64,000 nucleotides of DNA from the NCBI GenBank assembly GCA_949358305.1, contig OX442314.1, positions 16,609,060 to 16,673,059 on the forward strand, in the 5' to 3' direction. Source of the stretch: Strigamia acuminata. Its lineage: Eukaryota; Arthropoda; Chilopoda; Geophilomorpha; Linotaeniidae. The notes below the pieces were generated by a model that was not told where the DNA came from, made no database searches, and saw nothing but the letters and a program-made list of their open reading frames with translations. Positions 1-64,000 of this stretch are shown here, in pieces. Position 1 is the first letter of the stretch, and every line of letters begins with the position of its first letter. The position numbers and the translations under genes were made by a program.

Positions 1-2355
1 TTGACATTTTCCCCGTCAACAAAACCAGTGATTCTTAATTAACTTAAGTAATGCCTGTCAGTCTTGAAATGCTCATTTACTGGTTTCAACCTGAGTCTTA
101 TCCATCTATTAGCAAATTGGTCATTTATTATGCATCCTATTAATTATAAATGTATGTTAATTAACAAATTGCTAATTTAATTAAATTAAAATGTCATTTT
201 TTTCCTCAAAAAAGTTCTTTACTGGAGCTAATTTTCAGATTTCTTTTTTGATACGTACGCGTTATGTCCACTTGATATCATAATGTATTGGATTTCTCTA
301 AAGAAGTTGAGTAATTTTCTCTCGAACAAATTGCAGTTTTAATTTTTAATGTATCCTATATGACGCTATATTATCTTGGCAACATTTTTTTGTACTTTAA
401 AAAAGAAAAAGAAAAAAGAAAAACCATGAATTTTTTATGAGTGTAAGTGCTTTCACTTGAAACACCTAATCAAGTTCTGTGCTTAATTATAGGATACTTA
501 GGCAAACGAAAAATGTATTTAGTTTTAAGTGCCATTTGTAGTGAGTTTTAACACATTTTTGTGGAAAACTTAACGAGAAAGTTGCGAGCAATTGACGCAT
601 ATTGCTTGGAGTTTTGACCGATAGATAAAAACTCACATGAAACTAGGAATCACCATCAGTATTCCTATAACCATTCTTAACCGAGTTCACGTGAAATAGA
701 GGCAGCAGCAGAAGGTTGATCGATACAACTTGGCATTTGCTGACCTCTTGGGTCGAACTGCCACTTCATCACACTTGGTTGTCGCTGCTTTGTTGCAGAG
801 AAAATGATATCAGCTCTATCCAGCATGTCACTTCTCAAGTGCTGCCAATGCTATGCAGCCAAGCATGCTTGGATGATATTTCCCATTATTAGACACACTG
901 TTCGTTAGCAACAACACGCAAACAAATTATTTTATTCTTTCACCTTTTAACTCGAGGTTATCGTCTTGAGTATACATTTTATTTAATATTAATATTACAT
1001 ATAATAAGTTTTTGTATTATTTTTCTAACTTATTTTTTCTCTAAGATATCAATATATTGATATATTGATATATTGATATCTTAAGTAGATGCAACTTTAT
1101 GATCGTAATTGGAATTATCAGTTTGACTTCACATGCGAAATGCCATCCACTTCAATCCAATTTTCACAACATGTCACAGATTAAAGTGAGTGTGTCGTGT
1201 TGAAGAAGCAATTACACTCTAGCCCTTCCTGACAAGAATCTGTCGAGGAGCAGCTTGGAAGAAGGGTCTGAAATTTCTCAAATGAAATGAGAGCTGCAAT
1301 AGATAGTGCTATAAAATCTAAGGCAATGTCATTTTTTTCGTCCTTCATGGATAATTTATAATGAGTATTTCTTCTTCATACGTGTGAGTGATAACTCTTA
1401 AACGGGACAATTTCGAAGAACTGGACCTGAATCACAAAGTTCCTTGTTCGATGAACAAGCTTTTTCTATCTCAAATCTTCATTTGTGACAAAATGTGAGA
1501 AAGTTATTGGTTTTATTCGAGTCTAATCTTTTCCTTGGCGCACATTTAAATGAATGATTTCAATAATAGGTGGAAAAACTTCTATAATCACATGTTGGGA
1601 TGAATATTTCATGCTACAGATTCCACATAAATCAAGAGAGATGGGAGGAAAAACCAATTTTGGGGCGAAATTTGTGTCGATGTAAATAATCCATGAATTA
1701 CTTTTTCTGCAAGTGCGCTCTGCTGATATCAAGGGGAAAAAGTGTTGTATTAAAAACAGAAAATAAAAAAGAAATGAGTTGGTTGGTGACTTTTTGGCTT
1801 TTTGCATTGGAATATCAATTTTATACAATCGTCTTCCTCCTGGCGGCACAAACAGAATAAATTAATTGAAAATAAAATTGCATCAGCCTCAGCCTCTCGA
1901 CTCGTTTATACGTCTAATTAATTAATTTGAAGATTATCAATGAAAATTTAATTTTAAAAACATGTTTATTCGAATTAAGTATGCGAAAATAGAAACAATT
2001 TTCATTTTTTATCGTTTTTATCTTTGCAATATATCGCCATTTATAATTTCTCAACTATTTATCATTACATTAGTGGTTGTCAAGCAACAACGTATTAGGC
2101 ATAAAAAATGCAAAACACCACAATATCACACCCTCTTTCAGGTAATGCAATTTTCATTTGGAGGGATTATATCCTGTATTAATCACTTTCTACGGCCACC
2201 CTTGGGAAATATTTTTCTCCGTAAGGTCCCAGCAGTAATCAACCTATTCAACATACATTTTTAATGCAAAATCAAGGGCGTATTTCTCAGACGTGCTCCA
2301 AAAGTGACTTCGCTTGTAAATAAAAGAAAAAGAATATTAAACGTGAATGAACTTT
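1..2355. other. AT-rich non-coding stretch, no gene recognised
   Basis: I see no reading frame with recognisable domains or a convincing exon chain on either strand. The stretch holds A/T runs and a short (TGATATAT)n tract at about 1043-1082 whose ends form an imperfect palindrome. It ends at the target site of the BEL/Pao insertion. Short open frames here are AT-rich and show no family features. Confidence 0.5.
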
Positions 2356-2360
2356 GGTGG

Positions 2361-2689
2361 TGTGAAAACTGGCGTTGTTAGAAGTAGCAAGGTCGCACGA
2401 GTTCGAGGGAAAGAGCACGGCGCAGCACAGAGAAGCCAACCTGCAGGAGGTGTTTTTGAGTGATATTGGATGACGCGTGACCGGAAGTGCTGTAAAAGTG
2501 TCATAAATTATCTTGTTTCACCCTTTGTTCCCCTGAATTTGTACTTGTGACCCCCAGAAATTACAATAAACTTGTTCTTAACCCAAAAAAGACATGCTTT
2601 ATTTCGAGAATTCATAAAAGTTAGAAAAGTAGTAAATTTACACAGTTTTAGTCAAAATTAGTTACAAATCGACTTTGCGAATCTTCAAA
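2361..2689 (+). repeat. 5' LTR of the BEL/Pao element
   Basis: This is a 329-base direct repeat starting TGTGAAAACT and ending ATCTTCAAA, matched exactly by 7983-8311. It contains an AATAAA polyadenylation signal at 2565-2570. The start TGT is usual for LTRs. The end AAA is not the usual ACA, but the boundaries are fixed by the target duplication and by the primer site that follows. Confidence 0.95.
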
Positions 2690-2707
2690 TGGTGCCGAAA
2701 CCCGGGA
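2690..2707 (+). other. Primer-binding site complementary to tRNA-Phe
   Basis: TGGTGCCGAAACCCGGGA begins directly after the 5' LTR. Its complement, ending in CACCA, matches the 3' end of eukaryotic tRNA-Phe as I recall it (acceptor strand GCCGAAA, T-arm ending in CCCGGG). This is where minus-strand DNA synthesis would be primed. The tRNA assignment is from memory of the conserved tRNA-Phe sequence. Confidence 0.8.
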
Positions 2708-2788
2708 AAATCAGTGAATCCGGACAGAAATAAGTAGAAAACAGCATCGTAAAGCCGACCACGCCGAATTTTGACCGAAAATTTCAAA

Positions 2789-5700
2789 ATGGACGCCCTT
2801 GATCGTTTGCGCGCTCAACAAGCCACGTCCAGAGAAGGAGCCAAGCGGTTATGTAATGCGGTACTCGTCGAATTAGCCAACGTTGCTCCAGAAATCCTCG
2901 CGTTGAAACGATTAAAAAACCAGTTGTTAGCAAAGAGTGAACAATTGACAGCGCTCGACGATAAGATATCGCCGATGATTGTTACGCGTGCGGATTTGGA
3001 GAAAGAAGAAAGCGACAACGAAGATTTCCGTGAGTTGATAATCGACTCTCTTACCGATATTGAAGTCAAATTGGAAGAACTTTTACGGCCACCAGCACCA
3101 GTTATACCCCCAGCGATTCCAATCGGCGGCAGCGCCACGAGCAACTCAGGCGAAGGGACAATAAAGCTGCCAAAGTTAGTAATGCGGAATTTCAGCGGGA
3201 ATCCTGTTGAGTGGTCAAAGTTTTGGTCCAATTTCGAGTTGAGTGTCCACGGCAACGGTTCACTTACAGCAAAAGCCAAATTCGTATATTTGAACTCAGT
3301 TCTCGAAGGTACTGCAGCAACAGTTGTTCATGGTCTCAAAATCAGCGATGAGAACTATGAAACTGCAGTAACTTTACTTCAAAATCGATTTGGGCGAAAA
3401 GAAGTCATCGTGAACGCTCACATTCAGACTTTGATGAAACTTAAACCAGTAAAACGAGTTAGCGACCTCGTTGAGTTGCGTAGACTCTACGACACGTGCG
3501 AATTGCATATTCGAAGTCTCGAGACTGAAGAAATCGATACAGCCACGTTTGGAATTGTATTGTGTCCATTGATACGAAATGCGGTGCCTGACGTTATTGC
3601 ACTTGATTTTGCACGCAAAAATAAAGAAAACACTCACGATATGAAACTGTTTTTGGAGTTTTTCAGAGCCGAACTGGAGTTACGAGAAGAACACGTAGCC
3701 GTGAGCGACCAGACAGAGAAACCAGCCGCCAAGACGTTCGTCGACTACAAGAAGCCGACGCGTAACGACAAAATAGCCTCAGCCAATGCATTGACTACCA
3801 ACGTTTCATCATCCAGTTGCGTATTCTGCGACGATGCGTCGCACAAGAAGGAAGATTGTCCGCTCAACATTCCAGATCGATTGAAGCGGTGCATGTCAAA
3901 ACGAACGTGTTTTAGATGTTTGGGCAGCAAACATATGGCGCGCAGCTGTCCCCAGAAAGAGAAGTGTGTGAACTGTGAGCGGTTTCACCATATCCTGTTG
4001 TGCGAAGCGTCGAATACCAAGCCAGAGACCGTGCTTGTGTCAACGTTGACAGCAGCAGCAATTACAGCAGAGAACACTGACTTATTTTTGCAAGTATTAA
4101 TGACAAATGTGGAATCGAATTGTAAAACCAAGGCTGTGCAGTGCATGTTTGATGGCGGAAGCCACAGATCGTTTATTAGCCAGAAACTAGTGAATGAACT
4201 CGATGCCCAAGTAGTGGGAAAGCAAAATATGCAGATTTCCAGTTTTGGCGACTCTAAAACAGAGAGCGTTTGTCGTCGTCGCGTGAAAGTGACTTTAAGA
4301 AATATTACCGATACTAATAAGTTTGTTGATTTAGAATTGATCGAGGTGCCACGAATAACTCACTCAGTCGCGAGGCAGTCGGGTCCAAACGTGCGCGAGA
4401 TGTTGCGCAAACACAAGATCACCTTAAATATCGACCAGATGTCGACCCAACAAGACGAGGTGGCAATTCTAATTGGAGCGGACCACTTTTGGCGTATCGT
4501 AACAGGCGAATCGAAACGTTTAGATGAGGGATTGATGTGTCTTCACACGTCTCTCGGTTGGACAATCCACGGCGCGATCAGAAGCCAAGATGAAACGGTT
4601 AGACAGTCAGCAACCCACGTGAATCTTGTGCAGTATGAAGACCGACTCGACCACCTTCTTCAACGTTTTTGGGAGTTGGAAGCAGTAGGCATTCCCCACG
4701 AAACTCTCACCAGCGCCCAGGACGAAGATGATCAAGCAGTAGCAAAATTTAAAGAGTCCATCAACTGGACGGGTGAGCGGTACGAGGTGCGACTGCCTTG
4801 GTTGCTGGACAAATCAGAGTTGGACAGCAACTATCAAATTGCACTTAAGAGACTGTGGAATCTTGTTCGCAAGTTTAAACAAAATCCGGACTTGTACCAC
4901 CGCTATAAGAAGGTTCTGGACGACCAGAAAATCGCTGGAATAATCGAAACGGCCCCAGAAGTAGCCAACCAGACTGGGTGTTACTACCTCCCACATCGAC
5001 CAGTAATTCGAGAGCGGAGAAGCACCACAAAATTGCGCATAGTCTACGACGCCTCGTCGCACGCGCAGAAGAGTCGCTCTCTCAACGACTGCCTGTTTAC
5101 AGGGCCAAATCTCCTTCCAGAATTAATCAATGCCCTTTTATTTTTCAGACAATTCATTGTGGCATTGATTGGAGACATTAAACAAGCGTTTCATCAAATT
5201 TTGCTGGCGTTAGCTGACCGAGATGCGGTGAGGTTTCTGTGGATCGCGGATGGATGGGACGTTGAAGGACCAATCGTGTTGGAGATTCTCCGACAAACCA
5301 GAGTCCTATTTGGAGCATCTCCAAGTCCCTATCTCTTGAACGGAACGATACAACACCATCTCGAACAATATGCAGATCGTTTTCCCGAATTAATTATGAA
5401 ATTGTTAAAGAGATTTTATGTTGATGACTTTTTGAACAGTGAAAAGACAACAACAGAAGCCATTGATGTCTACAAGAAGACGTCAACAATCATGCTCGAA
5501 GCCAATATGGAACTAGTGAAGTGGTACAGCAATTCCCCAGTGCTACGAGAGCAATTTGCTGTTGACCATCCAACTGCAACGTTCGAAAGTGAGCAAAAAG
5601 TGTTGGGCCTGAAGTGGAATGGTGAGAGAGACGACTTGTCACTAGAACTCGAGGATGTGAAAGCAACTTTGGAACGTGAATCGAACACTAAACGGCAGGT

Positions 5701-7987
5701 TATTCAATTGGTTGCACAGATCTTCGATCCGTTAGGATTTGCGTCGCCGTTTACAGTTTCAGGAAAGCTGTTTTTCCAGCAGTTGTGGAAATTGCAGATT
5801 GGATGGGACAGTCGTCTCTCCCTCGAACTTCTCGAACAGTGGGAGAAATGGAAAAAGCAGTTGCCATTGTTGGAAAATATTTGCGTGCCACGACATTTTG
5901 GATTGGATGCAGAATTGAATAATCACGAAATCCATCTGTTTTGTGATGCGAGCCCCTTAGCGTACGGGGTGGTGGCGTACAATCGTGTGCGTCACCCAAA
6001 TGGAAGTTGTAATGTATTTTTTATTCTTTCCAAATGCAGGATCGCGCCAATTAAGACGATTACGTTGCCCAGACTCGAGTTGATGGGAGCTTTGCTGCTG
6101 GCCAGAATTGCGCACAGACTGAAACAATTCACCACTGCAAAAGTTACAGCTTGGACAGATTCGACAATCGTTTTGTGTTGGTTGAACGAGAAAAGGAAAG
6201 CCATTCCATTCGTAGCCAGGAGAGTGGAGGAAATCCAGATACACGTACCTTTTTCGAGTTGGCGACACTGTCCAGGAGTCCAGAATCCAGCAGACCTTCT
6301 AACACGAGGGATAGATGCAGAGGCGTTGATTCAAGCGAATACGTGGTGGAATGGCCCCGAGTGGCTTGTGAAGGACGAGAACGAATGGCCAGACATTAAA
6401 ATAGACGAGAATAGCGACGAGATCGATTCAGAGGACTATTTGGCAGCAGCAGCCGTGATTCCAGAGCCACCATTGATGGACGAGCCATCAAAATACGGCA
6501 GCTGGAGACGATTAGTACGAGTGACCGGATGGGTGCAAAGATTCGTCAAAAACACCAGAGACAAAGTTAGAAATGGCGCACCGTTGACGGTGGATGAATT
6601 ATCGGCAGCAGAGCTTTATTGGCTTCGTGTAATGCAACAATCGAACTTTGCAACAGAACTCGCAGCACTCAGCCATCGTCAGGAGTTCGCTCATAACTCT
6701 TTTTTGAACAAAGTCTCGTGTTATATAGACGAAAATGGTTTAATGCGATTGAATACCAGATTGCGATGGGCAAAAATCGACAGCAACATGAAAAATCCTT
6801 ATGTTTTGCCCTCAAATCACATTTTAACCACTCTTATCGTTTCAGAAGCACATCAAAGAATTTTCCACGGTGGACTTGGAGAGACTTTGGCAGAAATTCG
6901 TCAAAAGTTTTGGATGCCAAAGCTGAGAAGGACAGTAAAAAGCGTGTTACACAAATGTTTCGTGTGCAAGCGAGTGCAAGGACGTTTCGTGCGCCAGACA
7001 GAATCATCGTTGCCACCAGATCGTGTCACTCAAGCTGAGCCATTTCAAGTCGTTGGAGTCGACTTCGCGGGCCCATTGTACCAACGTAGTGGAGAAAAAT
7101 GCTACATCGTCGTGTTCACGTGTGCGGTTGTTCGAGCCGTGCACTTGGAATTAGTTTCAAGCATGAATACGGAGCGATTCATTCAGGCATTGAAACGATT
7201 TTTTGCGCGCAGAGGAGTCCCAAGCACGATCTACTCCGACAATGCGCTGACGTTCAAGCGAACAGAGAAAGAACTTTGTGTTTTGTTGAATGCAGTGAGA
7301 GGTGAACAGATACAAGGATTTCTGACCGAACGAGGCGTGAAATGGCAGTATATAGTCGAACGTGCACCGTGGTGGGGTGGCTTTTGGGAGCGAATGGTGA
7401 AGTCAACTAAGTCCAGCTTGAAAAAAGTCTTGGGAAAGTCATCCCTAGATTTTGAAGAATTGACAACCATTCTCTCGGAAGTCGAGTCGTGCATAAATTC
7501 GCGACCACTCTCCTACGTATACACTGAAGACGAAGACAGTCACCCACTCACTCCAGCTCATTTTCTGGTCGGAAAACGAAGCTGTACTTTGCCAGACCCC
7601 AGCCAAAAAACGATTCAACAGTTGCCATCGACATCAGTCACGATTTTGAAGCGTTGGAAACTCCGTCAACTGAAGTTAGGACATTGGTGGACGCGATGGC
7701 AAAAGGAATATCTCACCGAGCTGAGAGTTCACCGTAAAAATGATAAGAATTCACGAGAAGTTAAACAAGGAGATGTAGTTCTCGTAGAAGAGTTAAACCA
7801 GCCCAGGATGACCTGGAAAATAGGAAGAGTCGTTGAGATATTCCGTGGACGAGACGGTCGTGTTCGCGCATGTGAGATAAAGTTACCAGTCGGAAAGAAC
7901 TTGCGTCGACCAGTACAGCGATTGTGCGTTCTGGAAACTCACGACATGGAAGAGTTGAGTGGTGATACCACTCCGGCCCCAGTGTGA
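2789..7987 (+). CDS. BEL/Pao gag-pol polyprotein
   Basis: This is a single 1732-residue frame. I start it at the first ATG after the primer site; the frame is open six codons further upstream but without an ATG. Domains in order: DUF1759-like Gag core (about residues 125-290); CCHC-type zinc knuckles (CVFC near 343, then CFRC and CVNC near 375-400); retropepsin-like DUF1758 with FDGGS near 452, where the usual motif is D-S/T-G; reverse transcriptase with YVDD near 877; RNase H with FCDAS near 1050 and TDS near 1122; integrase zinc-binding H2C2 near 1354-1395; integrase core with VDF near 1424, SDN near 1481 and the WWGGFWE glutamate near 1532; and a DUF5641-like tail from about 1625. There is no frameshift or internal stop. 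The stop codon TGA lies inside the first bases of the 3' LTR. Length is normal for the group. Confidence 0.95.
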   Translation: MDALDRLRAQQATSREGAKRLCNAVLVELANVAPEILALKRLKNQLLAKSEQLTALDDKISPMIVTRADLEKEESDNEDFRELIIDSLTDIEVKLEELLRPPAPVIPPAIPIGGSATSNSGEGTIKLPKLVMRNFSGNPVEWSKFWSNFELSVHGNGSLTAKAKFVYLNSVLEGTAATVVHGLKISDENYETAVTLLQNRFGRKEVIVNAHIQTLMKLKPVKRVSDLVELRRLYDTCELHIRSLETEEIDTATFGIVLCPLIRNAVPDVIALDFARKNKENTHDMKLFLEFFRAELELREEHVAVSDQTEKPAAKTFVDYKKPTRNDKIASANALTTNVSSSSCVFCDDASHKKEDCPLNIPDRLKRCMSKRTCFRCLGSKHMARSCPQKEKCVNCERFHHILLCEASNTKPETVLVSTLTAAAITAENTDLFLQVLMTNVESNCKTKAVQCMFDGGSHRSFISQKLVNELDAQVVGKQNMQISSFGDSKTESVCRRRVKVTLRNITDTNKFVDLELIEVPRITHSVARQSGPNVREMLRKHKITLNIDQMSTQQDEVAILIGADHFWRIVTGESKRLDEGLMCLHTSLGWTIHGAIRSQDETVRQSATHVNLVQYEDRLDHLLQRFWELEAVGIPHETLTSAQDEDDQAVAKFKESINWTGERYEVRLPWLLDKSELDSNYQIALKRLWNLVRKFKQNPDLYHRYKKVLDDQKIAGIIETAPEVANQTGCYYLPHRPVIRERRSTTKLRIVYDASSHAQKSRSLNDCLFTGPNLLPELINALLFFRQFIVALIGDIKQAFHQILLALADRDAVRFLWIADGWDVEGPIVLEILRQTRVLFGASPSPYLLNGTIQHHLEQYADRFPELIMKLLKRFYVDDFLNSEKTTTEAIDVYKKTSTIMLEANMELVKWYSNSPVLREQFAVDHPTATFESEQKVLGLKWNGERDDLSLELEDVKATLERESNTKRQVIQLVAQIFDPLGFASPFTVSGKLFFQQLWKLQIGWDSRLSLELLEQWEKWKKQLPLLENICVPRHFGLDAELNNHEIHLFCDASPLAYGVVAYNRVRHPNGSCNVFFILSKCRIAPIKTITLPRLELMGALLLARIAHRLKQFTTAKVTAWTDSTIVLCWLNEKRKAIPFVARRVEEIQIHVPFSSWRHCPGVQNPADLLTRGIDAEALIQANTWWNGPEWLVKDENEWPDIKIDENSDEIDSEDYLAAAAVIPEPPLMDEPSKYGSWRRLVRVTGWVQRFVKNTRDKVRNGAPLTVDELSAAELYWLRVMQQSNFATELAALSHRQEFAHNSFLNKVSCYIDENGLMRLNTRLRWAKIDSNMKNPYVLPSNHILTTLIVSEAHQRIFHGGLGETLAEIRQKFWMPKLRRTVKSVLHKCFVCKRVQGRFVRQTESSLPPDRVTQAEPFQVVGVDFAGPLYQRSGEKCYIVVFTCAVVRAVHLELVSSMNTERFIQALKRFFARRGVPSTIYSDNALTFKRTEKELCVLLNAVRGEQIQGFLTERGVKWQYIVERAPWWGGFWERMVKSTKSSLKKVLGKSSLDFEELTTILSEVESCINSRPLSYVYTEDEDSHPLTPAHFLVGKRSCTLPDPSQKTIQQLPSTSVTILKRWKLRQLKLGHWWTRWQKEYLTELRVHRKNDKNSREVKQGDVVLVEELNQPRMTWKIGRVVEIFRGRDGRVRACEIKLPVGKNLRRPVQRLCVLETHDMEELSGDTTPAPV

Positions 7988-8311
7988 AAACTGGCGTTGT
8001 TAGAAGTAGCAAGGTCGCACGAGTTCGAGGGAAAGAGCACGGCGCAGCACAGAGAAGCCAACCTGCAGGAGGTGTTTTTGAGTGATATTGGATGACGCGT
8101 GACCGGAAGTGCTGTAAAAGTGTCATAAATTATCTTGTTTCACCCTTTGTTCCCCTGAATTTGTACTTGTGACCCCCAGAAATTACAATAAACTTGTTCT
8201 TAACCCAAAAAAGACATGCTTTATTTCGAGAATTCATAAAAGTTAGAAAAGTAGTAAATTTACACAGTTTTAGTCAAAATTAGTTACAAATCGACTTTGC
8301 GAATCTTCAAA
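7983..8311 (+). repeat. 3' LTR of the BEL/Pao element
   Basis: This is the exact repeat of 2361-2689. Its first five bases, TGTGA, carry the polyprotein stop (TGA at 7985-7987), so the coding region runs into the LTR. No polypurine tract is visible directly upstream. Confidence 0.95.
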
Positions 8312-8316
8312 GGTGG

Positions 8317-11300
8317 CATCACAATGGATTGCTAAGAATGGCATCTCAATCAAGCCGAATTTAATTCAATTAAACATATCGTGCAACAAATAAAAATAAA
8401 ATTACTTTTTGTAATTAATTTTAAATTAAATTCAAACTTGTTACGTTGCAATTTGCAATGTAGATAAAATCATTCGTTTTCCTTTCGTATTCGTACAGCA
8501 ATAAAATAAACTATTAAAAAAAAAAAGCGGTGCAAAATGACGATTTTGTAAGTCTCGCTTTACTTAAGCTCAATCTCACTCTCTTTAAAATGTTGATAGT
8601 GCGGGCGAGAATACTTATCGACCACATTCGTGGCAAGCTCTCTTGCAGGATCATTTTCGGAATCATTTAAGGATAATATTACGTTTTCAAGTGCACGGCC
8701 AAGCAAAATTATATTCATAAACACTCGCATTTGTGATCAGCTTTGGCAAATGAATATACTGTGCGAAGGTGCGGCTGAAAATTTAACAGTTTTCATTATA
8801 CCCACTGCAAATGAAACTGCATTACACATCGCGATTAATGCACGAGTCTCTGCCTTAGTAATTTGTGGGGAGCAGAGCTAAGGTCGTGCTAGGGGTCTTT
8901 TTTCGCGGCCTTTCAGGTCGCAATAACTTTCGTAAGGTCAAAAACTACAGGATTCAAGCGCAATCTAGAATGATGTTGATGCGGGAGCACAAAACTTTGT
9001 TGGAAATAAAAATTTCGAATCATAAATTCACAATCTCAAACTTCTTGCATTAAACTTAAACTTTCTCATTTATCTTTCAACTGCTTCCGCTCTACTGGGG
9101 CACATCTAATTATATTAAAGAAGTGCTCGTTAATTATATAATTGGCAAAGTGACCTCAAGTTTGTGCACATTTCGTGCTTCTCTGAATATTCACATTGCG
9201 ATTCTAATTTTATAATATTCCAATTGCTATCAGGAGCCAACATTCATTCTTTTCTTCTCTTTACACTTCACCGTCCATGTACATAAACTTAATCAAATCC
9301 CGAGCGCTTTTTATCTCAAGTTGATTCCAACCAACCCAGCAGAGAATCATGTATCGTCAGACCAATTACCGAGTCAATTGCTCGTCCAAATCCTTGCAAC
9401 GCATAGTTCTCTGCAAGTACAGGTATCCGACAAGATTTTCTGGCCTTAAAGGCGTAATTACAGGGATGTAATTCACATTTTCTCAGCTACACGATATCGA
9501 ATAAGCAGCTAGTGTGTGTGTTGCTACTTGGGCCTCGAACACTGCATTAAATCAAGCAGGACTGCTAGCTTATTATTGCACGTATTTTATTTAATTAAAG
9601 CACGTGAGATGTGTATTCTTATGGAATAAAACATGGATAATAAGGATGTTCTCTCTTCCAATTACACACACAGTCAATCATTTTCAAGCTGGAGATGCTC
9701 CAGCAGCGCTACATGGCATTTCAATAAAGTGTCTTGAGATACTTGCAATGAATTATTTCACGTTGAAAAAAGTCACTTAAAGGGTTCGGGTGAAAGAAAG
9801 AAATATGGTATGGTCGTTTTATAAACATGAGTTATAAATGTTTTATTGAATAAGGAATTTTAATCTATGCATTTTACTCGAGTAAACGGGACGGTATTGC
9901 GTAATTTATAAAACATGAAGTTGTGTTGATGTAAATTATTGCAGGCGACAATATTTGTGACACAGAAAAAGGGAAATCGAAATGTCCCTTTTCCATTTTG
10001 AAGTTTGATTAATGCATCACAATTTCAGGTAAGCTGTGTTTGTGAATTTATGTCGCTTTTGATAAAGTATACGCTAAAAATTGAATTTTTTTTCCAAATG
10101 ATTTTTCTTTCGCTTCAGTTTTGTGACTTAAAGAAATGAAATTCGGAACATATTTGTTGCCAGCTATGTCATTGGCAAAGTTGGCATTTTATTTGCCAAA
10201 TCTTAAATTCATTTTGCATAGCAGTCATTTCGGAAAATTGAAAGTCGAAATATATGTGACAAAAAAAAAAAAACGGGAAATATTATATAAAAATTGTATG
10301 ACCACACAATCTCCGCTCTCTTTTTTCCAAAAATTCGTTCATAAATCAGCATCTATTACGTTCCTGATTAGTTTCTTACTGGGAATACCGTACACATGCG
10401 TTTGGTCAGAGGATAAAAAAAGGAGGAATAAATTGTAAAACTTTTTTGTACTCAATGACAAGTCAAACGTATACGGTATGTAAAATAAAAAACAAATAAA
10501 AAAGAATGATTAATGTCCACAATAAAACAAGTTTTTTTTCTCTTTGAAAATATGTTAAACCAGAAAAATCGTCCATTTATGGATATTCAAACTGGATATC
10601 AGTGAGCCTATTGAGCAGAAAAAAGCATTCCTAGCTCAGCAAACAAATAAATCGTAATGGAGGATGGCTTATCTGGAAAACAACCTCAAGCCATCCCTAA
10701 AAAAGGGCCACAGATAAGCTCGAAAATTTATAGTTTTAAGTATAAGCAATGTCAAACATCTTTTTCCGAGAAATCTAAAACAACATTTTTTTTTAGTTGG
10801 CCTGCTTTTATTGTTTTCAACTTTGAAATCCAAAGAGCAATTTAACGTTTTTTAAGCTCTGTAAGCACGTTTTTGTTTCTTTGTGTTCTCTTTATTCTCG
10901 AGTTAATTGTGAAGGAATAATAAGCAGACTTGCAATGACTATACTTGTAAGTATAATAGCTATTCTTGACTAACTTCATTTTACCCAATTAACCAGGTGA
11001 AAGAAACATAAAACATGAGTCTATATCCTCAGAGCAACTTAGGTGAGAGTCATTTGGGATAGGACACTTCTTCAAGCAGTCTTCTCAGCACATTACAAGA
11101 AATAGAAAGGCTGATGCAGCACAAGAACTTCCTCCTTTAAGTAGTAAAAGTAGTTTGACTGTATTGTGTACAACATGCACGGACCATTGGCTTAATTTCG
11201 TCTGTAGAGTTTTTTTTTTGTGAAAGCATGGCATAAATTCCACTTGGGTGGATGAGATTTGATTTTCTCCTTCTGCTCTTAATAATTTTCAAATTGAACA

Positions 11301-13814
11301 TTGTTTTGAGAACATTTCTGGAGGGGACTTTTAATTTTGCACCTGTTCCATTTTTCAGTGGAAATGATGGAAGAAAAAAAATTTTACACTTTTAATTCAG
11401 GCAGATTTTTTTCATTTCTAATTCAGGAAACGTTGCACATCCAGGCTTAGCCAATCTAGGATGCTGGCACCAGCTTAAAGGAAATTGCTTCTGTTTGAGC
11501 AAAAGAAAGGCGATGACATGCAATTAGCCTGCTGTACTCTATTCCCATTGCTTTTAGTGTAGTACAAAAAAAAAGTCATTCCAACAAAATAGCCTCATGA
11601 AATAGACTGCAAGGTTGCAAATTGTTCTTTTTCCATTGCATGATTTGTATGTTTCGGAGGTAGCAGTTAATGGCTTTTCTAATTTACAAGGTTTAATATA
11701 AGAAAAATTCACGTTTTTAATTATAATTTCATTTTCATTTCGTCTTTTTTTTTGTGCTCATTTTTGTTTCAATTTCAGAGATAATTTTAATTACTGAAGT
11801 GATAAAAAAAAATTAAACAAATACTGGTAGAAATTTTTAATTTATCTCTTTTATGTTTCTTGAAAATGTGTGCTGTTTAACTATTGTAATGTAATCAGGC
11901 AAACTTTGCAGAACTGCCTCTTAATTATAACAAATTTTAGAGTAAACGAAGTACGGAGTATTGGAGTGAAATTGATTTTGCTAACAAACCATACAATTTC
12001 CACTAAATAGACTGATTTAAAGAGCATATGGTGCAACTGCAACTACAATTAACAGCATTCCTGAAGAAAAAAGAAATAGAACATTAATTGAGCCGTTATT
12101 TAACTCAACTACTGACCTTAAAGTCAAAATATCCTAATAATAATCTACGTACTCTAACTAAACCAGATATAAAAACTAGAAAGACCAGTAGGAAAGAAAT
12201 GAACACTAAAATTGATCCAATTACCGAACTAAGCCTTTGTAAAGAGTAAAACATACACTAACCAATTTCTGCGTCTATAAAAGAGGATAAAAAAAGATTT
12301 TTCTATTACATTACCACCACACTTCCGGATTTTGGAAATAAAAATAAAGGCAATAATAAGCGCCAAAAGCCCACATTTGCAATTTATCTTATCAGATACT
12401 AAGCTAACATCTTTTTCCAGATAAGTGAGAAAATTGTATTTATTTATCTGGAAAACCTCGTGTTAGCACGGCGTTAGTTGTTTGGTAAATTTGTACATTA
12501 ATTACCCGTAATGCAGTTCGCTTATTGGTAAAAAAAAATTACTGTTGATATATTAGAACTCCTAAATAAACCAAATTAAAAAATAGGTTACTTCTAACAT
12601 CAACAAGGAGTGTTATTAAACCCAAGAATGCGTCATATTTGTTTATACTGAATTCTATTTGTGTGTCACTTTACCTACTAGTACATATGGCACTTTTACG
12701 CATACTCAAGTGTTTACATTGCAAATGGAAATGTGCAGAATGCCCAAAATTTACCTCGTATTTACGGAATTAGTTTTTCGAAAAAGCATGTTTTTTTGCG
12801 CTTAACTGGAATGTTTACTTGATAAATTTTCCAGAAAAATAAAATTTGGGTTTTTAGTTTTTTGGAACCATGTAGACTTAGTAAATGATTGGATAATACG
12901 CAATAATGAATTGAAATCTTTCTCACACGTGTAATCCATCTTTGCCAAAGTTTGTAATTGATTCTCACGGGAAATAGAAGTGCGATATTTTTTTTTTATT
13001 ATTTTATTACCAAAATTTCTTTTCTTTACATTTGATAAAAGACTGCTATCACAAGTTGACGTTTGACAAATTCAAACTTTTCGATACGCTGTTACAGTTA
13101 CATATTGCTGTAATGTCTTGGACCAATTTATCTCGAGAAACAAGAAATACATCCTCATTGAATTTCTTTTTATTTTTGTTATATGTTAGTAGAAAATGGA
13201 AAGCTATTTACTTTCTCGTGAACCCTTAGTCTAGTCTATTAAATGACATTCCGAATGAGATGGTACCCCAAGAACCCTCTTAATCCTTACTTAATTGACA
13301 AAGTTTTATTACAAAAGCGGGCAAAATTTCTTTTGTAATTGTGATCACATTTTAACAAAATGACTCGAGTGTCATTGGTATTTGGAGAGAGTAACAAATC
13401 TTGTAGTCTCTCCCGACCAATGAGATTTTATTCAAACTATCAATGACACTGAAACACTTTGGCTCCATCTTAAGAGATAAATTGTACGAGAAAAATAAAG
13501 ATGTGTGGTTTTTGACCTCCATTTTAATACGATTTGTAGGAACACACTATTGAATTCTCTGAAGATTTGGGAAATATCGAATGCAACACCAAAGAAAGAT
13601 TGTAAATAAAATATAGAAAATACAAATTTAATATTTGCTGCTGGCGGTCTCTGGTGGATGCATGCCGAAAGGTCAAACAAATTTTCAAAAAAATGTTTTA
13701 AGCTGAAGTGTTTGTTTCTAACTAGTGGAGACACAGCAAACAAAAACACGAATTTCGAGTGTGTAAACAACATGAATTTTTTAAATTTAATACTTGAAAA
13801 TAAACAAAGTTAGA
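8317..13814. other. Gene-poor AT-rich stretch
   Basis: I find no exon chain or domain-bearing frame here. There are many A and T homopolymer runs. A short inverted repeat (GGATGGCTT ... AAGCCATCC) lies near 10664-10695. Apparent frames of 60-110 codons have no recognisable content. Confidence 0.45.
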
Positions 13815-13933
13815 TTAAACAGCATTTTAAATAACTGCTTGTCGATCTAACTACAACAATGGCAGCCGATTTAGTCTGTTTTCAGTCGCAGTGGGCATGC
13901 GCACGATAAAACATGACTTTATGAACGCGCCTT
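13815..13933 (+). repeat. Dispersed repeat family, copy 1
   Basis: This segment closely resembles 19641-19783 over its length. Both share a TTAAAC/CTAAAC..GCATTTTAA start, a TCGATCTAA block, ATGGC(A/G)GCCGATTTAG, and GTGGGCATGCGCACGA, and end in GAACGCGCCTT or a close variant. A shorter diverged version is at 38260-38395. No coding capacity is seen, so it is probably a non-autonomous mobile element or its remnant. Confidence 0.65.
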
Positions 13934-14092
13934 GTTGTTTCATACGAAGCTGCATTCGAAAACTCAATTAGACTTAGACTCAACAACATTTTTGAAAAGG
14001 CTGTTTAAGTGCTCGTTTTCCTCCAAACTCGGAATGTAAATTTTGTATTTATTTTAACTGGTCAGCTTAATTGTCCTTGTCTCAATCCAATT

Positions 14093-14187
14093 GTCTGCTT
14101 TCAGTCTTGAAGCGTATGCGCACAACTTTAAACTCCAAAACAATTTAAACTGAAATTGTAAACATGCTTTTCTGCACGTTTGAATAT
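14093..14187 (+). repeat. Dispersed repeat family, diverged copy
   Basis: This carries the same landmarks in the same order as the copy at 19641-19783: GTCTGCTTTCAGTC, then a TATGCGCACAAC block, then AACATGCTTTTCTGCACGTT. Similarity is weaker than between the first two copies, so this is a tentative member only 160 bases from copy 1. Confidence 0.4.
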
Positions 14188-17100
14188 TTTTCAATTTACA
14201 ACTTTAGTTGTTCTTAAATGTATTTAGCCTGGTTTAAAGAAGATAAACAAGACTGAAGGACTGTTCAAATGCAGCTATGCTTTTTTGGACAGGGTTTTTT
14301 TCTCTCTTTATTTTATCTAAGCCGTTCCGTTTATCAAATCAGGTTCTTGCGCAGAAGGTCTGTTTACTGAAATGCATTTGACATCATCTCGTTGACTCTT
14401 GAATCCGGAAAACCATGACCGCATATTCTCTGGTTTGCTGTGCTCTTCTCTTGAGTTTTAGCCCTTTCCCCACTGCATTATTTTATCGATCGGATTAGGT
14501 TGAATTACAAGTTATAAAGTTTTCATGGCATAGGTCTGGTTTGAGGTAAATGTCAAGGAAGAAAATAAAATTCGAAAGATGGTATCATAACAGGGTTCGT
14601 CTGATAAATTTTACTGCATGAATTCGGAACGAAGGAGATATAGTAATTGATTCGAATTTTTGATAGGGGGTCACAAAGAAAAAAATGTTATTAATAAAAG
14701 CGTGATAAATAACCGTACTATAAAATGCCATTAGCAGCAACTTTGTATGTTATGCGGGAAGGTCGCAGTAGCAAAGACTAAAAAATTCCATTTTTTGTCT
14801 GCAGGCAATATTTTGAGTTGATGTGCTATGAAATGGAGTCTTCCTTCTCTATCTCCTTCAGATAAAACTTATCCCCTCAAGGCAGTACGTACTTGGTAAG
14901 TGTCTTGCAGCATTTAAATGCTCGTGGAATAGATTTTTTCTTTTTCTTTTTTGCTTTTTAGAAAGATATTTACAAGAATTTTAGATCAACTCTTATCTGC
15001 CCACGCCTCGATCAATCGCATTTCATTCTCATACACATGTCACACAAAACACCAGTCTCAATGTCCTTACAGTAGCAACAAAAAAAAAATAAAAATAAAA
15101 AAGAAAGAAAAGAAGATTTTTTATTTTTTAAATTTATTTTATTTTTATTTTTTATTTTTCTAAATCATTGCTTTTTAAAAGTATTGATTAGAAATTTCTT
15201 AGTCAACAACGGATTTTTTTTGTGCTTCTTTTTTTCGTGGGATTTGATCCAGAGAAAACAAGCAATCACGGACTAACCTGGAAGCAGTGTGCTGGATTGT
15301 GATGTCTCACTCTGTGGGATGAATGGCCCTTGTGTGTGCCGTCACCCATCCAGAGCTGGTATAGATCTAGTAGAAGAAAAAAAAAGTTCTAGATGTGATC
15401 GTTCTTTCAAGTTATTGGCTTATTACTTAAAGCGAACACAATCAAATGCAATTGCATTGGTTTGCAAACGTACAATATTCCGTAATTTTGTGATATACAT
15501 TTTTTTTAATATTGGGAGTTTTTTGTTTTTTTATTATTTATTTTATTATTAAATTTAACTCGGTAGTGCTGGTTGTGTTTACATGCCTCATGTTTGTGGA
15601 TTTCGGGTGTGTGTTGTTTACTTTGCTTCCACAACAGCAGACACGAAGTAATGTGTGGACGTGATATATTTTCTGGCATCGTGCGACCTAAGGCTGATTT
15701 ATTCGTAAGTTGTTAGGTATACATAGAAAAAAATTAATGGATTATGTTTAATCTCAGCAAGAGAGCGAGAGAGCGTTTAGGTTGAGTTTGAATAAGGGAA
15801 ATCTTAACCTTTGCCAAGTTTGGATTTCTTTGTTAGGGAAAGTTGTGGAAAATGTTTGTTCCACAGACACAATGAAAATCCATCTTTGATGATTGATTTC
15901 CTCTTCAACCTTTTCATGGAAATATCCACTTTACAATACATGTAACTTCCGATTTGACAGGTAATAGGCATTTGATTCGAAGGAAATACGTGACAATAAT
16001 GTAACCAAAGCGTCATATTTCATATATCCTGTCTGAGTTGCGCGTTCTTTTCACTATTCTTGTTTACAAAATACGGGTGGTTTAGGAAAACACAATTTTA
16101 ATGACAATTTATAGCCGGGACAGTAAATTTCACGTTCTTTTATGAGATGCAACACTTTGAACACTCAATTACTGATTCAAACAAGCTCTTATGAGCAAGA
16201 AAAAAGAAAAAGAGCCAAAAGCAGAGGAGAATTTAAGAAAGAAGAAACCTAATTTCAATTTGAATTGTCTTTTCAAATGAGTATGCTTTGCTCTTAATGT
16301 CGTCTCCCATAATTAACCCATTAATCTTTCTTTGAATACTGATTTATTATATTTAATCTTGTATAATTTACTACACTCATTAAAACATTCTTCTTGCCAC
16401 TGCATCTACACTTGCTTTTACACATTTTATTGCTGGTCGCGAGTTTTACATTAAGAATGTAAAACAAAATTAAAATGGGCGACAGAAAAATCTGTAACAA
16501 ATGAAACATCGCTTAGCTATAACACTCGTTTGGTATTCAACAAGATCCCGTCTAATTAGAAGGCAGCTGGCTGCACTGGCCAAGGAACTAGGCTTACAAA
16601 CAAACAGCTTCCTAATGACAGGTTAGCTGCTGTTTACAGTTGCGCATCTAAACACTTGTAAGTAAGAATTAAAATAGCTGCAGAAAGTAATTAACGCTGC
16701 AAATCGTGGTAGGTTTTATTAACACGTGATGCATTCGGAAATAAGTTAAAGCATATCTAGAACGCATTAGACACGGATTTTGTTTTTCACATGTTTTTTG
16801 CTTCGGTGTTGAATGTGTGCAGCATGCTGAGTGCAATGCGATGCGCAATATTTAAAATGGTGCAATATAAAATTTATAAAAGGTTTCCCGAAAATGCAAA
16901 ATATCATTGCGAGTCAGTAACGTACGTGCGTGTTAGAAAACAACGAAAGATTGATTTATTACAGATCAAACAAGATGGTGAAAAATTTACGGGAGCCAAT
17001 CCGTAAACCCTTACAGTAACGGTAGGGAAGTGGACTGAAGGCAGGGGTCAACGTCCGGTGCCCGAGAGTCATAATCATTAATATTTTGACATTTTGTTTA

Positions 17101-19640
17101 TCTTTTTTCGACAGTATTGTTTGGATTAAACCTTGTTTATTATTCATGGACACAAACAAAAGGATTTTAAACACATGTCGACCTTGGCACTTTTCAGCTC
17201 GTAAAATTAAAAACACGACAACAAAGATCGATCTATACTCGAAGGCTTAATGTTGGTGGCGAAAGAAGAAATTCGCTTTTGTTATTTTATCAAAAATTAA
17301 GGAATAAAATGTGGCCGTTATAGTTTGCTCACACAAATCCCTCGTGAAACTATTGACAAATTATTGATCACGGATTCCAAACGTCAACAGAACTAATCTT
17401 CGGTTTTGATCTAGTCAATACATTTTCTTTTTTTCATTTTTTCCAATTAAATTTATTGTCCAAACGTCATAGACTTTAATATTTCGTTTTGTTTTCTAAG
17501 CTTACATGCTCTCACATGACTGCTAGGATGAAGTAATTGTATTTTTGATAGGATTTCTGCTTCCAGAGTGAGACGGTTCTAAATAAATGTGTTATTTTAC
17601 TATCATCCATCTGCCTAGAGCTAAGCTTTCTTGATTTGAAGGGGAAATTACTCGGATGACAGCACGTATTAGCAATGATATATTAAGCTACAGGAAATAG
17701 TGCATTTCATAACGCATTTTTATTATGGAAATACAAGTTAATTCAGTTTTTCAATAAATTTACTCTAGTTTTGCATTCACGTTGACGTCTCTCGCTCTAT
17801 TCCGGGTCGGTTCGTTTCGCCGACTTCATTTCAAACTGTCCCTGGATCGTTTATTCATATTTACTATGGGAAGGAACTATTCACACATTATATATAAAGT
17901 GTGACACATTCGGGTAAATTTATTTCCGTTTTGAACGGCATAATTCTCGGCCTCCCCCTTTTCCATGCAATTTTCTTCGTACTTTGGTGATGCACATGAT
18001 TATGCACATTTTGCTTGTACGACAGAAATTCATATTGACGTACGAAAATGGAAAAAAATTAAAGGAGTTTCAGTTTTCTGTTCATTTTCCTCTAACTTTA
18101 ACGGCACAAATTTTCAATCGACCACGATGCAACACTTCTTAGGCATAAAGTGTTGTGAAAGCTGTCGAATTTTTTTTCTTACCAAATTACCAAGTTAACT
18201 TTAATATAAAAATCGTTGAGGTTTGGGTGCAAAGCTTTAACTATTGATTCTAGCTTCCTGGTTTCCCTCGTGGAGAATTCAGTGATGAAATGGCTGCTTT
18301 TATGCTTAAATGAGACCAGATAACCTTAGGGAAAATTGTGAATTCCTCCCACAGTTCTCTCCTGTCAATCACTGAATGCTTGTGTGCAGACACATATTGA
18401 TCGATTCAAAAGAAACATCTGCATATGTAACCAGATTTTTTTTTCTCTCTCTGCTTTAAAAGCCCCACTTCATTTCCATTTTTTCACCATAAAAATTGCT
18501 TTAGGAAATAAGGTGGTAATTAAACTCAGGTTTCCTATCCCCGTCCCATAGTGTTGGTAACAACAAGAAATAAGACAAAAATTGGATTAACAACACGTCT
18601 TAGCAAAAGCACTTGGAATCAACTTCTTTTCTTTATTTTATTTTTTTTTTAAAAAAAAATATTTTTTCTACTAAACTTAATTTATGGAAAGCATCGTACA
18701 AATTTATTTTTTAATCAAATTATTAAGAAAATCTATTTGCCTAACATTTATAAAACTTGATTTACAAAGTTAGATTTATTATTCAACCAACAGCTTTAAA
18801 AAAAAAAAACTTTTCTTGTTATTTACTTTTTTATATTTTGTATTATGGGCCTGATATTATATTCACTAATCCGTCCATAAAATATTAAGTCTTCAATCTA
18901 TCATCAGTCTTAAAACGTTGACAAGATTGATTTAAAAAAGAGGGGGGGTGAGGGGGAGGGTCTGCGTTTGAGTAGATTGAAGATTATATTTGCAGTTGCA
19001 GCTAGCAAAGCTTGACTCTTAGGAAATGTAAAGGAGATGCATTTTTATAACACTTTAAGCTACTATTGAAGAAAATGGAAAATACCTATTTACTTTCGGC
19101 CTTTTATGATCCTCTGCGAAATGAGATTTTTAAAAACAAAAAAAAAATTTATAGTTATGTGACACAAACAAGTCATCAATTTAAACTAATCATGTAATGG
19201 TTATTAGACTGTAATGTATACATAGGAACTCTATTTAGATAATATTCACTGATAATAATTGAAGCCATACAATTGCATTAAGCGAGTGAGAATATTGAAT
19301 TAACGGTGGAAAATGATACTGTGATACCAAAGTAGAATGCAATTTCCACCCCTCACCACTTAACGGGTTTTCATCTGTTCTTTGCTTGCTCAAAGCACCA
19401 TACCATTCCTAGTTCACCGTCTTAAAATGATTTTACTGGAAATGAAATTCAAGTACGGAAAGTGCTCATCATTTGGTGCACTTCTTTTCACAACCCATTA
19501 ATGGCGATAGCCCCAATTCAACAAACAAAATGTATTTTTCTAACAACAATTATATATAATTATAAACACTTATTGTCGGGTTAAAATAGAAAATAGTTTA
19601 ATGAGATGTTGACCGACCACCAGGATTCATAAAGTAATTT
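14188..19640. other. Gene-poor AT-rich stretch
   Basis: No supported gene. It contains low-complexity A/T tracts (for example 15080-15165 and 18645-18670) and a G-rich run near 18939-18962. A small ATG frame at about 14414 has a signal-peptide-like start but stops after about 26 codons with no clear splice donor, so I do not call it. Confidence 0.45.
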
Positions 19641-19783
19641 GGACTAAACGGCATTTTTAATCTTCTCGATCTAAATTCCAAAAATGGCGGCCGATTTAGT
19701 TTGTTTTCAGTCACAGTGGGCATGCGCACGACATTTAAACAACAAAACATGTTTAACTGCACGTTAAATGAACACGCCTTTAG
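19641..19783 (+). repeat. Dispersed repeat family, copy 2
   Basis: This is the longest and clearest copy. It runs from CTAAACGGCATTTTTAA through ATGGCGGCCGATTTAG, GTGGGCATGCGCACGA and ACTGCACGTTAAATGAAC to CGCCTTTAG. It matches 13815-13933 and, less well, 14093-14187 and 38260-38395. Confidence 0.65.
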
Positions 19784-22700
19784 TAATTTTGGTGAGAACA
19801 GATTTGCAAATTACACAATTGTAATTCTTTAGTTACTACCAATCTGTATGCTGCCATAGATCTTTGGAGGTTGAGTAAAGATCACTCAATCCTGAGCAGA
19901 TGGTGCAATCTGTAGCAACTAATTCCTCATTAAATTAACATGGAAACCGACAAACGCCTGTGGCATTTTAATAAAGTGCAATCACAGTTGTTTAAATTCT
20001 CTGCTTGATCACAGTTAAAAAAAAATAAAAAAAAAAAAAATAAATAAGAGAGACATTTTGTTACTTAAGGAAAACACAGAAAAAATTTTTGTAAAAAAAT
20101 CAGGCACCTGTAAGTGCGGAATTGCCAGTGCTTAAACAATTGTTTATTCTTAAAATTGTTGTTTACTAATTACAAAAAAACAAAATAAAATAAAAATACG
20201 ACGTTTTCCCTGCATTTGCAAAGCTTACTACGTTATTATATTATTATATTTTGATTACTAATAATTATTTAACTACCGGTATTGTTTAAATGATGGAATA
20301 TTCGGCCCGTGTACATTTTTCATTTTTCCTGCTTTAAATCAATATTTCAGAATTTTGAATAATGATCGGTTTGAAAGTGGTAGCAGCGAATTATCATCGG
20401 TGCATTAAGTTTCTATGACACAATCTACAACACCGCAAGGATGTTCACCCTGCACCTTATTGACAATTTATACAACAAACATCTGTCAATAATGAAGATG
20501 TAAGGCTACCTTAATCGCCTCAACACTGATACATCATTTAACATCACAGCGCCACCAACTCCCAACTATCTTATCATGGTAATCAGACACATTGTCAATT
20601 AAGCGCCCTACACCGTGCACAACCTGTACTTTCATTGCGTATATTCTCGCCCCATTCTTCATTTTCACACCGATAACTGGATTTACCCTCACAGAAATGT
20701 TTGCCCGAAACTCTAGCTCTACCGCGACGCACAATGTTTGAGTGTACAAACCTAAGATTTCAATTTTCAATCCCACTGCTGGACAAGGACAAACACGTAA
20801 AGCTCGGAGTAGGTTATTGAATTACTGTTGATCTGTAGCGGTGTTTCTTTGATGTTCTAATGCAAATAGGGCAATGAGGACACTGCAATCAATGCGAAAG
20901 GAAACATAATGAAAAAGCTGTTATTTATTCATTTGCATTTTTCCAGGTGACGCAAGAGCAAATCAAACGATAAAATGTTTAATAGTCATTTGAAAAAGGC
21001 TTAACAATTTGAGTTATTTTCACTTTTTTAGATAATCTTAAAATAAAGATGAAAAGGAGGATGGCGAGAGTAGTTTTTGAAGTCAAATATGAATTCTTCT
21101 TTAAGGCAAATGTTTCAGAAATGTATTTCGATTTGATTTGAATCGACCTGTTGGGGGAATAGGAAGAAACGTTTGAAGCTTTTCAATATTACTTTTTTAG
21201 GTTTTCAATCAGAAGATTTCTGTTGAGTCTCATAATGCTTTACTTTGATTATTATTTTTTGTTGTAGCATTAAACTAATTTGCTTAACTATTATCGCATT
21301 TTTGTATTTTAATTTCGAAAAAGAGAGAGAAAAAAAATTGGAATAATGAGAGCTAGATGTTTGTTTACTATGTTGTGTTGTTTGCCTAAGCTTTTACCAG
21401 TACATCAAAATTAATTGGAATTAATGAGTATAAACACGGAAAGCAAATACAGAATAAAGGGTCATTTAAACCAAATCGCACATATCACTTTAAACTTTAT
21501 GACAGTCGTAAAAGAAAGTGAATTTATTGCAACTTACATATTTTGGGTATTATACTTAAGGAAAGAACAAAAAAAATTCAATTATAGCAGTTTCTATTCA
21601 GCCTTGTATACCTGTCACATATGCTTTCCTAATAACCATAATAATCACCTTAATTTAATTAACTTTGCATGCATTAGCAACTCATGATATACTTTGCCAA
21701 CAATCTCCACCATTGCTGAATGCTAATTTGTTTATTATGTCATGTGCGAATGAGCAATCCATAGTTTGGGCCTGCCAAGATTTCAATTTTAAGCAACATT
21801 TTGCATAATTACACGGAATGATTGGTAAAAAGTAAAAACTCGAGCCGAAATGACTTGTAGATTGACAGCAAAGCATCGACACTGTTTATTAGTCAAGTTT
21901 AAACTAACGGCATTTGAAGAGGGATGATTTATACGATGCGGCTGCCAACTTATCGTAAATTTATTTAATATTTAACAATATGTGCCATAAATATGATGTA
22001 AGACACACGCTTCACTCACCTTTAATACAATGCAAGCAGCGTCGTTAACGACTGGTGACTGTGAGCGTTGATCGGTCACCAGAAATTTGCTGTATCCACA
22101 CACACACACACTTGAGAGGGATGTTTATGATACAGTGGCACCTTTTGCGTGTTTGATGTTCCCAAGCCAGCATTCGGCACCAAGGATGGGTGCCCAAGCT
22201 CTTGTGTGTGCCTTTATATCAATTTATCCTGTGAGCTGCGGTCGATGGCACTGGGCCGAATCTACAGCGAGGAAAAGGGGAGGCCGTTCAGGGCCAAGCA
22301 CATGCTCTTCACAGGATGAGGAGCATTGAGTCTGAAATATTGATTTGTCCAGTGTGTAGTTGCTTTAAATAATTTGTAATAGCTCCTGCTGAGCATGTAT
22401 GAAAACATTGGCACTGTTTTGCTAAATGCACGGATGAATACAAACATGAACATGGGCAAAATGGAGGAAGTAAATCGGTGTTTGAATCATTAAACCAATT
22501 GCTTGCTTGTGTTTTATGGCTGTTTGCACATTGGAATGCCAGTTATAAAAATTAATAAGGTTAGGTTTGTGTGAATCAAGTTGCTAGTGCAAACAATAGC
22601 GTTTACACGGCTGGACTTGGTCGCTATACTTGTGGCGACACCTAAAGACAAATTTCTACACAATCAGTCACTCAATTATTTATGCCGTTTCCGGTTGGTT

Positions 22701-25700
22701 GCCAAGAATTTAATTAAAATTTGTTCGTTTGTAGAAAATGGCAAACATTCCGATATTTTTTTTTCTGCAAACAAAACTTCTCTAATTCAAACAGAATGTT
22801 GCTGGAAGAAAGAGAAAAAATAATTATTAAGGAATCTAAATTAATTAGAATGCTAAAAAAAAGTTTGTTTTTCGGTTTTTTTTTTTTAAAAATATAAAAC
22901 AGTAAAAATGATGCAGGCTAGACTTTTAATTTCGACCTCAACTTAAATTCATATTTGTAACATTAAATTTCAATTTGTAACGCATTGAAAAACAAAAGCA
23001 AACTGCAAAAATATGTCGACTTACACCACGTTGTTGAAAGTGCGTTTTGATCTTTTGCACCTCTGAATTACAAAACAGTTTGCAATTATAGCATTACGCC
23101 TAATCTGTATTTTTCCAGCATAGAAAAATATTGATTCCAAACTTGGACATTTTTAATGCATTACAATTACATTAAGAGCTTATATGAAAGTTTTAGTTAC
23201 ATGCGACTACCGTATCGATTTTGCGACAGTGAGCGCGACATCCGAGTAACAAAGAAACATTAAATAAATTCTGAAAATAATAACTTATTCTAAAATGTAA
23301 TATTACAAAAGAAGCTTGCAAACTGCAAGCGCGTTTTTGTGAGCGGTATTAAAATGTAAAGTGCATTAATATGCAACAAATAAATATTACAGTTTAATCC
23401 TTTCAAGCAGTAAACGCAACATCGATCCAACTAATACGATTAAACGTATTGTATGTTCATACTTAATACCACTACAGTATATTGGATTGAAATATCCACA
23501 TATGAATGTTCGATTAAGTTAGCCAATATTTACATTTTAAATTTACTATCTATTGTTAATGAGGTCTCTAATGGAGTTTTAAAAAGCACGGTATTAGCTG
23601 AGTTTGGATTCGAATGATTTAATCTATTAATTACCCATATCACTGTTTTGGTTCGCATCTTAAAAAAATTCTATCGATTTTTGACAAATTAAGTTCTTCC
23701 ACTTTCTTGCGAAATTACAAGTAATTATCATCAACCACCACATCCAATCGGCACTCTTCGACTGGCATTTAAAAAAAAATTATCTTCTAGTGGCTGCTTT
23801 TCACACCCGCTAGTTTCTTCGAAGCGGCAGCAAAAAAATGCCTCAATTTTGGACACGTTTCTAAATTGAATCAGTTGTGCTTCTGAGTGATAAATGTTGC
23901 CGCTCAAAATCTTGCGAGCTACAAAATACACTTGGATCGTTCTAATAATATGTTATTAACTTTAAATTTAATTTGCGAAAGTAAATTTTCTTTTTTCAGA
24001 TTACATATTGTGTGTGCAATGCTAAATTAGAAATGAATTGTTGGCGTAACATTCTGTCACTGACATGTGGGTGTATACATCAGTTTACTGTCACGATGAA
24101 CTGGAATTTGCAAAAGTGAATACGGTATATTTCAAATAAATGATGCGAGACATCCCTTCTCGTGTCAATCACAGCCTGGCACAGCCATCACATTTGTCGA
24201 GTGTCTTGGCATGTTATTAAAATGTTTAAATTGCAACACAAAATTGAGAACTTGAAAATGTTTCTTTTTTTTTTCCTTCTTTTTTTTTTTTTCTTTCTTT
24301 TTTTTTCTTTAAAGATTTAGAGGAAATTGAAGAGAATTTGATATCTCTCTGGTATAAAACTCGGCGTATCTTCGCTATAGGATGGAATGTTATACGCTTT
24401 GCTATATTGGATATAGGCATTGCAAAACCAAAACAAAATGTGTTTGTAATGCAGGTTATTATTTGTTGTTGTACCGAAAAATTCTTTGGGAATAAAAGTT
24501 GTGATAAACTTGAAAACTAGAAAAAGTTATAATAAAATTGAAGCGTTGAGAGCGCACTATTGCCCTTTAGGGCTTTGTAAAATAAAACCCGGAAACCATT
24601 TTGCTCGTGTTGAACCTTACTTTTGCAGTGCTGGATGACTTTTCCACTCGGATGAGCATTATTTTACAGTTGTCTGATAGCGTTCTAACGTAATTCTCAA
24701 TATAGTGATAAGCAGACTACTCTTGATGTGTGCGCCACTCATATTAATCTGTCTTAAGGCTCTTCTTAATTTTCTATTTATGAAACGCAAATTTCAGTCG
24801 AAAAGGCGTACTAACATAAATAAAAAATGAAATGAGATGTACAGGCAAGTTCTAAACAAAAACGAATCTTGTAACTTGAGGACACAGGCCCAGTTTATTT
24901 ACTTAGTAGACTTTGATCCAATGTTTCGTGTTCGCATTTGCTTCATCGAGGCAAGATTCAAATGTGAAATTGATTAAAGAAATCCAATCCGAAAAAAACA
25001 TTGCTCAAACGTACAGAAAATATCGTGTTTCTCAATTTAGCGGTGAGTCTCATTTCAATTTTTCTTCCTTTTCTTTCATTTTGTCGCAATTCTTTTAACT
25101 ACATGCAGAAAACAAGCATTTGGATATTTTTAAATCTCTTAATTAACCGCACACACATACCCGTATTGCAGTTATGATAATACCCTAGAATGCGAGTGAA
25201 ACAAAATGTGAAAAGATTAATAAGCCGAGTTTCTTGTTTTACACAATTTTTTTAGTAATAACAAAGTGAAATAGTTTAGTGGCCATAATGAATGCAATCC
25301 CCAAAGTGTAGTTGTCTGGAGCAAATGTCATTATCCACTGACTCATGGCCTGGGTGTTTCTTAATAGAAGAATGAAGGTAATTAAAAAAGATTAGTTCCT
25401 GAACAAAACCCCGTGGAGACGCGCAGCAATGAGATGTTTTTACTATTCCGTCCTTATGTTTGCAATGGTGCGGCAACTTCACTGGTTCATTTATTCGCAA
25501 GCCTCCGACTTAACGATTTTCTTTCTTCAGGTTTTTCTCTCTTATTGCAACTCCAGAAAGTAATTTTGACTGGATTATTTTTAGCTTCAGCTTAAAATCC
25601 TACGTTTTATGCATACCGTATAAAAAATGTTGAAATTTGTCCCAAATAACTTTTGGATTAACGACTATATTAAGAAGAAAAAAAATGTGGACTGCTCAGT

Positions 25701-28700
25701 GCAAAGCAAAGCTGAATTTTATACAATTTTCTAGATTAAAAAGGAGGGATGGGGGCGAAAGTGCGGTGGTGAAACACTTTTCGGTTCGGTTGAGACTTGA
25801 GAGTAAAAATTTAATTTTTCCATTTCTACTTTTCTTGCTCTTCAAAGCAGTTCAATCTTTTTAATTTTAATGTTTAATTCTCAAGATTAGAAATATTTTT
25901 TTTTTGTAATTACAAGCTCGAGATATTATTATTCTGTCAGCTTTTTTTTAAACAATTTGAAAACGATCATTCTATTAAGTTCCAACGGGAAATTATTTTG
26001 TTCTTTTTCTCTATTTTTTTGAAAAAAAAAACTATGTTATGAACCGCAACCTCAGGGCAGCAGAGCAGACGGTAATGAAATATCCTGTTTTATTTATTTT
26101 CTTTTGCCTTCGTAATATGAAAATTGAATGAATTTGATTTATTTTTATTTCGTATTAAAAAAATCCGATTGTAGGCCTACTTAAGATTAATGTTGAATCA
26201 AAATCGTAAACCGCAAGGATTGTTCAAATCCATCATATTGTAAGTTGGATGATTGTTTGCCCTCTTGATTTTTTTAAAATGAAAACAAGATTGTTTTAAT
26301 TTTTCCTTTGCCACTTTTACAACTGTTGGAGCGAAAGGTATGATTAACGACTTGCCACGTCTAAAGAAAAAAATTGTAACTATGTTAATGGGATATTGTA
26401 AATCTACCGTAAAGTTCGTTTTACAACTTTTATAGAACTATAAAAATGTTAGCTGAAGCAAATTTCAGCTACCTAATGGCGCCGACTCGCTTCATATATC
26501 ATAAGTTTGTGCTTTGGTTTCATTTAATTAACAGCAAGAACATATAATGCCCTAAATCAGAGTTATGAATTGGAATTTCGCATATGTAAACGTTAAACAT
26601 TTCCATCATCACGTTAAATAGCTGATAATAATATATCACCCGCCAAGGTATATTTTAAAATGTAAAGTTTTAATAATGAAATTGTTTGAATTCAGGGTTC
26701 CGGATCATTATTTGCTCAAAGATTCCATTTTATATATATGACTGGGAATTTTGAACTGAATAAAAGACAAAGTAGGAGGAAGGAACATGGGATAAGGACT
26801 GAATTCTATATACGCAATTCGCGCAAATAAGTGTGAGAAGACTCTGGTGTGCGGTTTGGCCGCTTTCCAATTCACTTTTGGTCACTTCTCACAGCCATAC
26901 ATGAATTCAAACAACAATACAACGTGAGGAATAGAAAGTTTTTACTTCTTTAACTGCTTTCACTTGTGACGAAGGAAAAATAATTAAAGAAATATTTTTT
27001 TCATAAGCCATTTAATAGTATTTATTTTATTATTTTTTTAAATCAAATAATTGTTTCATCAAGCAGACGGATTAATCGTTTTTGCATTAATAGTTGCATA
27101 ATTAATTTGTTAATTGTGCAATCATTTTTCGACATTTAAAATATTTAACTTTTTAATCACCAACCGACTGTGCACGAAAGAGGATTAAAAACAAAGACAT
27201 CTGTAATGTGTCTAGAATTGAAGTTGTGTGTCGCTTCTGAATGAAATGATATAAATGTTATAAAAATTGGTCAGTAGGCCTACAGTATTTCAATTTTTTG
27301 ACAAACCTGCAATTGATTACCAATTTTTTCTACTTCTACGGCACGATTGTAATTTGTTGATGTCACTACTGTGACATTGTCACAGTAGTGTATTAATCCA
27401 TCTGGAAATTTTGTTGAAACTCGTACACTTCTAGCAAAAAAAATAAATAATTCATTTGCTTGTGTAATGCAGGGCAAAGCTCAGGGGAGAAAATGATAAA
27501 GTAAATTATTTTTTTAAGTGCACTTTATGTTTATTTAAATAAATAAATTTATTTTTGGGTTAAATCTCTATTTGAATTTAACAAAACACAAGAAGTTTTT
27601 TTTAAAATCATATTTATTCAATCATAAAGCGGCATTGCATTTAGTTTATCAGAGCAAAGCAATCTTCTTACTAGCTGAAATTCTTGAAATTCTATTTGGA
27701 TAACCTCTCAGCAGAATATAATGGAATTCTGAAGATATGGGCCATTTTCCCGGCGTGCTGCAAATGAAACATGAAAGAAAGAAGAAAAAAATCAATGCAC
27801 GAAATCAGATGAGTATATTTTTCCACAATAGTTATTTTACATTTCTAAGACTAAATTCGAGTTAAACAAAACTCTCCAACAGTGTGGATAATAAGCAATT
27901 TAATATTCAGTTTACACTTTTATGTGTTTTATGAGTGAGAAAAGGTGTGCGTAAGCTTTACAAAAATATAAAAGTACTTAACTGTTCTAACCTTTAAAAA
28001 CACTTAAATTTTATATTACCATTTTCTTGACCTACGTATGGACATTTTTTAACCTTACGTGTGAGAAGCACTTGCAACTCCACTTTGTCTAATTAGAAGA
28101 AATGGTTTTGCATGGAGGAATGGCTACATTGTTTTCATGGTCCGCTACCGTTTTGGCATGCAAAATTAAATGGGCGACAAGGACTGTGAGTCTTATTCCA
28201 CTTTATGTAAATTGTACGCTATGCTTTTTTCTTTTATATTTCTTTTAATACTTTTTTCCTACTAAAATAAATAGGCTAGTGCACGACGAATGCCCTAGAC
28301 AACATAAAAAAAATATTAAAACTAAAATGAAGTCAAAGCATTATACAACCGCAGTGAATTAAAGCTGGTCCGTTTGGGAGGAACGATAAACACGAATCTC
28401 AACATTTATTTTTATACATTTTTGTATAACATGGAAAAGAAAACAGAAGTTGTTTAATCGTTATTGCCGCCGTGTATTAAATTTTGTGCTCCATAAACAT
28501 TATTTCAATTTTGTCACATTAGACAATGAGTGTCAGTTAATGTCAACCATCTATAAGTTATAACTGACAGGGTTATTGCTAGTGGATGTGCATCTTCCTT
28601 CCTATTCAATTGATTTTCCAGCATCAATCCGTTGTAAAATTGTAAATTGAATTGTGTTGCATATAAACCCATTTGAAACGTTAGTAATGGGAAAGGAAAG

Positions 28701-29674
28701 TCATTTATTCATTTCATTTCATTTCATCTCATTTCATTTCATTTCATATTATTTTTGCACATATTTGTAAGCGTTCGATTGTAGCGTTTAGTTGAAGTCT
28801 TCATTTGTCGCCCGTTCGAGTGACAAACTTTATGCAATAACTTTGAAGGGATGAAACAGTTTCACAGGCAATATCCAAATCGATTTTTGTCAGGCAATAT
28901 ATCTAGGTCTGTTTTGTATTCTGCTGCTGCTAGTGCTTTGCGTGGAGCCATGCACGCAATCTGTGTGTTTGGGAATAGAAGTATAGAAGAATTTCCCTCA
29001 TGGTTTAAGGGTCAAACGATTGAGGGCACCCTTGAAAAGTGGCAAAAAAATATTTAGGAATGGAGTAAATCTTTGAGAAATCCCTGCTGGCAGTTCTGAA
29101 GTGAAGTGTCACATATAATGAGCTTCAAATTGACATAAAAAGTAATGGTTTTTTTTCTTCTTAACTTTTAGCATTTTATTTTTCATACGTCATATGAAAA
29201 GAACGCTTTTAAATTTTAGCTCGAAAACCTGATAAGCAAGGAGAATAAAAAAAGCACAACATTAATGAATGCCGCAGGATGAAACATTATCGCAAATCTG
29301 TGCACATTAATTCTAATCTCGGTCACCAATAACTTGTCGTTTGGCTTTTGTCACACCGTTGCAATATATACTGTATATATATATATATATATACACACCC
29401 TATGAAAAATAAATTATTTATATGCACTCAGTTGAAATATGTCTTTATTTGCTCGGGGTTTTGTGGCAATAAAGCATCGCCCATCTGTCGCATGCGTAGT
29501 AAATAACACTAACACATGGTATTGCTCATATTTCCAAAACTGTAAATACGTTATAAACATAGTAAATTGTAATTACTCAGCAGGAGGGTTAAACGTTAAT
29601 AAATGTAATCGTAATATATAAATTCAGCGTAATGGCACATTTATAATTTTCGACTCAATTATTAGTCGTATCAG
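19784..29674. other. Gene-poor AT-rich stretch with simple repeats
   Basis: No gene recognised. Simple sequence includes a short (CA)n tract near 22097, a polypyrimidine run near 24259-24310, an (ATTTC)n pentamer tract at about 28702-28747 and an (AT)n tract near 29370-29390. A perfect 12-base inverted repeat lies at 27364-27390. A slightly GC-richer patch at 22155-22330 shows no recognisable protein. Confidence 0.45.
27364..27390. repeat. Perfect 12-base inverted repeat
   Basis: CACTACTGTGAC and GTCACAGTAGTG are separated by three bases (ATT). The arms are perfect. No neighbouring gene is recognised, so a role as hairpin or dyad binding site is unknown. Confidence 0.7.
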
Positions 29675-30000
29675 TTAAGCATAAATTTTAAGTGGTTTCG
29701 TGAGAAATTCGACTAACATTTCGGTTCCTGGGATGTGTTGCACTTTGATCCCGATGTTCGTAATTTTGTCAGGTGTGAATTTACACCTGCGCCATGGTGT
29801 TCAAATATATAACTAACTTAGTCCTTTTGGGAACCGTCCGTTTCCACTTTCTACAGTCTTTAATAAAATGTAGTCTCCTGTTGAAATGTTTAGTACGCGT
29901 TTTCTGCAGTCTCGACAATGCGACAATGCGACCAAACTTTGTTTCTTGCACTTCCAGTTGATCAGCGAGCTTCTGTCCATAATCACGTATATTACTCGCG
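29675..30000 (-). pseudogene. Copia-type RNase H / pol C-terminus remnant
   Basis: On the minus strand, two short translated stretches match the end of Ty1/copia polyproteins. One is the INWKCKKQSLVALS block near 29930-29970, which corresponds to the SWKSKKQ..VALS motif of copia RNase H. The other is VQHIPGTEMLVEFLTKPL near 29680-29745, which corresponds to the terminal ML(A/V)(D/E)..TKPL motif. Stops and frame changes lie between them, so the sequence is dead. Protease, integrase and reverse transcriptase are missing between this piece and the Gag piece next to it. Confidence 0.7.
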
Positions 30001-30039
30001 ATTTGATGAAATAACTGTTTATGTTAACTGTTTATGTAT

Positions 30040-30396
30040 ATGTTGTTCATCACGAATGCGCACAGGTTTGTTTGACACTCGGATTTGGTTTCTTCGCTCG
30101 TTTCCCGTTTTTCTTGTTTTTCCTCTCCTGTTTCGACTTGGGGCAGTCTGCTGCTTTGTGTCCCGATCCTTCGCAGTTGAAGCAAAACGTTGCACTTCGA
30201 CACTCGTTTGCCATGTTTCCATGTTTCTTTCAAAATCAACCGTTTTTTTGATTCCGCGAGGTGGTTCAGCTTCTACGATCGCTGGTTTCCACAGTTCTCT
30301 TCCTTCTAGTATCGAAATTATTTTGGTTGACTATAACATGTAATTGTTGTCGTCTAATAAAACGATGTGGTGGTGAATCTTGTTAGTGGTCGCCAT
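30040..30396 (-). pseudogene. Copia-type Gag remnant with CCHC zinc knuckle
   Basis: Reading leftwards from an ATG at 30396, the frame has a hydrophobic start followed by LLDDNNYML and then, after an in-frame stop, ILEGRELWKP. This resembles the N-terminus of copia Gag. A frame change is followed by a CX2CX4HX4C knuckle (CFNCEGSGHKAADC) at about 30142-30186. The order Gag then RNase H end, with the rest of pol absent, shows a collapsed internal-deletion derivative. Confidence 0.7.
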
Positions 30397-30642
30397 CTTT
30401 AAAAGCGTGGGCGTTAGTTTCGAGGTAGATTTGTCGCTAATCGCCTTGTTTCGAAATTTCCGCGATCTGCTTCTGACTTGTCTTCTGCGTCTTAATTGCG
30501 ATTTAGTCCAACGTTCGTAATTGCAACTGGATCCAACACAGCCTCTGCTTCGATATGTTGGGAAATAAATGTGACACGATACGATCAGGGTTGTTGCAAT
30601 GTTACTAGTGACTTTATTAAAATTAAAAGAAAAAAGATTAAA

Positions 30643-30852
30643 TACCATATTTTATAGATTAAGAGTCGCCCTCGAATTGTAGCCGCCCTCGAATAGTAGC
30701 CGCGGCTGAAATACCAAGAATACCGTATCGTACGTTCAGACTTTGTTTGTTACATTAAACAAGTGTAACAAACGAAAAACCAAAATTGTAATTGCTGACA
30801 AAAATGGAAGTTTTGAATAAGAGCCGCGGTTCTTAATCGATAAAATACGGTA
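30643..30852. mobile_element. 210-base MITE-like element with terminal inverted repeats
   Basis: The left end TACCATATTTTATAGATTAA and the right end, read on the other strand, TACCGTATTTTATCGATTAA differ at only two of 20 positions. Internally there are GC-richer repeats (CCGCGG, GCCGCCCTCGAAT) and a 10-base perfect inverted repeat, GTTTGTTACA ... TGTAACAAAC, near 30746-30775. No coding capacity. The element lies immediately upstream of the copia remnant. Confidence 0.65.
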
Positions 30853-33800
30853 CTACAAGATTATTACACTTATCGCTGATTGGATCCCCTGATCCCGCAC
30901 GATCTCGTACTGCACGTTTGTTCAATGTGGACAAGGCCGTCTTAACACTTTCCGGTGCCCTGGGCTTAAAAAAATCAGGCGCCCCTTGCCCCTTGTCGTA
31001 ATTAAAAAACATCATTTTTACATTTACAATTTTACAGACCGTTCCTAGGGTATATTTGTAGGGCACTCGTGTTTTTTAGGCATGCTGGCACCCCTCCCAC
31101 CCCCCTCCTAAAGAAGTACCAGTAAGCATTTTTGTAAAAAATAAATTTAAACCACAAAATGCATTTTTGGACCTAAAAATGCATCTTTAAGGGAAAAAAT
31201 GCCACTTGGGGTGGCGCTCCCTGCCCTGTGGCGCCCGTGTGTTTTACACACTATCAACAATGTATAGGAACAGGCCTACAAGTTCAGCTTATATTTGCAC
31301 ACTCTTGAAGACTCTTTGTACCGGTAGGAGGCGTCTGGCACCCATCTCTGCCCAGCACTTCTCTCTGCCCAGCGCCCCTCTGCCTGGCACCCCTGGGCTG
31401 CATCCCAGTTAGCCCAATGGTAAAGGTGGGCCTGAACGTGAAGCTTTTCTGCAGTGCTCGGTGAGACCATCCGTATTCTCCTAACAGGAACATCATCTTT
31501 CTTAATAAGCAATTAAGTTTTTTTTTTGCCCATAAATTGCCTACAGACAGAAAAATGTGACAGTTATGAGGCATAATAACTCAATTACTGTGGGTAGTAA
31601 ATTACAGTGCGCTCATTTTGACAGCAAATTTACCACGTCAACGAATTTCTCTATCATGAAATTAATATGCGAAAGCATATTAGTCACATGCGACCACATT
31701 AGGCCTATACGTGATTATGTGAGATTTGGTCTTGCGGTTTTCTCCACCAGACAGAATTTGCCAGGACTTAAGACGTAGACGTTTGAAATCTCAACTCAAA
31801 ATCTTTTCCTGCTTTTTAAAAGAAAATATTTTTTCCTCTTTTTTTTTTTGATTTTCTAAAAGTTTCAAAACGGTGAATTCCTATTTTTTTAAGAAACTCA
31901 ACTCTCAAACTACGACATACGTTGGTTTTGCCTCTATTTTTCTTCTTTCACTTGACTTATTTTTGTTTGAAACTAAATGATGTCACTTTGAGAACAGAAC
32001 AAGTTGAACAAACTTCTTCTTACACAAAGCTCTGGCGTTTTGGTTGAGAAGCGCTGAAAAGACCACGCAATCCTCATGGGCAGGATTTCCCCTTTTTTGT
32101 GTGGTCAACCAGGAAAATACGCCTTCCACCTCAATCCACTTGACTTCCAATAGCTGTCATGAGAGTACTCACAAATGAAGAGAGACAGAGGAGGGAAGGA
32201 GGGCGATAGACCATAAAGGAATACAAAAGTTGTAGCTAGGTCATTCTGGCTATAGTTACTTTCGCAAAGGCCAAGAAGTAAATTTACAATCTATGGGGGC
32301 AATAATCCTTAAATTTTTGCAAGTTTTATGAAACTTTTTATTGTTATTGGAGTTTAACATTTTATACATAACCATACGTCAACAGATTTTGTTTTTCTTA
32401 GTTTTCTTTTTATTTTCGCCATAAAAAAAAACTTTTTGCTCATTCCAGTAACCATTTAAAGTCACAGAGGTAGCTTTATAACTAACACGAGTTTGCAATT
32501 AAGTTTATGAGTTGCAACGTCTATTGTGATTTACTCCGCATGATGTCTGTAAATGGAGTGTTCATGTACCATGTTGATTAAATATTCACTTCCAATAAAA
32601 TGTAGGCTCGATTCATTCGAAATTTTTAAATTTTGCATCAAACTGCACAAAAAAAATGTCTTGATGATGAAAAAAAAAATCAATATTTAAATTAGAATAA
32701 CTGAAGCTGAACCGTTGCATTCATTAAATTAATTAAGTACTATCTAGGGTGATAGCTATTTAATGCCACTGGAAATTAATTAATTAATTAAGAAGAATTT
32801 CTTGGATAAAATTATGTAACATAACGAGTATAAAAATAAATATTAGACATGTTTTTGTTTTGCTAAAATTGAGACGGCAAACTAAACACATCCAACGGAT
32901 TAATCTACATGCTCAAACAGCAATCATGCAACCAAAGAAGCTTCGGATTTCAGAATTATCTGATGAAAAAAAAATTTAAATTGCATATTAATAATTAAAA
33001 TTGTATTCCCTCGTGACTGTACCAAATCAACCTTTGTCTTAATGACGACAGTTTGGATGTGGAAACTCATTTGATTAATGATTAGTAAATATCAGACATA
33101 AAACTTATTTTTTTTGAATTATTGGAAATGTGTTGTGTAATAAAGTTTGTACAGTATGAAGTTTTTTTTATCAACACCCACTGAGCACTTAACGATTTTA
33201 ATTGCATTGGATCAGCTTTTCCCCATCTCTCAGCGCCCAAGTAGGTTGACGCTTAACATCTGGGACCTAGCAAATATTTGCAATGAGTCGACTTGAGACA
33301 GAAAAAGATTATCGACTAGAAACCAGCATCTCTTACTGTTTCTCAATAAAAAGTTTTGTGGCCAGTATTGATTGCACCTCTGTGTTTTATAGCTAGCCAT
33401 TGTCCACTCATTGCCACAGCTTGAAAAGTACTATCCATATAAGGACCGAACCATAAAATAAATCGAAAAAAAGTTGTGCAAATTTCGTTCCATAACTCTT
33501 CTCCCTACAGTAGTAAAAAACAAAAAAAAAATAAGAGGTAAGAACTCATAATGTGCTCCTAAGTGCAAAAGGTGAATGGTTCAATGGATACAACAAACAG
33601 ATGTACGCAATTTCTAGAAAAATTTAGTTTCGGTCATTTATTATGTACAAAGCTTGTTTGTATACGAGTTAAGACTCTTATGATTGAAATTGGGCAAGAT
33701 GCAAACATGTCAATGTATTGAAATTTTGCATTACGCAGGAGAATTATTTGGAATGAAATAAATGTATAAATTCTCTCTTTTTTTTACCGCCTAGCTTTGA

Positions 33801-35319
33801 AGTCTGTTTCTATCGATTTGGAATAAATCCTTTGGTATAATATAAGCAGTAGAAATAGGATCATACACATTTGCGGTTATTTTGTATTCTTGTAAAGGAC
33901 AGTTTAGTTGACCCAAATGCAGCAATCATCATTATTTTATTTACCAATACAATTTTAATTAGTGTTGTTAGACACGAAGGCGAATTGAGCTGTCGGTTTC
34001 ATTTCATCAATTGGAGTTTTATCAAAAAGCTTTTAAAAAGTATCCGTAAGTATTGGTAGGTTGGACTTAACTCTGTGTGGTCGTAAGTGCAATCCAATGT
34101 TTACGGGGGGAGGCTGGACTTAATCTTTATAATCCTATCTTTGAAGGTACACGTTGGAGGTCCAGCTTCTTTGTTTGCAATAGGTTTGTGAGTGAAACTG
34201 GGCCCTTGGGCCGACAAGTAGTGAGGAAAATCCCACTTTCAAATTGGGGATGAAGTGAGATAGAAAACAAAAGACATTCTTGATTTATAATGTTGTTGTT
34301 TGTTCAATTCATTGCCCTGTAAGAGCATTCCATTTGATGCAATGGTAGCAATCAAGATTTTTCCAATATTTGAAATGGCTTATCGTGGGAAGCTCTTGCG
34401 ATGTTAAGAATGCACGTTATTCTCGAAGACTAAAGCTTTAGTGTTTGTAAACTATGGTAAAAATGCGGATTCGTTTTGAAAAAAAATCTAAAAAATTGCA
34501 GTTGTGGGTTTTTGTTTAATAATATTGATTGAATTTGATTGAATTACATGGCAAAATCTGTTCGCATTTCACTTACCGCTGCGCCTTCACATCTGTACAT
34601 TTGTTTCATAACTTGAAAACATTCTTTAAACACAGATTGAGGCAATATTGTACAAGGTAGTGATTTGTCAAATGAAATTGAATTATAGCGTGACTACACT
34701 TAACCTTTACTAATGGAAGAAATTGATTTCTGAGCTAAACACCGTCGATAGATGGCACGATAGAGCAGTAAGCGTTTCAGCAAGTCCTTGACTTGAGCAA
34801 AGTGTTTGTGTATATCGTGATTGTGGTAACTAACTCGACATTTACGTACAAAAGCTTGGACATAAACACGTAAACGACGGTTCTAATCAACTTTTTACTG
34901 CTTTAATCTCCATAATTAATAATTATAAAGATTAAACCAAATAATTACAACTTATTATAGGTTTTAAATTTTGCAATTGATTTACTAAACGTTTCTGCAT
35001 GATTTCTAGCCGAGTTATAGAAAAACTTCAACTACCTATTTATGTAGATGCAATGTGCATATATTTTTTTATTGCTTCTGCGTAGTTGGTCGTAGAGTTG
35101 ATAAACTTTTGTTTAGTTTGGACGAGACACTTATCACATGCAGCAAAAAGCCAGTCTACACTTGAAGCAAAAAAAGCACTTCCAGACTGAGAGATACTGC
35201 CTGCTTCATCCATCTTGCAGGAGATCATCCAATGTGCCGGAACTGCTGCACGTACACTGAGGACTCCGGTTGTAGTGTATGATCTCTCCAAACAAAAGCC
35301 AAGTGCTGAGATAGTAAAA

Positions 35320-35351
<32 letters not shown>

Positions 35352-38259
35352 ACGCCCAGAATTGTCATAGCGTTCTTCTCAAAGCTTAGATAACAAGTCG
35401 CATCAAAGTAATGACTTAGAGTTGCTGATTTATCAGCACAGTAAGGAAACCAAACTCGTACTTAAAAGAAAATGATATTGGGCGAATTATACCGTGAGTT
35501 AAAGGGAGAAAAAGAGAATTGCGATAGGTAGGAAACGGCGAAGGCGAAGGCGAAGAGGGGGCAACAATCTTAGCGTTAATTTCGTTTAAAGCAGTCACGG
35601 TTAAAAAACAAATCCATTAACCTAATGTTAATAAATTAATTAAAAATCAGTTCCCACATGAAAATTACAATTGCCACCGTATTCCTGTGTGCCACGCACA
35701 ACCGGCTCGTTCCCTTTAGATCCAAACCCGCTGCTTTTAATGGCAACAGTATCGTCTTATACTCATCTTATCCTGCAGTTCCTTAGCCAAAATGCCTCTC
35801 TTGTTGATCATTGCTTTTCCCCTGGTAACGTTTCCATAGTAACCGAAGTGCAGCAACCCATTATAGTTCTTTATTATCTCGACACGAAAACGAGAGCAGA
35901 CGCACATATATTAACTTTTTAAAGTTTGTACATGGACGAGACAAACTGAATTTATGAGTGATTCCAGATTTACTGTCTGAAAACAGACATTAAGCCTTAG
36001 TGTCAGCTCTTTAGGAAATGAAACTCAAAACTTGTTTTCCATAACCGAATTGTGTTTTCACTCTGCGTTTTTAAATTTTCTGCTAATGGAACTGCTATTA
36101 TGTCTAAGAAATGTAATATACCAAGTGACTGCAATTGAATTTAAAATAATGTTTTTAATGCTCGCTATTTTTTTTTTTCTTTCAAACTTTGCGAAACTTG
36201 CAGGCTTTCTTTCTTTGCTATTCCGGACGAGTTCAACGAAAAACATTTCGAGAAATTCTAGGAGATAAAATCAATCTTTGTTCAGTACATACAGTATCAG
36301 GGCAACTAGAAAGGTTTCTGGTTCACATTTCTCGAAATCGTGCATTTTTTTTGAATTTTGATATACGTTGCGAAATAAAAGCTTTTTAAAAGTTAAATAA
36401 ACAGGAATTCGTACATAATATATCACTTTTTTATTTGCTACTAAAATCCTGTCAGTTTAACGTATGCAGTTTGTACTTTTCGCTCTTGGTGTTGCTGTCC
36501 ATCGAACTAGAGTGCGTCTGCGACATTTAAAAAGCCCAGTCGTTAAAAATTATTGGTTACATTCTTTGTGCGACAAGTCAATTGTCTTATTACACTAAAA
36601 CGTTTCTGATGTATGCAAAGGAGCTGCATAAAATATCTTTATCTATTGTTACATTTTTTTCTCTTCTTTGATGCGATACATTTGTAAAAAAGTCGAGTAA
36701 TGCAAACTTGTCTCAGTTTCAACCCGAATTCTCAACGAATGATTACTTTCGTTTATGTCTATGGGGATGGGCTTCTCGCTTCGCATCTCGAAAACAATAA
36801 AATTTGTTTTTAAAACTTTAAACTGTCAGCTTTACTACTTGCAGTGACTTAATCAATTTTTTAAGCTGCAACTTATGCACATATCGATTCATTTCGAATG
36901 TCAATATTTGTCTATGGTGGTTTTCAAGCTTAGAGCTGAAATGTTTTTGGCAAATAAATGCAAATGCTCCCAAATGACCGGAAAATGCACACACGTATAA
37001 GACTGTGCCTTATATATTATTTTAAGTCAACTTGTTTTTCTTCTTGATGATAACTTTGGTCATATACTCATAGGGACTACAAGTTATGCATCCTCAGGGA
37101 TTAGTAAACATCGAATATTTCTTGTACAACAACTACATTTGTGTTTTTGTTTACGCAGTGCTTCAAACTTTTTGCAATGTTCTGATCGTTACAATTTACC
37201 ATCATTCAAACGGGAAAAACTTTTCAAGTGTGCGTTTTGTGTGCAAATACAATTGGATTTATTTTGTTTTCCCCCTAGTTTGATTGATCGTATCTATCAA
37301 AACAAGAATAAATGTATTGCAAGAAAGTATTGACTAGACAAGCGATGTGCACTCGTTTTAAATGACTTTTTGAATGCGCCTGTAACTGTATTGAATTGAT
37401 GAAATATTAAAAACGGACAGCTTCTTATTTGTAGCTAAGCTTATTAGTAAATGTCTTTAATTATCTTGACTGAGAGTTATAAAGTTAATGTTCACTTTCT
37501 TGCAGAAGCTAATGATACATTGTATCATAACATGACCCCCAAGAGAAATCATTCAATGCGACAAGATTAAAAGGATGGGTCTTGTGGGTCCACGATCCGC
37601 TCCAGGTTTAAAATATCGCCTTCCGATAAAACGTTTTGCCTATGAGTTGGCTGAGCTGAGGTAAGATCATTACAGACAGTGCCATGTCAGCCTCTTGAGG
37701 ATGGGTTCCATTAATGATGGGGCCATCAGATCTGATGCAAATAGGAAAGATATTAAAAGTTGGTGAGCAGGTTTTTGGAATTTTAAATGTTGGGCCACAT
37801 TCCCTGTGACATTATACCCGGACCCAAGTTATAAAACAAGCACATTTGTGTGAAACTGATCACTATAACACGTGTTTAATTAGCCATTAACCTAATTTGA
37901 AGCAGCTGCTCCAAAAGGATAGAAGCTTATTGGGTGTGGTTAGAAAATATTCATTAAAGTTTTGTGGTTGCTCACTGCAAATCCTCTCAAGATTAAAAAT
38001 ATTAACTGCTGCGGTCTGTCATCAACACTTTTATTTTTAGTATCGTTTTACTACAACAGCAGCTTTTATTTTCGGATAAAAACTACCACTTTGTTCTCAT
38101 TTTTCACTTTGTTTGGTTTAAAGAGAACACTCGGGTTCACACCAAAACAAAGTTGCCAAATCGCTGTACAGTGCATGAAATGGATCAACTTATGTTTTCT
38201 CATTTTAATTATCCTTTTCAAGAATTAAATGTAACAATATATTTAATTTTAAATTAGTT
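30853..38259. other. Gene-poor stretch with degraded repeats
   Basis: No gene recognised. A GC-richer segment at 30890-31420 (GGTGCCCTGGGC, GGCGCCCCTTGCCCC and similar phrases) looks like decayed mobile-element sequence. A run of 28 A residues lies at 35323-35350. An open minus-strand frame of 83 codons at 35040-35291 is less AT-rich than its surroundings but matches no family I know. Confidence 0.4.
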
Positions 38260-38395
38260 ATGAAATTAAATTCAAAACTTGGTGGACGATTTAGTTTGTT
38301 TCAATTGCAGTGGGCAATCGGCAAGCGCACAAAATAAAATTGTACTCCGTACATGTTTAACTAACTTACATACCGTATTACAAATGCGCCTAGTG
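38260..38395 (+). repeat. Dispersed repeat family, copy 3 (diverged)
   Basis: It shares GATTTAGTTTGTTT, GCAGTGGGCA, GCGCAC, ACATGTTTAACT and ATGCGCCTAG, in that order, with the copies at 13815 and 19641. Insertions and substitutions make it the most diverged of the clear members. Confidence 0.5.
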
Positions 38396-41300
38396 TAAAG
38401 TGTTACTTCGCCACTTCACAACTTTACAAAAGCAAACAATCTTTTTATAGGGTATTTAGATATTTTTTTTTGCTCATTTATATCGTTCAAGAAGTTCCTC
38501 ATGGTTCGAATTGGATTATGCAAATTAAGTGCATACAATATACTATTTTACGGTTTCCGTGTTTAGCAAACCTCATCAGTACCGTAATTATTTGTTTACT
38601 TATGACGAATAAGTGTTTTATTAAGGATGTCTGCAGTTTTGCGTGAGTTAGTTTTCCATTTCATAATTTTAGTTTTTGTCCAATTAAATTTACTGCAATT
38701 AAAACACAAGAAACGAGGACATGCCACCGATATATTCATTTTGGTACCGCCATGCACCACTAGATGCCGCTCGATCAGTGGCGTAGCAAAGGGAGCTCTT
38801 TTTTCAAAAGTGGCGCCTAGTTCACTTGGGCCACCATAGTCTAGTTTAAGAAGAAAACAATTGTGCTAATCATCGACACAGTTTCCTAAGTCGGAAAAAT
38901 AACTTTAATTTAAACAGCTTTCTTTTGTGTGTCTGCATAATTGAAACAAAACTCAATATCGTATTTTGGATTGGACATGCAAATGAATCTACGTCTCATT
39001 TCCTACTTTGCATGAAATGTTTATCCGCTCGGTATTGCTCATTAAATTTCTCGGCTCGGAGGCGGAAACATGCCTGATGCATTGAGGTAAGTTTGGCTTT
39101 TTTGCCACTTTTAAGTCACTTTAATTTTAGCTCATGTGCTTTTTTATTTTATAGTTGTAGTATATTTTTTAGCGTTTTATTTTTGGTCCTTTGTTTCATA
39201 GAAGTTTAATTTAATTTTTGTTTTACCTGAGAATTATGTCACGTTTAGTTTTAAATTATTATTTCACCCTTCCGTCATCTACACAGGCAGTTTTATTTAG
39301 TTGTCTTGTTAGATGTTTAGTTTAAAACATTTTAACTTTAGTTTATACATTGTTTTGAATTATTAATTTTGAAATCCGTTCCTTCTAGTTTCAACTCATC
39401 ATGGATTCAACGGACGGAAGACTCCAAGAACAACATAAATGGACTCCAGTGTCGCTGTTTATTTTTAAATATTTTAAAAGGTTTCATTAGTTTGTGTAAT
39501 TGAAATTTTTGTTTTTCATTTTATATTTGTATTGTTCCGGTACCAGAAATAGTACCTATTAAAAGTACCTTGTACAGTAAATGGCGTTACTTTTTGGCGA
39601 CCTACATAGGTAAATTCTTTAACAAAATAAAACTATAAAGTGTAAGCCGGATACTGTCGAAAAGAATGATTAAAGACATGCACAGAAATCATGGGCGACA
39701 ATACGAGCCTCTTGAACTAGGTTTTAACTACCGTAATTACATTTGCGTCATTCTGTCTACATGTTTTGTTTTTTTTATACAAATTACGCTTTATTGTGTA
39801 TTTATTATACAAAATATCACCAAATAATCGGGGGTAAGGCAGCAATAGCATTTCAGTATATTTTCAGAGTGAAATATTATTCTATTCCCATTGGATCAAA
39901 ATAGTAAATATTAGATATGACAATTCCCATTCTACTTTGCAAGCATTAGGTCGCGGCTGCAAAGCTGGAAAATAAACAAGCTAGGCCCAACCAACTAACG
40001 TTTCTAATCTGCAGTGTTTTAGTTGCAAGGCTCTTTTTATAATATAAATTTCACTTAAAATAGATAAAAACCACCTATAGGATTATTACAATAATTTCTA
40101 GCGGCTCACTTTTTTCCCTCATTCAACGAAATTTAAAAGGTTTTTTCCCTCAGCACATTAATTATTTAAGCATACTACGAGTATTACCATAATCAGAAGT
40201 TAATGAATTCTCCGTGCAAATGAGTAGTTCATTTATTTTTGCCATAATTAAGAGTTAAGGCCCGTGAGGAGCACGTTGCAGTATTTTTTATTTTGTTTTA
40301 TATTATGTTTTGCTTTTGTTTGGGTTTTAGTATTAATTCATACGTATTTAATCATTAACCATGCAAACATGGCCTTGCATGTTTTCCTAGAAGTTTAACT
40401 TTAATGAGACTGCCGTTTTGAATTATTTATTTTATTGTTATATACGGGTAGTACCGTACCTGGTATGTACTGTACATTTCCATCTACTAATTATAGATTT
40501 TTTTAAAGAAATATTTCTATCAGGCATGGGTGATGTGGTTCAGTACCCAACTTTAGGGCCCTCGTGTTATAAACTGAATACTAGAGATACCTTGAAATGT
40601 GCCAAGACTTAAAGTGCACCGAGGCGCGAGCTCATATCCATCTGCACCTGTGCGGATAGCGCTTGAACAAGTGGGTGTGTCAAGAACACATGCTCTTAAA
40701 TACGCACTGAGCACAGACAGTGACAGTGTGTAGTCTTTCAAGTGTAGTTAGTAAGTACTTTCTCCCTTTTCTGATAACACTCACGTGAAATCCTGACAAT
40801 GAGAAGAGCAGAAGGTAAAAATCCCAAAAAGCCTCATTTGCATATCCGACCAAATTTCGAGAAGTACAAGAGCATAAAAAATGTTTGTGGACCCAAGGGT
40901 CCATTAATAAATTACTTCAACAGCAACCTAATTAAACTCACAGACGGAGCCGACGGAAAGAGGACCGAACGGGGTCATCCGGGTCCTGGCCATGTTTGCT
41001 TCGTGCTTTTATTCCATACTTCCGGAAGAAGTTTGCAAAATGACTGCTCTGCCCGGCTCCTGCTGCTTTTTTCACTTTGTCTGGGGAATTTTCTTGCCTC
41101 TGGCCTGTCAGAACGGCAGGTGGCCCGGTCAGTTCAGTTTATATCCATGTCGGTGTTTACTATGAATTCTAATGAAATAAGAAGAAACTGAAGCCCAGAA
41201 ACTACTCTTTTCTATACGGTAACGTCCGTAAACGGAAAGTCCAAACCTTTTTTGCACACAAATTTTCGAGTTCCTTAAAAAAATGCGCGCAAGATAATTC

Positions 41301-41722
41301 GAACGGGATTTTCTAAATATTCCGGTGCATTCTCATTCTCGTCATAAATCGTGAAAATTACTTATTTTGAAGTACAAATTCTTATTGTAGTTCCGGATCC
41401 GAATTCTAACTGTCCTAGGCAGTTCTCACTAGGTGGCAGCATCAACCAGAAAACATTCTACGTATAGTCGTTTTTTTCCTGGGAGCAGAAACTTACAAGG
41501 AAACACCGGTGAATACTGTACTCAACTGTAATCAAAGTAAATTGTAAATAAAAATCTGCTTAAATTGTACTTTCTATTTATTAATTCTATAAGTGTTATA
41601 CACATTTAGTTTTACAAAAGATGAAAACATTGAACAGATGGTCAAATTTTTCAATGCATTTCATTAACATTTTCTGGTTTTAGTATTAACAACGAAAAAA
41701 AGTAAGACTTTCCCGGGACGAG
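38396..41722. other. Gene-poor stretch before the CoA synthetase
   Basis: No exon chain recognised. A CAGTGGCGTAGCAAAGGG phrase near 38776 is typical of mobile-element ends. An ATG at 41040 begins a 29-codon signal-peptide-like frame that reaches a possible donor at 41128; this is noted as a finding, not called as a gene. A polyadenylation signal for the minus-strand gene is at 41577-41582. Confidence 0.4.
41577..41582 (-). terminator. Polyadenylation signal of the CoA synthetase gene
   Basis: AATAAA on the minus strand lies about 140 bases past the stop codon at 41723. Confidence 0.55.
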
Positions 41723-44700
41723 TTACTCGCCATCTTTGTACAGGGCTTCGATGTAACTTTCGTATTTTTTTGAAACTATCGGCCTTTTTAATTTTAAAGT
41801 GGGACCTAAATAAAAGATAATATCAGAAAAAAAAAGTCAATCAACATTAATTTTTGTCTTACCAATCTCATCCCCCGGTAAAGAAAAGTCTTTAGGAAGT
41901 ATCACAAATTTTTGTATTTTTTGTGCATTGGAAATAGCAAAACTATTATTATACATATCAATTCCTTCTTGAAGTCCTTTTAATACGTTTTTATCAGGTC
42001 CAGCCTTTATAATCTCGGTCACTGTGGTTGCATTAACGCCACGCTGCTTACACCACTTCAATGCTGCCGGTGCTAACACATCGGTTGGTATTAAAGTATC
42101 AAGATTCATTTCAGTCTATTAAAAATAAATTATTATAATTCAAACAAAACTAAATAGAGTTAAATTTAAAACACCTTTAAAGTAATCAACAAAGCAAGGT
42201 ACTTTCGTTTATCTCCTAGAAGCATACAATTACTGATTACTGGAATCATGTTCTTCAGGGTATCTTCGATAGGAACAGGTGCAACATTTTCACCACCAGA
42301 GGTTATTAGAATTTCTGAACGTATTACACTAATTAATGTACAGTCTAATTTTGTAAAGTTGCAATGTTTTACCTTTAATTCTGCCAGTTATAAACAAAAA
42401 CCTGTCTGTATCTATAGTTCCTATATCTCCAGTGTGAAACCATCCCTCTTTGGTAACTACTTCTTTGGTTCCGGCTTCCATGTTCAAATAACCCATAAAA
42501 ATTGATCGGCCTCGCAGTAGGATCTGAATTTAATACAGCAAAATTTATAGAAATAGATGGATACATTTGAAATTACTTCTCCATTTCCAGTGTCATCAGG
42601 ATTATCAATTTTTCCTTCAATCATAGCCGATATTTTTCCAACACTTCCTATTCGATAATCTAATCCCGTGTTAGCAGTAATTGGACCTAAAAATAGTTCC
42701 ATGAAAATAAAATTATTATTATTTCATTAAATCTTTTCAATAGTTACCAGAAGTTTCACTCAATCCGTAACCTTCATTTAGAACCATATCTAAACTCAAA
42801 AAATACTTGAGCACATCAATCGCTAAGGGAGCACCTCCACTTAGCATACACTTGGTCCTATGAAATCCCAAGCGCTTCTTCAATTTGGAAAACACCACTT
42901 TACTTGCAATCTTATAAGAGAACGACTTTTTACCATTTCCTCTAGAAAATAAGTTGTATTAGTCGTGTTATTTATTTTTATTTTATCATCTTACTCATTT
43001 TTTTGTAAATGATATGTCAGTGCTTGTTTTTGTGCCCAAGCTAAAAGATTTTTCTTTCTTTGAGGCATAGAATCTTCAGCTTCCTGGATTTTCTCAGTAA
43101 TTTTCTCCCACACTCGTGGAACACCCAAAATCACAGTTGGTTTGATATCGCACAACAAATCAACCAGTTTGCCTTTGAGCGCATCTGGTGTTGCAAAGTG
43201 AACTGTTCCCGCTAATATCACAGGAGCGTAAAGATCCGTCACCTGTCAAGTTACAAGAATAAAATAGGTTTATACAAATAAATATTTTTATTAAAAATTC
43301 TATTACCAAAGCAGCGATATGACTTAGAGGTAAATAAGAACAAAAAACTTCTTTTCCCATAGTCATTGGCCATAGTTTAGTTATAAGGTTGAACACCATA
43401 TATTGAAGCTGTTGGAATTGAATAAACGGTAAAGGAACATGTATTAAATGTGAATTATATCAAATATATTTACATTGTCGTGATTTAACATGACTCCTTT
43501 TGGATTCCCAGTTGTTCCAGACTGCAAAAGAACAAAAGAAATAATTAATTATAATTTTTATACTCTATTTTTTTGTTTACAGTATAAATAATAACACAGC
43601 ATTGATTTATAGTTAAACTCTTGACTCGCGCATCAAGATATTTGTCATCCAACGATTTCCCGATCGCCATTAAATCGTCCCACTTAAAGAAAAATATTTC
43701 AAATAGTTACAATTTTTGCGATTATATTTAAAGGTTTTCTTACACTGTACACATCCGGATGCTGCGGGCTGCCAGAATATTGTATAATTGCCTTCAAATT
43801 AGGGAGTTTTGAACGATTAATCAAAATCTTTTTTAGTTGAGTTTCATTCTCCACAACTACTATATTAGCTTTAGAATCTTGTAGAATGTGGAGGCATGCT
43901 TCGGCGGAATTTGTGGTATAAATGCCAGCACTTACACCCCTAGAAGTAAAATTTAATTAGCTCTAGTCAATCGAATTCGCAAATTAATAATTTTTATTTA
44001 CCCTGCAAATATTGCTGCTAAATGACTTAAGAACCATTCAGATGAATTAAATCCTAAGATACCAACACCGTGAAGCGGAAGGAGTCCAAGCTAAAAGCGA
44101 CCAAAGAAAAGGTTACATTTTCTACATAAAATATTCACTCTTTTTCGCGCATACTTTAATGAATCCTTTAGCCGCTGTGCAAACATCGTTCCAATAATCA
44201 GTGTACGTCCATTTAACCCATTTTCCATTCCTTAACGCAGCCAGTCCAACATGTTTTGGATACTTGTCCACAGTTGATTTTAGACAAGTGTACACCGATT
44301 GTTCTTTCATATGACTTCCACTTTCCGACAAATCGATTCTTGTACAACCTGTAATGTCTGAAGTTGTGATTGCTTTTGTTGGGGCAACGTAATCTGGCCC
44401 TATTAAAGAACATTTTAAAAATTTCAATATTAATCAAAAGTCAAATAAATTACGGGAATTTTTTTTCAGGGTTTTTACAATCAATATTCTAATCAGTTTT
44501 CATTGAACTCAAATTACGAGCTTAACTCGTAAAGATAATGATGCTTTTATCTGATTTTATGGAATTTCAGTGAGTAACTTCTGTTCAAACATTTACACAA
44601 CTTTTAAAAAGGCCCGTTTGTTAATTGGATGAAAATGGCCAACTTCAAAGCAATATTTTAAATTTTTGGTGTCATTAAATTACCGTATTGGTGCTTTGGA

Positions 44701-44789
44701 GCAAAGAAATCCTTGAAAGGCATATTTATGACTTCCTCAATATGTGCAGACCGTTTTCGAAATGAATTCAAAGCTACTGTCGTCGTCAT
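41723..44789 (-). CDS. Very-long-chain acyl-CoA synthetase, bubblegum (ACSBG) type
   Basis: Activates long and very-long-chain fatty acids to acyl-CoA through an acyl-adenylate. Fourteen coding exons in gene order: 44684-44789, 44155-44399, 44002-44090, 43744-43939, 43581-43682, 43474-43521, 43307-43408, 42995-43242, 42748-42941, 42577-42686, 42373-42523, 42175-42314, 41863-42115, 41723-41805. All introns are GT..AG. The lengths sum to 2067 bases, giving 688 residues with every junction in frame. Motifs: AMP-binding P-loop YTSGTTGNPKG (about 245-255), LPLSHIAA (about 288-295), YGLSETSG (437-444), TGD (511-513), the hinge region GRIKE (527-531) followed by ITSGGENV (534-541), and a conserved C-terminus LKLKRPIV. 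Length and motif order fit the bubblegum subgroup. No signal peptide is seen; an association with ER or peroxisome is family knowledge. The ATG has no upstream in-frame extension, and a noncoding first exon is possible. Confidence 0.93.
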
Positions 44790-45613
44790 TTTGTCTTTTC
44801 TGCAGCAACCTTAAACAAATTCGGAATTACCGGTACTTATTAAAACTGTTCGAAACATACAACGTTTGCATATGCAGAAATTTTTCACTCAAGTAAAGAA
44901 TAAATGAAACTCACTGTAGTAGCTCAGTACGAGGAGCTCAGCGTGCGTACTCTTCCGTTCTTCTTACAAATGACTCAAATGAAACTCAAGAACAGATTTT
45001 TATCATTTAGCGCAGATCACGTGATATTATTTTAACAAATAGAAACCTGTTTGTTATGTTATTTACATTTAGAGTGAATTTCTTCGTTAGTTCCAGTTAA
45101 TGGGACACCTATTTAATTTATAATTATTATTACTCATTTCGTTCTTCAATTATCAATTATCAAATTTTCGTTTAATGTGTTTGTAAACAATATGCTAATT
45201 ATGCTTATTACGTTCTGAGAAATGGAAAAAATGTGAATGTTGACAGAATGAATCATTAACAGCCATTTCCGATAATATTACAATTTTAAAATTATTAACC
45301 GATAAGAAAATACAATCTCATGGCGAAACATGTTCCGGGTATTGTTGATAGTAAAGAGAAAATATTTTTTCTTAAAAATTTTGAAGTAAAGTGCGAAAAA
45401 TAACAATTAATTACATTGGCAGTAGTTTGAATTTGTATAGGCACATTTTTGTGCCTCCGTTGTATCGGCAGCCATTCCCAATTCAGTAATAATAATTTAT
45501 TTTATTTCATTGTTTATTACTCATCATTATTGATTACTTGCAGCAAAATAACAAGATAAAATTACGAAACATTGTTTACAGTCAGTACTATTTAATAAAG
45601 AAAGAAAAGGTCA

Positions 45614-45692
45614 TGCATTTCCCACAGGAATCGAATACAGACCACCTGCGAGGCCAGAAAGCTGAGAATTCTACCACCAAACCACTAGTGCG
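45614..45692 (-). pseudogene. tRNA-Gly-like pseudogene or tRNA-derived SINE head
   Basis: The minus strand contains GTGGTTTGGTGGTAGAATTC, close to the A-box region of tRNA-Gly, and ATTCGATTCC, a near-perfect B box, at the expected spacing, followed by an acceptor-like TGCA end. The anticodon arm and the acceptor pairing are disrupted, so a functional tRNA is unlikely. It could be a promoter-bearing SINE head; no tail was identified. Confidence 0.55.
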
Positions 45693-45960
45693 GATAATGT
45701 GTGGCGAGGGAATGATTGACACATCTTTAATGCTTAGCGTTAGAGTTCTACCAGACCCCTGGACCCCTTTCCAAATTCAAATACCACATCTATCGGTGCA
45801 ATCAAAATCTTTTCTTCCTGCTTGTTACGTTTATTTGGATTAAGCAAATGTTTTACAACGAGGGAATAGTAAAATAAACTATTGGCAAACTATTTCTAAA
45901 CCTGCAAAATGTTTTCAATAGTAGGGATAATGAAGTATTGATTAAAGAACAGACCTCGCA

Positions 45961-45968
45961 TGTAAATA
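45961..45968 (+). promoter_or_regulatory. Degenerate TATA box of protease gene A
   Basis: TGTAAATA aligns with TATAAATA of gene B within similar flanks (both are followed by a CTC-rich stretch and ...TGAAG). The second base has changed, so A may be a weaker promoter. The ATG is 57 bases downstream. Confidence 0.45.
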
Positions 45969-46024
45969 CTCTCAACATTCTTATTTTGATCTCATTCCTG
46001 AAGTGATTGCACAGCAGCCACACG

Positions 46025-47336
46025 ATGTTGTACCTGATTCCTCTCTTGGCGCTTTTGGGAGTGTCTTCAGCCCTTTACACGCCTCAAGTATATTTTAAAT
46101 TACCACTTCTGGTTGAATAATAACTAATAATTTTTCTAATTTCAGGGTTGGTCGAAGACATTTGAAATTGCATTATTTACTGTATTTAAAAGTATTTATT
46201 ACAGAGTTTAACTCGCATGTAAACGAGCGCATCATTGGGGGCAAGGAAGTTCGTAAAAACAGCTATCCGTTCATGGTGAGTTGCTAAATAACCGCATTTT
46301 AATCGTTGCTATTTAAAGTTCTTGCAAATAGGTTCGTATTGAATCGTTCAAGGCCGATGGTGTTAGATCTCTTTGCGGAGCGACTCTTTTACACGAAGAC
46401 TTTGTCGTAACGGCTGCCCATTGCGTACATAACAGCCAGTATTCATAAATTTATTTAAAATATATCAATTTAAATAAATTTATTTATTACACTGATAAAT
46501 CTTAATTCCGACAGATCGCCCATAACGTCACTCAAACTGCATTTTGGCGACCATCAATTGAGGCATGAAGATGACACTCAAACAACAATGGACATTCCAT
46601 TGGCTAATGTAGAAGCACTTTACAAGCACTTTATTTCAGATTTTCTCGATTAATTGTACAAATTGATTATGTAGATCCACCATCACTCCAGTTTTAGCAG
46701 ATTAACTAAAAAAAACGACATAGCTATCATAAAATTGCCACAGAAGGCTCCAATTTCAAAACATGTAAGCCCTATTTGCGTTGCAAGTGCGTCAACTGTG
46801 TCCGGACATAAAATTGGAACTGCAATGGGCTGGGGAATTACCAAAAATATTCAAGATGGTACGATTTTACGCCAGTATTCGCAAGTTAGAACGCGCGAAT
46901 TTTTTACTAGGGTCATCGTCGAGACATATCCTCAAAGATTTTTGAATAATTTGCAGGTGGCGTTGCCAGTGAGGTTTTGAAAGAAGTGAATCTTCCTATT
47001 TTGCCACATGCCGACTGCCGATTGATGAACCTATTCAAACCCGATACAATGATTTGCGCTGGAAATACAAAAGGAATCTTTACTTCATTTTGCATAGTAT
47101 GTTAATGCGTCCTCCCTACTTGTCTGCTCAAAATTAATTTTATTAATTTTTTTGTGCAGGGTGATTCTGGTGGACCATTCGTTGTGAAAGATGGAAAATT
47201 TTCACTTGTTGGAATTACATCGTTCGTCTCTGGAAAGGGATGTGTTGCTGATGGATACGGCGTGGTGTTTGTGCGTGTCTCAAGCTACATTCCATGGCTG
47301 CAAGATACAATGGGATCTGCTCTTTGCATTGATTAA
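46025..47336 (+). CDS. Secreted S1 serine protease, gene A of the cluster
   Basis: Exons: 46025-46087, 46146 (one base), 46205-46275, 46332-46438, 46515-46608, 46675-46858, 46957-47096, 47160-47336. They sum to 837 bases, giving 278 residues. Signal peptide about 1-16 (LIPLLALLGVSSA), then a short propeptide cut after Arg30 before IIGG, giving an S1 zymogen. Catalytic residues: His75 in TAAHC, Asp127 in NDIA, Ser223 in GDSGGP. Cysteine pairs expected for the fold are present. The residue six before the catalytic Ser (S1 pocket, chymotrypsin 189) is Ser, as in chymotrypsin, whereas copies B-F have Ala. The residue before GDSGGP is Ile (Ser in the others). It is the most diverged member and has a weak TATA box. 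Likely role: secreted digestive protease with chymotrypsin-like specificity (inference). Confidence 0.9.
46146..46146 (+). other. Putative single-nucleotide exon of gene A
   Basis: The base G lies between TTTCAG and GTTGGT, 58 bases after the exon 1 donor and 58 bases before exon 2. It converts exon 2 from frame +1 into frame and makes codon 22 GAG. Gene A also has an alternative acceptor two bases further on (CAGAG) that would restore frame without the G. Confidence 0.6.
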
Positions 47337-47396
47337 TATAAAATCTGTAACTGACAAGTAGTAAAAGAATTATGTAAAATTCATTTTAGCTGCAAA

Positions 47397-47402
47397 AATA
47401 AA
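47397..47402 (+). terminator. Polyadenylation signal of gene A
   Basis: AATAAA, about 60 bases after the stop codon of gene A. Confidence 0.6.
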
Positions 47403-47633
47403 AACGTTAACAGTTTATCAGTAGTCTGTTGCTTGATTAATTGTGACCCAAAGTCAAAACCATATTTTCTTTTTGGATTTACTTACAAATGAAGTCATTA
47501 ATGAACATCATTACAGACAGTTTAATTAAAAAATCGTCTTTTTCATGAATTATCTGGTGTAACAAAAATTAAATCAGGCATTGCTGCTAACATGCATTTT
47601 TAAGGTTCTGTTAGCTATAATGTATTGTATGTA

Positions 47634-47842
47634 TGTACACCCGTGGAAAATAAAAACTTTCCTTATATTCAGCTGTTTTAAGTTTACTCTTGACCAGGTC
47701 TCATGTTTGACCCTAACAATAGTATTAAAAATTAGACCGGGCAGACTGGGCAAATCATGATGTCAATGGTTCTTTACGCCACCTTGTGGTCAAAGTTAAA
47801 ACAGCTGTATTGCAGAAAAGTTTTTTTTTCCGTGGGTGTACA
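47634..47842. mobile_element. MITE with about 47-base terminal inverted repeats
   Basis: The left end TGTACACCCGTGGAAAAT continues to ...CAGCTGTTTTAA. The right end read on the other strand gives TGTACACCCACGGAAAAA continuing to ...CAGCTGTTTTAA. It is non-coding. It shares its ends with 47837-47924 and 49766-50358, so it belongs to a local family within the protease cluster. Confidence 0.7.
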
Positions 47843-47924
47843 TCCGTAGACAAAAAACTTCCCTTGTGTGCAGCAATTTTACAGTATACAAGGGAAATGT
47901 TTTTTTTTTGTCCACAGGTGTACA
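47837..47924. mobile_element. Small related MITE abutting the previous one
   Basis: This 88-base palindromic element runs from TGTACATCCGTAGACAAAA to an end that reads TGTACACCTGTGGACAAAA on the other strand, with CCCTTG inside each arm. It shares the six bases TGTACA with the element to its left, so one probably inserted into the end of the other. Confidence 0.6.
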
Positions 47925-48155
47925 AACAGCTTGGCTTCTCTGACTGACATCAACAGCATCGCTCCTAGATAAATACTGTAATCCTGAATAGAGAGCAACT
48001 ATGTGTACATCACACAATACTCTGTATAGTAGTAATAAAATAAACAGAAATTAGCGAACTATTGTGAAACTTGCAAAATTTAAAAAACTAGCAAATTTTC
48101 AATAGCAAGGATAATTCTATTGATTGATTGATTGAACAACACACATCCTCAGACG

Positions 48156-48163
48156 TATAAATA
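48156..48163 (+). promoter_or_regulatory. TATA box of protease gene B
   Basis: TATAAATA lies 67 bases before the ATG at 48223. Within about 35 bases downstream there is a pyrimidine-rich stretch (CCTACCTCACATTT) that could hold the transcription start. Confidence 0.65.
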
Positions 48164-48222
48164 CTCGAGATATTCTTAATCCTACCTCACATTTGAAGAA
48201 ATTACACTACAGTAACTTCACC

Positions 48223-49519
48223 ATGTTGCACCTGATTCCTCTCTTTGCTCTCTTGGCAGCGTCGTCAGCCATGTTCACTCCCGAGGTATATGTTTTTAAA
48301 ACATGACTTCTTTTCATTTAATAATAACTTTTACTTTTTCTCATTTCAGGGTTGGTTCAAAACTTTTAAATTGCAATTAAACTAATTTAAAAAAAAATTG
48401 TTTAAAAAATATTTATTGCAGACTTTTTGGATTTTGACTCAACAGTAGATGAACGCATCATCGGTGGCGGTGAAGCTCGTAAAAACAGCTATCCATTTAT
48501 GGTAAGTTGCTAAATCATTGCATTCAATCGTTGTAAATGTTGTTTTTGCAAACAGGTTCGTGTTGAAGCAAAAACCGCTGACGGATCAGGATTTCTTTGC
48601 GGAGCAAGTCTCTTGCACGAAAACTACGTTGTAACCGCAGCACATTGCGTTTATAGCAGCGAGTAAATACATTTATTTTAAATATAAAAATGTATTATAT
48701 TTATTAATGAATAATGTGCACTTATAAATGTCCATCGTAGATCACGCATAACGTCCATCAGACTGCATTTTGGTGACCACAACATGTGGCAACACGATAA
48801 TACCCAATCGTCAATGGACATTCCAATGGCTAATGTAAAACATATTTTTATTTTTATTTCTCATTTTCATAAATGTGTTACATAGGCCGAACGTCACGCC
48901 CAATACAACGAAAGAACTATCGAAAACGACATTGCCCTCATCAGATTGCCTCGAAAGGCCCCAATTTCAGGTCATGTTAGCCCTATTTGCGTTGGCAGTG
49001 CGTCGACCGTTGCCAAACAAAATATTGGAAGGGCATTGGGATGGGGACTAACCAGCAATCCTCAACAAGGTATAAGTTTATACCCAGTGCACTGTTGCAA
49101 CAATTGCTAATGTATAACTTTAACTTACCGTGCAGGTGGACAGGTTAGCGAAGTTTTGAAACAAGTCGATCTTCCGATTTTGCCAAATGCCGAATGCCGT
49201 TTGTTTGGAACATTCAATCCAAACACAATGATTTGTGGTGGAAATACAAGAGGGATCTCAGCTGCCGTTTGCTCAGTATATTAATTAAACTCAAGACCAT
49301 CTGTCCTAAAAATACATTTGTGTAATTTTTTTAATGTAGGGAGATTCTGGTGGACCATTCGTGGTGGTAGACAATGGAAGATATGTTCATACTGGAATTT
49401 CTTCGTACGTTTCTGGATATGGTTGTGTAGCTGTTGGATACGGTGTTGTGTTTGTACGTGTCTCAAATTACATTCCATGGCTGCAAGCCAGAATGGGATC
49501 GGCTCTTTGCGTTGTCTAA
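48223..49519 (+). CDS. Secreted S1 serine protease, gene B of the cluster
   Basis: Exons: 48223-48285, 48350 (one base), 48422-48501, 48556-48662, 48741-48834, 48886-49069, 49136-49275, 49340-49519. They sum to 849 bases, giving 282 residues. Signal peptide about 1-16 (LIPLFALLAASSA), propeptide rich in Asp and Phe, cut after Arg33 before IIGG. Triad: His78 (TAAHC), Asp130 (NDIA), Ser226 (GDSGGP). The S1 position 189 is Ala and position 190 Val, so it is not trypsin-like. B is the key copy for the one-base exon. Exon 1 ends in phase 0 after GAG, the next exon starts AC TTT TTG, and no other AG in the region restores frame. Without the extra G, translation reaches TAG within ten codons. Confidence 0.93.
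48350..48350 (+). other. Putative single-nucleotide exon of gene B (decisive copy)
   Basis: The base G lies between CATTTCAG and GTTGGTTC, 64 bases after the exon 1 donor and 71 bases before exon 2. Without it no GT..AG combination that I can find joins exon 1 to exon 2 in frame. With it codon 22 is GAC. Confidence 0.7.
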
Positions 49520-49543
49520 TATGAAATCTGTAAACAACAATTG

Positions 49544-49549
49544 AATAAA
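49544..49549 (+). terminator. Polyadenylation signal of gene B
   Basis: AATAAA, 25 bases after the stop codon of gene B. Confidence 0.6.
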
Positions 49550-49765
49550 AATTTCTTACTAGAGTTAAAACACTAAAAGTTATCTGTCAAATTCATTTTA
49601 ACTGCAAATATTAAAACTTTTGATTGTTTATTTGCAAAACTTTAAACTGTTTTGCTTGTTTACCTTATGACTTAAATAAAAATAAGGTCAAAAATATTTC
49701 TTTTTTAAATACGGTAAAAACTTACAAACTAAGCGCCTAAATGATAATACCGTAATTATTTTTCC

Positions 49766-50358
49766 TGTATACCCATGAACATAAAAAAAAACTTCCCTGT
49801 AGTACAGCTGGTAAGAAGTTCAGAACTTCATGTGAATGCAGGGATTAATACGTAAAATTACGATGCAAGGGTCTACAACCTACCCTAAATAGCAGAATTC
49901 GCTAACAAATTATTGGTTGAAATTTCAACCAACAATTTGAAATTTCACACTGGATCGGTGAAGTTAAAAGGGGCGCCATCTGGGTTCGACTCCTGGCTTA
50001 GGACTCCTCGGAGTGCGAGCAGATTCGTTTTTATTTAAACAAATAATTTGATAGTCAATTGTGGTACTTGGGGCTGCGGGTAGGTGCAGGTTCTAGGCCT
50101 ATTGAATCTTAATTACTGGTTGTACGTTTGTCCACAAAGAGGCATAAAAATTTTGAGGTGTAATGACATAAGCATTTTCCCGATCTATGAACTATATAGT
50201 CTGTGTTCTGTGGTAAAGGCAACACAGTTGACACACTTTCCAGACTCAAGAGACCAAGCCAAGACTGATGTCATTGAATCTCAATGGATTTTAAGCCACC
50301 TGGTAGATAAACTTGAAACAGCTAAACTAAAAGGAAGTTTTTTGTCTACAGGCGTACA
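49766..50358. mobile_element. Larger non-autonomous element sharing TIRs with the 47.6-kb MITEs
   Basis: The left end TGTATACCCATGAACATAAA reaches ACTTCCC and then ACAGCTG. The right end read on the other strand gives TGTACGCCTGTAGACAAAAA, ACTTCC and then AGCTG. The ends resemble those at 47634 and 47837. The interior of about 500 bases includes GGTTCGACTCC (a B-box-like motif near 49986) and has no transposase frame. Confidence 0.5.
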
Positions 50359-50380
50359 CGTGAACAAACAAGATAACAGT

Positions 50381-50480
50381 ATGAAAATTTAACTTGAATG
50401 TCCAGCTAACAAGCGCTAAGAAATAAAACATCTGCCAAATTGCTGTCTTTGCAAAATTCACTTTCAATTTTCTACTCACG
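50381..50480 (+). promoter_or_regulatory. Conserved upstream module of gene C
   Basis: The block ATGAAAATTTAACTTGAATG followed by CTAACAAG, AATAAAAC, ATCTG and TTGCTG also occurs upstream of D (53275-53370), E (56831-56925), F (59380-59460) and at 63857-63953. The C version is the most diverged. Its fixed position about 100-180 bases upstream of each ATG suggests a shared enhancer or promoter module, although common descent alone could explain much of it. Confidence 0.5.
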
Positions 50481-50496
50481 TCAAATATAAAATTCA

Positions 50497-50533
50497 TATA
50501 AATATCTGACGAAACAAGAATTCATCCTCAGTC
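50497..50533 (+). promoter_or_regulatory. TATA box and initiator of gene C
   Basis: TATAAAT at 50497-50503 is followed at 50528-50533 by TCAGTC, a match to the arthropod initiator consensus TCAGT. The spacing of about 32 bases is right for TATA to start site. Transcription from the initiator A would give a 5' leader of about 31 bases. Confidence 0.7.
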
Positions 50534-50560
50534 GAGTTGAACCTTCCTGGACATCGTACC

Positions 50561-51842
50561 ATGTTTCAAATTATTCCTCTTTTCGGCCTCTTGGCCCTGT
50601 CTTCAGCTATGCTGTTACCCGAAGTACCATTTTTACAGTTTCTTGTAATATTGACATTTAATATAAATTTTCTTTTCCAATTTAGGGTATAGACCCAGTA
50701 TTCATCGAATGGTATTGAATAAAAATGTTAGATTTTATAAATTTCCTTTTATAGATTTTCAGTACTCGGGAAACACTGCTGATGAGCGCATTATTGGTGG
50801 AAAAGAGGCTCGCAAAAATAGTCATCCATTTGTGGTAAGTATGTAGAATTTTAGATTTTGAAGTAAACTAAATTGGCGATTGTTTCTCAAGGTTCGAATT
50901 GAAGCCACAAATGTCGATGGAGCTGGATTCTTGTGTGGAGCGACACTGCTAAGTGAAAACTATGTAGTAACCGCTGCACATTGTGTACACGACAGCTAGT
51001 AATTTCCCAACACTTTTTATTATGTTTTTAATGTTAAATTAATTTTTTTTTCATAGTACACCAATTAAAAAAATGACTCTTCATTTTGGTGACCATCACC
51101 AATATTATAAAGAAGATACACAAACAACGATGAACGTCCCCATGGCAAATGTAAAAATCGTGTTTTATCTGTCTTTAATTTTCTTAAATATTGTTTGAAT
51201 TTGATTTTAGATTGTTTACCATTCTAAATACGATGAAAGATACATCATAAATGACATTGCCCTTATTCGCCTGCCCAGCAAAGCACCAATTTCAGCTCAC
51301 GTGAAACCATTGTGCATAACCTCGACTGCTACCACAGCTAAACATACCGATGCAACAGCCATCGGCTGGGGATTAACCAGAGACGAAAATGAAGGTAAAA
51401 CGATTTAAACGTAAACGAGCAAATGTAATTATTACAAAACATGTACAGGTGGATCCGTTAGTGAGGTGCTGAAAGATATCACTCTTCCAATCCTTCCGAA
51501 TGCTGAATGTCGTTTGTACGGTGTCTTCAATCCAACCACTATGATGTGCGCAGGCAACACTTTGGGACTTCGAGCAGCAATTTGTTCCGTAAGTCTAACA
51601 ATCCATCCAATTTGCTTTTTTTTTCTAGTATGCTGTTATAATTTTATTTGTAGGGTGATTCTGGTGGACCATTGGTTGTAAAGACTGGTACAGCAGGTAC
51701 ACAATATTCCCTCGCCGGTCTCACTTCCTTCAGTTCTGCAAAAGGATGTGTTGCTGTTGGGTATGGTGCAGTGTTCACTCGATTGTCCGGTTTCATCCCT
51801 TGGTTGCAGGGTTATATGAAATCTGAACTGTGCATAGTTTAA
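50561..51842 (+). CDS. Secreted S1 serine protease, gene C of the cluster
   Basis: Exons: 50561-50623, 50686 (one base), 50755-50834, 50892-50998, 51057-51150, 51211-51394, 51449-51588, 51654-51842. They sum to 858 bases, giving 285 residues. Signal peptide about 1-16 (IIPLFGLLALSSA), activation after Arg33 before IIGG, triad His78, Asp130, Ser226. It is three residues longer than B because of a small insertion in the last exon (TGTAGTQYSL). S1 position 189 is Ala. It is nearly identical to gene D over exons and introns, so the two are a recent duplicate pair. An alternative acceptor eight bases into exon 2 (TTTTCAG) would also keep the frame if the one-base exon were skipped. Confidence 0.92.
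50686..50686 (+). other. Putative single-nucleotide exon of gene C
   Basis: The base G lies between CAATTTAG and GTATAGAC, 62 bases after the exon 1 donor and 68 before exon 2. It makes codon 22 GAT. Confidence 0.6.
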
Positions 51843-51854
51843 GACGTAATGAGA

Positions 51855-51860
51855 AATAAA
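51855..51860 (+). terminator. Polyadenylation signal of gene C
   Basis: AATAAA, 13 bases after the stop codon of gene C; a second AATAAA follows directly. Confidence 0.6.
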
Positions 51861-52155
51861 AATAAAGCATGATGTGATTCATTGGCTGTGAATTGTCTAC
51901 CTGAATTTTGTGATTATTTACACTACAGTTCATGAAAAAAAAAACAATATAAAGCAGCATGGGCAAACACAAATATAAATAAAAAACAAGTTTTTCGTGC
52001 GGAAATTTTCGTTCTTTGTGTGGAGTGATGTTTTAATTGGTACCAGCAATTCAGGATGGGGGAATGTGGAATTGTGTGTGCTAAGACTTAGTTTCTTTTG
52101 CAATTTCAATGACAGTTAATTAATTAATCCTACAACTTAAGTTGGAAAATCAGTC

Positions 52156-52299
52156 TATAAAAGACCACCACAAGACAAGTTCCTTGGTCATTCTCCACTC
52201 TTGTTCATCATGGTGATGCTTAAGGCTGTTAGTACTATTCCAATTCCGTTCCAACTCTGTTCCAACGTATTCAGGGCCGCATTAAGAGCTAAACCATAA
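52156..52299 (+). pseudogene. Orphan core promoter with short interrupted first exon, copy 1
   Basis: TATAAAAG (52156-52163) is followed about 32 bases later by TCATTC (a possible initiator) and then by ATG at 52210. The frame starts MVMLKAVSTIP and runs 29 codons to TAA at about 52299. The last part of the frame lies inside a MITE that begins at 52272. This layout looks like the first exon of a secreted-protein gene (for example a cuticle or similar small protein) cut off by the element. The protein family is not identifiable. A second copy is at 55225. Confidence 0.4.
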
Positions 52300-52407
52300 T
52301 GATATTTTAGTGCCTCCAAATATGGAAAATGAAAAATTTCTATGTTGCCCCATTCCCTTGATGCCCTACGCACATCCTTATTTTTCTTTTTGGTTAATCC
52401 AGCCCTG
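52272..52407. mobile_element. hAT-like MITE, copy between genes C and D
   Basis: The left end CAGGGCCGCATTAAG and the right end read on the other strand CAGGGCTGGATTAAC are imperfect inverted repeats of the CAGGG type often seen in hAT elements. No 8-base target duplication is evident. The same element lies at 55361-55496, carried along by the duplication that made D. Confidence 0.5.
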
Positions 52408-53274
52408 GCATAACCTGAATAGGTTTATAAGGCCATAAACCATACAACCGTCTCTCTCTGTGATTTTGTTTACACGTGTCGTGCAGGCGGTACTAACTGG
52501 ACGACCTTAATATAAGTCCAGATGGCGTCTATCCACTCCCACACAACAACTCATTCTCAAGTGTGTGATTCAATAATCGTTTGAATTTATTATTACAAAT
52601 GCAGATAAATTAGCGTAGAGTAAGTTAAAAGGGGTTATGATATTACAATTTGCATTCTTTTCTGTCAATAAGTAAGTTTTAAAACTTGTATGAAAAAATC
52701 AAATAAATTTTATGAATTTTGAAGATTACGAGATAAAAGCGAAACCAACTCGAGAAAGACGAGACATCTTGAACATAGATGTTTGATATGAGACTCTACA
52801 GTAAATATTGAGTCTTTGGTCACACAGCAAAACCCAAAACATTGCAGTGTCACTTATGTATAATCATTCATTTACCTGAAATTTGTTATAAATGGCCATT
52901 ATGTTTGCAACGAGAACAAACAGGTCATAATTAAACCAAAAAGGACAAAATTTCAAATTGAAATATAATTGTAATAATTAATGTACAGAATTTACTAGTA
53001 TTAATTAAAATTAATTTTGAAGGAGCGTATACTGTGTAACAGGATCAGCTTGAGGTGCTGAAGATACTTTCAAAATGAGAAATACGTCACTGCTTTATCC
53101 ATTTCCGAAATTGTATAAATTGTCCCAGGACATTCCAACACAAAATGTTTCGCCCAAATTGCATGACCAAAATGACCATAAAAATTGTATAGCCGAGCCG
53201 ACATAAAATGAAAATGATTTCATTAGGCTCGCTTCGCTGCGCTGCTTTCGGCAACAACAAATAGACAACACAAT

Positions 53275-53370
53275 GTGAAAATTTAACTTGAATGACCAAC
53301 TAACAAGTCTTATTAATAAAAACAGCTGTCACACTGCTGCCTCCGCGAAAGTAATTCTCTTTCAAGTTTC
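53275..53370 (+). promoter_or_regulatory. Conserved upstream module of gene D
   Basis: This is almost identical to 56831-56925 and 63857-63953. It contains AACTTGAATGACC, CTAACAAGTCTTATTAATAA, CAGCTGTCAC and CTGCCTCCGCGAAAG. Confidence 0.55.
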
Positions 53371-53390
53371 TAAGCAAATTAAACAAAATC

Positions 53391-53398
53391 TATATAAA
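53391..53398 (+). promoter_or_regulatory. TATA box of gene D
   Basis: TATATAAA lies 66 bases before the ATG of gene D, in the same position as in E and in the partial copy at 63974. Confidence 0.65.
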
Positions 53399-53456
53399 TT
53401 CGTTGCAAACTAAAATTTCATCTTTAGTCGAATCGACCTTTCCTGGACTTCACATC

Positions 53457-54923
53457 ATGTTTCAAATTATTCCTCTCTTCAGCCTCTTGGCCCTGTCTTC
53501 AGCTATGCTGTTACCCGAAGTACCATTTTTACAGTTTCTTGTAATATTGACATTTAATATAAATTTTCTTTTCCAATTTAGGGTATAGGCCCAGTATTCA
53601 TCAAATGGTATTGAATAAAAATGTTAGATTTTATAAATTTCCTCTTATAGATTTTCAGTACTCGGGAAACACTGCTGATGAGCGCATTATTGGTGGAAAA
53701 GAGGCTCGCAAAAATAGTCATCCATTTGTGGTAAGTATGTAGAATTTTAGATTTTGAAGTAAACTAAATTGGCGATTGTTTCTCAAGGTTCGAATTGAAG
53801 CCACAAACGTTGACGGAGCTGGATTCTTGTGTGGAGCGACACTGCTAAGTGAAAACTATGTAGTAACCGCTGCACATTGTGTACACGACAGCTAGTAATT
53901 TTCCAACACTTTTTATTATGTTTTTAATATTAAATTAAATTTTTTTTTATAGTACACCAGTTAAAAAAATTACTCTTCATTTTGGTGACCATCACTATTT
54001 TTATAAAGACGATACACAAACAACAATGAACGTCCCCATGGCAAATGTAAAAATCGTCTTTTTTCTGTCTTTAATTTTCTTAAATATTGTTTGAATTTGA
54101 TTTTAGATTGTTTACCATTCTAAATACGATGAAAGATACATCACAAATGACATTGCCCTTATTCGCCTTCCCAGCAAAGCACCAATTTCAGCTCACGTAA
54201 AACCATTGTGCATAACCTCTACTGCTACCACAGCTAAACATACGGACGCAACAGCCATCGGTTGGGGATTAACCAGAGACGAACATGAAGGTAAAACGAT
54301 TTAAACGTAAACAAACAAATTAACCGTTTTGGTGCAATTATTCCTTTGTTGCACCAAAATGCGCTCATTGCGCATATCTGCAGTGCAGATCCAAAGTGTT
54401 CTGGGCTCAAATTTGGAGTTTTGGCACACTCTTGAATTCACAACCAAACATACAACACATCTTGTCGTTGTTTTTATTATTATTACTATTATTATAATTA
54501 TTATTATTACAAAACATTTACAACTCTAGGTGGAACCATTAGTGAGGTGCTGAAAGATATCACTCTTCCAATCCTTCCAAATGCTGAATGTCGTTTGTAC
54601 GGTGTTTTCAATCCAACCACTATGATGTGCGCAGGCAACACTTTGGGACTTCGAGCAGCAATTTGTTCCGTAAGTCTAACAATACATCCAATTTGCTTTT
54701 TTTTTCTAGTATGCTGTTATAATTTTATTTGTAGGGTGATTCTGGTGGACCATTGGTTGTAAAGACTGGTACAGCAGGTACACAATATTCCCTCGCCGGT
54801 CTCACTTCCTTCAGTTCTGCAAAAGGATGTGTTGCTGTTGGATATGGTGCAGTGTTCACTCGATTGGCCGGTTTCATCCCTTGGTTGCAGGGTTATATGA
54901 AATCTGAACTGTGCATAGTTTAA
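53457..54923 (+). CDS. Secreted S1 serine protease, gene D of the cluster
   Basis: Exons: 53457-53519, 53582 (one base), 53651-53730, 53788-53894, 53953-54046, 54107-54290, 54530-54669, 54735-54923. They sum to 858 bases, giving 285 residues. The features match gene C: signal peptide, Arg33-IIGG activation site, His78, Asp130, Ser226, Ala at S1 position 189, and the same insertion in the last exon. Substitutions from C are few and often silent. The intron between the 184- and 140-base exons is expanded to 239 bases by an insertion that contains inverted repeats. It is the recent duplicate of C. Confidence 0.92.
53582..53582 (+). other. Putative single-nucleotide exon of gene D
   Basis: The base G lies between CAATTTAG and GTATAGGC, with the same spacing as in gene C (62 and 68 bases). 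Confidence 0.6.
54304..54529. repeat. Insertion in an intron of gene D with inverted repeats
   Basis: Relative to gene C, this intron gains about 185 bases. The insert has a perfect 11-base inverted repeat (TTTTGGTGCAA at 54327-54337 and its complement at 54349-54359), a second palindrome (ATCTGCAGTGCAGAT near 54376) and a (TTA)n-like tract at 54472-54510. It may be a small non-autonomous element. No clear target duplication is seen. Confidence 0.5.
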
Positions 54924-54935
54924 GACGAAATGAGT

Positions 54936-54941
54936 AATAAA
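54936..54941 (+). terminator. Polyadenylation signal of gene D
   Basis: AATAAA, 13 bases after the stop codon of gene D. Confidence 0.6.
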
Positions 54942-55224
54942 AATAAAGCATTGGCTGTGAATTATCTGCCTGAATTTTGTGATTATTTACACTACAGTTC
55001 ATGAAAAAAAAAACAATATAAAGCAGCATGGGCAAACACAAATATAAATAAACAACAAGTTTTTCGTGAGGAAATTTTCGTTCTTTGTGTGGAGTGATGT
55101 TTTAATTGGTACCAGCAATTCAGGATGGGTGAATGTGGAATTGCGTGTGCTAAGACTTAGTTTCTTTTGCAATTTCAATGACAGTTAATTAATTAATCCT
55201 ACAACTTAAGTTGGACAATCAGTC

Positions 55225-55378
55225 TATAAAAGACCACCACAAGCCAAGTTCCTTGGTCATTCTCCACTCTTGTTCATCATGGTGATGCTTAAGGCTGTTA
55301 GTACTGTCAGTACTGTTCCAATTCCGTTCCAACTCTGTTCCAACTCTGTTTCAACGTATTCAGGGCCGCATTAAGAGC
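55225..55378 (+). pseudogene. Orphan core promoter with short first exon, copy 2
   Basis: TATAAAAG is at 55225-55232 and ATG at 55279, with the same spacing as the copy at 52156. After MVMLKAVST the frame differs because of a short tandem gain (GTCAGTACT) and another length change near AACTCTGTTTCAAC. It still runs into the MITE at 55361 and stops soon after. The frame is not conserved, so this reads as decaying sequence. Confidence 0.4.
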
Positions 55379-55496
55379 TAAACCATAATGATATTTTAGT
55401 GCCTCCAAATATGGAAAATGAAAAATCTCTATGTTGCCCCATTCCCTTGATGCCCTAAGCACATGCTTATTTTCCTTTTTGGTTAATCCAGCTCTG
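55361..55496. mobile_element. hAT-like MITE, duplicated copy
   Basis: This is the counterpart of 52272-52407, with the same internal sequence and a few substitutions (the right end reads GCTCTG instead of GCCCTG). Confidence 0.5.
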
Positions 55497-55587
55497 GCAT
55501 AAACTGAATAAGTTTATAAGGCCATAAACCATACAACCGTCTCTCTCTGATTTTCTTTACACGTGTCGTGCAGGCGGTACTAACTGG

Positions 55588-55735
55588 TGTCGCGTCAAGC
55601 TATTGCAGAGCACCGCAAACAGTAGCTTGTCGCGTTTAGCTATTCCTAACAATGTTACGCCCATTGCTAGGCGCGAATCGCAATGTCGCGCCTAGCTATG
55701 TCGCGCCCTGTACGCATCACCTAACTGGACCGGTT
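55588..55735. repeat. GC-rich TGTCGCG-containing repeat
   Basis: This is present downstream of D but absent from the equivalent place downstream of C. It contains repeated TGTCGCG and CTAGCTAT/TAGCTATT words on both strands. It is much more GC-rich than its surroundings. No coding capacity. It directly precedes the TTTTAGCGA element. Confidence 0.55.
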
Positions 55736-55739
55736 ATAG

Positions 55740-56167
55740 TCATTTTAGCAACGCTCATTTTAGCGATTTTTACAAAAAAGTCCCGTTTTAGCGATCACGT
55801 TTTAGCGACAATAAGGTAATTTTCCAGTAGTGATCGACACGTTTTAGCAAGCGCCACATTTTAGCGATCGCTACGTTTTAGCGACGTGACACGATTTACC
55901 GCGACAAGCCGGCTCAAAAAAGTGGTTTGCATAAAAAAACCAGTAAGGTTAGGTTCGTGGGGGGTCAAGAGGGGGCTCAGCCCCCCTTGTTAGCCCTTCT
56001 CAGGAATTAAACCTAAACTATATGGTTAGGTTAATATTAGTGCCATTTTAGCAACCATCACTTTAGCGAACATGTCATTTTAGCGATTTTTGTGTCGCTA
56101 AAATGACATGTTCGCTAAAATGGTGTGTTGCTAAAATGAAATCGCTAAAATAAAATCGCTAAAATGA
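55740..56167. mobile_element. Fold-back element built from TTTTAGCGA repeats
   Basis: It starts TCATTTTAGC and ends GCTAAAATGA, its exact complement. More than ten copies of TTTTAGCGA or TTTTAGCAA occur inside, in forward orientation in the left part and reversed in the right part. Near the right end 56062-56086 and 56095-56119 form a perfect 25-base inverted repeat with an 8-base loop. A second G/C hairpin (GGGGGCTCAGCCCCC) lies near 55973-55987. No transposase frame. It was inserted after the C/D duplication, since C's downstream region lacks it. Confidence 0.65.
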
Positions 56168-56830
56168 AGTACATCCATTTGTATTCTTTTCTGTCAATAA
56201 GTAAGTTTTAAAACCCAAAAACAATTTCACTTAACTTGTATTAAAAAAATCAAATGAATTTTATGAATTTTGAGGATTACGAGATAAAAACGAAACCAAC
56301 TCGAGAAAGACGAGACATCTTGAACATAGATGTTTGATATGAGACACTAGAGTAAATATTGAGTCTTTGGTCACACAGCTAAACCCAAAACATTGCAGTG
56401 TCACTCATGTATAATCATTCATTTACCTGAAGTTTGTTATAAATGGCCATTATGTTTGCAACGAGAACAAACAGGTCATAATTAAACCGAAAAAGAAAAA
56501 ATTTCAAATTGAAATAATTATTATAATTAATGTACAGAATTTACTACAGGTAGTATTAATTAAAATTAATTTTGAAGGAGCATATACTGTATAACAGGAT
56601 CAGCTTGAGGTGCTGAAGATACTTTCAAAATGAGAAACTACGTCACTGCTTTATCCATCTCCGAAATTGTATAAATTGTCCCAGGACATTCCAACACAAA
56701 ATGTTTCGCCCAAATTGCATGACCAAAATGACCATAAAAATTGTATAGCCGAGCCGACATAAAATGAAAATGATTTCATTAGGCTCGCTTCGCTGCGCTG
56801 CTTTCGGCAACAACAAATAGACAACACAAT

Positions 56831-56925
56831 GTGAAAATTTAACTTGAATGACCAACTAACAAGTCTTATTAATAAAAACAGCTGTCACACTGCTGCCTCC
56901 GCGAAAGTAATTCTCTTTCAAGTTC
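56831..56925 (+). promoter_or_regulatory. Conserved upstream module of gene E
   Basis: Nearly identical to 53275-53370, including the CAGCTGTCAC and CTGCCTCCGCGAAAG words. Confidence 0.55.
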
Positions 56926-56944
56926 TTTCAAATTAAACAAAATC

Positions 56945-56952
56945 TATATAAA
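56945..56952 (+). promoter_or_regulatory. TATA box of gene E
   Basis: TATATAAA, 66 bases before the ATG of gene E. Confidence 0.65.
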
Positions 56953-57010
56953 CATGTTGCAAACTAAAAATTCATCTTTAGTCGAATCGACCTTTCCTGG
57001 ACCTCACATC

Positions 57011-58313
57011 ATGTTTCAAATTATTCCTCTCTTCAGCCTCTTGGCTCTGTCTGCAGCTATGCTGACACCAGAAGTATTTGCAACTAATTTTAATATTCAG
57101 TGTGTAATATATAACATAAAATTTATTTTTTAATATAGGGTAGGTCCAAAATTCATCGCTTATGAGATGTAATTGGATACGTATATTGAATAATTTTTTG
57201 TAGATTTTGAGGGCTGGGAAAGCACTATTGACGAGCGCATTATTGGTGGAAACGAAGCGCGCAAAAACAGTTACCCTTTTATAGTAAGTATACGAACAAG
57301 GACAAGGACTATTTTCGATTTTGGATAAAACTAAAGTAAACTAATATTTTTTCGTTTAAAGGTTCGAATTGAAGCCGTTGATGCTAGCGGAGCTGGATAC
57401 TTGTGCGGAGGAACTCTTCTCAGTGACGAATATGTAGTAACCGCAGCACATTGTGTCCAAAGTAGCGAGTAAGTCTACATTTAGATATTTTGTTGTAAAT
57501 TTTGATTGTTATACTTAAAAAAAAATATTGTAATAGATCACCAATTCGTTCTATTACACTTCATTTCGGTGACCATTATCTTAGTCGTCAAGATAATACA
57601 CAAACAACGATGACTATCCCCATGGCAAATGTAAAGATTTTCTTTTCAACTTTTTTCCGGTTGTTGAAAATAAAATCGCATTTAATTTTAGATTGCTGTC
57701 CATCCTCTGTACAGTGAGAGACAAATTACAAACGACATTGCCCTTATTTACCTTCCGCGCAAAGCACCCATTTCAGCTCACGTCAAAACTCTGTGCGTGA
57801 CCTCTGCCGATACCGCATACGAACATAAAAAGGGAACCGCCCTCGGTTGGGGATTAACCAAAAACGATCATGAAGGTAAAAGAAAGTTAAGCATCAACGA
57901 ACATATTATAAAATGTGATTCACTTATAGGTGGAGATGTAAGTGAAGTGCTCAAAGAAGTTAGTCTTCCAATTCTTCAAGCCAGGGATTGTTATTTGTTT
58001 GGTACTTTCAATCCAAAATCTCAGATTTGTGCAGGCAACACGAGAGGACTCCCAGCAGCAATTTGCTCCGTAATGACCTCAAATTTTGCTATACTTTTTA
58101 GTACAGACCTAATCTAAATGTTGATTTGTTTAGGGTGATTCTGGTGGACCATTTGTTGTGAACACTGGTAAAGAATATGCCCTCACAGGCCTCTCTTCGT
58201 ACGGTTCGGCAAAAGGATGTGTTTCTGTTGGATATGGTGTAGTGTTCACTCGATTGTCCGCCTTCATTCCCTGGATTCAAAGATATGTGGGAACTGGTCT
58301 GTGTATTGTATAA
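57011..58313 (+). CDS. Secreted S1 serine protease, gene E of the cluster
   Basis: Exons: 57011-57073, 57139 (one base), 57204-57283, 57362-57468, 57537-57630, 57692-57875, 57930-58069, 58134-58313. They sum to 849 bases, giving 282 residues. Signal peptide about 1-16 (IIPLFSLLALSAA), propeptide cut after Arg33 before IIGG, His78 in TAAHC, Asp130 in NDIA, Ser226 in GDSGGP, Ala at S1 position 189. The motif after Asp130 reads ALIYLP rather than ALIRLP. It is closest to gene F. The promoter is shared with D by duplication but the coding part is distinct. Confidence 0.92.
57139..57139 (+). other. Putative single-nucleotide exon of gene E
   Basis: The base G lies between AATATAG and GTAGGTCC, 65 bases after the exon 1 donor and 64 before exon 2. 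It makes codon 22 GAT. A GAG acceptor eight bases into exon 2 is the alternative. Confidence 0.6.
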
Positions 58314-58317
58314 GATG

Positions 58318-58323
58318 AATAAA
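58318..58323 (+). terminator. Polyadenylation signal of gene E
   Basis: AATAAA, five bases after the stop codon of gene E; the 3' untranslated region would be very short. Confidence 0.6.
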
Positions 58324-59379
58324 GCTTGATGTGATTTATTGATTGACAAACAATGAAATGTAATTGTTATGGCAGCAATTATTCGACTGTTGCTAAAACA
58401 GTGAGAACCATCACGTTAATAATACGTTAATAATAGTCGTAATCTTGAAACATGCAGATTATTCTTTAGATTTGTTTATACATAACAACAGATACATATA
58501 CAAATGAAGACAATTACCTAAACTAAAGTTATTACAGTACCTGACAGCAGTCGAAGAAATTCTTGTGAGCATAAATAAAATTTTCAGTTATAGATAGATA
58601 GGTTAAAATAAAACATGGATTACGAGTAGGTTGGAGCCACCTCTTTAATGCGAGCGCCTAAAAGAAAGTTACACAATTTTTCATTTTTATTTAAAAAAAA
58701 AATAAAAAAAGTGTTTTCTTTTTGTTTCTTCTAAAATATGTTCAATGAATGAAATAAAATGAGTGGTATCAACATCAATAATAATTCCACTGACATTATT
58801 TCAAATTCCTTATTTTTCAAACAAAAGAAACGACTACACGTATACGACTACATTTCAAAAGTTTAGCAAGTTGGCTAAAAACAGTCACGATAAGTTCAAA
58901 GATAAAAAATCGTAGCTACAACTGCTATCCTACGAGGACACCCCTTTTTGGCGAAATTGTAAATCAGCGCCAGCAACGGAAATAGCGACTGGTGCAACTC
59001 TATTTGTTAGCAAACCTTAACCTACCACAAGCTCACAAGCAAATCTCACAATGCCACGATTGGAAACATTTCCCGTTAAGAGATGGCGCTTAAACAAACC
59101 AGGGAATCAACAACGTAACCCAATGGGCACAGACGCAATAATAAGTAATATAAACTAATATTAATTGAAATTAATTTTGATGAAACATGTACAACAGGAT
59201 GAGCTTGAGGCACATGCAGAAGGGCACCATAGATACTTTTAAAATGAGAAACAGTACCGTACTGCTTTACCAATCTCCCAAACACAACCGTTTTGCTCAA
59301 CCTGCGATCAAAATAACCATAAAAATGATTTCGTTAGATTCACTTCGCGCTGTGTGCCAAATACAAATAAACAACACAA
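58324..59379. other. Intergenic region between genes E and F
   Basis: No gene recognised. The last 250 bases (from about 59135) resemble the regions upstream of D and E and the right window edge (ATTAATTGAAATTAATTTTGA, then ACAACAGGA). The first part shows no similarity to the other intergenic segments. Confidence 0.45.
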
Positions 59380-59460
59380 TATGAAAATTTAACTTGAATG
59401 ACTAACTAACAAGCCTTATTAATAAAAACATCTGTCGTATTGCTGCCTCCGCGAAAGTAT
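59380..59460 (+). promoter_or_regulatory. Conserved upstream module of gene F
   Basis: The block is similar to those of D and E but shorter, since the segment holding TAATTCTCTTTCAAG is lost. The TATA equivalent at about 59482 is TATACAAG, a weaker match. Confidence 0.5.
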
Positions 59461-59547
59461 CTTCGCAAATTGATTCAAATCTATACAAGTATGTTACAAA
59501 CTAAAAATTCATCTTTAGTCGAATCGACCTTTCCTGGACTTCACACC

Positions 59548-61231
59548 ATGTTTCAAATTATTCCTCTCCTCAGCCTCTTGGCTCTGTCTTCAGCTATGCT
59601 GACACCAGAAGTACTCGCAATTAATTTCAATCTTCAGTGTTTAACATATAAACATCTATATATTTTAATGTAGGGTAGGTTCAAAATTTCATTGCTTCTG
59701 GGATCTAAATGAATGCGATAAACACCTGTATCTTCACCTAACTAAGAACGATGTCTCCAAAGTATTTGAGACTCTACTCCCTCTTACTCCGTTTAGTGAA
59801 CAAATTATGGGCCCCTTACCTCCGACCGGTCTTTCACCATCTCAAATGACCCCTCTGGTATCACCTACCCTTTATCAGAAGAATAAGATCTGTGGTCATC
59901 TGCTCCAGTAGTCTCAATGGTCTGTCGGTCTTTGGAAGGAATTTCCCCCGGAGATCCTTGAGACAATCTTCTCGTGCTCAGCCCACCAACTGCAGATTAC
60001 AGAAACGAATGTACAAATATATCTTAAAGAATCAACTTCATTAACAATAACACAGTATATTGTATATACTGTTAAATAGATAAATAAATGATTTTTATAG
60101 ACTTTGAGGGCTGGGAAAGCACTATTGACGAGCGCATTATTGGTGGAACAGAAGCCCGCAAAAATAGTTACCCTTTTATAGTAAGTATACGAAAAAGGAC
60201 GAGGACTATTTTCGAATTTGGATAAAACTACGGAAACTGATGGTTTTTCGTTTACAGGTTCGAATTGAAGCCACTAATATGGGCGGAAGTGAATTATTGT
60301 GCGGAGGAACTCTTATCAATGACTTTTATGTAGTAACCGCAGCACATTGTGTCGAATATACCGAGTAAGTCTATAATTACATATTTTGTTGCAAATTTTA
60401 ATTAATTTGATTTTTGTCTTCTATTGAAAAAAAAAATATTACAATAGCAATCCAGTTCGTTCTATTACACTTCATTTCGGTGACCATTATCTTAATCGTC
60501 CAGACGATACACAAACAACGATGAGCATCCCCATGAAAAATGTAAAGATTTTTTTTTGCCTTTCTACAGGTTGTTAAAAATGAAATTGCGTTTAATTTTA
60601 GATCGAGGTGCATCCTTTATATAATGAAAGACGCCTAACAAATGACATTGCCCTTATTCGCCTTCCCAGCAAAGCACCGATTTCAGCTCACGTCAAACCA
60701 ATATGCGTAACCTCCGCTACAACCGCAGCTAAACATGAAAAGGCAACAGCCATCGGTTGGGGATTAACCAAAAACGGTCAAGAAGGTAAAAAAAATTAAC
60801 CGTAAACAAACAGAGAGCGTATTACAAAATATGAATCACTTAAAGGTGGAGACGTTAGTGAAGTGCTCAAAGAAGTTAGTCTTCCAATCCTTCCAAATGA
60901 TGAATGTCGTTTGTTCTTTTTTTTCAATCCAAATATAATGATTTGTGCCGGGAACACAAAAGGGCTGCCAGCAGCAATTTGCTCCGTAATAACCTCGGAA
61001 TTTGTTATACTTTTTTGTATTGACCTGATCTAATAGTTGATTTGTGTATAGGGTGATTCTGGTGGACCATTTGTTTTGCACACTGGTTCAGAATATGCCC
61101 TCACAGGCCTCTCTTCGTTCGGTTCTAAAAACGGATGTGTTTTTGTTGGTTACGGCGTAGTGTTCACTCGATTGTCCGCCTTCATTCCCTGGATGCAAAA
61201 GCATATGGGAACTGGTCTGTGTATTGTATAA
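59548..61231 (+). CDS. Secreted S1 serine protease, gene F of the cluster
   Basis: Exons: 59548-59610, 59674 (one base), 60101-60180, 60258-60364, 60448-60541, 60602-60785, 60846-60985, 61052-61231. They sum to 849 bases, giving 282 residues. Signal peptide about 1-16 (IIPLLSLLALSSA), propeptide matching gene E and cut after Arg33 before IIGG, His78, Asp130, Ser226, Ala at S1 position 189. The second half of intron 1 is enlarged to 426 bases by an insert with F-box-like coding similarity. Exons remain intact, so the insert appears tolerated. Confidence 0.92.
59674..59674 (+). other. Putative single-nucleotide exon of gene F
   Basis: The base G lies between AATGTAG and GTAGGTTC, 63 bases after the exon 1 donor but 426 bases before exon 2 because of an insertion. 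The AG-G-GT context is kept despite the expansion. It makes codon 22 GAC. Confidence 0.6.
59708..60079 (+). pseudogene. F-box-like coding fragment inserted in intron 1 of gene F
   Basis: This is present only in gene F. One frame is open from 59708 to a TAG at about 60079, apart from one internal TAG near 59910. It contains FPPEILETIFSCS, which resembles the start of an F-box (L/F-P-x-E-(I/L)-L-x-x-I-F), preceded by Ser/Pro-rich sequence. The fragment is less AT-rich than the intron. It is probably a copied piece of an F-box gene or of a mobile element carrying one. No match can be confirmed by eye. Confidence 0.4.
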
Positions 61232-61238
61232 GATGAAT

Positions 61239-61244
61239 AATAAA
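61239..61244 (+). terminator. Polyadenylation signal of gene F
   Basis: AATAAA, eight bases after the stop codon of gene F. Confidence 0.55.
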
Positions 61245-61789
61245 AGCCTCGTGTAATTAATTGTTATGTCATCAATTATTCGACTGTTGCTAAAACAGTG
61301 AGTACCATTTCAGAGCAAAGAATTATTTATGCTCCAGTTTAACATGCGTTAATAATAACCGAAGATTTGTTGCTACATTAACACAGAAACATAATACAAG
61401 CAAACCTCACAATACCACTATGGGAAACATTTCCCATCAAGAGATGGCACTTAAACAACCCCGGGAATCAAGAATGTAGCAACAAAATAATCCAATGCAC
61501 ACAGACACATTTCTTACTTCTCTCACCACAGACCAACACTGATAACAAACACACCAACAAACAACAACTCCTCCTAGTGCCACTCCTGCCAGGCATTTCA
61601 AAATGTGACAAGAAACGTTACGGAAGTAGTTTTGTTGAATTCACAAATTCACAAATGATCTGTGGTTGTATTAAAGCGCCGCATATAGGTTATTAGAGTA
61701 ACTATTGACAACATGTGCAAGAACATCTGCGATTGACAATACATTCGGAACAAAAAGATTAAATTGTATTACCATAAACTAAAAGCGAC
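61245..61789. other. Intergenic region after gene F
   Basis: No gene recognised. It contains a stretch similar to that downstream of gene E (ATTATTCGACTGTTGCTAAA then CAGTGAG at both places), showing that E and F share their 3' flanks. Confidence 0.45.
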
Positions 61790-61979
61790 TACAGTGTAGG
61801 CTGCGTAGTCCGGACATAGGACGGGACCCAGAAACTTGTCCGGTCTATGGAATGTCCGGATGGGAGAGGAGATTTAATGTTGCTGGGTATTGGGCGGGAC
61901 CAAATCAGGCCCTCCAAACTGTCCGGACCACACAGCTGTCCGGACGGTGCTATGTCCGGGCTACGCAGCCTACACTGTA
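61790..61979. mobile_element. 190-base pogo-like MITE
   Basis: The left end TACAGTGTAGGCTGCGTAGT and the right end, read on the other strand, TACAGTGTAGGCTGCGTAGC match for 19 of 20 bases, continuing CCGGACATA on both. Ends starting TA-CAGT with TA flanks, plus internal TGTCCGG..TATGGAATGTCCGG phrases, suggest a Tc1/mariner-pogo type non-autonomous element. No transposase. Confidence 0.75.
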
Positions 61980-62140
61980 TTTATTCCAGATAAAGCTGCA
62001 ATGTATTTCAATTGAATCATCATTTCATTCCCAATAAACTAATTGCAACGAGTACGAAGCCGCGTCCTGCGAAACAGGAAGTGTGTAACACTTGAAATTT
62101 TCGAGAAACGGTAGCGCCACCTGGTGGCGGTTTGTATTTG

Positions 62141-62670
62141 AAAATTTGAAATTGTTCGTTCCCGATACGATGAATGCTCTTTTCTATGTCGAAATGAGCT
62201 CGGAAAATTATGAAACCAAGCTCAAACGATTGCAAATTGAATTTTGCATCCGCCTGTATCTTTTATTTTTTAATTTGGTCAAGGAAAACTACCGATTCGG
62301 ACGTTTTTAGCGGGTGAACGAATGGAGAAAATTGCGAATTGTTCGTCGCGATACTTTTTTGTTTTTTTCTACGTCGTAATGAGGTCGGAAAATAATGAAA
62401 CCAAGCTCATTTTGAAGAGGAGACAATTCTGCACAACCCTGTATTTTTTATTTTTTGATTCGGGTAAAATAAAGTAGCGATTCTGGCGATTGTAGCGGGG
62501 ATCGAATGGAGAAATTTGAAAATGTTTGTCCCGATGTGTTTTTTTAGGATAATTCTGAAACCAGGCTCATTGGAAAGATAATCAAAATCTGCACAAGTCT
62601 GTATTTTTTTAAAATTCGAATCGGTAGAGAAAAAGTACAGATTCGGGCGATCTTAGCGGGCGACCGAATG
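62141..62670. repeat. Three diverged tandem copies of a 160-190 base unit
   Basis: Units begin near 62141, 62328 and 62511. Each carries, in order, TTGTTCGT or a variant then CCCGAT, a GAAACCAAGCTCA-like phrase, a CTGTAT-T-rich phrase, GATTC-GG, TTTTAGCGGG or a variant, and CGAATG(G)A(G)GAA. Copies are substantially diverged, so this is an old array or the repeated interior of a mobile element. No coding function seen. Confidence 0.65.
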
Positions 62671-62979
62671 AGGAATTTGGTTCAAAATTTGGATTCGACC
62701 ATGAAAAACCTAAAATTTGAAAAAAGAACCGATTGGAATGTTTAAATAAAGTTTCCAGTGTGGAAAATTCCGCTGAAAACAATGGTGTCAAAAACATTTT
62801 GATTGGAATTATGGTTGGGCTTTTAATTTGCAAAAATCAATCTTTTATGTACTACAGTTTTGAACAAATTGTAGCCACGGTCGTGGGAAATATTAAATAT
62901 TTGAAAAATCTGAGTTGATTTTCAGATTCCCAGAGTGTGTTTATGCTTTCTATCCAAACTGTCGTTACACTTATTCAAA

Positions 62980-63165
62980 ATGGCAGGTCATTGCAGGTCT
63001 TTGCGAATGTTGGCGGGTCTTTGAGGGTGTTTGCGGGTGCCTGCGGGTGTTTGCGAGTTTTGGCAGGTCTTTGCGGGTCTTTGCGGGGTGATGGCGGGTG
63101 TTTGCGCAATGATGGCGGGATGATGGCGGGTGTTTGCGGGGATGTTGGTGGATGATGGCTGCATT
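62980..63165 (+). repeat. G-rich minisatellite
   Basis: Irregular tandem units of about 9-15 bases around GCGGGTGTTT, GCGGGTCTTT and GATGGCGG. It is strongly strand-asymmetric (G-rich on plus) with many GGG runs. It is followed by a short (TTTGG)n tract near 63190-63220. An open frame across it is a by-product of repetition. Confidence 0.75.
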
Positions 63166-63856
63166 GGCGTTTGGTTTTGTTGGGTTTGATTTTGGTTTGG
63201 TTTGGTTTGGTTTGGGTTAAAGTTTTGTTGGATTTTGGTTTAAGTTTTCCATTATTTTGCAAAATTGTATTTTTATTTTATTTTTATTTTGCTGTATACA
63301 GTATATATTGTTTGATTTATGGCAAAAATTGATCTATGGTTTGCGGGTGAACGGCGGGTGAACAGCTAGTGATGTTTACTAATTTAAAATATTTCGAAAC
63401 AAAACTTGACACCCTTTTCATTTTTGAAACCTTAATTTTAGCAACACGGCACAATTGGAATGGAAAAAAGGTTTATCAAATATAATATTCAACCTATAAT
63501 TGAGAGGTTTCACTTCTTTCATCTGGTCTAAAGCACACACTTTTTTTAAAAAATAAAATGTCTGGTTGGACTTTACATAAGGTAACAAGCTCTTTTATAA
63601 GGATCACGTAGGTCATCAATAAGTTATTTCCAACAAGAACATTTAAATGGTCATAATATAGTACCATACTGAAAAAGGTGAAATTTAAAATTTAAATATA
63701 ATTATAATATATAATATAATCTAATATTAATTAAAATTAATTTTGATGAAACATATACAACAGGAGAAACTTGAGGCGATCAAAATAACCATAAAAATGA
63801 TTTCATTAGACTCACATCGGTGCGCTGTGCGCGCCAGCTACAAACAAACAACACAA

Positions 63857-63953
63857 TATGAAAATTTTTCTTGAATGACCTACTAACAAGTCTTATTAAT
63901 AAAAACATCTGTCATACTGCCGCCTCCGCAAAAGTAATTCTCTTTCAAGTTTC
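63857..63953 (+). promoter_or_regulatory. Conserved upstream module of a seventh protease copy beyond the window
   Basis: Nearly identical to the modules of D and E, including AATGACCTACTAACAAG, TAATAAAAACATCTGTCA and CCGCCTCCGCAAAAG. The surrounding 63715-64000 also matches the D and E upstream regions. A gene start is expected about 40 bases past the right edge. Confidence 0.65.
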
Positions 63954-63973
63954 TAAGCAAATTAAACAAAATC

Positions 63974-63981
63974 TATATAAA
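63974..63981 (+). promoter_or_regulatory. TATA box of the seventh copy
   Basis: TATATAAA in the same context as genes D and E. The window ends 19 bases later, before the expected start codon. Confidence 0.6.
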
Positions 63982-64000
63982 TTCGTTGCAAACTAAAAAA

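Follow-up and report, generated by a model that had tools for sequence, protein, structure and literature searches.

The window analysed here, a stretch of 64,000 nucleotides of the Strigamia acuminata genome, carries six S1 protease genes in tandem (A to F), and a seventh neighbouring copy, gene G, lies just beyond it. The six genes are found on the forward strand at 46025..47336 (A), 48223..49519 (B), 50561..51842 (C), 53457..54923 (D, a recent duplicate of C), 57011..58313 (E), and 59548..61231 (F), while gene G occupies 64041-65360 in coordinates extended past the window. A search of the whole genome with exon 2 of gene B as the query gave seven matches, which are genes A to G. Introns of A to F are all GT-AG and measure 51 to 98 nt, except for two longer ones (239 and 426 nt). 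In every gene exon 1 is 63 nt long and ends in phase 0, and exon 2 opens on the final two bases of a codon, so that one base of the frame has to be accounted for between them.

The preliminary description had placed that base in an AG-G-GT site downstream of exon 1 and read it as an exon of a single nucleotide, and its positions were exact in all six genes of the window. In gene A, the G at 46146 (codon 22, GAG) is flanked by introns 1a (46088..46145) and 1b (46147..46204), both of 58 nt, and is one of eight exons. The G of gene B is at 48350 (GAC), between introns of 64 nt (48286..48349) and 71 nt (48351..48421). Genes C and D share the codon GAT and the same intron lengths, 62 and 68 nt, with the G at 50686 (introns 50624..50685 and 50687..50754) and 53582 (introns 53520..53581 and 53583..53650), respectively. 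Gene E has its G at 57139 (GAT), after an intron of 65 nt (57074..57138) and before one of 64 nt (57140..57203), and gene F at 59674 (GAC), after 63 nt (59611..59673) and before an intron 1b of 426 nt (59675..60100) that exceeds those of the other copies. In gene G the base is at 64169 in extended coordinates (GAT), with introns of 65 and 64 nt. With the G added, the coding sequences of A to F measure 837, 849, 858, 858, 849, and 849 nt, and that of G 849 nt; the codons, intron lengths, and coding lengths given earlier for A to F were all reproduced, with frames open to the terminal stop. Without it, the reading frame shifts in all seven genes.

The products appear to be intact proteases. The Pfam Trypsin profile (PF00089), with which one gene of the array and one likely sister gene (see below) were scanned, gave 162 bits for gene B and 187.4 bits for H2, with a cut-off of 20.6, and the His-Asp-Ser triad and an RIIGG activation site are present in all seven genes. 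The residue that we take to be position 189, from its spacing to the catalytic Ser in the customary numbering, is Ala or Ser in every copy and never the Asp of trypsin specificity; hence, a chymotrypsin/elastase-like specificity is predicted. The ratio dN/dS is below 1 in 21 of 21 gene pairs (0.11 to 0.76).

We searched for other ways of joining exon 1 to exon 2. No in-frame, stop-free join by a single GT/GC-AG intron exists in gene B, even when every donor past the start codon is allowed and introns down to 25 nt are admitted. The other genes do contain such joins (12, 22, 22, 16, 13, and 10 in A and C to G, or 18, 24, 24, 17, 14, and 12 with the donor position unlimited); thus, the lack of an in-frame single-intron solution holds for gene B only, and six of the seven genes have one. 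All one- and two-intron GT-AG solutions with introns of at least 45 nt were then enumerated and ranked against the N termini of five related proteins. The solution with the single-base exon scored top in each gene, out of 20, 15, 45, 45, 20, 393, and 7 solutions for A to G, although the margins in three of them are modest (418 versus 391 in E, 424 versus 392 in F, and 404 versus 386 in G). Since a canonical single-intron alternative is lacking in gene B and the model with the extra G is the best one in all seven genes, the base seems to be required for the frame, with A and C to G retaining lower-scoring alternatives.

The five relatives (P0001, P0002, P0003, P0006, and P0121) were compared as proteins; P0004, which begins inside the domain, and P0005, with an unrelated start, were excluded from this N-terminal comparison. 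P0001 and P0002, encoded in contigs of 924 and 920 nt, align without gaps to the N terminus of gene B and have the Asp at residue 22. These contigs should be spliced, since they are shorter than the genomic span of gene B (1,297 nt). A G at the start of codon 22 is compatible with the proteins of four of the five relatives. P0006 carries an Asn at this residue, a codon that cannot start with G, so it has either another base there or no such exon. A search of IMG/VR for loci encoding P0001 found no relative.

The motif AGGGT is kept in all seven genes and is conserved among these homologous genes beyond the background. Between {A,B} and {C-G}, dS is 1.65 to 2.71, with silent sites near saturation (fourfold-site identity of 0.31 to 0.45 versus 0.29 at saturation). 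Introns 3 to 7 of A, B, C, E, and G have no internal 5-mer in common, while their intron-1 region, which is longer, has two, AGGGT and TAATA; D, a near-copy of C, and F, with its long intron, were omitted from this control. When the intron-1 region of each gene was dinucleotide-shuffled, AG-N-GT with flanks of at least 45 nt arose in 2.8% of shuffles for A and likewise for B, in 10.5% for C, 12.8% for D, 9.2% for E, and 4.8% for G; the 63% obtained for F reflects its long intron. The product for A, B, C, and E is 7e-6, a figure that overstates their independence, since only the comparison of {A,B} with {C-G} is near silent-site saturation. A chance origin of the AG-G-GT site is ruled out by the shuffles together with the shared 5-mers.

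Considering the frame, the relatives' proteins, the conservation of the site, and the likely sister genes described below, the single-base exon proposed in the preliminary description is the best model in seven of seven genes. From the sequence, we consider it very probable (about 0.9) that A to G encode secreted, chymotrypsin/elastase-like S1 zymogens, each with a constitutive 1-nt exon, G, between two GT-AG introns. The G would open codon 22, which lies in the propeptide, with a phase 0 intron 1a (58 to 65 nt) before it and a phase 1 intron 1b (58 to 71 nt, 426 nt in F) after it. We infer that it is included in S. acuminata RNA; skipping it would shift the frame and ruin the protein.

The rival that comes closest, although we regard it as improbable, is a single long intron (117 to 136 nt; 490 nt in F) with one non-canonical boundary: either it runs GT..CA, and the G of the exon 2 AG passes to the exon, or its donor is TA, shifted downstream by one base. 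It would restore the frame equally well in all seven genes and, because the base is a G, would yield the same mature mRNA as the 1-nt exon model. For this reason, sequencing the mRNA across exons 1 and 2, which the preliminary description had offered as a check, would be insufficient alone. However, an odd dinucleotide would be needed in all seven genes, where every other intron is GT-AG, and the AGGGT motif, the doubled intron length, and the phase 1 intron of the likely sister genes would go unexplained. Slightly less probable still is a single canonical intron that uses another donor or acceptor and stays in frame without the G, such as one that links the donor of exon 1 with an acceptor 2 bases into exon 2 in gene A, or to the acceptor 8 bases into exon 2 that C to G have in common (TTTCAG in C and D, TTTGAG in E to G). 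In-frame joins of this type do occur in A and C to G, and the +8 acceptor is equally placed in the latter five, but gene B has none. In all six genes, moreover, these joins lose or swap residues retained in the relatives, and they rank below the 1-nt model; the +8 acceptor has low scores (2.4 in C and D and -3.0 in G), and AGGGT is again left unexplained.

Tandem gene arrays often hold dead copies, and another rival reading is that of frameshifted pseudogenes or of base errors in the assembly. Nothing specific to A to G points in this direction, and we consider it highly improbable, given that seven copies arrive at the same solution with intact frames and the catalytic triad, that dN/dS is below 1 in every pair, that relatives share the protein, and that the published genome note for the assembly gives a QV of 59.6. 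The two introns lying nearly end to end at AG-G-GT also recall a twin intron (stwintron), in which one intron sits within a splice site of a second and no exon separates the two; removal of the inner intron rebuilds the outer splice site and nothing is left in the mRNA. Here the geometry rules it out: once intron 1a is removed, the G stands before GT and the outer intron would have to open with GG; moreover, the frame depends on this base. A zero-base ratchet point of recursive splicing is likewise ruled out, as one base, required for the frame, separates AG from GT.

If the 1-nt exon model is right, splicing would most likely proceed by intron definition, with the introns removed singly: only one base lies between the acceptor AG and the donor GT, so that both are unlikely to be bound at once. 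The splice sites differ in strength among the genes, and the weak ones speak against the model. In A and B, the donor that follows the G (GTTGGT) scores poorly, with just 1 of the 35 reference donors below it; in gene A, it is also outscored by three of the six GT sites compared. For intron 1a, the weak donors are those of C, D, F, and G, with scores of -3.2 and -1.4. As for the acceptor before the G, it is outscored by that of exon 2 in A and B and by one other AG in D. Judging from donor strength, intron 1a would be removed first in A and B and intron 1b first in C to G.

Other S1 loci of the genome were fetched (L012-L015 and L031-L034), with a motif scan covering L012, L013, and L031-L034, and likely sister genes were modelled in the C4 cluster of L031. 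These genes, H1 to H3, have intron phases 1-0-2-0-1-0 and a first intron of 59 to 73 nt, whereas A to G have phase 0, the single base, and then 1-0-2-0-1-0. Therefore, H1 to H3 have one phase 1 intron at the site of the 1-nt exon and five downstream phases that match those of A to G, which differ by an extra phase 0 intron one base upstream. This suggests that a new intron entered one base before an older phase 1 intron and may have severed the last base of the ancestral exon 1, a plausible route by which 1-nt exons arise.

The preliminary description named Arabidopsis APC11, a plant gene, as a case and regarded such exons as very rarely reported. APC11 is indeed a case, but they are less rare than that: nuclear 1-nt exons were previously known in plant APC11 (PMC4674806), plant VPS55 (PMC8831610), and Fusarium CYP621A (PMC12940212), and mitochondrial single-base exons with self-splicing introns in placozoans and fungi. 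Our literature search found none in an animal nuclear gene. APC11, as the cited account describes it, is similar to A to G in having a constitutive 1-nt exon between two GT-AG introns that the frame requires, with sequential removal proposed; it differs in being from a plant, in the base (A), in lying inside a stretch annotated as one 422-nt intron, and in its proof by cDNA and mutant constructs (PMC4674806). The 1-nt microexon of VPS55 is also kept between species, and in flowering plants it is reported in one paralogue clade and as absent from the other, but this is a plant gene, with two isoforms in early lineages and a well-conserved GTRAGT donor (PMC8831610). The motif itself recurs in CYP621A, where a 1-nt exon within AGGGT is required for the frame and conserved in 20 to 24 genes, in a genus whose F. 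graminearum has introns with a median of 56 nt; however, it is a fungal P450 backed by RNA reads, and its authors propose a cryptic-site rescue of a lost base, whereas the likely sister genes of A to G suggest an added intron (PMC12940212). Placozoan cox1 is an animal gene with a 1-nt exon, for which an intron insertion that isolated a single base has been proposed, but it is mitochondrial, with self-splicing group I introns and, as presented there, no spliceosome (PMC5436844). The ratchet points of Drosophila also have an acceptor adjoining a donor and stepwise removal, which in A to G we infer from geometry; by the cited description they are AG/GT sites in long introns with no retained base, while A to G keep one base and have introns of ~60 nt (PMC8605326).

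A broader claim would be that this is the first spliceosomal 1-nt exon in an animal nuclear genome, that it predates the separation of {A,B} from {C-G} and is shared by seven paralogues or more, that it originated when an intron was added one base before an older phase 1 intron, and that it is spliced stepwise, in an order that depends on the gene (1a leaving first in A and B, and 1b in C to G). We put this combination forward tentatively, with the odds somewhat against all of its parts holding together. The 1-nt exon of A to G, if real, would carry this class beyond plants and fungi into the nuclear genes of animals, and its site, with seven natural variants that differ in donor and acceptor strength, would lend itself to studying the spliceosome at sites one base apart. 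Such exons tend to escape gene finders, as described in plants (PMC8831610) and Fusarium (PMC12940212); hence, the N termini of whole gene families may be misannotated.

Gene models rebuilt from the sequence for the six tandem S1 protease genes (A to F) bear out the coding lengths given in the preliminary description (837, 849, 858, 858, 849, and 849 nt) as well as the single G enclosed in AG-G-GT (46146, 48350, 50686, 53582, 57139, and 59674), with GT-AG borders on every intron. This G provides the first base of codon 22 and is flanked by a phase 0 intron (1a) and a phase 1 intron (1b). Reading past the end of the window, we found a seventh gene (G, extended coordinates 64041-65360; position 64000 of the window corresponds to 16673059 on contig C1), which has a CDS of 849 nt and in which AG-G-GT recurs at extended coordinate 64169, continuing with GTATGT. 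This copy lay outside the stretch in which the pattern was first noticed and is hence an independent check. Exon 2 of gene B, used as a genome-wide query (E ≤ 10), gave seven matches, which are genes A to G. The contig is taken to be chromosome 1 of S. acuminata, whose assembly (237,534,282 bp in 158 scaffolds) has, according to its genome note, a consensus quality of QV 59.6 (PMC10556566); coinciding base errors in all seven genes can therefore be dismissed. In keeping with a centipede origin, the best 120 of at least 7,996 COX1 matches are headed by the geophilomorph Mecistocephalus marmoratus (85%), with horseshoe crabs next (83%). We consider the interpretation of this base as an exon of a single nucleotide well supported by sequence comparison in all seven genes, which provide an unusually clear comparative case.

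In all seven products, a hydrophobic signal-like start is followed by a short propeptide with (D/N)ER at its end and by the RIIGG activation site; the S1 protease domain (162 bits against Pfam PF00089 for gene B) contains the catalytic His, Asp, and Ser. Among the best 60 of 553 solved-structure matches by sequence, elastase 1 and cathepsin G chains were at the top. Position 189, identified from its distance to the catalytic Ser, holds Ala or Ser rather than Asp, so the proteins are chymotrypsin/elastase-like, and trypsin specificity was rejected. The dN/dS values (0.11-0.76 across all 21 gene pairs) indicate that the proteins are under constraint.

Of the seven nearest relatives in the protein search, P0004 and P0005 were set aside since they have no comparable N-terminus. 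P0001 and P0002 (76% and 72% identity to the spliced gene B protein) come from contigs of 924 and 920 nt, each holding an entire frame of 281 amino acids. Gene B extends over 1,297 nt of the genome; judging from these lengths, the contigs should be spliced transcripts. Their sequences TPEDFLDY and TPEDFLDF align without a gap to TPEDFLDF of gene B. D is also found at the place of codon 22 in P0003 and P0121 (the latter placed by eye), while P0006 has N, whose codon cannot start with G. Compared as proteins, four of the five relatives are thus compatible with G as the first base and one is not; if the gene structure of P0006 is alike, its exon would be A. No entry named Strigamia maritima is among the relatives listed (best 120 of 178, and 67), although the genome of this species has been published; perhaps it lacks orthologues, or they were not assembled, were wrongly annotated, or are listed without its name.

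One alternative to the one-nucleotide exon is a single intron joining exons 1 and 2 elsewhere. For the stretch from the start codon to RIIGG, we counted the single GT/GC-AG introns (minimum 25 nt) whose removal leaves an intact frame without stops. Gene B has none, whether donors are taken from CDS base 31 onward or anywhere after the start codon, while for genes A, C, D, E, F, and G the counts are 12, 22, 22, 16, 13, and 10 with the former limit and 18, 24, 24, 17, 14, and 12 with the latter. When the exon 1 donor is used, gene A has workable acceptors 2 and 23 bases inside exon 2, and genes C to G have them 8 and 32 bases inside it, so in these five the alternative sits at a common place. 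We then enumerated GT-AG solutions with one or two introns (minimum 45 nt each, middle exons of up to 200 nt) and scored the fit of their N-termini to those of P0001, P0002, P0003, P0006, and P0121. The model with the one-nucleotide exon ranked first in every gene, the number of solutions being 20, 15, 45, 45, 20, 393, and 7 in A to G. The best single-intron scores, compared with those of this model, were 362 versus 397 (A), 330 versus 395 (C), 334 versus 399 (D), 391 versus 418 (E), 392 versus 424 (F), and 386 versus 404 (G). A mature mRNA carrying the G would not distinguish the one-nucleotide exon from one long intron with CA at its end, as the G could equally be the last base of the exon 2 acceptor. 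Such an intron is unlikely, given that AGGGT is conserved and given the structure of the likely sister genes described below.

Between genes A and B, on one side, and C to G, on the other, dS is 1.65-2.71 and identity at fourfold sites 0.31-0.45 (0.29 is expected at saturation); therefore, neutral sequence is nearly randomized between the two groups. The introns of genes A, B, C, E, and G were compared for 5-mers at corresponding positions (to within 8 nt), excluding the first 6 and last 15 bases. Introns 3 to 7 had no internal 5-mer in common, and the intron 1 region, about twice as long, had only AGGGT and the AT-rich TAATA. In shuffled sequences, the frequency of AG-N-GT with adequate flanks is 2.8-12.8% for the six genes of normal length and 63% for F. 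Multiplying the frequencies of A, B, C, and E gives 7e-6, a value that is too small since the genes are not fully independent (dS of 0.60 between A and B and of 0.42-0.56 between C/D and E-G). Despite this kinship, the persistence of AGGGT across a nearly saturated split is telling. Pairwise intron identity is no guide here, as shuffled introns reach 0.75 in gapped alignments.

With the last exon as query, the best match after A to G was a gene on contig C4 (E 3.8e-8), with genes on C6 and C3 nearly equal; when the exon 2-3 region served as query, the next match was the C3 gene, and the C4 cluster genes were not among the matches listed. Three C4 genes were modelled (13052079-13057039, minus strand; 29 to 31% identity to gene B). 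Each contains six introns in the phase order 1-0-2-0-1-0, beginning with one of 59-73 nt, and genes A to G show the same series plus one extra phase 0 intron, one base before the phase 1 intron. In the alignment, three of the five later introns coincide exactly in position, and the remaining two differ by one to three columns. Genes on C3, C6, and C10 carry RIVGG/KIVGG and AAHC in one open frame, i.e., they are missing at least one of these introns. Given the shared intron layout, the C4 genes are likely sisters of A to G. In the simplest reading, the ancestral exon 1 would have ended one base into a codon, and a new intron would have been gained between its last full codon and the single remaining base. 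Alternatively, the C4 genes may have lost this extra intron. The intron gain proposed here matches the intron insertion put forward for a placozoan mitochondrial one-nucleotide exon (PMC5436844) but differs from the proposal for Fusarium CYP621A, in which a lost base was rescued by a cryptic AGGGT (PMC12940212).

Apart from intron 1b of gene F, the introns flanking the G measure 58-71 nt, a length that would suit intron definition. Acceptor and donor are one base apart; hence, simultaneous engagement of the two introns is unlikely, and for APC11 Guo and Liu likewise favoured intron definition with stepwise removal, adjacent sites not being co-engaged (PMC4674806). Using a weight matrix built from 35 other introns of these genes, the 1a donor scored 5.6 and 4.6 in A and B, versus 1.3 for the donor after the G, while in C to G the scores were -3.2 to 2.6 versus 5.3-7.0. 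From these scores, splicing is predicted to start with intron 1a in A and B and with 1b in C to G. Removal of 1a slightly improves the second donor in six of the seven genes and leaves that of B unchanged. Among the GT sites of the region, the donor after the G ranks 4/6, 2/6, 2/8, 2/8, 1/9, 2/25, and 1/7 in A to G, and among the AG sites the acceptor before it ranks 2/6, 2/4, 1/6, 2/6, 1/7, 1/24, and 1/5. The weak donor after the G in A and B is an argument against easy splicing, as is the weak 1a donor in C, D, F, and G.

One-nucleotide exons are less exceptional than the preliminary description held: Arabidopsis APC11, the case it named, is known, but further examples have been described in plant VPS55 (PMC8831610) and Fusarium CYP621A. 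Others are mitochondrial, in placozoan cox1 (also PMC6067683) and between group II introns of fungi (PMC12308204). The introduction of a Drosophila paper gives APC11 as the 1-bp example, with animal examples reaching 3 bp (PMC7392893), two other papers merely cite APC11 (PMC8056616, PMC10808074), and single-nucleotide wording is absent from a 2026 review of non-canonical splicing (PMC13149111). Three further papers proved to be unrelated (PMC7725694, PMC5306281, PMC8706089). Searches of an open-licence full-text library yielded no nuclear case from an animal; as far as they reach, the exon of genes A to G is apparently the first such case.

Genes C and D (50561-51842 and 53457-54923) stem from a recent tandem duplication, with a dS of 0.07 and, by eye, the flanks included. 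Intron 6 of D (54291-54529) has 239 nt versus 54 in the near-identical copy C, suggesting a recent insertion. Similarly, the approximately 360 extra nt of intron 1b in F (59675-60100; 426 nt) resemble an insertion that left both splice sites intact. By eye, the regions upstream of C, D, E, and F have in common a block around AACTTGAATG and CTAACAAG (e.g., 53279-53320, 56832-56880, and 59383-59430; also near the window end, 63855-63905), which may be a common promoter region or a duplication remnant. At 2753-7987 (plus strand), an uninterrupted frame of 1744 amino acids codes for a Pao-type retrotransposon polyprotein with profile matches to the Pao peptidase A17 and the integrase zinc-binding domain, those to the integrase core and reverse transcriptase being below the cut-off.
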